Origin: Costus lasius
Taxonomy: Eukaryota > Streptophyta > Magnoliopsida > Zingiberales > Costaceae
DNA: 64,000 bases
Direction of reading: 5' to 3'
Assembly: GCA_027563935.2 (NCBI GenBank)
Contig: CM050453.2
Coordinates: 85,596,665-85,660,664 of the forward strand
Shown: positions 1 through 64,000 of the stretch, in pieces
Position numbering within the stretch: position 1 is the stretch's first letter
Layout: each line of letters begins with the position of its first letter
Program-made: the position numbers and the translations under genes
Notes under the pieces: model-generated
What the model was told of the DNA's origin: nothing
Seen by the model: the letters and a program-made list of their open reading frames with translations, nothing else
Databases searched by the model: none

Positions 1-197
1 ACAAAAGTTACACCCCGTGACTTCTGCGGACAACTACCCGAAGCCGCAAAACTGCCCCGACGACCCCATTTCGACGTATACAACCCACCCTACCATGTAG
101 CTCCACCTCATAAAGACCCAAAGGAGCCCAACAAGGTGGTTATTCGGCGATCTCAATGCCCATCTCATCCACCGGACCGCTTCGTGGGTGTTATCAG
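1..197 (+). mobile_element. R(+) element fragment, end of coding region (left part)
   Basis: This stretch is the left part of an LTR element interrupted by gypsy element A; the right part resumes at 10918. One frame near 150-190 reads RRSQCPSHPPDRF, an arginine/proline-rich string of the kind seen at the ends or linkers of plant retrotransposon polyproteins. The reverse complement of about 61983-62045 is recognisably similar (RRS..., then a FVG/FCG-like end), which is the main evidence that this is a repeated family. The family cannot be named and no catalytic domain lies in the window. Confidence 0.45.
193..197. repeat. Target-site duplication of element A, left copy
   Basis: ATCAG directly precedes the 5' LTR and is repeated at 10918-10922 directly after the 3' LTR. 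Five-base duplications are usual for LTR retrotransposon integrases. Confidence 0.9.
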
Positions 198-3100
198 TGT
201 AAGATCCAAGGATCTTAAGTTCTGGTAAGCATTATTTTCTATGATAAATTATGATAAATTATTGATGTAAATAAAATTATTGACTGAGTTATTATTCCTG
301 AGTATTGATTGTTAATTTATGATAAATTAACTAGAGATTTTGTTGTTAATTAACTGATTTATTGATTGTTAATTTGTAATTAATGGATTTGAGTTTATTT
401 GGTTGTTAATTTATTGTAAATTAATTAGAGATTATTGATTTGATTATTGGCTGTTAATTTATGATAAATTATTATTGGTTGTCCATGATAAATTAATTAG
501 GATTTATGGGTTGTAAATTGTAAGTTAATTAATTAGACCTTATTGGTTAATTAAATCCTTATTGGATATTAATTAAGTCCTTATTGGATTTCGGTTAAGT
601 GAATGGTTAATGGTTAAGTTAATTAAATTAATTGGTTAACTATGGGTTATTGGGTTTGAAAAATTCGAAATTATGAGTTAAATGGGTTAAACCCTATTGG
701 AATTAATTGGTTAATGGGTTTAAAATTTAAAAACCCAAAGTTTAAGTGGTAATATCGACTAGGGTGAGATTGTGGGCGTTTTTTTGGCTTGAGGAAATCT
801 TGGGGCGGCTAGGGCAAAGAAGAAGGCGATTCTTGGAGTTGTTGAGGTGATTTTCTTCATCTTCTTCCCCTTGGCGATTTTTCCTTGAAGTGAAGAAATT
901 TCCTTGGTGTTTGGTGGTGACATCAAAGGCTTTGAACGATTTCTTTTGTGGAAAATTTTCGGTTTAAGAGGTGAGTGGATTTTCTCTTCCACTTAATCCA
1001 TGTATGCTTGAGATTATTGCTTAGAAACATGGCATGAACCCTTAATTTCAATTTTTGTACATGTTTCTATGTTTTCCCTAAAATTTCGAAAACCCTAGAT
1101 TGTATGAGAATTAGGGCTTTTCATTTTTAAGGCTTCTAATCATCAATTAGACCTTGTTTAAGCATGTATGTAGCTTTAGTTTTTCAATTGCATGAAGTTT
1201 AGGGCTTGAATGAGAATTTCGACCCTTCTTCATGAAGTTACGCCCAAATGCATGGGTAAAATTTGGGGAAAACTTGATATTCATGAAATTAGGTATATGA
1301 GGACTCTACTGTAATTTTTTGAGAATTTTTAGAAATAAAAGTTTCTGTTGACTGACATTGACCTAGGGGTAATTCGGTAAATTTTCTAGTTAAAATTGGG
1401 GAAAACTTGAAATTTCGAATCTAGGGATCATGAGGGATGTAATGAATATTTTTACGAAATTTTTGGATAACTTTTCCTGCATGACTTAAACTTTGAACTA
1501 GGGGTATTTCTGTCTTTTGTTATCAGAACTAGTAGAAAACTATGAAGTTGTGATATTCTACATTTATGTTAATTGTGAACGAAATTTGGTGAATTTTCTG
1601 TATTATTATGTATTTTTAATTGAGTGGTGTATGTAGAAAGTAATGACATGAAATATTGATAGAGAACATTGGTTGATAACTTAGCAAAATTACACTGAAC
1701 TGACCAGCCTGAAATTTAAGGACTACACTATGTTATGTGATTTTTAAATATTGTGATTTGTGATTTTTGGCATGTTAAGTGATCTTTGAATATGTGAATA
1801 TTATGTGGTTATGTGAAATTCGAAAATTATGTGGTTATGAGGTTCGAATATTATGTGTTGTGATTATGTGATGGTTAGGACTAAGGCTAGGTGTAACTAT
1901 GAACTCAAGGGGATAGCCCTGTTATGTGATATGTTAAGGGTTTGAATTTCAGCCCTGTATTGTGATATGTGAGGAGGTTGATGTTCAGCCTGCCTATTGT
2001 GATTATTGTGATGGGGGTTGATGTTCAGCCTGCCGATGTGATTTTGTGATGGCTATCCTAGAGTCTAGTTGACACTTAGGAGTTCACCTTTGTGAAATGT
2101 GAAATAAGATATGTGTGTTGTCCAGTAGGAACCTTTTGGGAGAACGGGTTTTGACCCAAAGTGCCATGTCTTGGTCAGACAGGGGCCACCTCTTGATGTC
2201 ATTACTCTTTTATGTGTTGGGAATGGTATAAGACCCAAAGTGCCATGTCTTGGTCAGACAGGGGCCACCTCTTGATGTCATCATTCTCGTTTTATGTTAT
2301 GGCGTGATAGACCAGCGTGCCACGTCGTGACCTGACGGGGGCCACCTCCTGATTCTATTCACTGTCCATGTTTATGTGTTGCACGAGATTTTGCAGCTCC
2401 CAGTGCTTTGGCCAAGCCGGGTTAGACCATATTGGTCACTTATGATATGCTGGACAACTAGGTTAAATATGTGTTGGTGTGTTTAGTTGGTTTAGAAGAT
2501 GTGTTCGATTGGTTTAGAGTATAACTCTAGAACCTGAGTTTGTTTAGAACCTGAGTTGATTATATGTTGGTGTGTACATCTGACTGTTATGTGACTTTGT
2601 ATTAAATCTTTTTATTTAATCTGGTGATATGTTGACACTATGTTCCTGTTAAAGATTTTTAAAACAATCTGCCTATATTTTTGAGTGTATGTTATGGATG
2701 GTCAATTAGACTATCCACTCACTGGGCTGTGTAGCTCACCCCTCACTATTTTCAGGTAAAGAGCAGGGGCGCAGTTAGCTTGATACTGATGTTATGATTT
2801 ATGCTTATGGTGCCGGTTGTGGCCCTATGTTTTTGCTTAATTAAATTGAGGCCGGCTATGGCCGAATATGAATTATATGATCTATGTGAACTCTGTGATG
2901 TGAACCATGTGAACTATGTGACATTGTGTTGCCAGATTGTGGCAGTTAATTGAGTTTGACTTTTGTGTCACCGCGGGCTTCGGCCTGGTTTCGGTGTTTG
3001 GTATTAGTTTATAAAAATCGATTTTGTGGGTTTGTTTTGAAATTGAAATTGATGTGTATTTTTGCAATCGGTTTTGATATAACTGTAACGTGCATATGTC

Positions 3101-3307
3101 TAGTGCACGTATTGCGTGGTGGCAGGTACCTTTATGTGATATAAGATTTGTGATTCGAAGATTTTATGTGTTTGGAGTTTTGAAAATTTTCAGATCGTGT
3201 TTTCCTTGAACTCGGTTTTACCTAGCATTTGATCGATCTTATATGAAACATCCTATTGCTTTTGCGATTGTGTTATTTGTTTGGGGTTAAGTATGTGGGA
3301 TGTTACA
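198..3307 (+). repeat. Element A 5' LTR
   Basis: A 3,110-bp direct repeat beginning TGTAAGATCC and ending GGGATGTTACA, matched by 7808-10917. Positions 230-720 are very AT-rich and built of loosely repeated TTAATTTATGATAAATTA-like strings. Positions 1740-2050 are rich in TTATGTGATT-like strings and hold a short duplication around TTGATGTTCAGCCTGCC. Small open frames in it are identical in both LTRs, resemble no protein I know and are not annotated as genes. Confidence 0.95.
2153..2388 (+). repeat. Three ~79-bp tandem repeats inside the element A LTR
   Basis: Units start at 2153, 2232 and 2310. The first two share a nearly unchanged core (GACCCAAAGTGCCATGTC, then GGTCAGACAGGGGCCACC); the third is diverged (GACCAGCGTGCCACGTCG). 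The same array is at 9763-9998 in the 3' LTR. Sub-repeats of this size in LTRs often lie in the upstream control region, but no function is shown here. Confidence 0.85.
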
Positions 3308-3310
3308 GAA

Positions 3311-3321
3311 TGGTATCAGAG
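3311..3321 (+). other. Primer-binding site, element A
   Basis: TGGTATCAGAG begins 3 bases after the LTR end and matches the complement of the 3' end of plant initiator tRNA-Met, the usual minus-strand primer for these elements. The following bases (GAG rather than CC) leave the family consensus. Confidence 0.85.
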
Positions 3322-3389
3322 GAGTTGGCTAGCTAAAACTTAGTTTGGGGGAAAACATGTTTGTGTATTGCTAGACACCGGATAGGTTT

Positions 3390-4649
3390 ATGTTTGTTTT
3401 CCTGACTGTGGTATGTGTGTGTCACAAGCGCTATGCCTCGCTTGTGAGTGAATTCCAGAAACTGGGTCCTAGCTCATTTTATGGGGGCTCAGAATCCAGT
3501 ACTGCTGAGAACTGGCAGTTGTGCTTGGAAAAGATTTTCCAAGTCATGCGCTGCTCAGATGAGGATAAGCTATGTCTGTCCACCTATATGATGCGTGGCG
3601 ACGCAGATGAGTGGTGGAAGGGAGTTGTGAGACTAGCAACGGAAAGACATGAGACAGTTGATTGGCCTTACTTCTTGTCTCGATTTAACGAGAAGTACTT
3701 CCCAGATAGTTTGGTGGAGGATCGAGAGGTAGCATTTATTCACCTGGAGCAGGGTGATATGACAGTGGACCAGTATGAAGTACAGTTCACAAAATTGGGA
3801 AAGTATGCTCCTCATCTGATAAACACTGAAAAGAGGAGAGCTACTAAGTTTCTGAGAGGTCTCAGATGGGATATTCGAGAGCAGGTTGGTGCTCAACACT
3901 TGGAGACCTATGTTGAGACAGTTGGGTGAGCACGCACTGTAGAGAGGTACATATCTGAGAGGAGTTCTCATGCTACGGTGGCAGTGGTTCCTGCAGCTGA
4001 GGCAGCGGTTCCTCAGTATGGCAGTGGCGGCAAGGGTAAGAAGTACCCTAGGCATAAAGATTACAAGAAGAGCAGGTATAGGCCTTACTCCTACAAGGCA
4101 CCGCAGCAGTATGCACCGCAGCAGTCCAGGGATACCAGGGATGTAAGGAACAACCACACTGAGAACGGGACTTGCAGTTATTGTGGGCTCAGAGGACATC
4201 TACTGAAAGACTGTCACAGGAAGAATGGCATGTGCTTCAAATGTAAGAAACCTGGGCACATGGCCAGGGACTGCAAAGAACCTGAGATGCAACCTAGAGG
4301 CGCAGATAAGCCTACAGTTCAGACTAGAGTGTATGCTGTGGCTGAGAAGGATACACGAGCTTCCCGATCCGTCGTGGAAGGTACTTTATTCGTATTTGAT
4401 CAGTTAGCTCGCATTCTATTTGATCCCGGTGCAAATCTGTCTTTTGTATCTGTTAGATTTGCTGCATGTTTACCTGTGTTACCTAAGATGATGAATTATG
4501 TTGTGTCTGTGAGTACTCCCTTAGGAAAGTCATTGTCTACAGACACTGTGTGTGCTGACTGTGTAGTACATGTAGAGGGTTATGAGTTTCTGGTAGATCT
4601 AATCCTCTTAGACATGCAAGATTATGATATCATCTTAGGAATGGATTAG
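3390..4649 (+). pseudogene. Element A gag and protease region, interrupted
   Basis: The frame encodes a retrotransposon gag domain from about residue 20 (EFQKLGPSSFYGG onward, with WWKGVVRLA and FNEKYFPDS motifs), then a basic linker, two zinc knuckles (CSYCGLRGHLLKDC and CFKCKKPGHMARDC, 4171-4268), then an aspartic protease domain. A TGA at 3927-3929 cuts gag; the same frame reopens and runs to a TAG at 4647-4649, where relatives have TGG in the DW motif after the protease. The protease active site reads DPGANLSF instead of DTG or DSG. The N terminus before EFQKL is much shorter than usual for this clade and looks deleted, so the ATG at 3390 is doubtful. Confidence 0.9.
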
Positions 4650-7600
4650 TTGTCTTCCCATCATGCCTCTGTGGATTGCTTTGAGAAAGTAATCACTTTG
4701 AATTTGTTAGATGGGAATCGACTGTTTGTGAGAGGTCTAGTGTCAGACCAAGGACCGCATGTGATATCTTTCTTGCAGGCCAGGAAATTATTGGCTAGTG
4801 GATGCAAGGGTTATCTTGCGCATGTTAAGGTGCAGGATGATTCTACTTCTGATTTGACTCAGATGGCGGTGGTGAAAGAATTTCCTGATGTGTTCTCTGA
4901 GGAATTTTCAGGTTTACCACCAGTTAGAGAAGTAGAATTTGGCATTGAGTTGGCGCCGGGTACGGCACCTATCTCCAGAGCTCCTTATCGTATGGCTACT
5001 TCAGAGTTGGCCGAGCTTAAGAAACAACTGGAGGAATTGCTAGAGAAAGGGTATATTCGGCCTAGTGCTTCTCCCTGGGGAGCGCCAGTGCTATTTGTGA
5101 AGAAGAAGGATGGAACCCTGAGGATGTGTATAGACTACAGGCAGTTGAACCAAGTGACCATTAAGAATAAGTATCCTCTTCCCAGAATTGATGATCTATT
5201 TGATCAATTACAGGGAGCTACAGTGTTCTCTAAGATTGATCTGAGATCAGGGTATTATCAGCTTAGGGTCAAGGATGAGGATATATTTAAGACTGCTTTC
5301 AGGACCAGGTATGGGCATTTCGAATTTTTAGTTATGCCTTTTGGACTGACGAATGCACCTGCCGTCTTCATGGATTTGATGAACAGGGTATTCCATGAGT
5401 TGCTTGACTCTTGTGTGGTGGTCTTTATAGACGATATATTGGTGTACTCTCGGACTACTTCAGATCATGTCAGTGATTTGCGCAAGGTACTGGAGGTTCT
5501 GAGGAAGAACCGGTTATATGCCAAGGCTAGTAAGTGTGAGTTCTGGTTAGAGAAGATCAGTTTTCTGGGACATGTGATTTCTGGTCAGGGAGTGTCTGTG
5601 GATCCTGTTAAAGTACAAGCTATCCTTGATTGGGGAAGACCGACTAGTGCTACTGAGATCAGGAGTTTTCTGGGTTTGGCAGGTTATTACCGGAGATTTG
5701 TTGAGGGATTCTCCAAGTTGGCGGGTCCTTTAACTAAATTGACCAGAAAAGAAGCCAAGTTTATTTGGGATGATACGTGTGAAGAGAGCTTTCAGGAGCT
5801 GAAGAGAAGGTTGACTAGTACACCGATCCTCATTATTCCTAGTGATGGGGAAAGGTTTACTGTCTATACAGATGCTTCAGGCAAAGGGTTGGGTTGTGTC
5901 TTGATGCAGAAGGGTTCTGTGGTAGCCTATGCTTCGAGACAACTGAAGGAGTATGAACTGAACTACCCTACGCATGATTTAGAGTTGGCGGCCGTAGTCT
6001 TTGCTTTGAAGATATGGCGTCATTATTTGTTGGGTCAGGAATTTGATCTGTTTACTGATCACCAGAGTCTCAAGTACATCTTCACTCAGAAGGAGTTGAA
6101 CATGAGACAGAGGAGATGGATGGAGTTGATCAAAGATTATGACTTCTCTATTCAGTATAAGGCCGGAAAGGCCAATGTGGTGGCGGATGCACTGAGTAGG
6201 CATCCAGTTGCTTCAGTAGCTGCCTTGCGGGTCAGTGAGTGGCAGTTACTGCAGGAGTTCAGAGATCTCAGGATCAGTGTTTCTCCTAGAGTTCAGACTG
6301 GTTATGTGGCTTTTCTCAGAGTACAGTCTGCTTTGTTGCAGAAGATCAGAGATCAGCAGTCTGTGGATCCGAAATTATTCCAGATCAGGGGTAGTCTGAT
6401 TGATGGCGCAGTTCAGGACTTTAGTGTGTCTGATGATGGTATTCTTCGGTTTCGTGGAAGGGTATGTGTCCCTGAGGAACCGAACTTGAGGAAAGAAATA
6501 TTGGAGGACAGCCATAACTCCAAATATTCTCTACATCCTGGTGTGACTAAGATGTATCAGGACCTCAAGAAAAACTTTTGGTGGCCGGGTATGAAGAAAG
6601 AGGTATATGATTTTGTCTCTAGATGTTTGACCTGTCAGACTATAAAGGCTGAACACCAGAAGCCTGGTGGTTTGTTGCAGTCTCTTCCTATTCCTGAGTG
6701 GAAGTGGGAATGCATCAGTATGGATTTTGTGTGTGGTTTGCCTAGAACCAGATTGGGTCATGATGCTATTTGGGTGATTGTTGATAGACTCACCAAATCA
6801 GCCCATTTTCTTCCGATCAAGATGACTTATTCTTTGGAGAGACTGGCTAGATTGTACATTGATGAGATAGTCAGACTACAGGGAGTGCCAGTTGATATTG
6901 TGTCTGATAGGGATTCTCGATTTTTGTCCAGATTTTGGAGGAGTTTACAGGAGGGTTTGGGTACTAAGTTGAGTTTTAGTACCGCATACCATCCTCAGTC
7001 TGATGGCCAGACGGAGCGTACTATACAGACTCTAGAAGATTTGTTGAGAGCCTATGTGGTCGATTGGAGTTCTGAGTGGAACCGGGACCTATCTTTGATA
7101 GAGTTCACTTATAATAATAGTTTCCACTCCAGTATTCAGATGGCTCCTTATGAGGCTTTGTATGGAAGAAGGTGTAGGACTCCCTTGTGTTGGGAGGAAA
7201 CTGGTGACAGGAGGATTTTGAGATCTGATGCAGTACAGGAGACTACTGATAAGGTCAGAGAAATCCAGGATAAGCTGAAAATTGCTCAGGACAGACAGAA
7301 GAGTTATGCCGATGACCGACGTCGTCCTTTGGAGTTTATGGTAGGAGACCATGTGTTCTTGAAGGTGTCGCCTACTAAGGGTGTTATGAGGTTTGGCAAA
7401 AAGGGCAAGTTGAGCCCTAGGTTTGTAGGCCCTTTTGATATTGTTGAGAGAGTTGGTCCAGTGGCTTACCGTTTAGCTTTACCTCCTGCTATGGACCATG
7501 TACATAATGTATTCCATGTCTCTGCTTTGAGGAAGTATCATCCTGATCCATCTCATGTGTTGGAGTTGGAACCTCTTCAGATTCAGAGTGACTTGACTTT

Positions 7601-7778
7601 TGAGGAAAGACCTCTCCGGATTGTGGATAGGAAGGATAAAGTTCTGAGGAACAAGACTATACCTTTGGTAAAGGTTATCTGGGGAAATCAATCAGTTGAA
7701 GAAGCGACTTGGGAGACTGAAGCTGATATGAGGAAAAATTATGCTTACCTCTTTGATGATATGGATGCTGAGCTTTAG
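4650..7778 (+). CDS. pol: Element A pol: reverse transcriptase, RNase H, integrase, chromodomain
   Basis: An open frame of 1,042 codons in phase with gag-pro, lacking its own ATG because it follows the TAG at 4647. Reverse transcriptase covers about residues 100-300 with [13 protein letters not shown] and the catalytic FIDD box near residue 260. RNase H starts at VYTDASG near residue 405. Integrase has an HHCC finger (HPGVTKMYQ to CLTCQ), a DDE core with MDFVCGLP near 691 and IVSDRD, and [19 protein letters not shown] chromodomain closes the protein (about residues 985-1042, [10 protein letters not shown] to [10 protein letters not shown]), which in chromoviruses guides insertion to modified chromatin. 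All these domains look intact. In a normal element it is made as part of one Gag-Pol polyprotein. Confidence 0.93.
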
Positions 7779-7794
7779 AGGACTAAAGCTTTAT

Positions 7795-7807
7795 AAGGAG
7801 GGAGGAA
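7795..7807 (+). other. Polypurine tract, element A
   Basis: AAGGAGGGAGGAA lies directly before the 3' LTR, where plus-strand DNA synthesis is primed. Confidence 0.85.
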
Positions 7808-10800
7808 TGTAAGATCCAAGGATCTTAAGTTCTGGTAAGCATTATTTTCTATGATAAATTATGATAAATTATTGATGTAAATAAAATTATTGACTGAGTT
7901 ATTATTCCTGAGTATTGATTGTTAATTTATGATAAATTAACTAGAGATTTTGTTGTTAATTAACTGATTTATTGATTGTTAATTTGTAATTAATGGATTT
8001 GAGTTTATTTGGTTGTTAATTTATTGTAAATTAATTAGAGATTATTGATTTGATTATTGGCTGTTAATTTATGATAAATTATTATTGGTTGTCCATGATA
8101 AATTAATTAGGATTTATGGGTTGTAAATTGTAAGTTAATTAATTAGACCTTATTGGTTAATTAAATCCTTATTGGATATTAATTAAGTCCTTATTGGATT
8201 TCGGTTAAGTGAATGGTTAATGGTTAAGTTAATTAAATTAATTGGTTAACTATGGGTTATTGGGTTTGAAAAATTCGAAATTATGAGTTAAATGGGTTAA
8301 ACCCTATTGGAATTAATTGGTTAATGGGTTTAAAATTTAAAAACCCAAAGTTTAAGTGGTAATATCGACTAGGGTGAGATTGTGGGCGTTTTTTTGGCTT
8401 GAGGAAATCTTGGGGCGGCTAGGGCAAAGAAGAAGGCGATTCTTGGAGTTGTTGAGGTGATTTTCTTCATCTTCTTCCCCTTGGCGATTTTTCCTTGAAG
8501 TGAAGAAATTTCCTTGGTGTTTGGTGGTGACATCAAAGGCTTTGAACGATTTCTTTTGTGGAAAATTTTCGGTTTAAGAGGTGAGTGGATTTTCTCTTCC
8601 ACTTAATCCATGTATGCTTGAGATTATTGCTTAGAAACATGGCATGAACCCTTAATTTCAATTTTTGTACATGTTTCTATGTTTTCCCTAAAATTTCGAA
8701 AACCCTAGATTGTATGAGAATTAGGGCTTTTCATTTTTAAGGCTTCTAATCATCAATTAGACCTTGTTTAAGCATGTATGTAGCTTTAGTTTTTCAATTG
8801 CATGAAGTTTAGGGCTTGAATGAGAATTTCGACCCTTCTTCATGAAGTTACGCCCAAATGCATGGGTAAAATTTGGGGAAAACTTGATATTCATGAAATT
8901 AGGTATATGAGGACTCTACTGTAATTTTTTGAGAATTTTTAGAAATAAAAGTTTCTGTTGACTGACATTGACCTAGGGGTAATTCGGTAAATTTTCTAGT
9001 TAAAATTGGGGAAAACTTGAAATTTCGAATCTAGGGATCATGAGGGATGTAATGAATATTTTTACGAAATTTTTGGATAACTTTTCCTGCATGACTTAAA
9101 CTTTGAACTAGGGGTATTTCTGTCTTTTGTTATCAGAACTAGTAGAAAACTATGAAGTTGTGATATTCTACATTTATGTTAATTGTGAACGAAATTTGGT
9201 GAATTTTCTGTATTATTATGTATTTTTAATTGAGTGGTGTATGTAGAAAGTAATGACATGAAATATTGATAGAGAACATTGGTTGATAACTTAGCAAAAT
9301 TACACTGAACTGACCAGCCTGAAATTTAAGGACTACACTATGTTATGTGATTTTTAAATATTGTGATTTGTGATTTTTGGCATGTTAAGTGATCTTTGAA
9401 TATGTGAATATTATGTGGTTATGTGAAATTCGAAAATTATGTGGTTATGAGGTTCGAATATTATGTGTTGTGATTATGTGATGGTTAGGACTAAGGCTAG
9501 GTGTAACTATGAACTCAAGGGGATAGCCCTGTTATGTGATATGTTAAGGGTTTGAATTTCAGCCCTGTATTGTGATATGTGAGGAGGTTGATGTTCAGCC
9601 TGCCTATTGTGATTATTGTGATGGGGGTTGATGTTCAGCCTGCCGATGTGATTTTGTGATGGCTATCCTAGAGTCTAGTTGACACTTAGGAGTTCACCTT
9701 TGTGAAATGTGAAATAAGATATGTGTGTTGTCCAGTAGGAACCTTTTGGGAGAACGGGTTTTGACCCAAAGTGCCATGTCTTGGTCAGACAGGGGCCACC
9801 TCTTGATGTCATTACTCTTTTATGTGTTGGGAATGGTATAAGACCCAAAGTGCCATGTCTTGGTCAGACAGGGGCCACCTCTTGATGTCATCATTCTCGT
9901 TTTATGTTATGGCGTGATAGACCAGCGTGCCACGTCGTGACCTGACGGGGGCCACCTCCTGATTCTATTCACTGTCCATGTTTATGTGTTGCACGAGATT
10001 TTGCAGCTCCCAGTGCTTTGGCCAAGCCGGGTTAGACCATATTGGTCACTTATGATATGCTGGACAACTAGGTTAAATATGTGTTGGTGTGTTTAGTTGG
10101 TTTAGAAGATGTGTTCGATTGGTTTAGAGTATAACTCTAGAACCTGAGTTTGTTTAGAACCTGAGTTGATTATATGTTGGTGTGTACATCTGACTGTTAT
10201 GTGACTTTGTATTAAATCTTTTTATTTAATCTGGTGATATGTTGACACTATGTTCCTGTTAAAGATTTTTAAAACAATCTGCCTATATTTTTGAGTGTAT
10301 GTTATGGATGGTCAATTAGACTATCCACTCACTGGGCTGTGTAGCTCACCCCTCACTATTTTCAGGTAAAGAGCAGGGGCGCAGTTAGCTTGATACTGAT
10401 GTTATGATTTATGCTTATGGTGCCGGTTGTGGCCCTATGTTTTTGCTTAATTAAATTGAGGCCGGCTATGGCCGAATATGAATTATATGATCTATGTGAA
10501 CTCTGTGATGTGAACCATGTGAACTATGTGACATTGTGTTGCCAGATTGTGGCAGTTAATTGAGTTTGACTTTTGTGTCACCGCGGGCTTCGGCCTGGTT
10601 TCGGTGTTTGGTATTAGTTTATAAAAATCGATTTTGTGGGTTTGTTTTGAAATTGAAATTGATGTGTATTTTTGCAATCGGTTTTGATATAACTGTAACG
10701 TGCATATGTCTAGTGCACGTATTGCGTGGTGGCAGGTACCTTTATGTGATATAAGATTTGTGATTCGAAGATTTTATGTGTTTGGAGTTTTGAAAATTTT

Positions 10801-10917
10801 CAGATCGTGTTTTCCTTGAACTCGGTTTTACCTAGCATTTGATCGATCTTATATGAAACATCCTATTGCTTTTGCGATTGTGTTATTTGTTTGGGGTTAA
10901 GTATGTGGGATGTTACA
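7808..10917 (+). repeat. Element A 3' LTR
   Basis: Direct copy of 198-3307, again from TGTAAGATCC to GATGTTACA, including the ~79-bp triplicate at 9763-9998. No differences from the 5' LTR were seen in the stretches compared by eye. Confidence 0.95.
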
Positions 10918-10922
10918 ATCAG
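10918..10922. repeat. Target-site duplication of element A, right copy
   Basis: ATCAG, matching 193-197. Confidence 0.9.
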
Positions 10923-11970
10923 CCCACTCTCCATTCACACCGAAGTGACCCGGCCCAAGGACACTACAAGCCAACCCCTGAAGAGCCCAAGTCCAGATGG
11001 GCCTCACCACCACATCAGCAACACGGCCCAAGAGAAGGCCGCGATGATCGTTTTGCAGCCCAATACTTCGAAGTTCTGCTGCTTTGTCGCGGTATGCTCT
11101 GAGCGTGTCTGATCGCCTAACTGCTTCCGTACGAAGACCAGAAGACCATGCGACCAGCTTCAAGAATATTAGGTAGAAGTTTGTTTCTCTTTTGTCTTGT
11201 AGCTACAGCTTGACTACTTTATAGGCTGCAAGAGTCGTTAGTTGTTAAAGTAACTTGTCTTTTTATGCTTTGTCATGTTCCCTCCCCTCTTGTTCTATAA
11301 AAGAGGAGGTTGGGGTGTTGTGTTCCTTAGTTCGCTTAGAGGTACAGTTCTCCTGGTGAGCAAGAGTGCCTCCAATTTGTGTGGAAGTCGAAGTCGGCGC
11401 TTCGCCTTCAAAGTTTGTAAGAGTCATGGTCGGTGCCTCGACTCTGAAGTGTTTCCTTCCTGGTTTTCAAAGCAGTAAAGTAAATCCCACCACCTCCGGT
11501 GGGTTAGGTCCGCTTGTCTTTTCATTTCGTCGTGTTCATTTTCATTACGATTTCCGATCTTCCACGGGTATCCGTTCGCCGGAGACGTGGACGTTCCGCT
11601 GTTCTTTGGATTGTTTCAGGCACATAGGCGTGCGAGCTGTGCCTTGCGAATCCGCTACTTTACATTGCGACGTGCTGAGCTTAAAATCTACTGCGTGGGA
11701 GTGCTAAATTGCTACGAGGTTAGTGCGTTACATCTATAGTTGCGTGCCGTTGTGTTCGTCCACATTCGTGTTGCCCCGATCGAACTCGACGCTGATTTCT
11801 TAGTGTTTTATGCTGCATTTTTGAAGCGATTTTCACTTCCCTCGTCTAAAGACCCTCTCCCATTTTCGCGTGCATTGTGTAAATCCTTAGAGTACGGCTT
11901 TTAAGGACCATCCCTCCTACAGTAGCTTCATCACTTGGGTTGCAAGGAACTGGATGAGAGGACTTGTGTA
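10923..11970 (+). mobile_element. R(+) element fragment, LTR and leader (right part)
   Basis: This continues 1-197 after element A. It is similar in order and sequence to the reverse complement of 62045 down to 59319: a CTGCTGCTTTGT block at ~11080 (minus counterpart near 61765), a TATA box, ACTTCCCTC near 11836 (minus counterpart near 59425) and CCTTAGAGTACGGC near 11886 (minus counterpart near 59350). The order pol end, LTR, TATA box and downstream leader fits the 3' end of an LTR element. Exact LTR termini were not found. The right edge, where gypsy A2 begins, is approximate (11930-11975). Short open frames here are not supported as genes. Confidence 0.55.
11294..11303 (+). promoter_or_regulatory. 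Candidate TATA box of the R(+) LTR
   Basis: TCTATAAAAG followed by AGGAGGTTGGGG. The same string in the same context recurs on the minus strand at about 61511-61522, so it is conserved between the two R copies. Confidence 0.6.
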
Positions 11971-11980
11971 AACATTTAAA

Positions 11981-12712
11981 GTGATGAAATATCCTGAAGA
12001 AGATAAGGTTGGTTTAGATGAATACTTTTTAGCTAAGGGAGCTAAAGAGTGGTGGACTACGAGACAGATTACGCTTGGATCCAGGGCGTCCTCTTGGACT
12101 ATATTCAAGGAAGTTTTCTTTGAGAAATATTTTCCACATAACTTCCTTGATAGTCAAAGGCAAGAGTTTATGACATTGCAGCAACATGGGAAGACTATTT
12201 CAGAGTATCTCGTACAGTTCGATAGATTGACTAGATTATTTCCAGAGATAGTTGCCACTAATAGACGGAGGTCTCAGCATTTTGTGAGAGGGTTGACTTT
12301 TGCCCTTAAGGACTGCTTGTTAGCCACACCCCTTGATGACTTCCAGGTTGTGATAGACACAGCGCTTAGAGTGGAGTCTATTCGAACTGAGATAACTCAG
12401 GAGAAAGGGAAATCAGTGACAGAATCAGAGTTAAAAAGATCTAGGTCGTCTTTTAGTCAAGGCCAGAGTAGTGCTCAATCGACAGACTTTTATGGAAAGC
12501 AACCCAAGTAGGGTGGTGCTAGATCTTAGATGCCTCCTAGACCAGTATAGAGTGCGGGTCCTACTGGTTCAGCAGTTGATAGGAGATGTTATACGTGTGG
12601 ACAGGTTGGACATTTGGCACGATCTTGCCCCATGAGCAGAGTTCAATGCCACAATTGCAGACAGATGGGTCATTATCGTAGCAATTGCCCTCAGAGAGAT
12701 ATCCGACCTTAG
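11981..12712 (+). pseudogene. A2 gag remnant with two zinc knuckles
   Basis: The frame enters gag in mid-domain (KYPEEDKVGLDEY, WWTTRQITL, FFEKYFPHNF, YLVQFDRLTRLFPE), so the N-terminal part is missing and the first codon at 11981 is not a real start. A TAG at 12509 ends the open stretch. The same frame continues through a second stop to two CCHC knuckles, CYTCGQVGHLARSC (from about 12596) and CHNCRQMGHYRSNC (from about 12647). These bind RNA in intact Gag. Confidence 0.85.
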
Positions 12713-12826
12713 TTTCACCTAGCTCATAGTGGTCAGTCTGCTACTCAGTCGTCTAGGTTAGCATAGCCAGGTCGTCCACCAGCTCAATGTCAGGGCGGCC
12801 AGCAGCGAGCTTCAGCCCCAGCACAT

Positions 12827-14720
12827 GTGTTTGCTCTCTCTCAGCAAGATGCACAACAGGCATCAGGCTCTGTTCTTAGAGGTATCATTTCCTTATATGA
12901 TGTTCCTGCATGTTTGTTATTTGATACTGGCAGTACACATTCATTTATAGCATCTGCTTTTGTTAAAAAGTTAGGAAAACAACCATCTGCATCTTTGTTT
13001 GATTTGATTGTACATGTTCCTTCTGGTGGTGGGTTAAAGTCTTGTTGGAAACTTAAGTAGTGCCCTTTAAATTTTGGTGACACAATCATGCACATAGATT
13101 TGATGATTTTAGATTTTTCAGACCTTGACATCATTTTGGGTATGGACTGGATGTCTACCAATAATGCATTGGTAAATGGTTCTAAGCGCACAGTAACTTT
13201 CAGTCCTCCTAGTTCAGCCACTTGGACTTTTACAGGAGTATCTAGGCAGGTTGCTCCCGTGATCTTTGCTTTGCAAGCTAAGCGTCTGTTATTTAGCGGA
13301 TGCCAAGGATATTTGCTGTCTATTATTGGGTCAGATTTGCAGTCTTCTGTACCTATTGAGCAGATTCCAGTAGTCAGGGAATTCACAGATGTCTTCCCAT
13401 AGGAATTGCCAAGTTTACCACCTATAAGACATATTGAGTTTGGCATTGAGATACAGCTTGGGACAGCTCCAATTTCCAAGGAACCATACAGAATGGCCCC
13501 AAGGGAATTGGAAGAGCTGAAGGACCAGTTACAAGAGTTGTTGGATAAAAGATTTATCCGCCCCAGTGTTTCTCCTTGGGGAGCCCCTTTTTGTTTGTTA
13601 AAAAGAAGGACGGTACCTTTAGGTTGTGCATTGATTATGGGCAGTTGAATGCTACAACGATCAAGAATAAATATCCATTGCCTCGGATAGATGACTTATT
13701 TGACCAGCTTAAAGGTACCAGTGTGTATTCAAAGATTGACTTAAGGTCAGGGTATAACCAGCTCAGAATTAAAACAGAGGATGTTTCAAAAACTGCATTT
13801 AGGACCCGGCATGGACACTATAAGTTCCTAGTGATGCCATTTGGATTGACGAATGCACCAGCTGCATTCATGGATTTGATGAATCGGGTATTCATTGAAT
13901 ACCTTGATAAATTTGTGGTAGTGTTTATTGATGACATCCTAGTGTTTTCACATGATACTGCTGATCATGAGAGACACTTGAGAATTGTTTTAGAAACATT
14001 GAGAAAGGAGAAATTGTATGCCAAACTCAGCATGTGTGCATTTTGGTTGAGTGAGATCTCATTCTTAGGACATGTAATCTCAGGTGCTGGAATTTCCATG
14101 GATCCCGAGAAAGTTAAGGCAATACTTGACTGGGAGAGGCCAAAGATAGTTCAGGAAATCAGGAGTTTTCTTGAACTAGCCGGTAACTACAGACGCTTTG
14201 TGGAGGGATTTTCTAAGCTAGCTGCTCCTTTGACTAGACTGACAAGGAAAAGTGTGAAATTCTTTTGGGATAAATCTTGTAAAATTAGCTTTCAAGAGCT
14301 TAAGAGCATATTAGTCAGTGCCCCAGTTTTAGTACTCCCTACTAGTGATGATGGATGTACAGTTTACACTGATGCTTCGATTCAGGGATTGGGTGGTGTT
14401 CTTATGCAGCACGGTAGAGTTATTGCTTATGCTTCTAGGTAACTTAAAGAACATGAAAAGAATTACCCTATTCATGACTTAGAATTGGCAGCAGTTATCT
14501 TTGCTTTGAAAATTTGGAGGCATTACTTGTATGGGGTCACATTTGAGATTTTCACTGATCATAAGAGTCTCAAATATCCGTTCAGTCATAAGGAATTAAA
14601 CATGAGGCGACGTTGATGGATAGAGCTCTTGAAAGATTATGATTGTACAATCAATTATCATCTAAGTAAAGCAAATGTGGTTGCAGATGCATTGAGTAGG
14701 AAGTCCATGGGAGTTTTAGC
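12827..14720 (+). pseudogene. A2 protease, reverse transcriptase and RNase H remnant
   Basis: The protease keeps a good active site (LFDTGSTHSF, aspartate codon at 12922). There is a TAG at about 13058 and another stop before [21 protein letters not shown] sequence near 13400. The frame shifts near 13590, inside SPWGAP-x-FVKKKDG, and RT then continues with [15 protein letters not shown] and the FIDDILVFS catalytic box near 13930. RNase H starts at VYTDAS (about 14365); a TAA at 14440 follows YASR, and a TGA lies in the RRRWIELL region near 14615. No functional product is possible. Confidence 0.88.
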
Positions 14721-14814
14721 ATACTTGAGGGTGGCTCAAACTGAATTTGCAAAAGAAACAGTAGAATTGGGTGTAGAGATTGTGAGTTATATATAAAAAG
14801 GGTACTTAGCAGTT

Positions 14815-15699
14815 ATGATGGCAGAGTCTCAAGTAGTGGAGGAAATTAAAGAAAATCAATTTATGGACAAAGATATTTGTGACTTGGTAAGTAAGATAGA
14901 TGAAGTTAAGTGGCCAAATTTTTCTAAAGACTCAGAGGGTGTTATCCGGTTTAGAGGTAGACTATGTGTATCTCAAAATCATCATGTGAAAGAAGAACTT
15001 ATGAGTGAGGCTCATAGGTCTAAATTTGCAATTCACCCTAGTAGCTCTAAAATGTATAAAGACATCAAGAAATTCTATTGGTGGCCCGGAATGAAAGTTG
15101 ATATAGCTGACTTTGTTTCACGTTGTTTGGTGTGTCAGCAAGTTAAGGCAGAACACCAGAAACCGGCAGGGTTATTACAGAATATCTCTATTCCAGAGTG
15201 GAAATGGGAACACATTACTATGGATTTTGTATCCAGACTTCCAAGATCACAAAGAGGGCATGACTCAATCTGGGAGGTTGTTGATAGATTGACCAAGTCC
15301 TCCAATATCTTAGCAGTTAAAAAGACGGATCCTCTTGATACACTAGCTGACCTCTATTGCAGATAGATTGTGCGATTACATGGAGTTCCAGTGAGTATCA
15401 TATCTGATCGAGACCCGAGGTTCACGTCTAGATTTTGGGGCAGTCTACAGAGAGCATTGGGTACTCAGCTCCGTTTTAGCACAGCTTTTCACCCTCAGAC
15501 TGATGGTCAGTTCGAGCGGACCATTCAGACATTAGAGGACCTTCTCAGGGCTTGTGTTTTGGACTTTGGTGGGAGTTGGGAGAGCCACTTACATCTAGCT
15601 GAATTTGCATATAATAATAGCTACCATTCAGCAATTCAGATGGCACCATTTGAAGCACTTTATGGAAGACAATGTAGATCAACTATGCTTTGGGAGTAG
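14815..15699 (+). pseudogene. A2 integrase remnant
   Basis: It contains the HHCC finger (HRSKFAIHPSSSKMYKD to CLVCQQVKAEHQKP), the core with MDFVSRLP and IISDRDPRF, and [18 protein letters not shown], followed by [17 protein letters not shown] at 15364-15366 splits it and another stop follows at 15697. In intact elements this enzyme inserts the cDNA into the genome. Confidence 0.88.
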
Positions 15700-15852
15700 A
15701 CAGGTGAGAAATAGTTATTGGGTCCTCAGATCTTACAAGGCAATGCAAAGGTAATTCAATAGATCCGGCAGAAATTAAAGACTACACAGAGTAGGCATAA
15801 GAGTTATGCAGATAGGAGGAGACGAGACCTTGAGTTTATAGTTGGACATCAT

Positions 15853-16262
15853 GTGTTTCTGAAAATTTCTCCGATCAAGGGAGTCATGAGATTTGGAAAG
15901 CAGGGAAAGCTAGCCCCTCGTTATATTGGACCTTTTGAGATACTAGATAGAGTGGGTACGGTAGCTTACAGATTAGCATTGTCTCCCTCACTTGGTCACG
16001 TGCATAATGTTTTTCATGTCTCCATGTTGAGGAAATACATTCCAAACCCAGCTCATGTCTTTAGCGAGAGCTATCCACCGATTGCATCAGATGTGTCTTT
16101 TATTGAGCCTCGTATTCAGATCCTTGATAGGAAAGAACATCGACTAAGGAATAAGGTAGTCAAGTTGGTCAAGATCAAGTAGCAAGACCATCCGGAAAAT
16201 GAAGCAACTTGGGAACACGAAGAAGACGTTAAAGCTCAATACCCTGATTTATTTGAGGAGGG
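15853..16262 (+). pseudogene. A2 integrase C terminus and chromodomain remnant
   Basis: It reads [23 protein letters not shown] (integrase C-terminal fold), [14 protein letters not shown], then the chromodomain LDRKEHRLRNKVVKLVKIK, a TAG at 16180 and, in the same frame, EATWEHEEDVKAQYPDLFEEG. The chromodomain places A2 among chromoviruses, as for element A. Confidence 0.85.
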
Positions 16263-16296
16263 TAAGCCAATTTGGAGGACCAATTTTTTTTTTTAG

Positions 16297-16351
16297 AGGG
16301 GGAGAATGTTATAATTTAAAACTAATATTCTTTTTATTTATTTTATTTTTT
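16297..16351 (+). repeat. A2 polypurine tract and 3' LTR stub
   Basis: AGAGGGGGAGAA is followed by TGTTATAATTTAAAAC, the likely LTR start. Only about 45 bp of LTR remain before the sequence changes to an Athila-like protease. Confidence 0.6.
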
Positions 16352-16352
16352 C

Positions 16353-16658
16353 AGCTTAATGCCACACTCTATTTGTAAAAAGCTGGACATTGGAGATTTG
16401 AAGCCCACTTCTGTTTCACTTCAGTTAGCCGACCGCTCTGTACAACATCCAGTAGGTATTTTAGAGGATGTGCCCATCAAGGCCGGTAAGTTTTTTATTC
16501 CTATTGATTTTGTTGTCCTCGAGATGGACGAAGACTCTAGGCTTCCCATAATCTTACGTCGCCCCTTTTTGGCAACTGCTGGTGCAAATATTGATGTAAA
16601 AAATGGGAAGCTAACTTTAAAGATAGGTGAGGATTCTATAGATTTTGATCTGACATAA
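16353..16658 (+). pseudogene. Athila/Tat-like protease fragment
   Basis: The frame reads LMPHSICKKLDIGDLKPTSVSLQLADRS, then GILEDVPIKAGKFFIPIDFVVLEM and RLPIILRRPFLATAGA. This matches the retropepsin-like domain of Athila/Tat gypsy elements as I know it (SLQLADRS, GxxEDV, DFVVLxM, xRPFLAT). The upstream catalytic D-x-G part is lost at the junction with A2, so the fragment cannot be active. The frame ends at TAA 16656-16658. Confidence 0.85.
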
Positions 16659-17622
16659 AATCTAAAGAAGCCTTCTTTTGTAGGATCTTGTTGTAGTGTA
16701 GAAGTCTTGGAAGACACTTCACCGATGACTATTAATTCCAAGATAGAGAAAGGTTCGCATGAAGTATGTTTTATAAAAGGTGATGACAGTGATAGAGGAA
16801 AGAGGTATGAATTTAAAACTCTCCCAAGTAACCTCAAGTATGAATTTCTTTGAGAGAACTCTACTTTTCCTATGATTATTAATGCAAATCTTGATGCTTC
16901 TCAAACTATAAAAAACCCATCATATAATGGATCTTCCTGCAATATTAGTACTGTGAATGATATTTTGACTGATGTGCATAAATTATTTGCTGAACATTCT
17001 GACTCTGAAAGTTATGCTTCTCAAACTATTGTATTATGAATTCTGATGATAAAGGATGTCAACTTAATGAGGAGGAGACTAATTTACTTATGAAGAAGCA
17101 GAAAATTCAGAGGAAGAGATGAAAAAGAAAGGAAGGGTTGAAATTGTTTGATAAAGATAAGGGAAGAAAGAAATTCTTAGTTAAAGTAAAAAACTATTTT
17201 TGGGATAAGTCTTATATATCCAGAGATCAAAGAACAAAACAAGGAAAGCATACAGATACAATTTGAGGAGCCGTTACTTGATCAGGGTTGATCTTCGTCG
17301 AGCTAGCGACATTAACTTTAGCGCTTCTTGGGAGGCAACCCAAGCACTATCTCTCTTTTACATTCTTAGTTTTTATTTTTGTGTTATTTTACTTCTTGGT
17401 AGTATAGGTAAGTTATTTCCTTTTGCGAGTTATGCTATGAATCTTATATAATGCTTTGAGAATAGTTTCCCTTTTTTTATCATTATCTATATTTTGTAGG
17501 AGCTTTGTGATGCATTTACTAGGAGGACGATAGCTCCGGCAAGGAGAGTAGTTCGAGCGATAGTACGGATGACTACTGCATTATGAGTATCCCTTCTCCT
17601 ACGCTATTATTCCTTGTTAATT

Positions 17623-17658
17623 ACATCGAGGATGATACATTCTTTATGTAGGGGAGGA
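17623..17658 (+). other. Central hairpin and purine tract, Athila-like remnant 1
   Basis: ACATCGAGGATGATAC (17623-17638) is a weak inverted repeat around AGGA; the inner ATCG/TGAT pairs, with one G-T wobble. AGGGGAGGA follows at 17650-17658. Counterparts are at 21638 and 41658. Confidence 0.55.
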
Positions 17659-18555
17659 TATTTTATTTCATGGATATTGTATTTGTCTTGTACCAATGCT
17701 GTAGATTTATACTGTAGATGGTCTTATACCAGTGCTTGAATGGATTAATTACTCTATATGTTGAATTTATTTCCTTAAAATATATTCTCATATTTGATAT
17801 TCTGATTATTGATCATAACTTTCTGGTAAGTAGATTGTTTGAGGAATGACATTCAAGCGTGAAGCATCCTTTTCAAATAAGTTGAGTAGATGAGTATAAT
17901 TTTCTTGAATTGACATTGATTGATTAGCCTTGTATATGTTTGGTCTATTGTGTTATTTGTTGGGAAGAAAGAATCCAAAATACAGAAAAAAGGGACTCCT
18001 CTACTTGGCACTACGAAAAACTGGCAGTGGTACCGAAGACATGAGTTGAAGTAGAAAAAAAAAGAAAGAAAATAAAAGTATGTATCTATGTGGGTACATG
18101 CCAAGAAAAGATTTTGACATTAACTCCGCTATCTTTGGCTATGAGTCACAACTCTGCTAGCTTAAAGATATGGGTTCTATTACATCGGCTATGTGGTTGG
18201 TGTACTCTAAATTCGTCACTAGAAAAAAAAAGGTGGTAATTGATTTAGAGAATGTCAAAAAGTAAATACAGAAAAGGATTTTGGAGGTCTTATTCCTGTA
18301 AACAAAAACATTATAGTGTTGAATTGAATACAAGGTGAACTCATGAGATTGAGATTCAGATTATTATGCAAGTTGCAAATTTTATTTATTTTGGATTGTG
18401 AATCTTAAGGATTAAATTTTGAAGACAATTTATTTCTCTAGAATCTTTTGTGACATGAGTTGGAAATCTTTAATGAGTGATTATATTTTAGAATTTTATT
18501 TTTCATGAGTGAGTTATCTTTTCCATACTTAGCATTATTCTTTAGTTTATTTATT

Positions 18556-18590
18556 TGCTTGAGGATAAGCAAAAGTTTAAGTCTGGGGAT
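18556..18590 (+). other. 3' hairpin and polypurine tract, Athila-like remnant 1
   Basis: TGCTTGAGGATAAGCA (18556-18571) forms a 6-bp stem (one G-T wobble) around AGGA, followed by AAGTTTAAGTCTGGGGAT. The LTR starts 3 bases later. Confidence 0.65.
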
Positions 18591-18593
18591 ACT

Positions 18594-20143
18594 TGATGAC
18601 AAGCATTTATATAGTATTTTTAGTATAATTTTACCATCAATTATCTCTCTTTTCTATCATGTTTTCACATATTTTGGCACAAATCTCTTTGTTTGTTCGG
18701 AATCTTCACCTTTCTTCACTTTTGACATATTTTAGGTGAAAATGCCCACAAATTGGTAGATTTTGATGAATCCAAGCATATGGATGAATTCTACAAGTCA
18801 AGACGAAGCTACCCATAAAATTTCATACAAATCGGAGCTTGTTTAGGAAAATATGCCCCCCCCCCCCCCATGAAACATTTCACGGTCATATTTTCTGAAC
18901 ATACAAAAGGTTTTATGGGCCAGCCATGACATATTTCAGGGCCGTAATTCTAAAATTCCAGATTTCAATAGAGAGTTTTACGGCCTGCCCGTGAAAATTT
19001 TCACAGCCATAATTCCTTCCCGTGAAAATTTTCACAGCCATATTTTTTATCGGGGCTTGTTTCCAGAACTGAACAGAATGTTTTATGGTCCCCCCATAAA
19101 AATTTTCACGGCCGTAATTTTGTCCACCAGTTTCGATTTTAACTCCGTTTATCTTCCGATTCGATCCGTTTTTGAGCCAAATTTTGGGGAAAACCTAATA
19201 CAAGGATGGAGAACTATTTAAGGAAGCTTTGGGACGAGTTTGAGGACTTTTTGGTCAATTTTCAGGCGGAATTTGGAGAAGAGGTGAAAGCTAGGGCAGA
19301 AGGCGGCAACCAGTGATTCCACACTGAAAAAGCTTCGATTTCAAGGATTGTTTGCGACGATCTTCATCAGGAAACATCTATCCTTGTCTTCCTTTGTCTT
19401 TTTCGTATTATTTAGCCAATTTGTAATCACAAACATGGAGTTCTTAAACGTGAATATGTGTAACATGTCAGCGTAAACTTTTCTTTAGGATTAATGGCGT
19501 AGCCCTCTTATTTTCATGACTTGATTGTTTTATACTATCTTATGAAGTTATTTACTCTTGTTAGATTCAATTTTTGTTGTATTAATCAAATGATAATTAC
19601 TGGCCATGATTCTCATGTCTTAGATGTCTCAAGAAGTATTGAGAAGTGAATTGAGACATCAGATCTACAATATTCGGACAAGTCGATTTGAACAGAAGAG
19701 TAGTTCGAATTGACATGAGGGATCTTCAGATTTATCAAGAGCCCATTGGGTTAATCTTGAGTTAATAACCAAACGGGCAATCTTGAGTTAATAACCACGA
19801 GAGTAGAGGATTAATTCAAATAAACACCGGATTGTACTACTAAGAAGGGGCAATCTGTACATGCAGATAAATCCCCTTCAACATAGTAAATCCTTCTTAA
19901 GACATCTTTAATTTTTATAAGTCATGAAGCATAGAGTGGTGAACCCGAAATCCTGAACTTTCCATAAATTGATTGAAATCAAAGTCTACCTATTGTTTCT
20001 TCAGTTTTAGTAGTATTAAAGATCATTTTCTCTCAGATTTGTCTAGCTAACAACTCTAAGTAAGAATCAGTACTTAGCTATTGGTCCCTGTGGGATCGGT
20101 ATTTTATTACTTTGATTTGTCCGTGCACTAGTGGATCACATCA
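18594..20143 (+). repeat. Athila/Tat-like LTR
   Basis: It starts TGATGACAAGC after a polypurine tract and ends near GTGGATCACATCA. Its tail (CCCTGTGGGATCGGTATTTT, GTCCGTGCACTAGTGGATC) is like the LTR ends of Athila/Tat elements. It contains a C14 run (18856-18869) and two copies of the palindrome GTGAAAATTTTCAC (18991-19004, 19022-19035) within repeated GGCCGTAATT-type motifs. Similar LTR pieces are at 27119-27939 (minus) and from 63028. No coding potential. Confidence 0.7.
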
Positions 20144-20146
20144 AGC

Positions 20147-20839
20147 TACAACTCCAAGTATGATTTGCATGAATTGAGTTTGTTAGCTGCGAAGGTAGAT
20201 ACTTTATCACGAAAGTTAGATTCCATCATTGTGAATTCAGTTGAAGCCACTAATGCTTATTGTGAACTTTGTGGAATTTTAGGACACAACTTCGCTGAAT
20301 GCCAATTAGGAATCTCACAACCTAAACCTTTTGGAGAGCAAGCCAACACCTTTTGGAATCTCAACCCTAGACCACAGTTAGACCCATTTTCTAATACATA
20401 CAATCCAAGTTGGTGGGACTATGAAAATTTTTCCTACGAGAACAATCCCCACACAATTCCCCAACTTAGCTATAGGCAACCTCCTACATTCCAACAGAGG
20501 CAGTTTGTGTCACCTCAAAAGTCTAACCCAGAGTTACTACTAGAGACTATTGTGGCTGCACAAACCAAGGAAAATGAGAGTGTTTGTGAAGTCATTGGGC
20601 AACTAACATCTAAATTAGATGCTCTTGAGGCCCACAATAAGATGTTGGAAACCCAATTGGCTAATCAAGTCAGCACCTCTACAAGAGCCTCTAGTAAACT
20701 CTCATCTAAACCTAAGATAAACCCAAGTGAATGTTATAATACAAATATAACTTACAATGGGAAACAACTTGAAGAGCGTTGGATGCCTGCACATGACACT
20801 GATATTAGATCACCTAAGATATTTCAACCTGAACAATGA
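20147..20839 (+). pseudogene. Athila/Tat-like gag C-terminal region
   Basis: An open frame of about 230 codons, entered from the left without a true start. It reads LSLLAAKVDTLSRKLD, a single CCHC-like knuckle (CELCGILGHNFAEC), then an Asn/Pro/Gln-rich stretch (DPFSNTYNPSWWDYENFSY) and a coiled-coil-like part near VIGQLTSKLDALEAHNKML. This layout is characteristic of the gag C terminus of Athila/Tat gypsy elements. The N-terminal retrotransposon gag domain is absent. The frame ends at TGA 20837. Confidence 0.8.
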
Positions 20840-20848
20840 AAATAGGAG

Positions 20849-21073
20849 ATGGAACATGAGAAATCACCTGATGATATAACTTCTTTTGTAGGGTCTTGTC
20901 ATAATATTGATGTTGTTGAGGATGTGGTTAACCAAGATGTGATTGACAAATTGCTTATGGATTCTATAGATATCTATTTTGCAGCTAAAGAGAAGGTGAA
21001 GGACAATGAAAAAGCTCAACCTTTTGTCATACTCCTCGATTCAATTGAACTGGTCATCCTAAAGAAGGTATAA
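20849..21073 (+). pseudogene. Unrecognised acidic frame downstream of gag remnant
   Basis: A 74-codon frame starting MEHEKSPDDITSFVGSCHN. FVGSC recalls the coding sequence near 16670-16690 in remnant 1 (SFVGSCC after the protease), so it is probably the eroded interval between gag/protease and the 3' region of the same family. No domain is recognised. Confidence 0.35.
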
Positions 21074-21228
21074 TTTGAAAATCTGCATAAGGAAGCAACC
21101 AAGGTAACTGATGAAGGAAACATAAACTTGAAATCATTTTCTGATGCTTTAAGGTATGAATTCCTTGGTGTTTACATATACATTCTGATCTATGAATAAC
21201 ACTACGGTCGAGCTAATGACCTTAAACA

Positions 21229-21252
21229 AGCGCTTTTTGGGAGGCAACCCAA
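21229..21252 (+). other. Conserved 24-bp block shared by Athila-like remnants 1 and 2
   Basis: AGCGCTTTTTGGGAGGCAAC plus CCAA, differing by one base from 17320-17343. In both copies GTCGAGCTA lies about 30 bases upstream and the central AGGA hairpin about 300-400 bases downstream. Confidence 0.65.
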
Positions 21253-21637
21253 GTCTTTTTTGTTTTCCTTTACTTTTACATTGTGTGTTTTATTTAATTA
21301 GTCTTTTGATTTTGAAGTTATGTAGTTTGTTTTGCCTTGTATTAGAATGCTGATGATTTTTTCTTTCTTATCACTGTAGGAATACCCAAAAATCAAAGTT
21401 TTGGAGCTTTTTGATTCATCATGCTGTGATAGGACTTTTAAAGGAAGAGTAAAGGTGCCAAGGTGAACTTCATGAAGAGATGATGAGATTTGAGGAGATG
21501 GTGATGATGATGAAGATGACCCCTAGAAGGAAGGTACCGAAATGAACTCTAATGATGAGGACTTTAAGCCTAAGAGGAAGAAGTGAGTATTACTTTCACG
21601 TATTCCCCCCCCCCCACTCTCTCACGACACATTGATT

Positions 21638-21674
21638 GCATAGAGGACTATGCAAATTTTTTTGTGTGGAGGGA
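21638..21674 (+). other. Central hairpin and purine tract, Athila-like remnant 2
   Basis: GCATAGAGGACTATGC (21638-21653) is a perfect 6-bp stem around AGGA; GTGTGGAGGGA follows from 21664. Confidence 0.65.
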
Positions 21675-22644
21675 ATGATTCTGATGCTTGTTACTTCTAA
21701 AGCTCAGTCTTCTAACTATTCAATTTGAATTATATTCTAACTAACTCTGACTTTTGCTATGTCTGTGATACATGTCTGTGACATTTTGACTATGTTGTGA
21801 TGATAGCTATTCTCTATTTGACTCTGATTTTGTGATGATACTGTTGTGGTGATGCTGTGACACTTTGATGTGAGGATTACTCTGCTGATGACTTCATCAT
21901 ACATGCTGATGACTCTGGGACATGTGGATGTGCTGAAAATCTGATGATATGGATATACTACTCTGCTAATGATTTGGTAATCTCTGTTGCAATATTTTTT
22001 TTAGGCTGTTATTTACTACTAAGATGTTCTGTTTTACTACTGATACTGTGGTGGTTTCATGACATTTTTATAATATTTTATTCATGTTGTGACACTATGG
22101 TACTTGACACTTTATGATTTGATTGTGATGCTACTCTTTGTAGTAGTATATTTTTATGTGTAGATGCGACATTTTCTGATGATACTTCTGCAAATTGGTT
22201 CTATAATGCTATTGAGATATTTTATATATTTGTCATGCTATTGTCATATATTGTTGTGATGATTTTTTTTTGGATATTCTTATCTAGATTATGACAGTGT
22301 GATTATGTAATGCTTCTATTATTATACATTGAGTTTGATTCAAGTATTTTGCATGAATGATATTGCAATATTTTGATGATCTTTCTGTGATGAATTGTTG
22401 ATTCCATGATACACCACGATATCTATGATAATGCTTTGATCCTAAGATAGCCTTGTGTAAACTTTGAGATTGAATCCATGCATGGTAGGAAGTGGTGATG
22501 ATATGTTGAATGCACCATCCAATTAGAATATATTCTATGATCATATCCATTTGTTCTATGATTCTGAAATCTTTTGATTGGATTGATTGAAACTGTTGAT
22601 TAGTGGGTTACATATTTTTGTGAATGTTCAAGGATGGCAAGCTA

Positions 22645-24320
22645 TGTTAGGGTATGCCCTTAAGGCTAATGTTTGAAGCCTTGGGATATTTTCAGTATCA
22701 TGTATAAACTATACATATATGTTTATAAAGGCAATTGTTGTTATTCAGATTGTTACATTATCTGCTGTGGTATGTATACTTCTGAGTAATGTCTCAATGA
22801 TGTTCAGCTTAGCTGACATTCAGTGTTGTCCTTAGTCGAGATATCTCGGTGAACATGAGACAGCCTTGATATGATTGAGACTAATATGTGTTCTAATCTT
22901 ATAGGATGCTTCGAGCATGGAATAAGAGATAGACACATAGGTGCATTGGATGTACTGGACTGACCCTACTTAGGATATTCAATTGTTTGTCACAATATGA
23001 ATAATCCTTATGTGCAAGCAAGTGGTATATTCCCTCTGACTTGAGATCACTTGTGTTTCTAAGTGATGATTGGCATTATCTTGAGATAGTTCAATATCAT
23101 TTGAAATATAATGGTTAAGGATTATCTTGGACAGTGGGCATGAATCATGTTAGGGCACTTGTGATAGATATAGGATTGCCTCTCCTAGTTGGAGTATGAT
23201 GTTCTAAAGGGCCCCCTGGATGAAATGGTTGTGAATGTGTATGGCCATACCCAGACGACTATGTTCGTCTGATCTAACCATTTTCATCATGTTGGAATCA
23301 CAGGCCTGACATGCTTGTCCAACTAGAACATCCAGTCGCAAAGGGAAACATGTATGCCAAGTGAATTAGATTCACACTTGTGCTGTGTTTTGGGAGTAGT
23401 CTTGGAAGACTCTTTCCTTCATATCGGGAGACAGTGATGTGTTGCTAGATACCCCTCTCTGTTCGTGATAACGTAAGTTATCGTTACCGACATTAAAGGA
23501 ACCCTTGGGGTCGCACAATTTGATGATATGGCTTACTTATGTCAGATCGTGTGGACTGGAATTATTCTAGTTAAGTTTAAAGCAATTTAAACTCTGATTG
23601 TGAGTGAGATCTAGTCTAATCATGTTTGATTGATTAGGGCATATGATCGGTAAGCTTCGATCGGGAGAATTGATGCTTGATCATAAAGATCAAGAGGTTC
23701 AATGAGATGTGTGGTTAGATCTTGAGCCATTTGGTTCAATGAGATCATAACCAGGGCTGGTTCGATTTGGTGCTTGAACCAAATTGGGATTGAACCGGTT
23801 CACTTAGAGTGAACGCATGGTTCAATGGTTCAATAAAAGAGGGGAGTTTCGGTTGGTCCAATGAGTAAACGCATGGGAGTTAAGAGGGAGTTACATGTTT
23901 TGGTTCTTACCAAAAATGTAACCGAACGTTTTTCCTTCTTGGGCGCTCCTTCATGGTTTTCGAAAACCGGCTGCTACTCTCCTCCTCCTCTCGAATCTTC
24001 TTCATCTTCACGCAAGGAAGAAGAAAAACAAGCAAAGGGTACACATGTCCTCTCCAAAACACGAAAAGGACTCTTTAGTCTCATTGCTAGCACAAGGAGC
24101 ACAAAGAAGAAGCCGACTTCATCTTGTGTGTGATACCTTTGGAGAAGAGGCACTTGCCCCTTTCATCTTCCAAGCCGCCACTCACAACATGGCCATGGTA
24201 ACACTCTCGCTTGTCTTTCTAATTTACAAGGTTGATCATGCGCTTAAGTCATACGATTCTTGAAAACCCTAGTTTTTCGATGAAGTTATTGTGCAGTCGA
24301 ATTCACTAGGGTACCTTTCA
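22645..24320 (+). repeat. Element C 5' LTR
   Basis: A 1,676-bp LTR from TGTTAGGGTATGCCC to GGGTACCTTTCA, collinear with the B, T and D LTRs. It carries the palindrome GATAACGTAAGTTATC at 23467-23482, a possible TATA-like CAATAAAAGAGG at 23831, and near its end ATGGCCATG directly followed by GTAACA (24189-24203). Confidence 0.85.
24189..24199 (+). promoter_or_regulatory. Candidate gag start and 5' splice site in the C LTR
   Basis: ATG-GCC-ATG (24189-24197) is followed by GT. Joined to 26119, after the acceptor at 26117-26118, it reads MAM then IPTATNT and continues in phase into gag. This matters in C because the internal gag ATG used in B and T reads ACA here. Confidence 0.55.
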
Positions 24321-24321
24321 G

Positions 24322-24333
24322 TGGTATTAGAGC
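24322..24333 (+). other. Primer-binding site, element C (one mismatch)
   Basis: TGGTATTAGAGC, one C-to-T change from the initiator tRNA-Met complement. Confidence 0.75.
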
Positions 24334-25600
24334 AAGGTGTTTTTGACTTGATGCATATGATTGCCTTCTTGTGATCCATGTTTGATTAATGGATAGATCT
24401 TCTTCATGTTCACATGCGCTTACTTGATGCAAAGTTTACATACAATGTTTGCGCATGTATCATAGTTATACATAGTTTGCGCACGTATCATAGTTGTTTT
24501 CAAACAAAAATTCTCTTCATGCGCAACTCCACTAGATCTATTTGTGCGCCTGCTTCAAATACTTAGACGGGTTAACAGTTTTGAAGTCATTAGTCAAGTC
24601 TGGAACCAACAGCCTAATCAGACTATCTGACAGCCGGGATGAGCGGCCGGATAGCACCTGTGCGCAAGTTGTGCAGGTGGCTATAGGCCGACTGCAGAAG
24701 GGCGTGTAGCGATGTCTGTTTGAGGCGCCTAGTGAACGATCATGATTATGGCCTGGGGTCACACCCGCTTGCCAGAAATCATGTGGGACGTTCAGCCCTT
24801 AAGGCATTCATAGTTGACCATGAGGTCGACGCAAGTCAGTTATGACTGGGTGCATGCAAGGGCAGTGGGTCCGACTTGTTCTGACGAGTGGATACCTGTT
24901 AATGGACCGTTGTAAGGTAGTAGGGCACACAAGGAAATAAAATTGATGCCATGGGGTTTTATAAAAATTTTATTTCTGTTTTGGATCACATGTTGTACAT
25001 CTTTTACATGTTACCATGAATCAATGGAATTTTGAGTGTTTATTTAATCTTATGTGGGCTGCCCTATTTTGTATGCTGTGCTGGGGCCTGCGTGCCTGGA
25101 ATTAAATATTTTTTTGATGTGACCTGCGAGTCACATTTGAAATTATATGAATGTATAATTGACCTATGTGTCAAACCATGTCTAGATAGTTTTAAAATGT
25201 AATTTTGATCAGACATAAGCACATAGCACATTTGCAATGCAATTGGCGTCACAAAGGGGAGATCTAGAGTTCGGCTCTAGAACAGGCGCATTTGGGCTGC
25301 AGATGGCGTTTGGGCCTGGGCTGGACCGAATGAGGTTCAAGAGTCCCATACAGAGCTCAAGTAAAGACTTTTGTTAAACTAGGGTTTTACTTAAGTTTTA
25401 TGGGCGTTTACCACATAAGATAATGGTGCTTTCATTTACTGTTTTAAGTGTTATTAGCACATGTATGTTTTATTCTTCAGCTATCACTATAGAATTTGCA
25501 TGATAGTAAGAAGATAAAAGACCGTTAAAATCCAACGTAAATATCAAGCTTTCGATTGCCTTCTGACGCGAAACCTCACTGTTCTGACTATCGTTGGGGC

Positions 25601-25836
25601 CGTGTTGTACCCACTCAGTGGGCACACGCCCAACTATCTTCAGACGGTGTGTGATTACACCTATATGCTACAGAGAAGGGATTTATCGCTTCTCGATGCT
25701 CAGCATAGCATATGGTTGTCCAGGAAGTAGGTCAGGTCAGCTTGACCATATAGGCTACATGTTGAGCATATGACAGCTATATGGAGGCAGCCATCTGAGG
25801 AATCAGAAGCTGTGTTGTACCAACTCAGTTGGCACA
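25601..25836 (+). other. Twin leader hairpins, element C
   Basis: Hairpin 1 (25601-25626) has CCCA-CTCAG-TGGG; hairpin 2 (25811-25836) has CCAA-CTCAG-TTGG. Each is preceded by GTG-TTGTA and followed by CAC, giving an outer stem across a 5-base bulge; in hairpin 1 of C the outer stem is disturbed by CACACG. Confidence 0.6.
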
Positions 25837-26087
25837 GTCTTCTGGATTGCCTAGATGAAGGGGAATCGCACGGGTTGGCGATTGGCATGGATTGCCTACC
25901 AGGGATCAGTGCTTGGGCTCTCTGTGCACCTTATCTCGCTTGAGCGGGACGCGGAGATCAAGTATGAAATCTGGATCCCATCTCACTAAAAGAGTTTTAC
26001 TCTTTCGGACTGTTTTATTGGATTTTCAGTCAGATAAAATAGTGAGAGAAGAATCACTCTTAAGTCCTAGAATGATTCTAACATGGA

Positions 26088-26118
26088 TACTGACCTTGTT
26101 GTTCTTGCTATGTTGTAG
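26088..26118 (+). promoter_or_regulatory. Candidate branch point and 3' splice site, element C
   Basis: TACTGACC near 26088 fits the plant branch consensus CTRAY. A T-rich run and TTGTAG ending at 26118 follow. The same block precedes gag in B and T. Confidence 0.55.
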
Positions 26119-27118
26119 ATTCCTACAGCAACGAACACCACAGGGCTCAATTTGCGATCCATATTGGAAAAGGAGAAGTTTGCTCGGCCAAACTTCTCAG
26201 ACTGGTACAGACAGCTGAAAATTGTCCTCAAAGCTGAGAGGAAGCTGTATGTCCTTGAGTCGGCAATACCGGCTCAACCCGCTGCGAACGCTGCAAGGGC
26301 AGTTCGAGATGCTTATGAGAAGCACGTCAGTGATAGTACTGATGTCGCTTGCCTTATGCTTGCGTCAATGACGCCTGAGCTCCAGTGTCAGCATGAGGAT
26401 TTGTCTGCTATTCATATTATAGCAAATCTCAAAATGCTGTATGCTGCGCAGGCAAGGACAGAATGCTATAATTTGACGAAACTTTTCTTTCATAGCAAAT
26501 TGACTGAAGGGAGTCCAGTGGGAGCTCATGTACTCAAGATGATTGGGTACAAAGAAGCTCTAGAGAAACTGGGACATACCATCAATCAAGAACTTGTTGT
26601 AGACATCATCTTACAGTCTCTACCGGTTTCTTTCGATGCGTTCATCATTAATTTTAATATGAACAAAATCGACTGTACTCCGGCAGAATTATTGAATATG
26701 CTCTGCACTGCAGAACAGACTCTTGAGAAGGGAAAGCCTTCATCCTTTGTCTTGATAGTTCCTTCGAGGAATAAGAAGAAAGGGAAGAAGGGAAAAACCC
26801 CTATCAAGAGCTACAACAAGGCTTTGAAACAAAAGGTGAAGCGGTCAAAGGACAACAGATGCTTCCATTGTGGCCAGCTGGGTCACTGGAAGAAGGACTG
26901 TAGAGCGCTCCAAGGAGAGAAGAAGGGAAGCAAGCCTTTCACTTCTGGCTCAGGTATTTTCGTGACTGAAGTCATGGTAGCTTCTTCTATTTCTTGGGTG
27001 TTGGACACTGCATGTGGAGTTCACATTTGTTCAAATGTGCAGGAACTCAAGAGAAGAAGACAGGTGGCACAGCATGAGGTGGACAATATCACATCTCTTT
27101 ACCATCAGGAAAGGTTCC
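26119..27118 (+). pseudogene. Element C gag with start of protease, truncated
   Basis: The frame reads LNLRSILEKEKFARPNFSDWYRQLKIVLKAE and on through a UBN2/gag-polypeptide-type domain (about 80% like B and T by eye), a Lys-rich linker (KKKGKKGK), the CCHC knuckle CFHCGQLGHWKKDC near 26860, and the protease motif WVLDTACGVHICSN near 27000. About 66 bases are missing after QVAQHEVD relative to B. After the AGGAAAGG near 27115 the sequence leaves copia altogether. The usual internal start ATG is replaced by ACA, so translation would need the upstream LTR-encoded exon or another start. Confidence 0.85.
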
Positions 27119-27939
27119 GATGATCAAGGTTCACCTCTCAGTCCTTCCCTTGACATCTAAGACATGCATACATATGACCAGTACATAAATACGAGATAAA
27201 ACATCCTAAACATGAATAAGAACAAAGATAGATATGAGAAATAAGTAGGTCAAACATTAATATCAAGCATTCTTACAGTGGGCTATGCCCAAACCCCGAA
27301 AATAGAGTTAAGCTACAAGATTCATCGTTAAATACATAAAATCTCTCATAAAAGTTGATTCAAACCAAAGGGAGGGGTAGATCCTTGATGGAAGGAGGTC
27401 CATCACGCAGATCCATGCCGGAACGACGAAGAAATCAAGCCGGAACAGTGTTGCCGCCCAAAAATCGCCCGAAAACCCTAGGTTGTCGCCCTCTTTCTTC
27501 GTTCTCCGCAACCGCTTAATCAAATCTCATGATTCCAGTCCCAAAACGTGTGTATCCCAGTTGCGGGATAACTTATCATTCACAGCCGTGCATGGATGCA
27601 CGGCCATGCCCGTGTACAGCTCAGTGAAGCTTGGATAGTCAGATCATACACGGCCGTGCATGGGCACACACCCACGGCCGTGCATCCTGTAGAAAACTCC
27701 GATTGGGCTGAAATTTGGCGTGTAGCTTCGTCTCATTATGGGAAATCGTCCCATACCTTTAGATTCTCTAAATTTCATCAATTTTGAGGCCAAAAACCTA
27801 CATTTTCATAAAATAAGGGAAAAGTGAAGACTTTGAAGAATATGAAGCATTTGAGTACATAAATGAGACAAAGCATGCATTTTACTCTAAAATAATAAAA
27901 GAATTAAGTCACGAAATATCATATTTTTGCATGTCATCA
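27119..27939 (-). repeat. Truncated Athila-like LTR, minus strand
   Basis: On the minus strand it starts TGATGACATGC, equivalent to TGATGACAAGC at 18594. It carries two CACGGCCGTG palindromes (27649-27658, 27673-27682). Its last bases (minus strand CATGTCTTAGATGTC near 27160) align with about 19615-19630 of the plus LTR, so roughly the final 480 bp are lost. Confidence 0.65.
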
Positions 27940-27961
27940 AAATACATCGGACTTAAAGTTT

Positions 27962-27977
27962 TGCTTGTCCTCAAGCA
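27962..27977 (-). other. 3' hairpin upstream of polypurine tract, remnant 3
   Basis: On the minus strand TGCTTGAGGACAAGCA, a perfect 6-bp stem around AGGA, followed by AAAACTTTAAGTCCGATG and the LTR. The plus copy at 18556 has T in place of C in the stem. Confidence 0.65.
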
Positions 27978-29029
27978 ATTGAATTGTCTAGAATACGATG
28001 ATGACATGGAATAGGGAATCTCAAATAGCTCAACTAGGTCTAATAAGGTTATTGGTTATACACATTCGGTCCTCAGGTTATAATGCAATATGGAAAGCAA
28101 ATTAAACCAATTATCATGGATACAATCTATAGAACATGCAAAGTTACATTACATTACCAAAAACCTTTACTATACACCTCACACAAATGATATAATTGAT
28201 CAAGGATTCAAAAAGGCATATAATTGTGTAATAAGTCATGAAAAATAGCATCAGTACCACATAGTCCTTATGTGGTGCCTTTTTTTTTTTGAAACATAAA
28301 ACAATGCTAAGTGTCAAGCTTTGCTTCGATACCACCTAGGTTCCATTGTGAATGTTTAGAACTATGGGGTTAGTGCCAAGTAAGAGTGGTGATGAACTTA
28401 ACCCTTTTTACCATTGAGATGCTATGAATAGTGCCAAGTGGAAGTACAATGTGCAATGTACAAGAACACTTCGGTACCACTATTATTATGTCTGATCCCC
28501 ATGACAAAGTGCACAATGACAGTAGCTGTATGGAGCAAGATGCAATCAATCACTACACATGAGATGATCATCCAGGGTAAGGTATAGTAACAAGCATGCT
28601 CTTCAAGATCATACAAATAATGAATTGGGTTAATTACATCATTCAACTACAGTAAACTAGAGAATCTTATGCGCACACCATAACCATTATAGACCATTGG
28701 CAGATAAAAGTCAAGAATCTCATCCCAAGCAATTAAGTAGTCATAGAACAACGCAATACAAGAAGATAAAGTAAATAGCATAGAGAAAAGTAGGGTTTGG
28801 GAAAGACACTAAAGATGTTGGCATAACTAACTAACAAAGCATGCAATAAATAAAAGTGATAAACTTAAAACTACCAAGAAGTGACTAAAGAAAACAAACA
28901 ACTAGAATAAAGAAAACTACTGGAAAAACAGAAAGCTGACCAAGTGACGGGTGAAACCAAAGAAGCTCATCCCCAACGCCGACGCAGCCTCGCCTGAAGG
29001 TCATGCACAGACTCTAAAATAGAGGACTG

Positions 29030-29880
29030 TATTCATCCTTGGCGCTCAACCTCTGTCTCGAGCAGTTGAATCCGGTTAATGCCCGCATCGACAGACAGGT
29101 GAGTCTCTTGCTGGGTGTCGCGGACAAACCAGATCATAGTCTCAATACGGTCGAGCTGGGTAGAAGGGCGCTGCTGAGAAGGTTGTGGGGGTTCAGTGCC
29201 AAGAGACACATCCTCATCATCAACTGCGTCCACTCTCCAGTTCCGCTGCTCTCAAACAGTAGTACGTGCATGATTTGGCAGTGGTAACTTCACATCGCTC
29301 CCGAGGAAGATCAAGCGGTAAAGTTCACCTTCCTTCACTATCATCCGCATCGAGATGCAAGAATCAAGATCGAGTTGGCTGTTGCCCCACGCATGCTCCA
29401 TCTGGTAGGGATGAATCCCTACTGCGTAAGCAAGAGGGGGAGCCCATGCAGCATAGCCCAAAGAAACTGAAGCTCAGAAGCTCGGACAAGACCATCAGAC
29501 TCCCCTCGACCGAAAATAGTATGTGCTAGGACACAACGCACATATTTCACCACGGGGTTCCTCAGGTAGGTGGCCCTAGCTGTCCTGATGTCAAAAGGTT
29601 GGAAATCGATCAAATCAGCCCAGAAGTTGCTTGCTTTAAATTCGGGTGGTGTGAGTCTCGTCCCATCAGTAGGAAAGCCATAGATAGAATTCAGCTATGT
29701 CAATGTAACCACAAACTCAGTATTGTTGAGCCAGAAGGATAGGCTGCCGTCATCTTCATCTGTGTGGATGCTAGCATTAAACTCCATGGATGAGAGGAAC
29801 TCCAGTACAATGGGGATGTAGTGGGGTAGTTGATAGTGAAGAATTGATCCTAGCCTATACGTTGAAAGAGCCATTGTACA
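29030..29880 (-). pseudogene. ATHILA ORF1-like protein remnant
   Basis: Minus-strand translation gives, in order, YRLGSILHYQLPHYIPIVLE, FLNNTEF-type sequence, an in-frame stop, then FWADLIDFQPFDIRTARATYLRNPVVKYVRCVLAHTIFGRGESDG and ASELQFLWAMLHGLP, further stops, and a C-terminal part with Gln-rich sequence and QLDRIETMIWFVRDTQQ. LxxxxIFGRGxSxG with xxLFLLW-like sequence is, from memory, typical of the ATHILA ORF1/plant transposon protein family, which sits 3' of pol in Athila elements. Function is not established. Several stops make it a pseudogene. Confidence 0.65.
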
Positions 29881-29990
29881 TCTTCATGGAAGCCTAAGGT
29901 GTTGAGCGTATAAGCGGGTGTGTCCCACGAGGGTGGGAAACAGTTCACAACTCCACTGATCGATAGCTTAGTGAGGGCTACGCGTTAGAA

Positions 29991-30742
29991 GGCTACTATA
30001 CTTGATATTTTATTATGAGGGTTTTTGAGGTCTCATCAATTTTATCTTATGTCTAGCAATATAGGCATGCAATCCTATAGTGACAACATGAAGATAAAAC
30101 ATTGCAGGCATGCTCCAGCAGATAATGAAAGCATTAAAGAATGATGTGATCATACTCTATTCAAGACATTGAACCAACCCATGCCATGAAGGAGGTTCAA
30201 CTCTCGACCTAGAACTCAAGCTCCTAAAAATAGACCTAGCCTAGCCGACCTCTAGCTTGAACTTCAAGGTTAGCTCCAAGGTCCTCCAAGCGTCATCTTG
30301 CAAGGTCCATCATAGCTAGCTCTCAAGCCCAAAGGCTCGGCCATGCTATGCTTGTGCCATCAAGGAAGATGCAAACGCCAAGGCTCATGTAGAAAGTGCC
30401 CCCTTAATCTTGATCTTGAATTTTACAAAAATAAAAGAAAAAGATGGCACGTAGGCCGCACAAGAGAACAACACAAGCATGCAAAAGGGGCTTGACTCAT
30501 GATCACATCATTATGCACAATCAAGGTATTTACTCATGCAGTTCTACATGCTCATGAAAAATATAAATTCTGAAATTTTACTTTTACATAAAACTAGTCT
30601 CTTTTCCTCATCTTCTTCTCACAAATCTTTTGGTTAATTGCGATTTATTTTTCATGATGATTTCAGAGATCCTTTCGGCTGGCAATTTTGTCAGATCAAG
30701 AGACCCAGCCAGTCCGAAGACACAATGCCCGTCCTACTTGAC
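29991..30742. other. Unassigned stretch, possibly element E internal sequence
   Basis: No gene, LTR or primer site was recognised. It directly abuts the AAAAT target site of element B, and the other side of B is the 5' leader of minus-strand element E, so at least the right part should belong to E. 30180-30410 is rich in CAAGG and AGCTC strings. Confidence 0.35.
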
Positions 30743-30747
30743 AAAAT
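30743..30747. repeat. Target-site duplication of element B, left copy
   Basis: AAAAT before the 5' LTR, repeated at 39410-39414 after the 3' LTR. Confidence 0.85.
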
Positions 30748-31983
30748 TGTTGGGGTATGCCCTTAAGGCTAATGTTTGAGGCCTTGGGATTCTTTCCAGT
30801 ATCATGTATAAACTCTTATGTTTATAAAGGCAATGGTTGTTATTCAGTTTGTTACATTGTCTGCTGCAATAAGTGTACTTCTAAATAATGTCTCAATGCT
30901 GTTCAGCTAGGATGACATGCTATAATGTCCTTAGTCGAGATATCTTGGTGAACATGAGACAGCTACAGGCTTGACACGCTTGTCCAATAAGAACATCCAG
31001 TGGCAAAGGAAACATGTATGCCTAGTGAAGTGGATTCACACTTGTGCTGTGGTTTGGGTGTAGTCTTGGAAGACTCTTTCCTTTATATCGGGAGACAGTG
31101 ATGTGTTGCTAGATACCCCTCACTGATCGTGATAACGTAAGTTATCGTTACCGACATTTAAAGGAAACCCTCAGGGTCGCACAATTTGATGATATGGCTT
31201 ACTTAAGTCAGAACGTGTGGACTGAATTGTTTTGGTTCAATAAAGGGATTTAAACTCTGATTGTAAGTGAGATCTGGTCTGATCATGTTTGATTGATTAG
31301 GGCTTGAGATCGGTAAGCTTCGATCGAGAGAGTTGATGCTAGATCGGTAAGATCAGGAGCATCAGGAGATGGAACGGTTAGATCTTGAACCATTTGGTTC
31401 AGAGAGATCTAGACTATGGCTTGGGCTAATTTAATTTGGTTTTTTGAACCAAATTGAGTTGAGTCGAATTGGCTTGAACCGGTTCAAATATGTGAACGCT
31501 TGGTTCAAGGCTTGATGGCATTTGGGCGTTTTTCATTACATGGGCGCATGGCTTCAAGACTTTCCAATTTTGGAAGTCATGTAACGCCACCTTTGTGATA
31601 ACGGCTCAACGCTTTTGCCTCCTCTTGTCTTGTCGTCTCAAACTTTGGCGAGAGTTGTTCTTCACGCCTTGGAGAGGTTTTTCGACAAGGAAGAGATCTC
31701 ATCTCGATTCCCTTCTAACGATCAAAGAAACTTTGGAGCCTTGCTAGCACAAGGAGCGACAAAGGAGTAGGTCATCTCTCATCTAGTGTGCGTCTTCTAA
31801 GGAGAAGAAGCAATCGATTCTTTGCTTCCAAGCCGCCATCCAATCTAATGGCGTTGGTATGATCCCTTTTAGATCCATTCCATTTATACAAGTTGATCAT
31901 ATGAACTACATGCGATCTTGTTGTTGAAATGCGCCCCCTTTAGGGTTTCACCCCCTTTCGCTCCCCCTTGAAGGGGACTTACA
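30748..31983 (+). repeat. Element B 5' LTR with internal deletion
   Basis: 1,236 bp, starting TGTTGGGGTATGCCC and ending GGGGACTTACA. Compared with the 3' LTR it lacks 438 bp (equivalent of 37947-38384) at a point where both ends read AGC, which suggests a microhomology-mediated deletion. The palindrome GATAACGTAAGTTATC is at 31131-31146. Confidence 0.9.
31848..31858 (+). promoter_or_regulatory. Candidate gag start and 5' splice site in the B LTR
   Basis: ATG-GCG-TTG followed by GTATGA. Spliced to 33809 it would read MAL-IPAATNT and enter gag in phase. The 3' LTR has ATG-GCA-TTG with the same GTATGA at 39274-39288. Confidence 0.55.
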
Positions 31984-31985
31984 AT

Positions 31986-31997
31986 TGGTATCAGAGC
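31986..31997 (+). other. Primer-binding site, element B
   Basis: TGGTATCAGAGC, two bases after the LTR; complement of the initiator tRNA-Met 3' end. Confidence 0.9.
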
Positions 31998-33288
31998 TTT
32001 GGTTCTTGTAGAATCATATGATTGCTTGATGATTTGTGATCCTTGTTTGTGTTTGATAAGTAGATCTAGTAGGAAGCATCTTGCGCATCTACATGTTAAG
32101 TAGTGAAAATACATGATGTATGTTTTTACTCCTTTGCGCATGTATGATGTATGATGGCGCATGTTGATAGTTGTAGTTTTTCTTAAAATACTTAATCACT
32201 TGCGCGCCTCACTAGATCTAAGTGACGCCTGCTATAAACCCTTAGACGGGTTAGTAGGGTTGAAGTCATCCTCTAGGTAAGATCCAACCAGTCTGATCAG
32301 ACCATCTGACAGCCTAGATGGGTCGACCAGATGGCACCTGTGCGCAAGCACGAGGTGGCTATAGGTCGACTGCAGACAGGCGTGTAGCGAGGTCTGATTG
32401 AGACAACCAATGAACACTCTTGAGTCAGGCCCGGGGTTACACCCGCTTGCCAGAACTCATGAAGGTTGTTCAGCCCTTTTGCGCATGCATGGTTGACCAT
32501 TAGGTCGACTCAAGTCAGTTAGGACTTGGTTCATGCAAGGGCAGTGGATCTGACTAGACATGATGAGTGGATCCCTATTAATGGACCGTTGTAAGGTAGT
32601 AGGGCACATAAGACAAATAAAATTGATTCCGATGGGATTTTGAAAATTTTATTTTGTTGATGGATCACATATTGATTGGATGCCATGATGCTTGTTTATT
32701 TCATCTTATGTGGGTTGCCCAATTAATGTGTGCTGTGCTGGGGCCTGCGTGCCTGGATTAAAAATGTAAATGATTATATTTGTGATCTGCGCATCACATT
32801 GTAATTAATTTATTGTGTAATTGACCTTCGTGTCAACCTTGTCTAGATAGATTAAAATGTACTTTTAATCAGACAAGAGCTCAAAGCACACATAATAGAG
32901 GCGCATGCAGCAGTGGCTTGACCAGGTGGGAAGTCTAGGGTTCGACCCTAGAACAGGCGCATTTACCTGGTGGGTGCACCTGAGCTGCAAGGGCGCTTGG
33001 GCCCTGGTCTGGGCCAGATGAGAGGCAAAAGACCCAAGAAGAGCTCAAGTGAAGACTTAAGTTAACTTAAGGTCTTACCTAGGCTTAATGGGCGTTTACC
33101 ACATAAGATCATCATGCTTTCTTTTATTGTTTAAATAATTAGACTTGCATGATTTATTTATCTTCTGCTATCACCATAGGGTTTGCATGATAGTTAAGAA
33201 GATAAAAGACAGTTAAAATCCAACGCTAAAATATCAAGCTCGATAGCCTTCAGACGCGAAACCTCACTGTTCTGACTATCGTTGGAGC

Positions 33289-33314
33289 CGTGTTGTACCC
33301 ACTCAGTGGGCACG
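33289..33314 (+). other. Leader hairpin 1, element B
   Basis: CGTG-TTGTA-CCCA-CTCAG-TGGG-CACG: inner 4-bp stem with loop CTCAG, a 5-base bulge and an outer 4-bp stem. GGA and TCC on either side extend it. Confidence 0.65.
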
Positions 33315-33494
33315 TCCATCTATCTTCAGACGGTGTGTGATTTCACCTGCGTGTTACAGAGAAGGGATTTATCGCTTCTCGTTGCTCAGCATAGCACGTG
33401 GTGGTCCAGGGAGTAGGTCGGGTCAGCTTGACCATGTAGGCTACATATGTGGCGCATATGGTAGCTATATGGAGGCAGCCATCTGTGGGATCAG

Positions 33495-33528
33495 AGACTG
33501 TGTTGTACCAACTCAGTTGGCACAGTCT
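33495..33528 (+). other. Leader hairpin 2, element B
   Basis: AGACTGTG-TTGTA-CCAA-CTCAG-TTGG-CACAGTCT: same architecture as hairpin 1 with an 8-bp outer stem and changed stem bases. Confidence 0.7.
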
Positions 33529-33829
33529 GCTGGATTGCCCAGATGAAGGGGAATCGCACGGGTTGGCGATTGGCAGGGACTGCCTACCAGAAATTAGTGC
33601 TTGTACTCTCTGTGCATCTTATCTCGCCTGAGCGGGACGCGGAGACCAAGTATGAAATCTGGATCCCATCTCACTAAAAGAGTTTTACTCTTTCGGGCTG
33701 TTTTGCTGGATTTTTCAGCCAGATAAAATAGTGAGAAAAGAATCTTTCTTAAGTCCTAGATTGATTCTAAACATTGATACTGACCTTGCTGTTCTTGCAT
33801 TGTTGTAGATTCCTGCAGCAACGAACACC

Positions 33830-34519
33830 ATGAGCTTCAATGTGCGATCCCTACTGGAAAGGGAGAAGTTTGCTGGGCCAAACTTCTCAGACTGGTACGG
33901 ACACCTTAAGATTGTTCTTAAGGCTGAGAGGAAACTGTATGTCCTCGGGACGGCTATACCGCCTCAACCCACTGCGAACGCCGCAAGGGCGGTTCGCGAT
34001 GCCTATGAAAAGCATGTCAATGATAGCATTGATGTTGCTTGCCTGATGCTAGCGTCTATGACGCCACAGCTGCAGCGTCAGCATGAGGATATGTCTGCTA
34101 TAGAAATTATAGCAAACCTCAAGATGCTGTATGCTGCACAGGCGAGGACTGAACGCTATAATCTGACCAAGCTTTTCTTTCAGAGCAAACTGGCTGAAGG
34201 GAGTCCAGTGGGAGCTCATGTGCTCAAGATGATTGGGCACAAAGAGGCTCTAGAAAAACTGGGGCATACCATCAATCAGGAGCTTGCTGTAGACATTATT
34301 CTGCAGTCTCTCCCGGCCTCTTTCGATCCGTTCATTATTAATTTTAATATGAACAAGATCGACTGTATACCGGCAGAGTTGCTAAATATGCTCTTGACTA
34401 CAGAGGAAACTCTAAAGGGCAAGCCTTCAACCTCTGTCTTGATGTTCCCTTCCAGGAACAAGAAGAAGGGGAAGAAGGGCAAAGCCCCTATCAAGAACTA
34501 CAACAAGGCTCTGAAATAG
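33830..34519 (+). pseudogene. Element B gag, interrupted
   Basis: Starts MSFNVRSLLEREKFAGPNFSDWYGHLKIVLKAE and covers the gag domain and Lys-rich linker, ending at a TAG (34517-34519) where T reads CAG. The frame continues after the stop through the CCHC knuckle (CFHCGQLGHWKKDC, about 34547-34588). With the proposed upstream exon the protein would start ten residues earlier. Confidence 0.9.
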
Positions 34520-35424
34520 AAGGTTAAGCGGTCGAAGGAATACAGATGTTTCCACTGTGGCCAGCTGGGTCACTGGAAAAAGGACTGTGAAGCGCTCCAA
34601 GGAGACAAGAAGGGAAGCATCGCTTCTGGCTCAGGTATTTTTGTGACTGAGGTCATGATATCCTCTTCTTCTATTTCATGGGTGTTGGACACTGCATGTG
34701 GAGTTCACATTTGTTCAAATGTACAGGAACTCAAGAGAAGAAGACAGGTGGGACAGCATGAGGTGGACCTACGAGTTGGAAACGGGGCACGGGTTGCTGC
34801 TGTTGCTGTAGGAGAATATTACATCTCATTACCATCTGGACTTGTATTAGAACTAAACAATTGTTACTTTGTACCGAGCATTACTAAAAATATTATCTCT
34901 ATTCCTGCTCTTGTCAGGAAAGGGTTTTCCTTTGAATGCAAGACTTCAAAGTGTTATCTTTCTCTTGATAATATTGTTTATGCTACTGGGTCAATTAACA
35001 ATGGGTTATTCATGTTGGACATGGAATGTTCTATACAAAATATTGATAATAAGAAAGCCAAGTATGCTGATGACAGCACCTTGCTATGACATAGTCGTTT
35101 AGGCCATATTAACAAGAAACGCATTAAGCGGTTGCATGATCATGGACTGCTGGGATCATTCTCCTATGAGGAGATTGATACATGCAAAGCTTGTTTATGG
35201 GTAAAATGACGAAGGCTCCTTTTCCTCACAAAGGTCAAAGGGCTTCAGGTTTACTTGACCTTATACACAGTGATGTGTGTGGGCCTTTTAGTAAACATGC
35301 CAGAGGTGGCTATTCATACTTCATTACCTTTACTGATGATTTCAGTAGATATGGGTATGTCTATCTAATGAGACATAAGAGTGAATCTTTTGACAAGTTC
35401 AAAGAGTTCAAGAATGAAGTATAG
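34520..35424 (+). pseudogene. Element B protease and N-terminal integrase, broken
   Basis: The protease is recognised by SWVLDTACGVHICSN (aspartate in DTA, the usual Angela variant). A TGA at 35087-35089 replaces the Trp codon of the WHSRLGH GAG-pre-integrase motif. A one-base loss near 35198 (TTGTTTATGGG versus TTGTTTGATGGG in T) shifts the frame. The new frame carries LLDLIHSDVCGPFSKHARGGY and FITFTDDFSRYG, then meets TAG at 35422-35424. Confidence 0.88.
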
Positions 35425-37713
35425 AATCAGCTAGGCCGAAATATCAAGGCACTTCGTTCTGATCGAGGTGGTGAATACCTAAGTCGAGAATTTACTGACT
35501 ATCTGAAGGAGTGTGGGATTATCTCACAGCTCACTCCACCAGGAACACCGCAATGGAATGGTGTGTCCGAGAGGAGGAACAGAACCTTACTGGATATGGT
35601 TCGTTCAATGATGAGTCAAGCTACTCTACCTTACTCCTTTTGGGGATTTGCACTGGAAACAGCTGCAAAGGTACTAAACCGAGTGCCATCCAAGGCAGTT
35701 TCTAAGACTCCATATGAGTTATGGTATGGGAAACAGCCGAGCTTGACATTTATTAAGATCTGGGGTTGCGAGGCTTATGTCAAAAAGCTTGCCTCTAGGA
35801 AACTAGAGAGCAGATCTGAGAAATGTATCTTTGTCGGTTACCCTAAGGAAACTAAGGGTTATTATTTCTACGATCCCAAAGAGAACAAGGTATTTGTTGC
35901 TCGGACGGCAATTTTTCTTGAGAAGGAATTTCTTCTGCAAGAAGCTAGTGGGAGAGAAATAAAGCTGGATGAGAATCCAGAGGAAGGACAAAGTAGTCAA
36001 GCACAGTTGGATGAGCCTGAGCCAATAGAACAGGTTAGTGAACAACCTGAGGCTCAGATATCACGGGAACCGCGTAGATCGGGAAGGATCCGTCGACAGC
36101 CTGAGCGCTATGACGGAGTCTACATCATAGATCATGATGAACCCCTTACTTATGCGGATGCGGTCAGTGGACCGGAGTCAGCTAGGTGGCTTGAAGCTAT
36201 GCGAGCCGAGATGGACTCCATGTCAGATAACCAAGTCTGGGATTTGGTTGATCCGCCTCCGGGAGTAATCCCTATAGGCTGTAAATGGATCTTCAAGAAG
36301 AAGATTGACATGGATGGTAACGTGGTTACCTATAAAGGCAGGCTAGTTGCGAAAGGTTTCAAACAAATCTACGGGATAGATTATGATGAAACTTTCTCTC
36401 CTGTAGCTATGTTCAAGTCTATTCGGATTCTTTTCGCGATAGCAGCATATTACGATTATGAGATCTGGCAAATGGATGTGAAGACCTCTTTCCTTAATGG
36501 AAAACTGGATGAGGATGTGTATATGACACAACCTGAAGGTTTCACTAATCCATCAGATCGTCATAAAATATGCAAGTTAAAGAAGTCCATTTATGGACTT
36601 AAGCAAGCATCTAGAAGCTGGAATATTCGTTTTGATGAATCAATATGTGAATTTGGTTTCATCAAGAATGAAGATGACCCGTGTGTATATAAGAGGTTTA
36701 GTGGGAGCGTAATTACTTTCCTAGTCCTCTACGTCGATGATATCTTAATCATTGGAAACGATATTCCTGAACTGCATGCTGTAAAAGCATGGTTAAGAAA
36801 ATGTTTCCAGACGAAAGATCTAGGAGAAGCAGCCTATGTATTAGGTGTGAAGATCTACAGGGATAGATCTAAGAGGCTTCTCGGGCTGTGCCAGAGTACT
36901 TACATCGATAAAGTCCTGGAGAGATTCCATTTAGAGAATTCTAAAAGAGGATATCTTCCAGTCAGACATGGTCTGAATATTTCAAAGAGTCAGTGTCCAC
37001 AAACACAGACTAAGAAAGATGAAATGGACAATACGCCTTATGCTTCGGCTATTGGGTCCATTATGTATGCGATGTTGTGTACTCGCCCAGACGTCGCTTA
37101 CGGGTTAAGCGTGACCAGTCGATTCCAAAGTAATCCAGGTCAGGCGCACTGGATTGCGGTCAAGAACATTTTAAAATATCTGCGGAGAACTAAAGATATG
37201 TTCTTGATATATGGTGGTCAGGAAGAACTCAGTATTGAAGGATATACTGACGCTTCATTCCAGTCGGACCAGGATGATTTCCGATCGCAATCAAGCTATG
37301 TTTTTAGCTTGAATGGAGGTGCAGTGGTGTGGAAGAGTTTCAAACAGTCTATCGTTGCTGATTCCACAACAGAAGCCGAGTATGTTGCAGCCTCGGAAGC
37401 ATCCAAGGAGGCAGTGTGGATTCGTAAGTTCATTCAGGAACTTGGTGTTGTTCCTTCGAGTGCAGATCCTTTGGTTATCTTCTGTGATAACACTGGAGCA
37501 ATCGCACAGGCAAAGGAACCACGGTCGCACCAGAAGTCCAAGCACATACAGAGACGGTTTCACTTGATCCGGGAGATCATTGATCGTGGTGAGATCAAAA
37601 TCTGCAAGGTTCATACAGATGACAATCTGGCTGACCCGCTTACCAAGCCTCTGGCGCAGCAGAAGCATGAGAAGCACTGCAATAACATGGGTTTGAGATT
37701 TCTCAACCATTAG
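35425..37713 (+). pseudogene. Element B integrase core, reverse transcriptase and RNase H
   Basis: After the TAG the frame stays open to 37713. It reads LRSDRGGEYLS and PQWNGVSERRNRTLLDMV (integrase), CKWIFKKKIDMDG, DYDETFSPVAMFKSIRILF, WQMDVKTSFLNGKLDEDVYM and the catalytic LYVDDILIIGND (RT), then GYTDASFQSDQDD, DSTTEAEYVAASEASKEA and HIQRRFHLIREII (copia RNase H). These parts look undamaged, but no start or intact upstream domains exist. Confidence 0.92.
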
Positions 37714-37723
37714 ATTAAGTGCA

Positions 37724-37732
37724 AGTGGGAGA
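37724..37732 (+). other. Polypurine tract, element B
   Basis: AGTGGGAGA just before the 3' LTR, within the string TTAAGTGCAAGTGGGAGATT that is identical in T. Confidence 0.75.
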
Positions 37733-37733
37733 T

Positions 37734-39409
37734 TGTTGGGGTATGCCCTTAAGGCTAATGTTTGAGGCCTTGGGATTCTTTCCAGTATCATGTATAAACT
37801 CTTATGTTTATAAAGGCAATGGTTGTTATTCAGTTTGTTATATTGTCTGCTGCAATAAGTGTACTTCTGAATAATGTCTCAATGCTGTTCAGCTAGGCTG
37901 ACATGCTATAATGTCCTTAGTCGAGATATCTTGGTGAACATGAGACAGCCTTGATATGATTGAGACTAATATGTGTTCTAATCTTATAGGATGCTTCGAG
38001 CGTGGAATAAGATGTAGACTCATGGGTACATTGGATGTACTGGACAGACCCTACTAGGATATTCAATTGCTTGTCACAATATGAATAATCCTTGTTTGCA
38101 ACAAGTGGCACATGTCCTCTGACTTGAGATCACTTGTGTTTCTAAATGATGATTGTCATTGTTTTAAGGTAGTTCAATATCATTTGAAACATAATGGTTA
38201 TAGACTATCTTGGATAATGATCATGAGTCAGGTTAGGACCCTAGTGATAGATATAGGATTGCCGTCTCCTTGTTCAAGGAGTGTGATGTTCTAAAGGGGC
38301 CCCCCTGAATGAGATGATTGAGAAAGTGTATGGCCATACCCAGGTGACTATGTTCATCTGATCTAATCATGCTCATTATATTGGAGCTACAGGCTTGACA
38401 CACTTGTCCAATAAGAACATCCAGTGGCAAAGGAAACATGTATGCCTAGTGAAGTGGATTCACACTTGTGCTGTGGTTTGGGTGTAGTCTTGGAAGACTC
38501 TTTCCTTTATATCGGGAGACAGTGATGTGTTGCTAGATACCCCTCACTGATCGTGATAACGTAAGTTATCGTTACCGACATTTAAAGGAAACCCTCAGGG
38601 TCGCACAATTTGATGATATGGCTTACTTAAGTCAGATCGTGTGGACTGAATTGTTTTGGTTCAATTTAAAGGGATTTAAACTCTGATTGTAAGTGAGATC
38701 TGGTCTGATCATGTTTGATTGATTAGGGCTTGAGATCGGTAAGCTTCGATCGAGAGAGTTGATGCTAGATCGGTAAGATCAGGAGCATCAGGAGATGGAA
38801 CGGTTAGATCTTGAACCATTTGGTTCAGAGAGATCTAGACTATGGCTTGGACTAATTTAATTTGGTTTTTTGAACCAAATTGAGTTGAGTCGAATTGGCT
38901 TGAACCGGTTCAAATATGTGAACGCTTGGTTCAAGGCTCGATGGCATTTGGGCGTTTTTCATTACATGGGCGCATGGCTTCAAGACTTTCCAATTTTGGA
39001 AGTCATGTAACGCCACCTTTGTGATAACGGCTCAACGCTTTTGCCTCCTCTTGTCTTGTCGTCTCAAACTTTGGCGAGAGTTGTTCTTCACGCCTTGGAG
39101 AGGTTTTTCGACAAGGAAGAGATCTCATCTCGATTCCCTTCTAACGATCAAAGAAACTTTGGAGCCTTGCTAGCACAAGGAGCGACAAAGGAGTAGGTCA
39201 TCTCTCATCTAGTGTGCGTCTTCTAAGGAGAAGAAGCAATCGATTCTTTGCTTCCAAGCCGCCATCCAATCTAATGGCATTGGTATGATCCCTTTTAGAT
39301 CCATTCCATTTATACAAGTTGATCTTATGAACTACATGCGATCTTGTTGTTGAAATGCGCCCCCTTTAGGGTTTCACCCCCTTTCGCTCCCCCTTGAAGG
39401 GGACTTACA
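37734..39409 (+). repeat. Element B 3' LTR
   Basis: 1,676 bp, full length, from TGTTGGGGTATGCCC to GGGGACTTACA; palindrome GATAACGTAAGTTATC at 38555-38570. Confidence 0.92.
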
Positions 39410-39414
39410 AAAAT
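39410..39414. repeat. Target-site duplication of element B, right copy
   Basis: AAAAT, matching 30743-30747. Confidence 0.85.
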
Positions 39415-39618
39415 TACGTGCGCCTTTGATCTTTAAATCAAACAAGAAAAATAGTCCAAAAAATCCAAAAGAGATTGAGAGGATGATAGAAACAAGAAAC
39501 CCTAATTTTTCCTACTTAGAAAAATCATTTGCCATGTATCATGCTATTGATGAAAATAAAGATATGGCATGTGAGAATGGAAGAAAAGCATAAAAACATC
39601 GTTCGAGTCTTGCAAGTT

Positions 39619-39630
39619 GCTCTGATACCA
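39619..39630 (-). other. Primer-binding site, element E
   Basis: GCTCTGATACCA on the plus strand, i.e. TGGTATCAGAGC on the minus strand, one base inside the LTR end. Confidence 0.88.
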
Positions 39631-39631
39631 C

Positions 39632-41507
39632 TGTTGGGAAACCCCGGGGACATTTTACAATTTTTCAGAGTTATAAGCATACATACATACATTGCACAGC
39701 GGAAGAATGTCCCCAAAATAGGCCAGTCCCAAAAACCCAGTGAAGATCGCAAGCAAGAGAGTCGACACGATGAGTTAGGAAGTACCTTGAAGCAAGAAGA
39801 AGCCGATGTCGTGATAGGCGCCCAAGAGTGCGCCCTCTGTAGTTTCACACACACGGATGTCTCAAGCTTACTTCTTCCTCGCCCGGTGCTAGCCTCAGGA
39901 AGAAGATCCTCGCCTTAGGAAAGCCCTCCAAGCAATTAGCGCCACCACCAAGAGGAGATGCGCCAAGGAGAAGGAGGAAGAAGAGATGACGCAAGCTATG
40001 TTCCTTCTTTGCGCCAAGGAAGGAAGGAAAGGTGGAAGAAGCTTGCTCACGCCCTTTGATGGAAGAAGAAGGCCTCCAAGACTCCAAGCCGTCACCCCTC
40101 ATGTGCTTCACGCCTCCAAGGAAGTAAGTGTCTCATTGAGGGGTTCGGCTAGGTCCTTTAAATAGAGGGGAAGAGGCGGTTAGGATTATTAGGAAAGAGT
40201 TGGCGATTAGGGCATTAATCTAGGGTCTTAATTAACTTAATATCCTGATTAAATCCCTTAATTACATATGCCATTGTCTTGCCATAGCAAGCATTCAGCC
40301 ACATGCGCCCATGCCTTTCCTAAAGGGGCAAACTTCTCATCTATGCGCCAAGACCAAGTTTAGGCAAGATAGGAGTTTTCCTAATGTGGATGGGCACAAG
40401 TCCTAACTTATTAGTGAGCCCAACTAATAATGGGCCTAGCCCAAAGTCCATTATGCATGTTAACCAAGCTATTGGATCCAATCCAATTTAACCCAAGGTC
40501 AAATGAGGCTAACCATGGTTAATTTGGTCAATATGTCAAAAATGGAAGTTGGCCCTAATAAGTTTCTTCCATCTCATCAGGCCCATTATCGCTGATGAAA
40601 TCTTCAAAATAGATCCGAGTTATCCAATAACTCGATCTAAAGGCTACCCGATCAATATAAAAACTCGAGCATCAAGATGTGTGACCCTGTAGGTTCCTCT
40701 GACGTTGGCAGTGCTGACAAAAGGTCACCACAAGCAGTGAGTGGCACCTAGCAGTGCATCGCTGCTACCCAAGTCATTGGAATGGATATCGACATTGACA
40801 TCCCCATCATCGCAACTAGGTATAGATGCATTACAGTCTCTTTGCCGAACTGATATCCGATTTGACAAGTGTGTCACCACTTGTTTTCATCCAATCACAT
40901 GGTTATAACTTAATCAGGTTCTCACCTGGGTATGGCCATACACTTTCAGTCATAGAATCATAGAGGAGCTCTATGGATATCATGCTTCCCTTAGGAAGGG
41001 GCAAACCCTTTGTCTGTCCATTGACCTTCTTATATGGGTCGCGACATGCTCAATGACAAACCGTTATTACCTCTCAACTACGGCGAGGTGTTAGGTTGTA
41101 TCAAAGCAAGTCCCTAACCATACAGAATGGTCAATGACCTCAAGTCAAGGGATCAATGCATCACCTGTCATTTGTGAGGATAACTCATGACACCAAGTCA
41201 TAGCCTCACATCGGGTCTATCCAGTATATCTACTACTGATACACCCATATGTCTGCGTTAGCACCCTGTGCCTAACCAGCACATATACTAGTCTCACAAG
41301 TACCATAGCTATCCCATATCCACTAAGGTACATTGACTGGGGACAAAAGTTTTAGCACAAATCTAATCTGTCTCTAGGGACATTATTATGTAAGCACATA
41401 TACGCAGATGTAAACAAACATAAATAATGACAATGCCAGAATGATATATAAATATCAATGTTAAGTAGTACATAAGTGGACCAAAACTAGGTCCTAGGGC
41501 ATATACA
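39632..41507 (-). repeat. Element E 5' LTR
   Basis: 1,876 bp with TG...CA ends (plus strand TGTTGGGAAACCCC to GGGCATATACA). Placed by the primer site on one side and by the change to Athila-like sequence at 41508 on the other. Plus-strand open frames inside it (39529-39918 and others) cross LTR, primer site and leader and are not genes. Confidence 0.75.
40154..40168 (-). promoter_or_regulatory. Candidate TATA region of element E
   Basis: Minus strand reads CCTCTATTTAAAGGACC, a TATA-like string about 525 bp from the inner LTR end. Confidence 0.4.
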
Positions 41508-41657
41508 CTAATAGATGAAGATGTCGACGATACCATTCACATCTCCGACTCCTCTGACGAAGCTGACAATGACGACGATGACCCGGCAGAGTGCAGCGAG
41601 TAGGCCTGCACTTTAGTAAGTCTTCCCCATCTATTTTGATACTTATTTATACTATTT

Positions 41658-41694
41658 GCATCGAGGACGATGCACCATTTTGCTTTGGGGGAGA
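41658..41694 (+). other. Central hairpin and purine tract, Athila-like remnant 4
   Basis: GCATCGAGGACGATGC (41658-41673) is a perfect 6-bp stem around AGGA; TTGGGGGAGA follows at 41685-41694. Confidence 0.7.
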
Positions 41695-41772
41695 TTTACT
41701 TCTTTTGACACTTCCACGACACATTTTGATGGGGTCATCATGAAAAACTTTATGTTTTTATGATGTGATGTT

Positions 41773-41777
41773 GTACG
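41773..41777. repeat. Target-site duplication of array T, left copy
   Basis: GTACG before the first LTR, repeated at 58433-58437 after the third LTR. It flanks the whole three-LTR array. Confidence 0.88.
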
Positions 41778-43510
41778 TGTTGGGGTATGCCCTTAAGGCT
41801 AATGTTTGAGGCCTTGGGATTGTATTAGTATCATGTAATAAACTCTTAAGTTTATAAAGGCATGGTTATTATTCAGGTTGTTACCTTGTCTGCTGTAATA
41901 AGTGTACTTCTGAATACTGTCTCAAAGCTGTTCAGCTAGGCTGACAGGCTATATGTCCTTAGTCGAGATATCTTGGTGAACATGAGACAGCCTTGATATG
42001 ATTGAGACTAATATGAGTGCTAATCTTATAGGATGCTTCGAGCATGGAATAAGACGTAGACTCATGGGTACATTGGATGTACTGGACAGACCCTACTGGG
42101 ATATTCCATTGCTTGTCACAATGTGAATGATCCTTGTAAGCAGCAAGTGGCACATGTCCTCTGACTTGAGATCACTTGTGTTTCTGAATGATGATTGTCA
42201 TTGTCTTAAGGTAGTTCAATATCATTTGAAACATAATGATTATAGACTATCTTGGATGGTGAGCTTGAATCAGGTTAGGGCACTAGTGATAGACATAGGA
42301 TTGCCGTCTCCTTGTTTAAGGAGTGTAGTGTTCTAAGGGCCCCCCTATATGAGATGATTGAGATAGTGTATGGCCATACCCAGATGACTATGTGCATCTG
42401 ATCTAATCATGCTCATCGTATTGGAGTTACAAGCTTGACCCGCTTGTCCAATAAGAACATCCAGTGGCAAAGGACACATGTATGCCTTGTGAATTGAGTC
42501 ACACTTGTGCTATGGTTTGGGTGTAGTCTTGGAAGACTCTTTCCTTTATATCGGGAGACAGTGATGTGTTGCTAGATACCCCTCACTGATCGTGATAACG
42601 TAAGTTATCGTTACCGACATTTAAAGGAAACCCTCAGGGTCGCACAATTTGGTGATATGGCTTCCTTAAGTCAGATCGTGTGGACTGAATTGTTTTGGTT
42701 CAGTTTAAAGAGATTTAATCTCTGATTGTAAGTGAGATCTGGTCTGATCATGTTTGATTGATTAGAGCTTTAGATCGGTAAGCTTCGATCGAGAGAGATG
42801 ATGCTAGATCGATGCGATCAGAAGCGTCAGATGATGAATGGTCAGATCTAGGACCTTGGGGTCTAATTTGATCTAGACTTAATTTATGGGCTGATTTGGT
42901 TTCGCTATTGAACCAAGGATATTGAACCGGCTCATGGGTTGAGCGCTTGGTTCAAGAGGGAGAAGAGGTTGCGTTTGGTTCATGGAAACATGAACGCCAA
43001 CTCTTAATCGTTGCCAATTTTGGAAAGTTCCAAAAGCATAACGCATATGCGTTCATGGCTTGATGTCTCTCTAATGCTTTTCGGTTTTGTTTCTTGGACG
43101 TGTTTTGGAACGGCTTGCTCGAGAGGAAGGCATCGTTCTTGCGCCAAGGAAGTAGAGCTCTCGAAAAGAAGGAAGCCCTTTTTCATCTAATCTCCTAGAC
43201 ACGGTTGAAAAAGCTTGGCAATCTTGCTAGCACAAGAGTTGCGCAAGGAGGAAGCTTTCATCCCTTGTGTGTGATTTCTTTGGAGAAGATCCCTTCGATT
43301 TTTCTTCTTCCAAGCCGCACCTTCCCATGGCCATGGTATTGAATCTCTCACTTGTTATTCAAGTTGATTATATGAAAGTATAGAATGCGATCTTATGTGG
43401 AAACCCTAATTCCGCTGCTATGAGAATGCAACATATGACTTGCGCCCCCCTCATGAAAGGGGTTCTTCTCACAATAGGTTTTGCGCTCCCCTCATGAAAG
43501 GGTTCCATCA
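41778..43510 (+). repeat. Array T LTR1
   Basis: 1,733 bp from TGTTGGGGTATGCCC to GGGTTCCATCA. It contains GATAACGTAAGTTATC at 42594-42609 and a near-repeat of CCCTCATGAAAGGG in its last 60 bp. Confidence 0.95.
43327..43337 (+). promoter_or_regulatory. Candidate gag start and 5' splice site, T unit 1
   Basis: CCC-ATG-GCC-ATG followed by GTATTG. The ATG has G at +4, a good start context. Splicing 43335 to 45313 yields MAM-IPAATNT-MSFN, in phase with gag. Confidence 0.6.
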
Positions 43511-43512
43511 AT

Positions 43513-43525
43513 TGGTATCAGAGCC
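43513..43525 (+). other. Primer-binding site, T unit 1
   Basis: TGGTATCAGAGCC, two bases after LTR1; matches the initiator tRNA-Met complement. Confidence 0.92.
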
Positions 43526-45312
43526 ATCTATACTTTTTCATATGATTGCTTGCGGTTCTAATGAGTAGTTCATCATGTTTGATCCATGAATATGTTGGTG
43601 AATAGATCTAAAGGTGATTGCTTACATGCCGAAACCTACATGCTAGTTTAGCACTTAGATGTATGTTTCTTCATGAGTTGCGCAAGATGTATGTTTCTTC
43701 ATGAGTTGCGCATGTTGTTATGTTGGCGCATGATAAGTATGTTGAATGGTTGAATAATATTTCATCATAATCTTATACCTACTTGCGCGCAAACATTTAG
43801 ATCTATATGCATCTACTATAAACCCTTAGATGGGTTGATGGGGCTGAAGTCACCTCTAGGTTAGATCCATTAGTCTGATCAGACCATCTGACAGCTCAGA
43901 TGGGTTAACCTGATAGCACCTATGCGCAAGCACAAGGTGGCTATAGGTTGACTGCATCTAGGGCGTGTAGCGAGGTCTGGTTGAGACACTACTGAACACA
44001 CTTGAGTTAGGCCCGGGGTCACACCCGCTTGCCAAAACTCATGGGGGTAGTTCAGCCCTTGGCGCATGCATGGTTGACCATTAGGTCAACTCGGGTCAGT
44101 TAGGACTCGGTGCATGCAAGGGCAAAGGATCTAACTAGATGGATGAGTGGATCCCCATCAATGCACCATTGTAAGGTTGTAGGGCTCATAAGGAAATTAA
44201 AATTGATGCCATGGGGTTTTCAAAACTTTTAATTTCAAGATGATTGGATCACATGTTGATTGAACCATATGCTTGTCTATTTAGTCTTATGTGGGTTGCC
44301 CAATTGTGTGCTGTGCTGGGGCCTGCGTGCCTGGACTTAAAAAAATTGTAAATTAATTTGTGATCTGCGAATCACATTGTACTTAATTTATAATATGTTG
44401 TTGACCTGCGAGTCAATCTTGTCTAGATAGATCAAATGTACTTTGATTAGACAAGAACAAAGGCACACATCCAAGTGGGGCATTCACCTGGTGGTGCACC
44501 TGAGGTGCTCTTGGCGCTAGGGCACTGGGTTGGACCAGATGAGATGCAATGAAGCTCAAGTGAAGACTTAAGTAATATTAAGGTCTTACTAGGGTTCATG
44601 GGCTTTTACCACATAAGATCATGCTTTCTACTTATTGCTAATAATTAGAATTGCATATTTATGTTTATCTTCTGCTATAGCCATAGGACATGCCTGATAG
44701 TAAGAAGATAAAAGACCGTTAAAATCCAACGCTAACATATCAAGCTCGTAAGCCTTCTGACGCGAAACCTCACCTTTCTGACTATCGTTGGAGCCGTGTT
44801 GAACCCACTCAGTGGGCACGTCCATCTATCTTCAGACGGTGCTGGATTTCACCTGCGTGTTACAGAGTTGGGATTTATCCCCTCTCGTTGCTCAGCATAG
44901 CACGTGGTGGTCCAGGGAGTAGGTCAGGTCAGCTTGACCATGTAGACTACATATGTGGCGCATATGGTAGCACATAGAGGCAGCCATCTCTGGGATCAGA
45001 GACTGTGTTGTACCAACTCAGTTGGCACAGTCTGCTGGATTGCCAAGATGAAGGGGAATCGCACGGGTTGGCGATTGGCTGGGAGAGCCTACCAGAAACT
45101 AGTGCTTGTCATCTCTGTGCATCTTATCTCGCCTGAGCGGGACGCGGAGACCAAGAATGAAATCTGGATCCCATCTCACTAAAAGAGTGTTACTCTTTCG
45201 GACTGTTTACTGGATTTTTCAGTCAGACAAAATAGTGAGAAAAGAATCTTTCTTAAGTCCTGGATTGATTCTGAAACATTGATACTAACCTTGCTGTTCT
45301 TGCTTGTTGTAG
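43526..45312 (+). other. T unit 1 leader (part of candidate intron), non-coding
   Basis: 1.8 kb without a supported gene. Hairpin 1 is at 44795-44820 (CGTG-TTGAA-CCCA-CTCAG-TGGG-CACG), hairpin 2 at 45000-45033 (AGACTGTG-TTGTA-CCAA-CTCAG-TTGG-CACAGTCT). It ends with TACTAAC (45283-45289), a pyrimidine-rich run and TTGTAG (AG at 45311-45312). Confidence 0.65.
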
Positions 45313-45333
45313 ATTCCTGCAGCAACGAACACC

Positions 45334-48300
45334 ATGAGCTTCAATGTGCGATCCCTACTGGAAAGGGAGAAGTTTGCTGGGCCGAACTTCTCTGACTGGT
45401 TCGGACACCTTAAGATCGTTCTTAAGGCAGAGAGGAAACTGTATGTCCTCGAGATGGCGATACCGCCGCAGCCCGCTCCGAACGCCGCAAGGGCGGTTCG
45501 GGATGCCTATGAAAAGCACGTCAATGATAGCATTGATGTCGCTTGCCTGATGCTAGCGTCTATGACGCCACCGCTGCAGCGTCAGCATGAGGATATGTCG
45601 GCTATAGAAATTATAGCGAACCTCAAGATGCTGTATGCTGCACAGGCGAGGACAGAACGCTATAATCTGACAAAGCTCTTCTTTCAGAGCAAACTGGCTG
45701 AGGGGAGCCCAGTAGGAGCTCACGTGCTCAAGATGATTGGGCACAAGGAGGCTCTGGAGAAACTGGGGCATACCGTCAACCAGGAGCTTGCTGTAGATAT
45801 TATTCTGCAGTCTCTTCCGCCTTCTTTCGATGCGTTCATCATTAACTTTAATATGAACAAAATCGATTGTACGCCGGCAGAGCTGCTGAATATGCTCTTG
45901 ACTACTGAGGAAACTCTGAAGGGCAAGCCTTCAACCTCTGTCTTAATGGTTCCTTTTAGGAACAAGAAGAAGGGGAAGAAGGGCAAGGCCCCTGTCAAGA
46001 ATTACAGCAAGGCCCTGAAACAGAAGGTGAAGCGGTCGAAGGACAACAGGTGTTTCCACTGTGGCCAGCTGGGTCACTGGAAAAAGGACTGTAAAGCGCT
46101 CCAAGGAGATAAGAGGGGAAGCATCGCTTCTGGCTCAGGTATATACGTGACGGAAGTCATGGTTTCATCTTCTTCTATATCATGGGTGTTGGACACTGCA
46201 TGTGGAGTTCACATTTGTTCAAATGTGCAGGAACTCAAGAGAAGAAGGCAGGTGGGACAGCATGAGGTAGACCTACGCGTTGGAAACGGGGCACGGGTTG
46301 CTGCGGTTGCTGTAGGAGACTATTTCATTACTTTACCATCTGGCATTGTATTAGAATTAAACAATTGTTATTTTGTACCCAGTATTACCAAGAATATTAT
46401 CTCTATTCCTGCTCTTGTCAGGAAAGGATTTGCCTTTGAATGCAAGATTTCAAAGTGTATTTTGACTTATGATAATATTGTGTATGCCACTGGTTCAATT
46501 AACAATGGGTTATTCATGTTGGACATGGAATATTCTATACAAAACATTGATAATAAGAAAGCCAAGTATGCTGATGACAGCACCTTGCTATGGCATAGTC
46601 GTTTAGGCCATATAAACGAGAAGCGCATTAAGCGGTTGCATGAACATGGACTGCTGGGATCATTCTCCTATGAGGAGATTGATACATGCAAAGCTTGTTT
46701 GATGGGTAAAATGACGAAGTCTCCTTTTCTTCACAAAGGTCAGAGGACTTCAGGTTTACTTGACCTTATACACAGTGATGTGTGTGGGCCATTTAGTAAA
46801 CATGCCAGAGGTGGCTATCAGTACTTCATTACCTTTACTGATGATTTCAGTAGGTATGGGTATGTCTATTTGATGAGACATAAAAGTGAATCTTTTGACA
46901 AGTTCAAAGAGTTCAAAAATGAAGTACAAAATCAGTTAGGCAGAAATATCAAGGCACTTCGTTCTGATCGAGGTGGTGAATACCTAAGTCATGCATTTAC
47001 TGACTATCTGAAAGAGTGTGGGATTATCTCACAGCTCACTCCGCCAGGAACACCGCAATGGAATGGTGTGTCCGAGAGGAGAAATAGAACGTTACTTGAT
47101 ATGGTTCGTTCTATGATGAGTCAGGCTACTCTTCCATACTCCTTTTGGGGTTTTGCACTGGAAACAGCTGCAAAGGTACTAAACCGAGTGCCATCCAAGG
47201 CAGTTTCAAAGACGCCATATGAGTTATGGTACGGAAAACAGCCTAGCTTGACGTTTATCAGGATCTGGGGTTGCGAGGCTTATGTCAAAAAGCTCGCCTC
47301 TGGGAAACTAGAGAGCAGATCTGATAAATGTATCTTTGTCGGTTACCCTAAGGAAACTAAGGGTTATTATTTCTACGATCCCAAAGAGAACAAGATATTT
47401 GTTGCTCGGACGGCCATATTTCTTGAGAAGGAGTTTCTTCTGCAAGAGGCCAGTGGGAGAGAAATAAAGCTGGATGAGATTCCAGAGGAAGGACAAAGTA
47501 GTCAGGCAGAGTTGGATGTGCCTGAGCCAGTAGATCAGGTTACTGAACAACCTGAGGCTCAGATATCACGGGAACCGCGAAGATCGGGTAGGATCCGTCG
47601 ACAGCCTGAGCGCTATGACGGAGTCTACATCATTGATAATGATGAACCCCTAACTTATGCGGATGCGGTCAGTGGACCGGAGTCAGCTAGATGGCTTGAT
47701 GCTATGCGAGCCGAGATGGACTCCATGTCAGATAACCAAGTCTGGGATTTGGTTGATCCGCCTCCGGGAGTAATCCCTATAGGCTGTAAATGGATCTTCA
47801 AGAAGAAGATTGACATGGATGGTAACGTGGTTACCTATAAAGGCAGGCTAGTTGCGAAAGGTTTCAAACAAATCTACGGGATAGATTATGATGAAACTTT
47901 CTCTCCTGTAGCCATGTTTAAGTCTATTCGGATTCTTTTCGCGATAGCTGCATATTACGATTATGAGATCTGGCAGATGGATGTGAAAACAGCTTTCCTT
48001 AATGGAAATCTGGATGAGGATGTGTATATGACACAACCGGAAGGTTTCAACAATCCAGCAGATCGTCATAAAATATGCAAGTTAAAGAAGTCCATATATG
48101 GACTTAAACAAGCATCAAGAAGCTGGAATATTCGTTTTGATGAATCAATCTCTGAGTTTGGTTTCATCAAGAACGAAGATGACCCGTGTGTATATAAGAG
48201 GTTTAGTGGGAGCGTGATTACATTCCTAATCCTCTACGTCGATGATATCTTGATCATTGGAAATGATATTCCTGAACTGCATGCTGTTAAGGCATGGTTA

Positions 48301-49218
48301 GGAAAATGTTTCCAGATGAAAGATTTAGGAGAAGCAGCCTATGTACTAGGTGTGAAGATCTACAGAGATAGATCTAAAAGGCTTCTCGGGCTGTGCCAGA
48401 GTACTTACATCGATAAGGTCCTGGAGAGATTCCATTTAGAGAATTCTAAACGTGGATATCTTCCAGTCAGACATGGTCTGAATCTTTCGAAGAGTCAGTG
48501 TCCACAAACACAGACTGAGAAAGATGAAATGGACAATACGCCTTATGCTTCGGCTATTGGGTCCATTATGTATGCGATGTTGTGTACTCGCCCAGACGTC
48601 GCTTACGGGTTAAGCGTGACCAGTCGATTCCAAAGTAATCCAGGTTTGGCGCACTGGATTGCGGTCAAGAACATTTTAAAATATCTGCGGAGGACCAAAG
48701 ATATGTTCTTGATATATGGTGGTCAGGAAGAACTCAGTATAGAGGGATATACTGACGCTTCGTTCCAGTCGGACCAGGATGATTTCCGATCGCAATCAGG
48801 CTATGTTTTTAGCTTGAATGGTGGAGCAGTGGTGTGGAAGAGTTTCAAACAGTCAACTGTTGCTGATTCCACAACAGAAGCCGAGTATGTTGCAGCCTCG
48901 GAAGCATCTAAGGAGGCAGTGTGGATTCGTAAGTTCGTGAGAGAACTTGGTGTCGTTCCTTCGAGTGCAGATCCTTTGGTTATCTTCTGTGATAACACTG
49001 GAGCCATCGCACAAGCAAAGGAACCGCGGTCGCACCAGAAGTCCAAGCACATACAGAGACGGTTTCACTTGATCCGGGAGATCATTGATCGAGGCGAGAT
49101 CAAAATATGCAAGGTTCATACAGATGACAATCTGGCAGACCCACTTACCAAGCCTCTGGCGCAGCAGAAGCATGTGAAGCACTGTAATAATATGGGTTTG
49201 AGATTTCTCAACCATTAG
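45334..49218 (+). CDS. gag-pol: Angela-like copia Gag-Pol polyprotein, unit 1
   Basis: An intact 1,294-codon frame. Gag spans residues 1-~235 with a Lys-rich tail, and the CCHC knuckle CFHCGQLGHWKKDC is near 239. The protease motif WVLDTACGVH is near 285. GAG-pre-integrase WHSRLGHINEKR is near 420. The integrase core has HSDVCGPF (about 480), SDRGGEYL (about 544) and WNGVSERRNR (about 575). Reverse transcriptase runs from CKWIFKKKID (about 818) to the catalytic YVDD near 968. Copia RNase H has YTDAS (about 1139) and TTEAEY (about 1180). The order protease-integrase-RT marks Ty1/copia. The ATG at 45334 is the annotated start; the alternative spliced start at 43327 would add ten residues (1,304 in total). 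The particle it builds copies element RNA into DNA and integrates it. Confidence 0.95.
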   Translation: MSFNVRSLLEREKFAGPNFSDWFGHLKIVLKAERKLYVLEMAIPPQPAPNAARAVRDAYEKHVNDSIDVACLMLASMTPPLQRQHEDMSAIEIIANLKMLYAAQARTERYNLTKLFFQSKLAEGSPVGAHVLKMIGHKEALEKLGHTVNQELAVDIILQSLPPSFDAFIINFNMNKIDCTPAELLNMLLTTEETLKGKPSTSVLMVPFRNKKKGKKGKAPVKNYSKALKQKVKRSKDNRCFHCGQLGHWKKDCKALQGDKRGSIASGSGIYVTEVMVSSSSISWVLDTACGVHICSNVQELKRRRQVGQHEVDLRVGNGARVAAVAVGDYFITLPSGIVLELNNCYFVPSITKNIISIPALVRKGFAFECKISKCILTYDNIVYATGSINNGLFMLDMEYSIQNIDNKKAKYADDSTLLWHSRLGHINEKRIKRLHEHGLLGSFSYEEIDTCKACLMGKMTKSPFLHKGQRTSGLLDLIHSDVCGPFSKHARGGYQYFITFTDDFSRYGYVYLMRHKSESFDKFKEFKNEVQNQLGRNIKALRSDRGGEYLSHAFTDYLKECGIISQLTPPGTPQWNGVSERRNRTLLDMVRSMMSQATLPYSFWGFALETAAKVLNRVPSKAVSKTPYELWYGKQPSLTFIRIWGCEAYVKKLASGKLESRSDKCIFVGYPKETKGYYFYDPKENKIFVARTAIFLEKEFLLQEASGREIKLDEIPEEGQSSQAELDVPEPVDQVTEQPEAQISREPRRSGRIRRQPERYDGVYIIDNDEPLTYADAVSGPESARWLDAMRAEMDSMSDNQVWDLVDPPPGVIPIGCKWIFKKKIDMDGNVVTYKGRLVAKGFKQIYGIDYDETFSPVAMFKSIRILFAIAAYYDYEIWQMDVKTAFLNGNLDEDVYMTQPEGFNNPADRHKICKLKKSIYGLKQASRSWNIRFDESISEFGFIKNEDDPCVYKRFSGSVITFLILYVDDILIIGNDIPELHAVKAWLGKCFQMKDLGEAAYVLGVKIYRDRSKRLLGLCQSTYIDKVLERFHLENSKRGYLPVRHGLNLSKSQCPQTQTEKDEMDNTPYASAIGSIMYAMLCTRPDVAYGLSVTSRFQSNPGLAHWIAVKNILKYLRRTKDMFLIYGGQEELSIEGYTDASFQSDQDDFRSQSGYVFSLNGGAVVWKSFKQSTVADSTTEAEYVAASEASKEAVWIRKFVRELGVVPSSADPLVIFCDNTGAIAQAKEPRSHQKSKHIQRRFHLIREIIDRGEIKICKVHTDDNLADPLTKPLAQQKHVKHCNNMGLRFLNH

Positions 49219-49227
49219 ATTAAGTGC

Positions 49228-49237
49228 AAGTGGGAGA
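49228..49237 (+). other. Polypurine tract, T unit 1
   Basis: AAGTGGGAGA immediately before LTR2. Confidence 0.75.
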
Positions 49238-49238
49238 T

Positions 49239-50971
49239 TGTTGGGGTATGCCCTTAAGGCTAATGTTTGAGGCCTTGGGATTGTATTAGTATCATGTAAT
49301 AAACTCTTAAGTTTATAAAGGCATGGTTATTATTCAGGTTGTTACCTTGTCTGCTGTAATAAGTGTACTTCTGAATACTGTCTCAAAGCTGTTCAGCTAG
49401 GCTGACAGGCTATATGTCCTTAGTCGAGATATCTTGGTGAACATGAGACAGCCTTGATATGATTGAGACTAATATGAGTGCTAATCTTATAGGATGCTTC
49501 GAGCATGGAATAAGACGTAGACTCATGGGTACATTGGATGTACTGGACAGACCCTACTGGGATATTCCATTGCTTGTCACAATGTGAATGATCCTTGTAA
49601 GCAGCAAGTGGCACATGTCCTCTGACTTGAGATCACTTGTGTTTCTGAATGATGATTGTCATTGTCTTAAGGTAGTTCAATATCATTTGAAACATAATGA
49701 TTATAGACTATCTTGGATGGTGAGCTTGAATCAGGTTAGGGCACTAGTGATAGACATAGGATTGCCGTCTCCTTGTTTAAGGAGTGTAGTGTTCTAAGGG
49801 CCCCCCTATATGAGATGATTGAGATAGTGTATGGCCATACCCAGATGACTATGTGCATCTGATCTAATCATGCTCATCGTATTGGAGTTACAAGCTTGAC
49901 CCGCTTGTCCAATAAGAACATCCAGTGGCAAAGGACACATGTATGCCTTGTGAATTGAGTCACACTTGTGCTATGGTTTGGGTGTAGTCTTGGAAGACTC
50001 TTTCCTTTATATCGGGAGACAGTGATGTGTTGCTAGATACCCCTCACTGATCGTGATAACGTAAGTTATCGTTACCGACATTTAAAGGAAACCCTCAGGG
50101 TCGCACAATTTGGTGATATGGCTTCCTTAAGTCAGATCGTGTGGACTGAATTGTTTTGGTTCAGTTTAAAGAGATTTAATCTCTGATTGTAAGTGAGATC
50201 TGGTCTGATCATGTTTGATTGATTAGAGCTTTAGATCGGTAAGCTTCGATCGAGAGAGATGATGCTAGATCGATGCGATCAGAAGCGTCAGATGATGAAT
50301 GGTCAGATCTAGGACCTTGGGGTCTAATTTGATCTAGACTTAATTTATGGGCTGATTTGGTTTCGCTATTGAACCAAGGATATTGAACCGGCTCATGGGT
50401 TGAGCGCTTGGTTCAAGAGGGAGAAGAGGTTGCGTTTGGTTCATGGAAACATGAACGCCAACTCTTAATCGTTGCCAATTTTGGAAAGTTCCAAAAGCAT
50501 AACGCATATGCGTTCATGGCTTGATGTCTCTCTAATGCTTTTCGGTTTTGTTTCTTGGACGTGTTTTGGAACGGCTTGCTCGAGAGGAAGGCATCGTTCT
50601 TGCGCCAAGGAAGTAGAGCTCTCGAAAAGAAGGAAGCCCTTTTTCATCTAATCTCCTAGACACGGTTGAAAAAGCTTGGCAATCTTGCTAGCACAAGAGT
50701 TGCGCAAGGAGGAAGCTTTCATCCCTTGTGTGTGATTTCTTTGGAGAAGATCCCTTCGATTTTTCTTCTTCCAAGCCGCACCTTCCCATGGCCATGGTAT
50801 TGAATCTCTCACTTGTTATTCAAGTTGATTATATGAAAGTATAGAATGCGATCTTATGTGGAAACCCTAATTCCGCTGCTATGAGAATGCAACATATGAC
50901 TTGCGCCCCCCTCATGAAAGGGGTTCTTCTCACAATAGGTTTTGCGCTCCCCTCATGAAAGGGTTCCATCA
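49239..50971 (+). repeat. Array T LTR2 (shared middle LTR)
   Basis: 1,733 bp, no difference from LTR1 seen. It serves as 3' LTR of unit 1 and 5' LTR of unit 2: a polypurine tract precedes it and a primer site follows it. It carries GATAACGTAAGTTATC at 50055-50070 and the ATG/donor site at 50788-50798. Confidence 0.95.
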
Positions 50972-50973
50972 AT

Positions 50974-50986
50974 TGGTATCAGAGCC
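50974..50986 (+). other. Primer-binding site, T unit 2
   Basis: TGGTATCAGAGCC, as in unit 1. Confidence 0.92.
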
Positions 50987-52773
50987 ATCTATACTTTTTC
51001 ATATGATTGCTTGCGGTTCTAATGAGTAGTTCATCATGTTTGATCCATGAATATGTTGGTGAATAGATCTAAAGGTGATTGCTTACATGCCGAAACCTAC
51101 ATGCTAGTTTAGCACTTAGATGTATGTTTCTTCATGAGTTGCGCAAGATGTATGTTTCTTCATGAGTTGCGCATGTTGTTATGTTGGCGCATGATAAGTA
51201 TGTTGAATGGTTGAATAATATTTCATCATAATCTTATACCTACTTGCGCGCAAACATTTAGATCTATATGCATCTACTATAAACCCTTAGATGGGTTGAT
51301 GGGGCTGAAGTCACCTCTAGGTTAGATCCATTAGTCTGATCAGACCATCTGACAGCTCAGATGGGTTAACCTGATAGCACCTATGCGCAAGCACAAGGTG
51401 GCTATAGGTTGACTGCATCTAGGGCGTGTAGCGAGGTCTGGTTGAGACACTACTGAACACACTTGAGTTAGGCCCGGGGTCACACCCGCTTGCCAAAACT
51501 CATGGGGGTAGTTCAGCCCTTGGCGCATGCATGGTTGACCATTAGGTCAACTCGGGTCAGTTAGGACTCGGTGCATGCAAGGGCAAAGGATCTAACTAGA
51601 TGGATGAGTGGATCCCCATCAATGCACCATTGTAAGGTTGTAGGGCTCATAAGGAAATTAAAATTGATGCCATGGGGTTTTCAAAACTTTTAATTTCAAG
51701 ATGATTGGATCACATGTTGATTGAACCATATGCTTGTCTATTTAGTCTTATGTGGGTTGCCCAATTGTGTGCTGTGCTGGGGCCTGCGTGCCTGGACTTA
51801 AAAAAATTGTAAATTAATTTGTGATCTGCGAATCACATTGTACGTAATTTATAATATGTTGTTGACCTGCGAGTCAATCTTGTCTAGATAGATCAAATGT
51901 ACTTTGATTAGACAAGAACAAAGGCACACATCCAAGTGGGGCATTCACCTGGTGGTGCACCTGAGGTGCTCTTGGCGCTAGGGCACTGGGTTGGACCAGA
52001 TGAGATGCAATGAAGCTCAAGTGAAGACTTAAGTAATATTAAGGTCTTACTAGGGTTCATGGGCTTTTACCACATAAGATCATGCTTTCTACTTATTGCT
52101 AATAATTAGAATTGCATATTTATGTTTATCTTCTGCTATAGCCATAGGACATGCCTGATAGTAAGAAGATAAAAGACCGTTAAAATCCAACGCTAACATA
52201 TCAAGCTCGTAAGCCTTCTGACGCGAAACCTCACCTTTCTGACTATCGTTGGAGCCGTGTTGAACCCACTCAGTGGGCACGTCCATCTATCTTCAGACGG
52301 TGCTGGATTTCACCTGCGTGTTACAGAGTTGGGATTTATCCCCTCTCGTTGCTCAGCATAGCACGTGGTGGTCCAGGGAGTAGGTCAGGTCAGCTTGACC
52401 ATGTAGACTACATATGTGGCGCATATGGTAGCACATAGAGGCAGCCATCTCTGGGATCAGAGACTGTGTTGTACCAACTCAGTTGGCACAGTCTGCTGGA
52501 TTGCCAAGATGAAGGGGAATCGCACGGGTTGGCGATTGGCTGGGAGAGCCTACCAGAAACTAGTGCTTGTCATCTCTGTGCATCTTATCTCGCCTGAGCG
52601 GGACGCGGAGACCAAGAATGAAATCTGGATCCCATCTCACTAAAAGAGTGTTACTCTTTCGGACTGTTTACTGGATTTTTCAGTCAGACAAAATAGTGAG
52701 AAAAGAATCTTTCTTAAGTCCTGGATTGATTCTGAAACATTGATACTAACCTTGCTGTTCTTGCTTGTTGTAG
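50987..52773 (+). other. T unit 2 leader (part of candidate intron), non-coding
   Basis: Copy of 43526-45312 with one change seen (G at 51844). Hairpins are at 52256-52281 and 52461-52494; acceptor AG ends at 52773. Confidence 0.65.
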
Positions 52774-52794
52774 ATTCCTGCAGCAACGAACACC

Positions 52795-55700
52795 ATGAGC
52801 TTCAATGTGCGATCCCTACTGGAAAGGGAGAAGTTTGCGGGGCCGAACTTCTCTGACTGGTTCGGACACCTTAAGATCGTTCTTAAGGCAGAGAGGAAAC
52901 TGTATGTCCTCGAGATGGCGATACCGCCGCAGCCCGCTCCGAACGCCGCAAGGGCGGTTCGGGATGCCTATGAAAAGCACGTCAATGATAGCATTGATGT
53001 CGCTTGCCTGATGCTAGCGTCTATGACGCCACCGCTGCAGCGTCAGCATGAGGATATGTCGGCTATAGAAATTATAGCGAACCTCAAGATGCTGTATGCT
53101 GCACAGGCGAGGACAGAACGCTATAATCTGACAAAGCTCTTCTTTCAGAGCAAACTGGCTGAGGGGAGCCCAGTAGGAGCTCACGTGCTCAAGATGATTG
53201 GGCACAAGGAGGCTCTGGAGAAACTGGGGCATACCGTCAACCAGGAGCTTGCTGTAGATATTATTCTGCAGTCTCTTCCGCCTTCTTTCGATGCGTTCAT
53301 CATTAACTTTAATATGAACAAAATCGATTGTACGCCGGCAGAGCTGCTGAATATGCTCTTGACTACTGAGGAAACTCTGAAGGGCAAGCCTTCAACCTCT
53401 GTCTTAATGGTTCCTTTTAGGAACAAGAAGAAGGGGAAGAAGGGCAAGGCCCCTGTCAAGAATTACAGCAAGGCCCTGAAACAGAAGGTGAAGCGGTCGA
53501 AGGACAACAGGTGTTTCCACTGTGGCCAGCTGGGTCACTGGAAAAAGGACTGTAAAGCGCTCCAAGGAGATAAGAGGGGAAGCATCGCTTCTGGCTCAGG
53601 TATATACGTGACGGAAGTCATGGTTTCATCTTCTTCTATATCATGGGTGTTGGACACTGCATGTGGAGTTCACATTTGTTCAAATGTGCAGGAACTCAAG
53701 AGAAGAAGGCAGGTGGGACAGCATGAGGTAGACCTACGCGTTGGAAACGGGGCACGGGTTGCTGCGGTTGCTGTAGGAGACTATTTCATTACTTTACCAT
53801 CTGGCATTGTATTAGAATTAAACAATTGTTATTTTGTACCCAGTATTACCAAGAATATTATCTCTATTCCTGCTCTTGTCAGGAAAGGATTTGCCTTTGA
53901 ATGCAAGATTTCAAAGTGTATTTTGACTTATGATAATATTGTGTATGCCACTGGTTCAATTAACAATGGGTTATTCATGTTGGACATGGAATATTCTATA
54001 CAAAACATTGATAATAAGAAAGCCAAGTATGCTGATGACAGCACCTTGCTATGGCATAGTCGTTTAGGCCATATAAACGAGAAGCGCATTAAGCGGTTGC
54101 ATGAACATGGACTGCTGGGATCATTCTCCTATGAGGAGATTGATACATGCAAAGCTTGTTTGATGGGTAAAATGACGAAGTCTCCTTTTCTTCACAAAGG
54201 TCAGAGGACTTCAGGTTTACTTGACCTTATACACAGTGATGTGTGTGGGCCATTTAGTAAACATGCCAGAGGTGGCTATCAGTACTTCATTACCTTTACT
54301 GATGATTTCAGTAGGTATGGGTATGTCTATTTGATGAGACATAAAAGTGAATCTTTTGACAAGTTCAAAGAGTTCAAAAATGAAGTACAAAATCAGTTAG
54401 GCAGAAATATCAAGGCACTTCGTTCTGATCGAGGTGGTGAATACCTAAGTCATGCATTTACTGACTATCTGAAAGAGTGTGGGATTATCTCACAGCTCAC
54501 TCCGCCAGGAACACCGCAATGGAATGGTGTGTCCGAGAGGAGAAATAGAACGTTACTTGATATGGTTCGTTCTATGATGAGTCAGGCTACTCTTCCATAC
54601 TCCTTTTGGGGTTTTGCACTGGAAACAGCTGCAAAGGTACTAAACCGAGTGCCATCCAAGGCAGTTTCAAAGACGCCATATGAGTTATGGTACGGGAAAC
54701 AGCCTAGCTTGACGTTTATCAGGATCTGGGGTTGCGAGGCTTATGTCAAAAAGCTCGCCTCTGGGAAACTAGAGAGCAGATCTGATAAATGTATCTTTGT
54801 CGGTTACCCTAAGGAAACTAAGGGTTATTATTTCTACGATCCCAAAGAGAACAAGATATTTGTTGCTCGGACGGCCATATTTCTTGAGAAGGAGTTTCTT
54901 CTGCAAGAGGCCAGTGGGAGAGAAATAAAGCTGGATGAGATTCCAGAGGAAGGACAAAGTAGTCAGGCAGAGTTGGATGTGCCTGAGCCAGTAGATCAGG
55001 TTACTGAACAACCTGAGGCTCAGATATCACGGGAACCGCGAAGATCGGGTAGGATCCGTCGACAGCCTGAGCGCTATGACGGAGTCTACATCATTGATAA
55101 TGATGAACCCCTAACTTATGCGGATGCGGTCAGTGGACCGGAGTCAGCTAGATGGCTTGATGCTATGCGAGCCGAGATGGACTCCATGTCAGATAACCAA
55201 GTCTGGGATTTGGTTGATCCGCCTCCGGGAGTAATCCCTATAGGCTGTAAATGGATCTTCAAGAAGAAGATTGACATGGATGGTAACGTGGTTACCTATA
55301 AAGGCAGGCTAGTTGCGAAAGGTTTCAAACAAATCTATGGGATAGATTATGATGAAACTTTCTCTCCTGTAGCCATGTTTAAGTCTATTCGGATTCTTTT
55401 CGCGATAGCTGCATATTACGATTATGAGATCTGGCAGATGGATGTGAAAACAGCTTTCCTTAATGGAAATCTGGATGAGGATGTGTATATGACACAACCG
55501 GAAGGTTTCAACAATCCAGCAGATCGTCATAAAATATGCAAGTTAAAGAAGTCCATATATGGACTTAAACAAGCATCAAGAAGCTGGAATATTCGTTTTG
55601 ATGAATCAATCTCTGAGTTTGGTTTCATCAAGAACGAAGATGACCCGTGTGTATATAAGAGGTTTAGTGGGAGCGTGATTACATTCCTAATCCTCTACGT

Positions 55701-56679
55701 CGATGATATCTTGATCATTGGAAATGATATTCCTGAACTGCATGCTGTTAAGGCATGGTTAGGAAAATGTTTCCAGATGAATGATTTAGGAGAAGCAGCC
55801 TATGTACTAGGTGTGAAGATCTACAGAGATAGATCTAAAAGGCTTCTCGGGCTGTGCCAGAGTACTTACATCGATAAGGTCCTGGAGAGATTCCATTTAG
55901 AGAATTCTAAACGTGGATATCTTCCAGTCAGACATGGTCTGAATCTTTCGAAGAGTCAGTGTCCACAAACACAGACTGAGAAAGATGAAATGGACAATAC
56001 GCCTTATGCTTCGGCTATTGGGTCCATTATGTATGCGATGTTGTGTACTCGCCCAGACGTCGCTTACGGGTTAAGCGTGACCAGTCGATTCCAAAGTAAT
56101 CCAGGTTTGGCGCACTGGATTGCGGTCAAGAACATTTTAAAATATCTGCGGAGGACCAAAGATATGTTCTTGATATATGGTGGTCAGGAAGAACTCAGTA
56201 TAGAGGGATATACTGACGCTTCGTTCCAGTCGGACCAGGATGATTTCCGATCGCAATCAGGCTATGTTTTTAGCTTGAATGGTGGAGCAGTGGTGTGGAA
56301 GAGTTTCAAACAGTCAACTGTTGCTGATTCCACAACAGAAGCCGAGTATGTTGCAGCCTCGGAAGCATCTAAGGAGGCAGTGTGGATTCGTAAGTTCGTG
56401 AGAGAACTTGGTGTCGTTCCTTCGAGTGCAGATCCTTTGGTTATCTTCTGTGATAACACTGGAGCCATCGCACAAGCAAAGGAACCGCGGTCGCACCAGA
56501 AGTCCAAGCACATACAGAGACGGTTTCACTTGATCCGGGAGATCATTGATCGAGGCGAGATCAAAATATGCAAGGTTCATACAGATGACAATCTGGCAGA
56601 CCCACTTACCAAGCCTCTGGCGCAGCAGAAGCATGTGAAGCACTGTAATAATATGGGTTTGAGATTTCTCAACCATTAG
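52795..56679 (+). CDS. gag-pol: Angela-like copia Gag-Pol polyprotein, unit 2
   Basis: A second intact 1,294-codon frame with the same domain order and motif positions as unit 1. The only protein change seen is Lys to Asn at residue 996 (codon at 55780), shortly after the YVDD catalytic box of reverse transcriptase in the segment CFQM-x-DLGEAAYVLG; B also has Lys there. Silent changes are at 52839, 54696 and 55338. The spliced-start alternative would use 50788-50796 and 52774. No nonsense codon separates it from potential activity, but the effect of the Asn is unknown. Confidence 0.95.
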   Translation: MSFNVRSLLEREKFAGPNFSDWFGHLKIVLKAERKLYVLEMAIPPQPAPNAARAVRDAYEKHVNDSIDVACLMLASMTPPLQRQHEDMSAIEIIANLKMLYAAQARTERYNLTKLFFQSKLAEGSPVGAHVLKMIGHKEALEKLGHTVNQELAVDIILQSLPPSFDAFIINFNMNKIDCTPAELLNMLLTTEETLKGKPSTSVLMVPFRNKKKGKKGKAPVKNYSKALKQKVKRSKDNRCFHCGQLGHWKKDCKALQGDKRGSIASGSGIYVTEVMVSSSSISWVLDTACGVHICSNVQELKRRRQVGQHEVDLRVGNGARVAAVAVGDYFITLPSGIVLELNNCYFVPSITKNIISIPALVRKGFAFECKISKCILTYDNIVYATGSINNGLFMLDMEYSIQNIDNKKAKYADDSTLLWHSRLGHINEKRIKRLHEHGLLGSFSYEEIDTCKACLMGKMTKSPFLHKGQRTSGLLDLIHSDVCGPFSKHARGGYQYFITFTDDFSRYGYVYLMRHKSESFDKFKEFKNEVQNQLGRNIKALRSDRGGEYLSHAFTDYLKECGIISQLTPPGTPQWNGVSERRNRTLLDMVRSMMSQATLPYSFWGFALETAAKVLNRVPSKAVSKTPYELWYGKQPSLTFIRIWGCEAYVKKLASGKLESRSDKCIFVGYPKETKGYYFYDPKENKIFVARTAIFLEKEFLLQEASGREIKLDEIPEEGQSSQAELDVPEPVDQVTEQPEAQISREPRRSGRIRRQPERYDGVYIIDNDEPLTYADAVSGPESARWLDAMRAEMDSMSDNQVWDLVDPPPGVIPIGCKWIFKKKIDMDGNVVTYKGRLVAKGFKQIYGIDYDETFSPVAMFKSIRILFAIAAYYDYEIWQMDVKTAFLNGNLDEDVYMTQPEGFNNPADRHKICKLKKSIYGLKQASRSWNIRFDESISEFGFIKNEDDPCVYKRFSGSVITFLILYVDDILIIGNDIPELHAVKAWLGKCFQMNDLGEAAYVLGVKIYRDRSKRLLGLCQSTYIDKVLERFHLENSKRGYLPVRHGLNLSKSQCPQTQTEKDEMDNTPYASAIGSIMYAMLCTRPDVAYGLSVTSRFQSNPGLAHWIAVKNILKYLRRTKDMFLIYGGQEELSIEGYTDASFQSDQDDFRSQSGYVFSLNGGAVVWKSFKQSTVADSTTEAEYVAASEASKEAVWIRKFVRELGVVPSSADPLVIFCDNTGAIAQAKEPRSHQKSKHIQRRFHLIREIIDRGEIKICKVHTDDNLADPLTKPLAQQKHVKHCNNMGLRFLNH

Positions 56680-56688
56680 ATTAAGTGC

Positions 56689-56698
56689 AAGTGGGAGA
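56689..56698 (+). other. Polypurine tract, T unit 2
   Basis: AAGTGGGAGA immediately before LTR3. Confidence 0.75.
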
Positions 56699-56699
56699 T

Positions 56700-58432
56700 T
56701 GTTGGGGTATGCCCTTAAGGCTAATGTTTGAGGCCTTGGGATTGTATTAGTATCATGTAATAAACTCTTAAGTTTATAAAGGCATGGTTATTATTCAGGT
56801 TGTTACCTTGTCTGCTGTAATAAGTGTACTTCTGAATACTGTCTCAAAGCTGTTCAGCTAGGCTGACAGGCTATATGTCCTTAGTCGAGATATCTTGGTG
56901 AACATGAGACAGCCTTGATATGATTGAGACTAATATGAGTGCTAATCTTATAGGATGCTTCGAGCATGGAATAAGACGTAGACTCATGGGTACATTGGAT
57001 GTACTGGACAGACCCTACTGGGATATTCCATTGCTTGTCACAATGTGAATGATCCTTGTAAGCAGCAAGTGGCACATGTCCTCTGACTTGAGATCACTTG
57101 TGTTTCTGAATGATGATTGTCATTGTCTTAAGGTAGTTCAATATCATTTGAAACATAATGATTATAGACTATCTTGGATGGTGAGCTTGAATCAGGTTAG
57201 GGCACTAGTGATAGACATAGGATTGCCGTCTCCTTGTTTAAGGAGTGTAGTGTTCTAAGGGCCCCCCTATATGAGATGATTGAGATAGTGTATGGCCATA
57301 CCCAGATGACTATGTGCATCTGATCTAATCATGCTCATCGTATTGGAGTTACAAGCTTGACCCGCTTGTCCAATAAGAACATCCAGTGGCAAAGGACACA
57401 TGTATGCCTTGTGAATTGAGTCACACTTGTGCTATGGTTTGGGTGTAGTCTTGGAAGACTCTTTCCTTTATATCGGGAGACAGTGATGTGTTGCTAGATA
57501 CCCCTCACTGATCGTGATAACGTAAGTTATCATTACCGACATTTAAAGGAAACCCTCAGGGTCGCACAATTTGGTGATATGGCTTCCTTAAGTCAGATCG
57601 TGTGGACTGAATTGTTTTGGTTCAGTTTAAAGAGATTTAATCTCTGATTGTAAGTGAGATCTGGTCTGATCATGTTTGATTGATTAGAGCTTTAGATCGG
57701 TAAGCTTCGATCGAGAGAGATGATGCTAGATCGATGCGATCAGAAGCGTCAGATGATGAATGGTCAGATCTAGGACCTTGGGGTCTAATTTGATCTAGAC
57801 TTAATTTATGGGCTGATTTGGTTTCGCTATTGAACCAAGGATATTGAACCGGCTCATGGGTTGAGCGCTTGGTTCAAGAGGGAGAAGAGGTTGCGTTTGG
57901 TTCATGGAAACATGAACGCCAACTCTTAATCGTTGCCAATTTTGGAAAGTTCCAAAAGCATAACGCATATGCGTTCATGGCTTGATGTCTCTCTAATGCT
58001 TTTCGGTTTTGTTTCTTGGACGTGTTTTGGAACGGCTTGCTCGAGAGGAAGGCATCGTTCTTGCGCCAAGGAAGTAGAGCTCTCGAAAAGAAGGAAGCCC
58101 TTTTTCATCTAATCTCCTAGACACGGTTGAAAAAGCTTGGCAATCTTGCTAGCACAAGAGTTGCGCAAGGAGGAAGCTTTCATCCCTTGTGTGTGATTTC
58201 TTTGGAGAAGATCCCTTCGATTTTTCTTCTTCCAAGCCGCACCTTCCCATGGCCATGGTATTGAATCTCTCACTTGTTATTCAAGTTGATTATATGAAAG
58301 TATAGAATGCGATCTTATGTGGAAACCCTAATTCCGCTGCTATGAGAATGCAACATATGACTTGCGCCCCCCTCATGAAAGGGGTTCTTCTCACAATAGG
58401 TTTTGCGCTCCCCTCATGAAAGGGTTCCATCA
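56700..58432 (+). repeat. Array T LTR3
   Basis: 1,733 bp with one difference from LTR1/LTR2 seen (A at 57532, just after the GATAACGTAAGTTATC palindrome at 57516-57531). The ATG/donor site is at 58249-58259. Confidence 0.95.
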
Positions 58433-58437
58433 GTACG
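58433..58437. repeat. Target-site duplication of array T, right copy
   Basis: GTACG, matching 41773-41777. Confidence 0.88.
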
Positions 58438-59318
58438 TACTATTGTGGTAAACTTTATGTTGTGTTAAACTGCTGCTACTGATGTGTTGCTGCACCAAAC
58501 CTGCCAAAACTTTAAACTTGTTTACTGCTGAATGAATGACGTACATGATGAACATTTCGTTAATATGCTCCACTTTCATGATGTTTTATTACAAGTTACT
58601 TTGGTGATGTTTCAACTTTGCAAGGACACTTCCATGATTATATTTCTATCATGTCTACACCTTTCTGATTTGCTTTCATCATGACTTTGTTGATAAGGCT
58701 TGAACTTTGCAGACCATTACTACCAGAACACGCAAAATCTTAAGGAAGATTCTAGCCAAAGATTTTCAAAAATTTCTGATTAATATTTTCTCATTTATGA
58801 TCGATTCTTATTTACGATTCATTTACCTCACTTAGGATTGATTTATACTCCCACACTACTTTAAGAATATCTTTTATGCTAATCAACTCATCTAGTCATT
58901 TGATTCCTTATACACTGAACACATAAGGATTAAACTTTGATAAGCTTTGAATCTAGGAAATATCTGTGTCCCAACATGAGTACTGTTTGTTTGGATGATT
59001 GTTGACCAAACCACTTAACACACTTACCACTCTTGGTAACTCTCGGTATTGGTTTTGAGTTCAAGCTCCTCTAACTTGGCACCATGTAAAAATAGAGAGA
59101 GAGAAAAGAGAGAAACAAAAAGCAGTGGTACCGAAGTTACAACTTGGCACTGCCCAACAAAAAGAGAAAAAGGAAAAGAGTAGTGGTACCGAAGTCTTAA
59201 CTTGGCACTACCACTAAAAGAAATAGAAAGTAAGGAAAAGAAGGACAGTGGTACCGAAGTTATGACTTGGTACTTGCAAAATCAAAATAAAAGAAAAGAA
59301 GGCAGTGGTACCGAAGTT
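58438..59318 (+). mobile_element. Athila-like remnant 4, right part (3' untranslated region)
   Basis: It continues 41508-41777 after array T. The sequence is AT-rich with no supported gene and contains the repeated GTGGTACCGAAG motif. The family's 3' hairpin, polypurine tract and LTR are missing; the R(-) fragment begins instead. Confidence 0.55.
59123..59316 (+). repeat. Four spaced copies of AGTGGTACCGAAG
   Basis: Copies start at 59123, 59181, 59246 and 59303 (spacing 58, 65 and 57), separated by ACTTGGCACT-type strings and purine-rich GAAAAGA sequence. Single or variant copies occur at about 18030 (plus), 28467 and 28330 (minus). Confidence 0.8.
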
Positions 59319-59596
59319 ATAAGCATGGCTGACGCAGTAGGTGTAGGGGCCTTAATTCCATACTCTAAGGGGACTAGACGATGATGCTGAAAACGAGAGA
59401 GAGTCTTGAGGTGAGGGAAGTAAAACACGTGCAAACAGAAAATCCGTGAGAAAACCGGTGAGAGCAACGGAAAAGATGTTTCTTGAGCAATACCCAAACG
59501 CGCAGAGGAATCAACGGTTCGAATACTATGGAAATTACTCACCTTACTCGTTGAGCCAATTTTTTTCTTTTTCTTTTTTTTTTGCAAGCGCGCCCA
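59319..59596 (-). mobile_element. R(-) fragment, downstream leader part
   Basis: On the minus strand it contains ACTTCCCTC, a GACTCTCTCTCGTTTTC-like string and CCTTAGAGTATGG, aligning in order with 11836-11915 of R(+). It is separated from 61253-62045 by solo LTR D. The open frame at 59282-59587 is not considered a gene. Confidence 0.5.
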
Positions 59597-59601
59597 GCCA
59601 G
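59597..59601. repeat. Target-site duplication of solo LTR D, left copy
   Basis: GCCAG, repeated at 61248-61252. Confidence 0.85.
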
Positions 59602-61247
59602 TGTTGATAAACCTTGGTCACAAGCATCATTCAATAACTTGTTGCAGCGAAAATACTAGGTCATCATAGAATCGCATGGATTGAGCACATGATCAACCTT
59701 ATAAAACTTGTATAGAACAAGTTAGAGTATTACCATTGCCATGATGTAAGAGGCGGCTTGGAAGATGAAAGGGGCGAGTGCCTCTTCTCCAAAGATGTCA
59801 CACACAAGATGATGTCGACTTCCTTCCTTGTGTTCCTTGTGCTAGCAAAGACACCAAAGAGTCTTTAATCGTGTCTTGGAGAGGAAGATGTGCACTCTTG
59901 GCTAGTTGAAGTTCTTCCCTTGCGTGAAAAGATCCTCACAAGAGAGAGCCGAACGAGAGCTACCTTTCGAAACCGTGAGAGAGAGAGAGAGACCAAGAAG
60001 GAATGTTCGGTTACCACATATGGTAAGAACCAAACATGTAACTCCCTCCTTAACTCCCATTCAACCCATCAAAAACTTCCCTCTTAATTGAACCATGCGT
60101 TCACTAATGAACCGGTCCAATTTCGAATTGGTTCAAGCATCAAGTCGAACCAGCCCTGGTTATGATCTCTTTGAACCATATGGCTCAAGATCTAACCACA
60201 CATCTCATTGAACCCTGATCTTTACAATCAAGCATCAATCCTCCTGATCGAAGCTTACCGATCATATGTCCTAATCAATTAAACATGATTAGACTAGATC
60301 TCACTTCCAATCAGAGCTTAAATTCCTCCAGTTCACACGATCTGACATAAGTAAGCTATATCATCAAATTGTGCGACCCTAAGGGTTTCCTTCAATGTCG
60401 GTAACGATAACTTACGTTATCACGATTAGAGAGGGGTATCTAGCAACACATCACTGTCTCCCGTTATGAAGGAAAGAGTCTTCCAAGACTACTCCCAAAC
60501 CATAGCACAAGTGTGAATCTAATTCACTTGGCATACATGTTTCCCTTTGCCACTAGATGTTCCCATTGGACAAGCATGTCAAGCCTGCGATTCCAACATG
60601 ATGAAAATGGTTAGATCAGACGAACATAGTCATCTGGGTATGGCCATACACATTCTCAACCATTTCATCCAGGGGGCCCCTTTAGAACATCACACTCCAA
60701 CTAGGAGAGGCAATCCTATATCTATCACAAGTACCCTAACATGACTCATGCCCACTATCCAAGATAATCCTTAACCATTATCTTTCAAATGATATTGAAC
60801 TACCTCAAGATAATGCCAATCATCACTTAGAAACACAAGTGATCTCAAGTCAGAGGGAATATACCACTTGCTAGCATACAAGGATTATTCACATTGTGAC
60901 AAACAATTGAATATCCTAAGTAGGGTCAGTCCAGTACATCCAATGCACCTATGTGTCTAAATCTTATTCTATGCCCGAAGCATCCTATAAGTTTAGAACA
61001 CATATTAGTCTCAATCATATCAAGGCTGTCTCATGTTCACCGAGATATCTCGACTAAGGACAACACTGAATGTCAGCTAAGCTGAACATCATTGAGACAT
61101 TACTCATAAGTATACATACAACAGCAGATAATGTAACAATCTGAATAACAACAATTGCCTTTATAAAAGCATATATATATAGTTTATACATGATACTAAA
61201 AATAACCCAAGGCCTCAAACATTAGCCTTAAAGTGCATACCCTAACA
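59602..61247 (-). repeat. D: solo Angela-like copia LTR, minus strand
   Basis: 1,646 bp; on the minus strand it starts TGTTAGGGTATGC, like the element C LTR. The conserved palindrome is at 60406-60421 and the ATG-GCA-ATG-GTA site at 59742-59731. No internal sequence adjoins it and GCCAG lies on both sides, as expected after recombination between the LTRs of a former complete element. Confidence 0.88.
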
Positions 61248-61252
61248 GCCAG
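61248..61252. repeat. Target-site duplication of solo LTR D, right copy
   Basis: GCCAG, matching 59597-59601. Confidence 0.85.
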
Positions 61253-62045
61253 TACCTTTACGATGCGACGAAGGCAGCGATCCGCAAGCCCAAGACCCGT
61301 AGTCGGAAGCATAGGAGAAGATGGCGAAGTCGTTTGAAAAGGACCTGGAGCCCAGTGAGGGTTCTCCGGGTGTTTTGATTGAATGCAGTAAATTGCAGCG
61401 TACAAAGATGAGAGAACCCTAGGCAAGTTTCTCAGAGTTGGAGGACCTAGGCCTTCGCGTGGGGGAAGACAACTACTACAACCAAGCTGAAGAAACAAAC
61501 AATCTCTACCCTCTTTTATAGATGAAGAGGGAGAGGGGACTCACACAATTTGCACAAGGGAGTTGGTGAATAAGACAACTAATCTTAACCACCTAAAAGA
61601 AGGTTAAGATAACTTCTAACAACCTGAATAGTAAAGAAACTAACTAAAAGCAAACTACAGGGGAACATGCCAAGTGATAGAGCGCGTGATCTGGGCGTTG
61701 CGCCGCTGCATGGGCCAATGTCGGTAGGCTACACCATCTCCGAGCACGCCACAACAAAGCAACAGAAGCGGCTAATTGTGGGTTGATTTTTAACGTTGGT
61801 GGCAGTGTCTTGGGCTGACTTGAGGACCCGGTTATTGTAGCGATCCAATGTCGGGTCTTGGGGCGGCCCTCTTGTGATGTTGATGGGGTGAAGGGGCTCC
61901 GATGATGCCGGAGAGGTCATGTGGATGGAACGGATAGGGCACGTTGTGGCAGTAGAGGGGCTCACTGTGCCCACAAAATGGTTTGGATGGTGCGAGGACC
62001 GTTGCGAGCGTCGAACGGGGTGGAGAATGGTGCCCTAGCATTTTC
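61253..62045 (-). mobile_element. R(-) fragment, pol end and LTR with TATA box
   Basis: On the minus strand, from 62045 leftward: a frame tail similar to 150-190 of the window, a proline-rich stretch, GCTTCTGTTGCTTTGTTGTGG near 61765 (compare ~11080), CTATAAAAGAGG near 61520 and a transcribed leader with GTCTTCCCCCACGCG. Total R(-) length without D matches R(+) within about 50 bp between shared landmarks. Confidence 0.55.
61511..61522 (-). promoter_or_regulatory. Candidate TATA box of R(-)
   Basis: CTCTTTTATAGA on the plus strand, i.e. TCTATAAAAGAG on the minus strand, identical to the core at 11294. Confidence 0.6.
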
Positions 62046-62640
62046 TAGGGCTGGACACTACCTGGCCGTGTTGGGGAACATGGGCGTGATTGGGCGATCC
62101 GGGGTCGGCCGAGTCATTCATGGCCTGGCCGTGTTTCTCATCATGGTCGTGGTCGTGGCGACCGAAACCCACAAAAGCATCAGCGATTTTTATGGTGGTG
62201 CCATGCTCCTTTTCACGGGCCGTAATTCTGGGACAAAATTCCACAGAAGCATCAGCGATTTTTACGGTGGCGCCGTGCTCCTTTTCATAGGCCGTAATTA
62301 TGGGCCAAAATTCCACATAAGTAGCAGCGATTTTTATGGCGGTGTCATGCTCCTTTTCACGGGCCGTAATTCTGGGCCAAAATTCGACAGAACCTATCAC
62401 GGCCGTGTCTTTGGTCACGGGCTGGCCATGCTGGGATGTTGCGCTGGTCACGGCATAGCTGTGCTTCTTGTCACGGTCGTGACTGCTGGGCTCGAGTTCC
62501 GCCAAACTCGTCACGGCGGCTGGCACGGGCATGGTAACGGCCGTGTCGGCGTTCACGTCTCTGGGTGACCGTGTCACGACCGTGTCGGGGAACACGGCGA
62601 AGCTGTGTTGGGATCTGTAGAGCTCCGGTTGCACCGAACT
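62046..62640 (+). repeat. GC-rich LTR-like debris with GGCCGTG motifs
   Basis: It contains many copies of CACGGCCGTG-like strings (perfect at 62398-62407) and GGGCCGTAATTCTGGG, resembling GGGCCGTAATTCTAAA in the LTR at ~18945. It is probably a fragment of a related Athila-like LTR. The 215-codon frame over it comes from the tandem repeat and GC richness. Confidence 0.5.
62181..62396 (+). repeat. Three 72-bp tandem repeats
   Basis: Units start at 62181, 62253 and 62325, each with CAGCGATTTTTA then CTCCTTTTCA then GGCCGTAATT. The period is a multiple of three, so a 24-residue repeat appears in an open frame (SDFYGG...LLFTGRN), but no protein family is recognised. Confidence 0.85.
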
Positions 62641-63027
62641 TCACGGGGAGTCTTCTTCCAGTCCAGGGGAGTTCTTCCAAGCGTCATCTAGAGGGGTTAG
62701 GCCCTCTTCATTGGCATCCATGACTCCGTCAAAGGCCTTTACTACTACCTTAGGGTTTACCTTTTGGGTGCTGAAGTAGATTAATGCTTCATGTGCTAAG
62801 GAATTATTATCATCTGGATTACTGTACAACTGTTATCCATGGATCAAACCTGGGTGCTTTGCTTTTCATCATGATGTCTTTAATGTCTCCAGTGATTTGT
62901 GCATCATGTGATTAGGCTCTGTCCTAGCATTTTAGATCATTGCGGAGTATAACTTCAATCAAACAACCCTCATGGAATTTCATTTTTTTTCCTTGTGGAC
63001 AAGCAAGGATTTAAGTCGTAGGTATTC
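62641..63027 (+). mobile_element. Athila-like remnant 5: 3' untranslated end
   Basis: AT-rich sequence with no supported gene, ending with a hairpin (CTTG-TGGA-CAAG, 62992-63003), GATTTAAGTCGTAGGTATTC and the LTR start. The order matches 18540-18594. Confidence 0.55.
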
Positions 63028-64000
63028 TGTTGACACAGATTTATAAAGCATTTTAAGTGTGATTTTACAGTCACAATCATCTATATTTCTGGGCTTTCTA
63101 CCTCATTATTGCCTAAATTGCTTTACATCTACAAAATCTACACCCCTTTTGGTATTTTCATGTTTTCAGGTCAAAACAACCATAAAGCGGGTGGATTCTG
63201 GGACTTTTTGGATCAGAAGGACTCCCTCTAATCAGTATGATTCTAACTGGAAACTTTTGGATTTATTGAAGCATCAACTGAGAATCACGACCGAGTCACA
63301 ATCAAAATCATGCCCGCGACTCATCTCTCTGCCTGAAGCTGCAACTGGAAATCATGACCGGGTCACAACCAGAATCATGCCCGTGATCGTGAATCCGCCT
63401 GTTACGAAATTACAATTTTAATGCAGATCTCTTCAACCTCACCTAAGTAAAGCAAGGGGGCATGCAAGACCTTTCTTCCCCGTTGACGAAAGTGGCGTGG
63501 AGCAGCCTTTTAGGGTGAATCTTCTCCATGAAATGATGATTTCGTGGAGACATCAGTTGCAGCAGCTTTGCAGGACATGGGAGGAGGCTGGCAAAGGTTC
63601 TTTTGGCTGAGCAATAGCAGCGGTTGCATCAGCCTTTAGCAGAGCATGGGGAAGAGGAAGAAGCGCGGAGGGGAGGAAGATAAAATCCCTTAGATAGGAA
63701 GAAAAAAGAGGGGATCGCATACGAGAGAAAGCAGCACTTGGGAGAAGGGAGGATTGCTAGAAAGAAGGAGGCTGCACATCTGAACTTGTTGAAGACCTTC
63801 TTGCATGAGCACCTCATAGAAAAGTTTGTAAGGAAGATCTCCAAGCTTCATTCTACTTGCTGAGTTTATTGTATAATTCTTGCAAAGTATTATATGATCT
63901 TACTGTTTCTTTTGTAATTCCTGCACAAACTTGCCTATGCATATACTATTAAAGACTATTATTTGTGATTTCATGCTGAATATGATATGCTAAATTTTCA
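63028..64000 (+). repeat. Athila-like 3' LTR, cut by the window end
   Basis: Starts TGTTGACACAGATTTATAAAGC, collinear with TGATGACAAGCATTTATATAG at 18594. It carries CATGACCGGGTCACAACC-like repeats at 63285-63400, as the other LTRs of this group carry GGCCGTG motifs. Open frames at 63059-63421 and 63629-63844 resemble nothing known. Confidence 0.6.

Follow-up and report, generated by a model that had tools for sequence, protein, structure and literature searches.

The window analysed here, a stretch of 64,000 nucleotides of Costus lasius DNA, contains several copies of one Copia-type retrotransposon family, which self-comparison resolved into the insertions T, B, C and D (Table 1). T is a tandem array with a single target duplication (GTACG); its two near-identical units, T1 and T2, are 7461 bases long each with 5 differences between them, and gag-pol is open in both. 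Its first and third LTRs show one difference, and the LTR termini are TGTTGG...CATCA. T has the LTRs, the LTR-adjacent primer site and the target duplication of a Ty1/Copia element, as well as the Ty1/Copia domain arrangement, with integrase before reverse transcriptase (Retrotran_gag_2, zf-CCHC, gag_pre-integrs, rve, RVT_2). The window also contains a Gypsy-type element (198-10917) with identical 3110-bp LTRs and ATCAG at both flanks. The gag-pol frame of this element is open except for an in-frame TGA (3927-3929) and an in-frame TAG (4647-4649), which may reflect young decay or readthrough.

Table 1 Features of the Copia-type family, in window positions; a slash marks a putative splice boundary.
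Feature	Position	Strand	Remarks
T insertion	41778-58432	+	LTR-internal-LTR-internal-LTR; GTACG flanking both sides; self-comparison
T first LTR	41778..43510	+	1733 bp; self-comparison, ends and flanks
T putative exon 1 ahead of start codon	43189..43326	+	ATG-free; conserved in T, B, C, D
T1 start and first codons	43327..43335	+	ATG-GCC-ATG (ATGGCCATG); donor GTATTG from 43336
T1 putative leader intron	43336..45312	+	1977 nt; 58 ATGs inside
T1 primer binding site	43513..43524	+	TGGTATCAGAGC; two bases past LTR, within putative intron
T1 putative branch point	45283..45289	+	TACTAAC; TACTGAC in B and C
T1 putative acceptor	45307..45312	+	TTGTAG; its TAG is an in-frame stop upstream of gag
T1 gag-pol frame	45313..49218	+	1301 codons, open from acceptor; in-frame gag ATG 45334
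T1 BARE1-type intron counterpart	46139..46230	+	92 nt
T2 LTR start codon to putative intron end	50788..52773	+	start codon 50788; donor after 50796; putative intron to 52773
T2 gag-pol frame	52774..56679	+	1301 codons, open
T2 BARE1-type intron counterpart	53600-53691		92 nt
T third LTR donor block	58249..58260	+	ATGGCCATGGTA
B insertion	about 30961-39410		5' LTR without its first part
B LTR start codon to putative intron end	31848..33808	+	ATG-GCG-TTG/GTATGA; donor after 31856; putative intron to 33808
B BARE1-type intron counterpart	34635-34726		92 nt; gag of B carries an earlier stop
B 3' LTR donor block	39274..39285	+	ATGGCATTGGTA
C insertion	22645 to about 27084		cut off
C LTR start codon to putative intron end	24189..26118	+	ATG-GCC-ATG/GTAACA; donor after 24197; putative intron to 26118
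C BARE1-type intron counterpart	26954-27042		89 nt
D LTR	about 61247-59632	-	self-comparison
D LTR donor block	59731..59742	-	ATG-GCA-ATG/GTA

Every LTR 3' end of the family, seven in total and corresponding to four insertions (three LTRs of T, two of B, C and D), carries the string ATG-GCN-[AT]TG/GTA (ATGGCNNTGGTA). These are its only occurrences in the window, where 0.20 were expected, and none of 100 shuffles reached seven. D, as an earlier note on this DNA had stated, keeps this donor side. Aligning the LTRs of T, B, C and D revealed 74 invariant columns out of 160 between about 43189 and 43342; over roughly 230 nt upstream of ~43189, each 20-column bin has 0-4 invariant columns. Past the donor, the next two bins drop to 4/20 and 2/20, and invariance climbs again to 9/20 and 7/20 at about 43364-43402. 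Within the 12-nt donor block variation is limited to the Ala wobble position and the A/T choice in [AT]TG (10/12 columns invariant), and pairwise LTR identity amounts to 83-100% in the block, 42-72% just upstream, and 53-73% over the next 80 columns. This pattern fits a short coding exon ending at the donor; a promoter element could also account for the conservation, but less easily for the wobble variation. Scored with splice-site weight matrices, the LTR donors rank 8th of 152 in T, 11th of 158 in B, and 8th of 162 in C, with stronger donors further along the leader, and are mediocre. Another string, CTTCCAAGCCGC (43307-43318 in T, equivalent place elsewhere), is exact in all seven LTRs, 9-11 bases upstream of the LTR ATG.

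At the other end of the leader, all four internal regions (three insertions) have a TACTRAC motif, an AG-free pyrimidine-rich run, and a TTGTAG abutting the open gag frame. The sequence ATTCCTGCAGCAACGAACACC adjoins this candidate acceptor in all of them, with one base different in C, and the strip before gag is conserved throughout its length in T, B and C. The putative branch A of T (45288) lies 24 nt from the end of the AG, and no AG occurs in the branch-to-acceptor interval of T, B or C. The three insertions display the sequence hallmarks of plant spliceosomal introns (GT donor, CTRAY branch, AG-free run and AG acceptor). With the same matrices, the acceptor ranks 1st of 167 AGs in T, 3rd of 175 in B, and 4th of 170 in C; among the top four AGs of T, B and C, only the pre-gag acceptor has a CTRAY branch in each. 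The stop limiting the gag frame upstream is, in all four regions, the TAG of the acceptor itself, with stop-to-stop frames starting at 45313, 52774, 33809 and 26119.

Re-reading of the sequence upheld the sites and coordinates given in the earlier note (ATG-GCC-ATG/GTATTG, TACTAAC, TTGTAG, 43335^45313), except that the 1,977 bases presented there as the distance to TACTAAC are the length of the putative intron. The junctions 43335^45313 (T1), 50796^52774 (T2), 31856^33809 (B) and 24197^26119 (C), which would remove 1977, 1977, 1952 and 1921 nt, respectively, are all in phase with gag. Joining them produces the fused N terminus MAM-IPAATNT already proposed for T, MAL-IPAATNT in B, and MAM-IPTATNT in C, which has lost its gag ATG and kept the LTR ATG, donor and acceptor. 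The agreement claimed for four copies holds for phase, donor, branch point and acceptor in the four internal regions, but T1 and T2 belong to a single insertion, so that the independent copies with both donor and acceptor number three. We consider it probable, from these sequence features, that this Copia family possesses a facultative spliceosomal leader intron extending from a donor in the LTR to the acceptor abutting gag. Among the open-access papers listed in our literature searches we found no description of a leader intron of this kind, and the earlier note knew of none either.

More distant sequences provided additional clues. Scanning bacterial genome records with a profile gave 49 matching stretches, three of which (L001, L002 and L003) encode a relative. 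These plant-type Copia sequences, at 36-38% identity, occur in Labilibacter, Streptomyces and Geminicoccus genome records and are presumably plant contamination. All three have an acceptor-like site 0-4 nt upstream of the gag ATG: TTTATTTCAG/ATG in L001 (rank 1 of 22 AGs, CTRAY branch present), TTCTTATTTTCAG/AAAAATG in L002 (2 of 87) and TTTTCTATTGTAG/ATG in L003 (2 of 166); a CTRAY branch was looked for before the L002 and L003 sites and none was found. Local shuffling gave single-copy acceptor p-values of 0.044 (T), 0.105 (B), 0.08 (L001), 0.013 (L002) and 0.009 (L003), C being excluded from these statistics because its gag ATG is missing. Combining T with the three relatives yielded a Fisher p of 0.00028 (shuffles) or 0.00014 (leader windows), and the relatives without T 0.0008 and 0.004, respectively. 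None of 117 internal in-frame ATGs in the T, B, L001 and L002 frames reached the acceptor score of T. L004, with a match confined to the zinc knuckle, was left out of the acceptor counts.

Candidate donors are present in two of these relatives. The L002 LTR has a TATA box (TATAAATA) at 6744, is ATG-free between 6728 and 6990, and is accompanied by a primer site at 7102; a donor candidate, AGG/GTAATA, occurs after 6969, about 130 nt upstream of the LTR end, together with a higher-scoring donor, AAG/GTGAAT, at 6851. On this contig, the acceptor sits at the end opposite to the LTR. In L003, ATGAAG/GTATCT is found at 46-51, in phase with the acceptor, and stronger donors occur at 121 and 233; a primer site was looked for in L003 and none was recognised. 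Among proteins, named relatives often start with MA or MS just ahead of the shared part. As to the suggested comparison with the M-A-x-I-P residues, none of the 190 proteins of the first two protein searches has an M-x-IP-A/T start, and outside support for the fused N terminus is therefore absent. Some N-terminal extensions ending in FQM (P0105, P0108, P0111, P0139) would fit TTTCAG/ATG and others (P0012, P0118, P0262) do not, and none was counted. There were no grass-named proteins among the named matches of the protein searches (104, 110 and the best 120 of 155), no close relatives outside the window in genome-contig and viral-contig scans, no viral contig with the exact acceptor string, and no match of the LTR in plasmids or of gag in plasmids and phages.

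The leader that a ribosome would have to cross in unspliced RNA is rich in start codons. In T, the 138 nt of 43189-43326 are devoid of ATGs, as is the interval separating the acceptor and the gag ATG, and the putative intron contains 58; those of B and C contain 48 and 55. The longest ATG-free gap of each LTR adjoins the LTR ATG (253, 269, 144 and 277 nt in T, B, C and D), those elsewhere in the same LTRs measuring at most 93 nt; the T leader also has one of 250 nt. Whole-LTR shuffles gave P values for this gap of 0.032 (T), 0.017 (B), 0.576 (C) and 0.007 (D), and shuffles of the zone only gave probabilities of zero ATG of 0.17, 0.10, 0.33 and 0.14; these observations are suggestive only. Reading from the LTR ATG without splicing yields peptides of 18 (T), 4 (B), 24 (C) and 6 (D) amino acids, and these lengths rule out a conserved upstream peptide.

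An unlikely alternative, although the strongest of those we considered, is that the leader is not spliced at all, with ribosomes reaching ATG 45334 on unspliced RNA through shunting or internal entry to make Gag, and a role as promoter or start-site element for the LTR block. Plant pararetroviruses do shunt past leaders with upstream ORFs (PMC5902531), and capped unspliced BARE RNA is reported on polysomes, "unspliced" referring there to the gag/protease intron (PMC3735527). Moreover, since T, B and C show conservation along the entire pre-gag strip, that of the acceptor is not special. Nevertheless, ribosomes would have to deal with 49-60 ATGs from the LTR ATG to the gag ATG (LTR ATGs included), and this explanation does not account for the wobble variation, the drop in conservation at the GTA, the in-phase frame open to the acceptor, or the recurrence of acceptor-like sites in distant relatives.

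We regard as still less probable a plain 5'-UTR intron in which the pre-gag acceptor is used with another main donor, or the gag ATG serves as start codon, leaving the LTR ATG as a bystander. The stronger donors within the leader would suit this possibility, as would the relatives L001-L003, where the gag ATG comes right after the acceptor and a start codon in exon 1 is not needed. However, the spacing of ATG-GCN-[AT]TG to GTA is constant in the four insertions despite indels and with wobble variation, and joining keeps the phase in every copy, including C, which has no gag ATG. Finally, mere chance is very improbable: the few copies share ancestry, the motifs are short and common, a phase match is expected one time in three and the single-copy p-values are modest, but LTRs that are so divergent just upstream are nearly uniform in the donor block, and distant relatives agree.

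A leader intron remains the best-supported reading and a likely one, given the conservation drop after the donor, the Ala wobble, the many ATGs in the leader and the pre-gag acceptor-like sites in three distant relatives; the mediocre donors, the lack of CTRAY in L002 and L003, and the small number of independent copies count against it. According to this model, transcripts would begin within the LTR, ahead of its ATG, and the spliceosome would join the LTR donor to the acceptor abutting the gag frame. One splice would remove the primer site, the leader and its upstream ATGs (all 58 in T) together, and the first ATG of the resulting mRNA would open Met-Ala-(Met/Leu)-Ile-Pro-Ala-Ala-Thr-Asn-Thr fused to Gag(-Pol). 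RNA escaping splicing would retain the primer site and could be packaged as the genome, a separation of spliced mRNA from unspliced genome that we infer because the primer site sits in the putative intron. Mediocre donors would suit such partial splicing. If this is true, the proposed splice answers both how translation gets past a 2-kb leader with about 50-60 ATGs and how mRNA and genome are kept separate, the Gag start codon and N terminus are currently misplaced in this Copia family, and leader-primed cap-site or RT-PCR assays detect unspliced RNA only. More tentatively, and with rather more doubt than confidence, an LTR-donor leader intron might be an old device widespread in plant Copia elements, under which Gag-Pol would come solely from RNA devoid of the primer site and copying would be open to unspliced RNA alone, a single splice separating coding from replication; in the family of this window the start codon would be located in the LTR exon.

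A second intron may exist in these elements. BARE1 of barley, an element of the Angela lineage (PMC6317226), has a facultative intron of 104 nt at the gag/protease border, inside the coding frame, whose splicing yields a Gag-only RNA (PMC3735527). All four copies in the window have the same CAG/GTAT...CAG/GA motifs at the gag end, and its removal leads to a frame stop after 11 codons. This second intron could give rise to an mRNA for Gag alone, as reported in BARE1 (PMC3735527). The earlier note's remark that BARE elements use distinct RNA pools must be read with caution: the published BARE1 splice concerns the gag/protease intron and not a leader intron.

The retrovirus-like division of labour suggested for this family would apply in part, as the primer site lies inside the putative intron. 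In retroviruses such as HTLV-1 and the foamy viruses, the splice donor is found upstream of the primer site, in R/U5. The proposed LTR donor resembles these R/U5 donors in that spliced RNA would lack the primer site and not normally be copied. However, in most retroviruses the unspliced RNA is both the genome and the Gag-Pol mRNA, whereas here Gag-Pol would be made from spliced RNA, which makes the analogy inexact. In the P4 RNA of Rice tungro bacilliform virus the leader start codon is used. There too, a splice in the leader connects a short upstream reading frame with a viral one far away, although this virus is a pararetrovirus and the RNA expresses P4 instead of the capsid-polymerase frame (PMC5902531). 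Ogre, EVADE and Drosophila copia are LTR retrotransposons with partly spliced transcripts as well, but their described introns lie within gag-pol or remove parts of pol, not the leader (PMC6317226, PMC12786077, PMC3735527). BARE1 is similar in being a Copia element with a long leader in which facultative splicing divides RNA classes, but it does so with a short intron in the coding frame, in contrast with the proposed leader intron of about 2 kb, which would start at an LTR donor and remove the primer site (PMC3735527).
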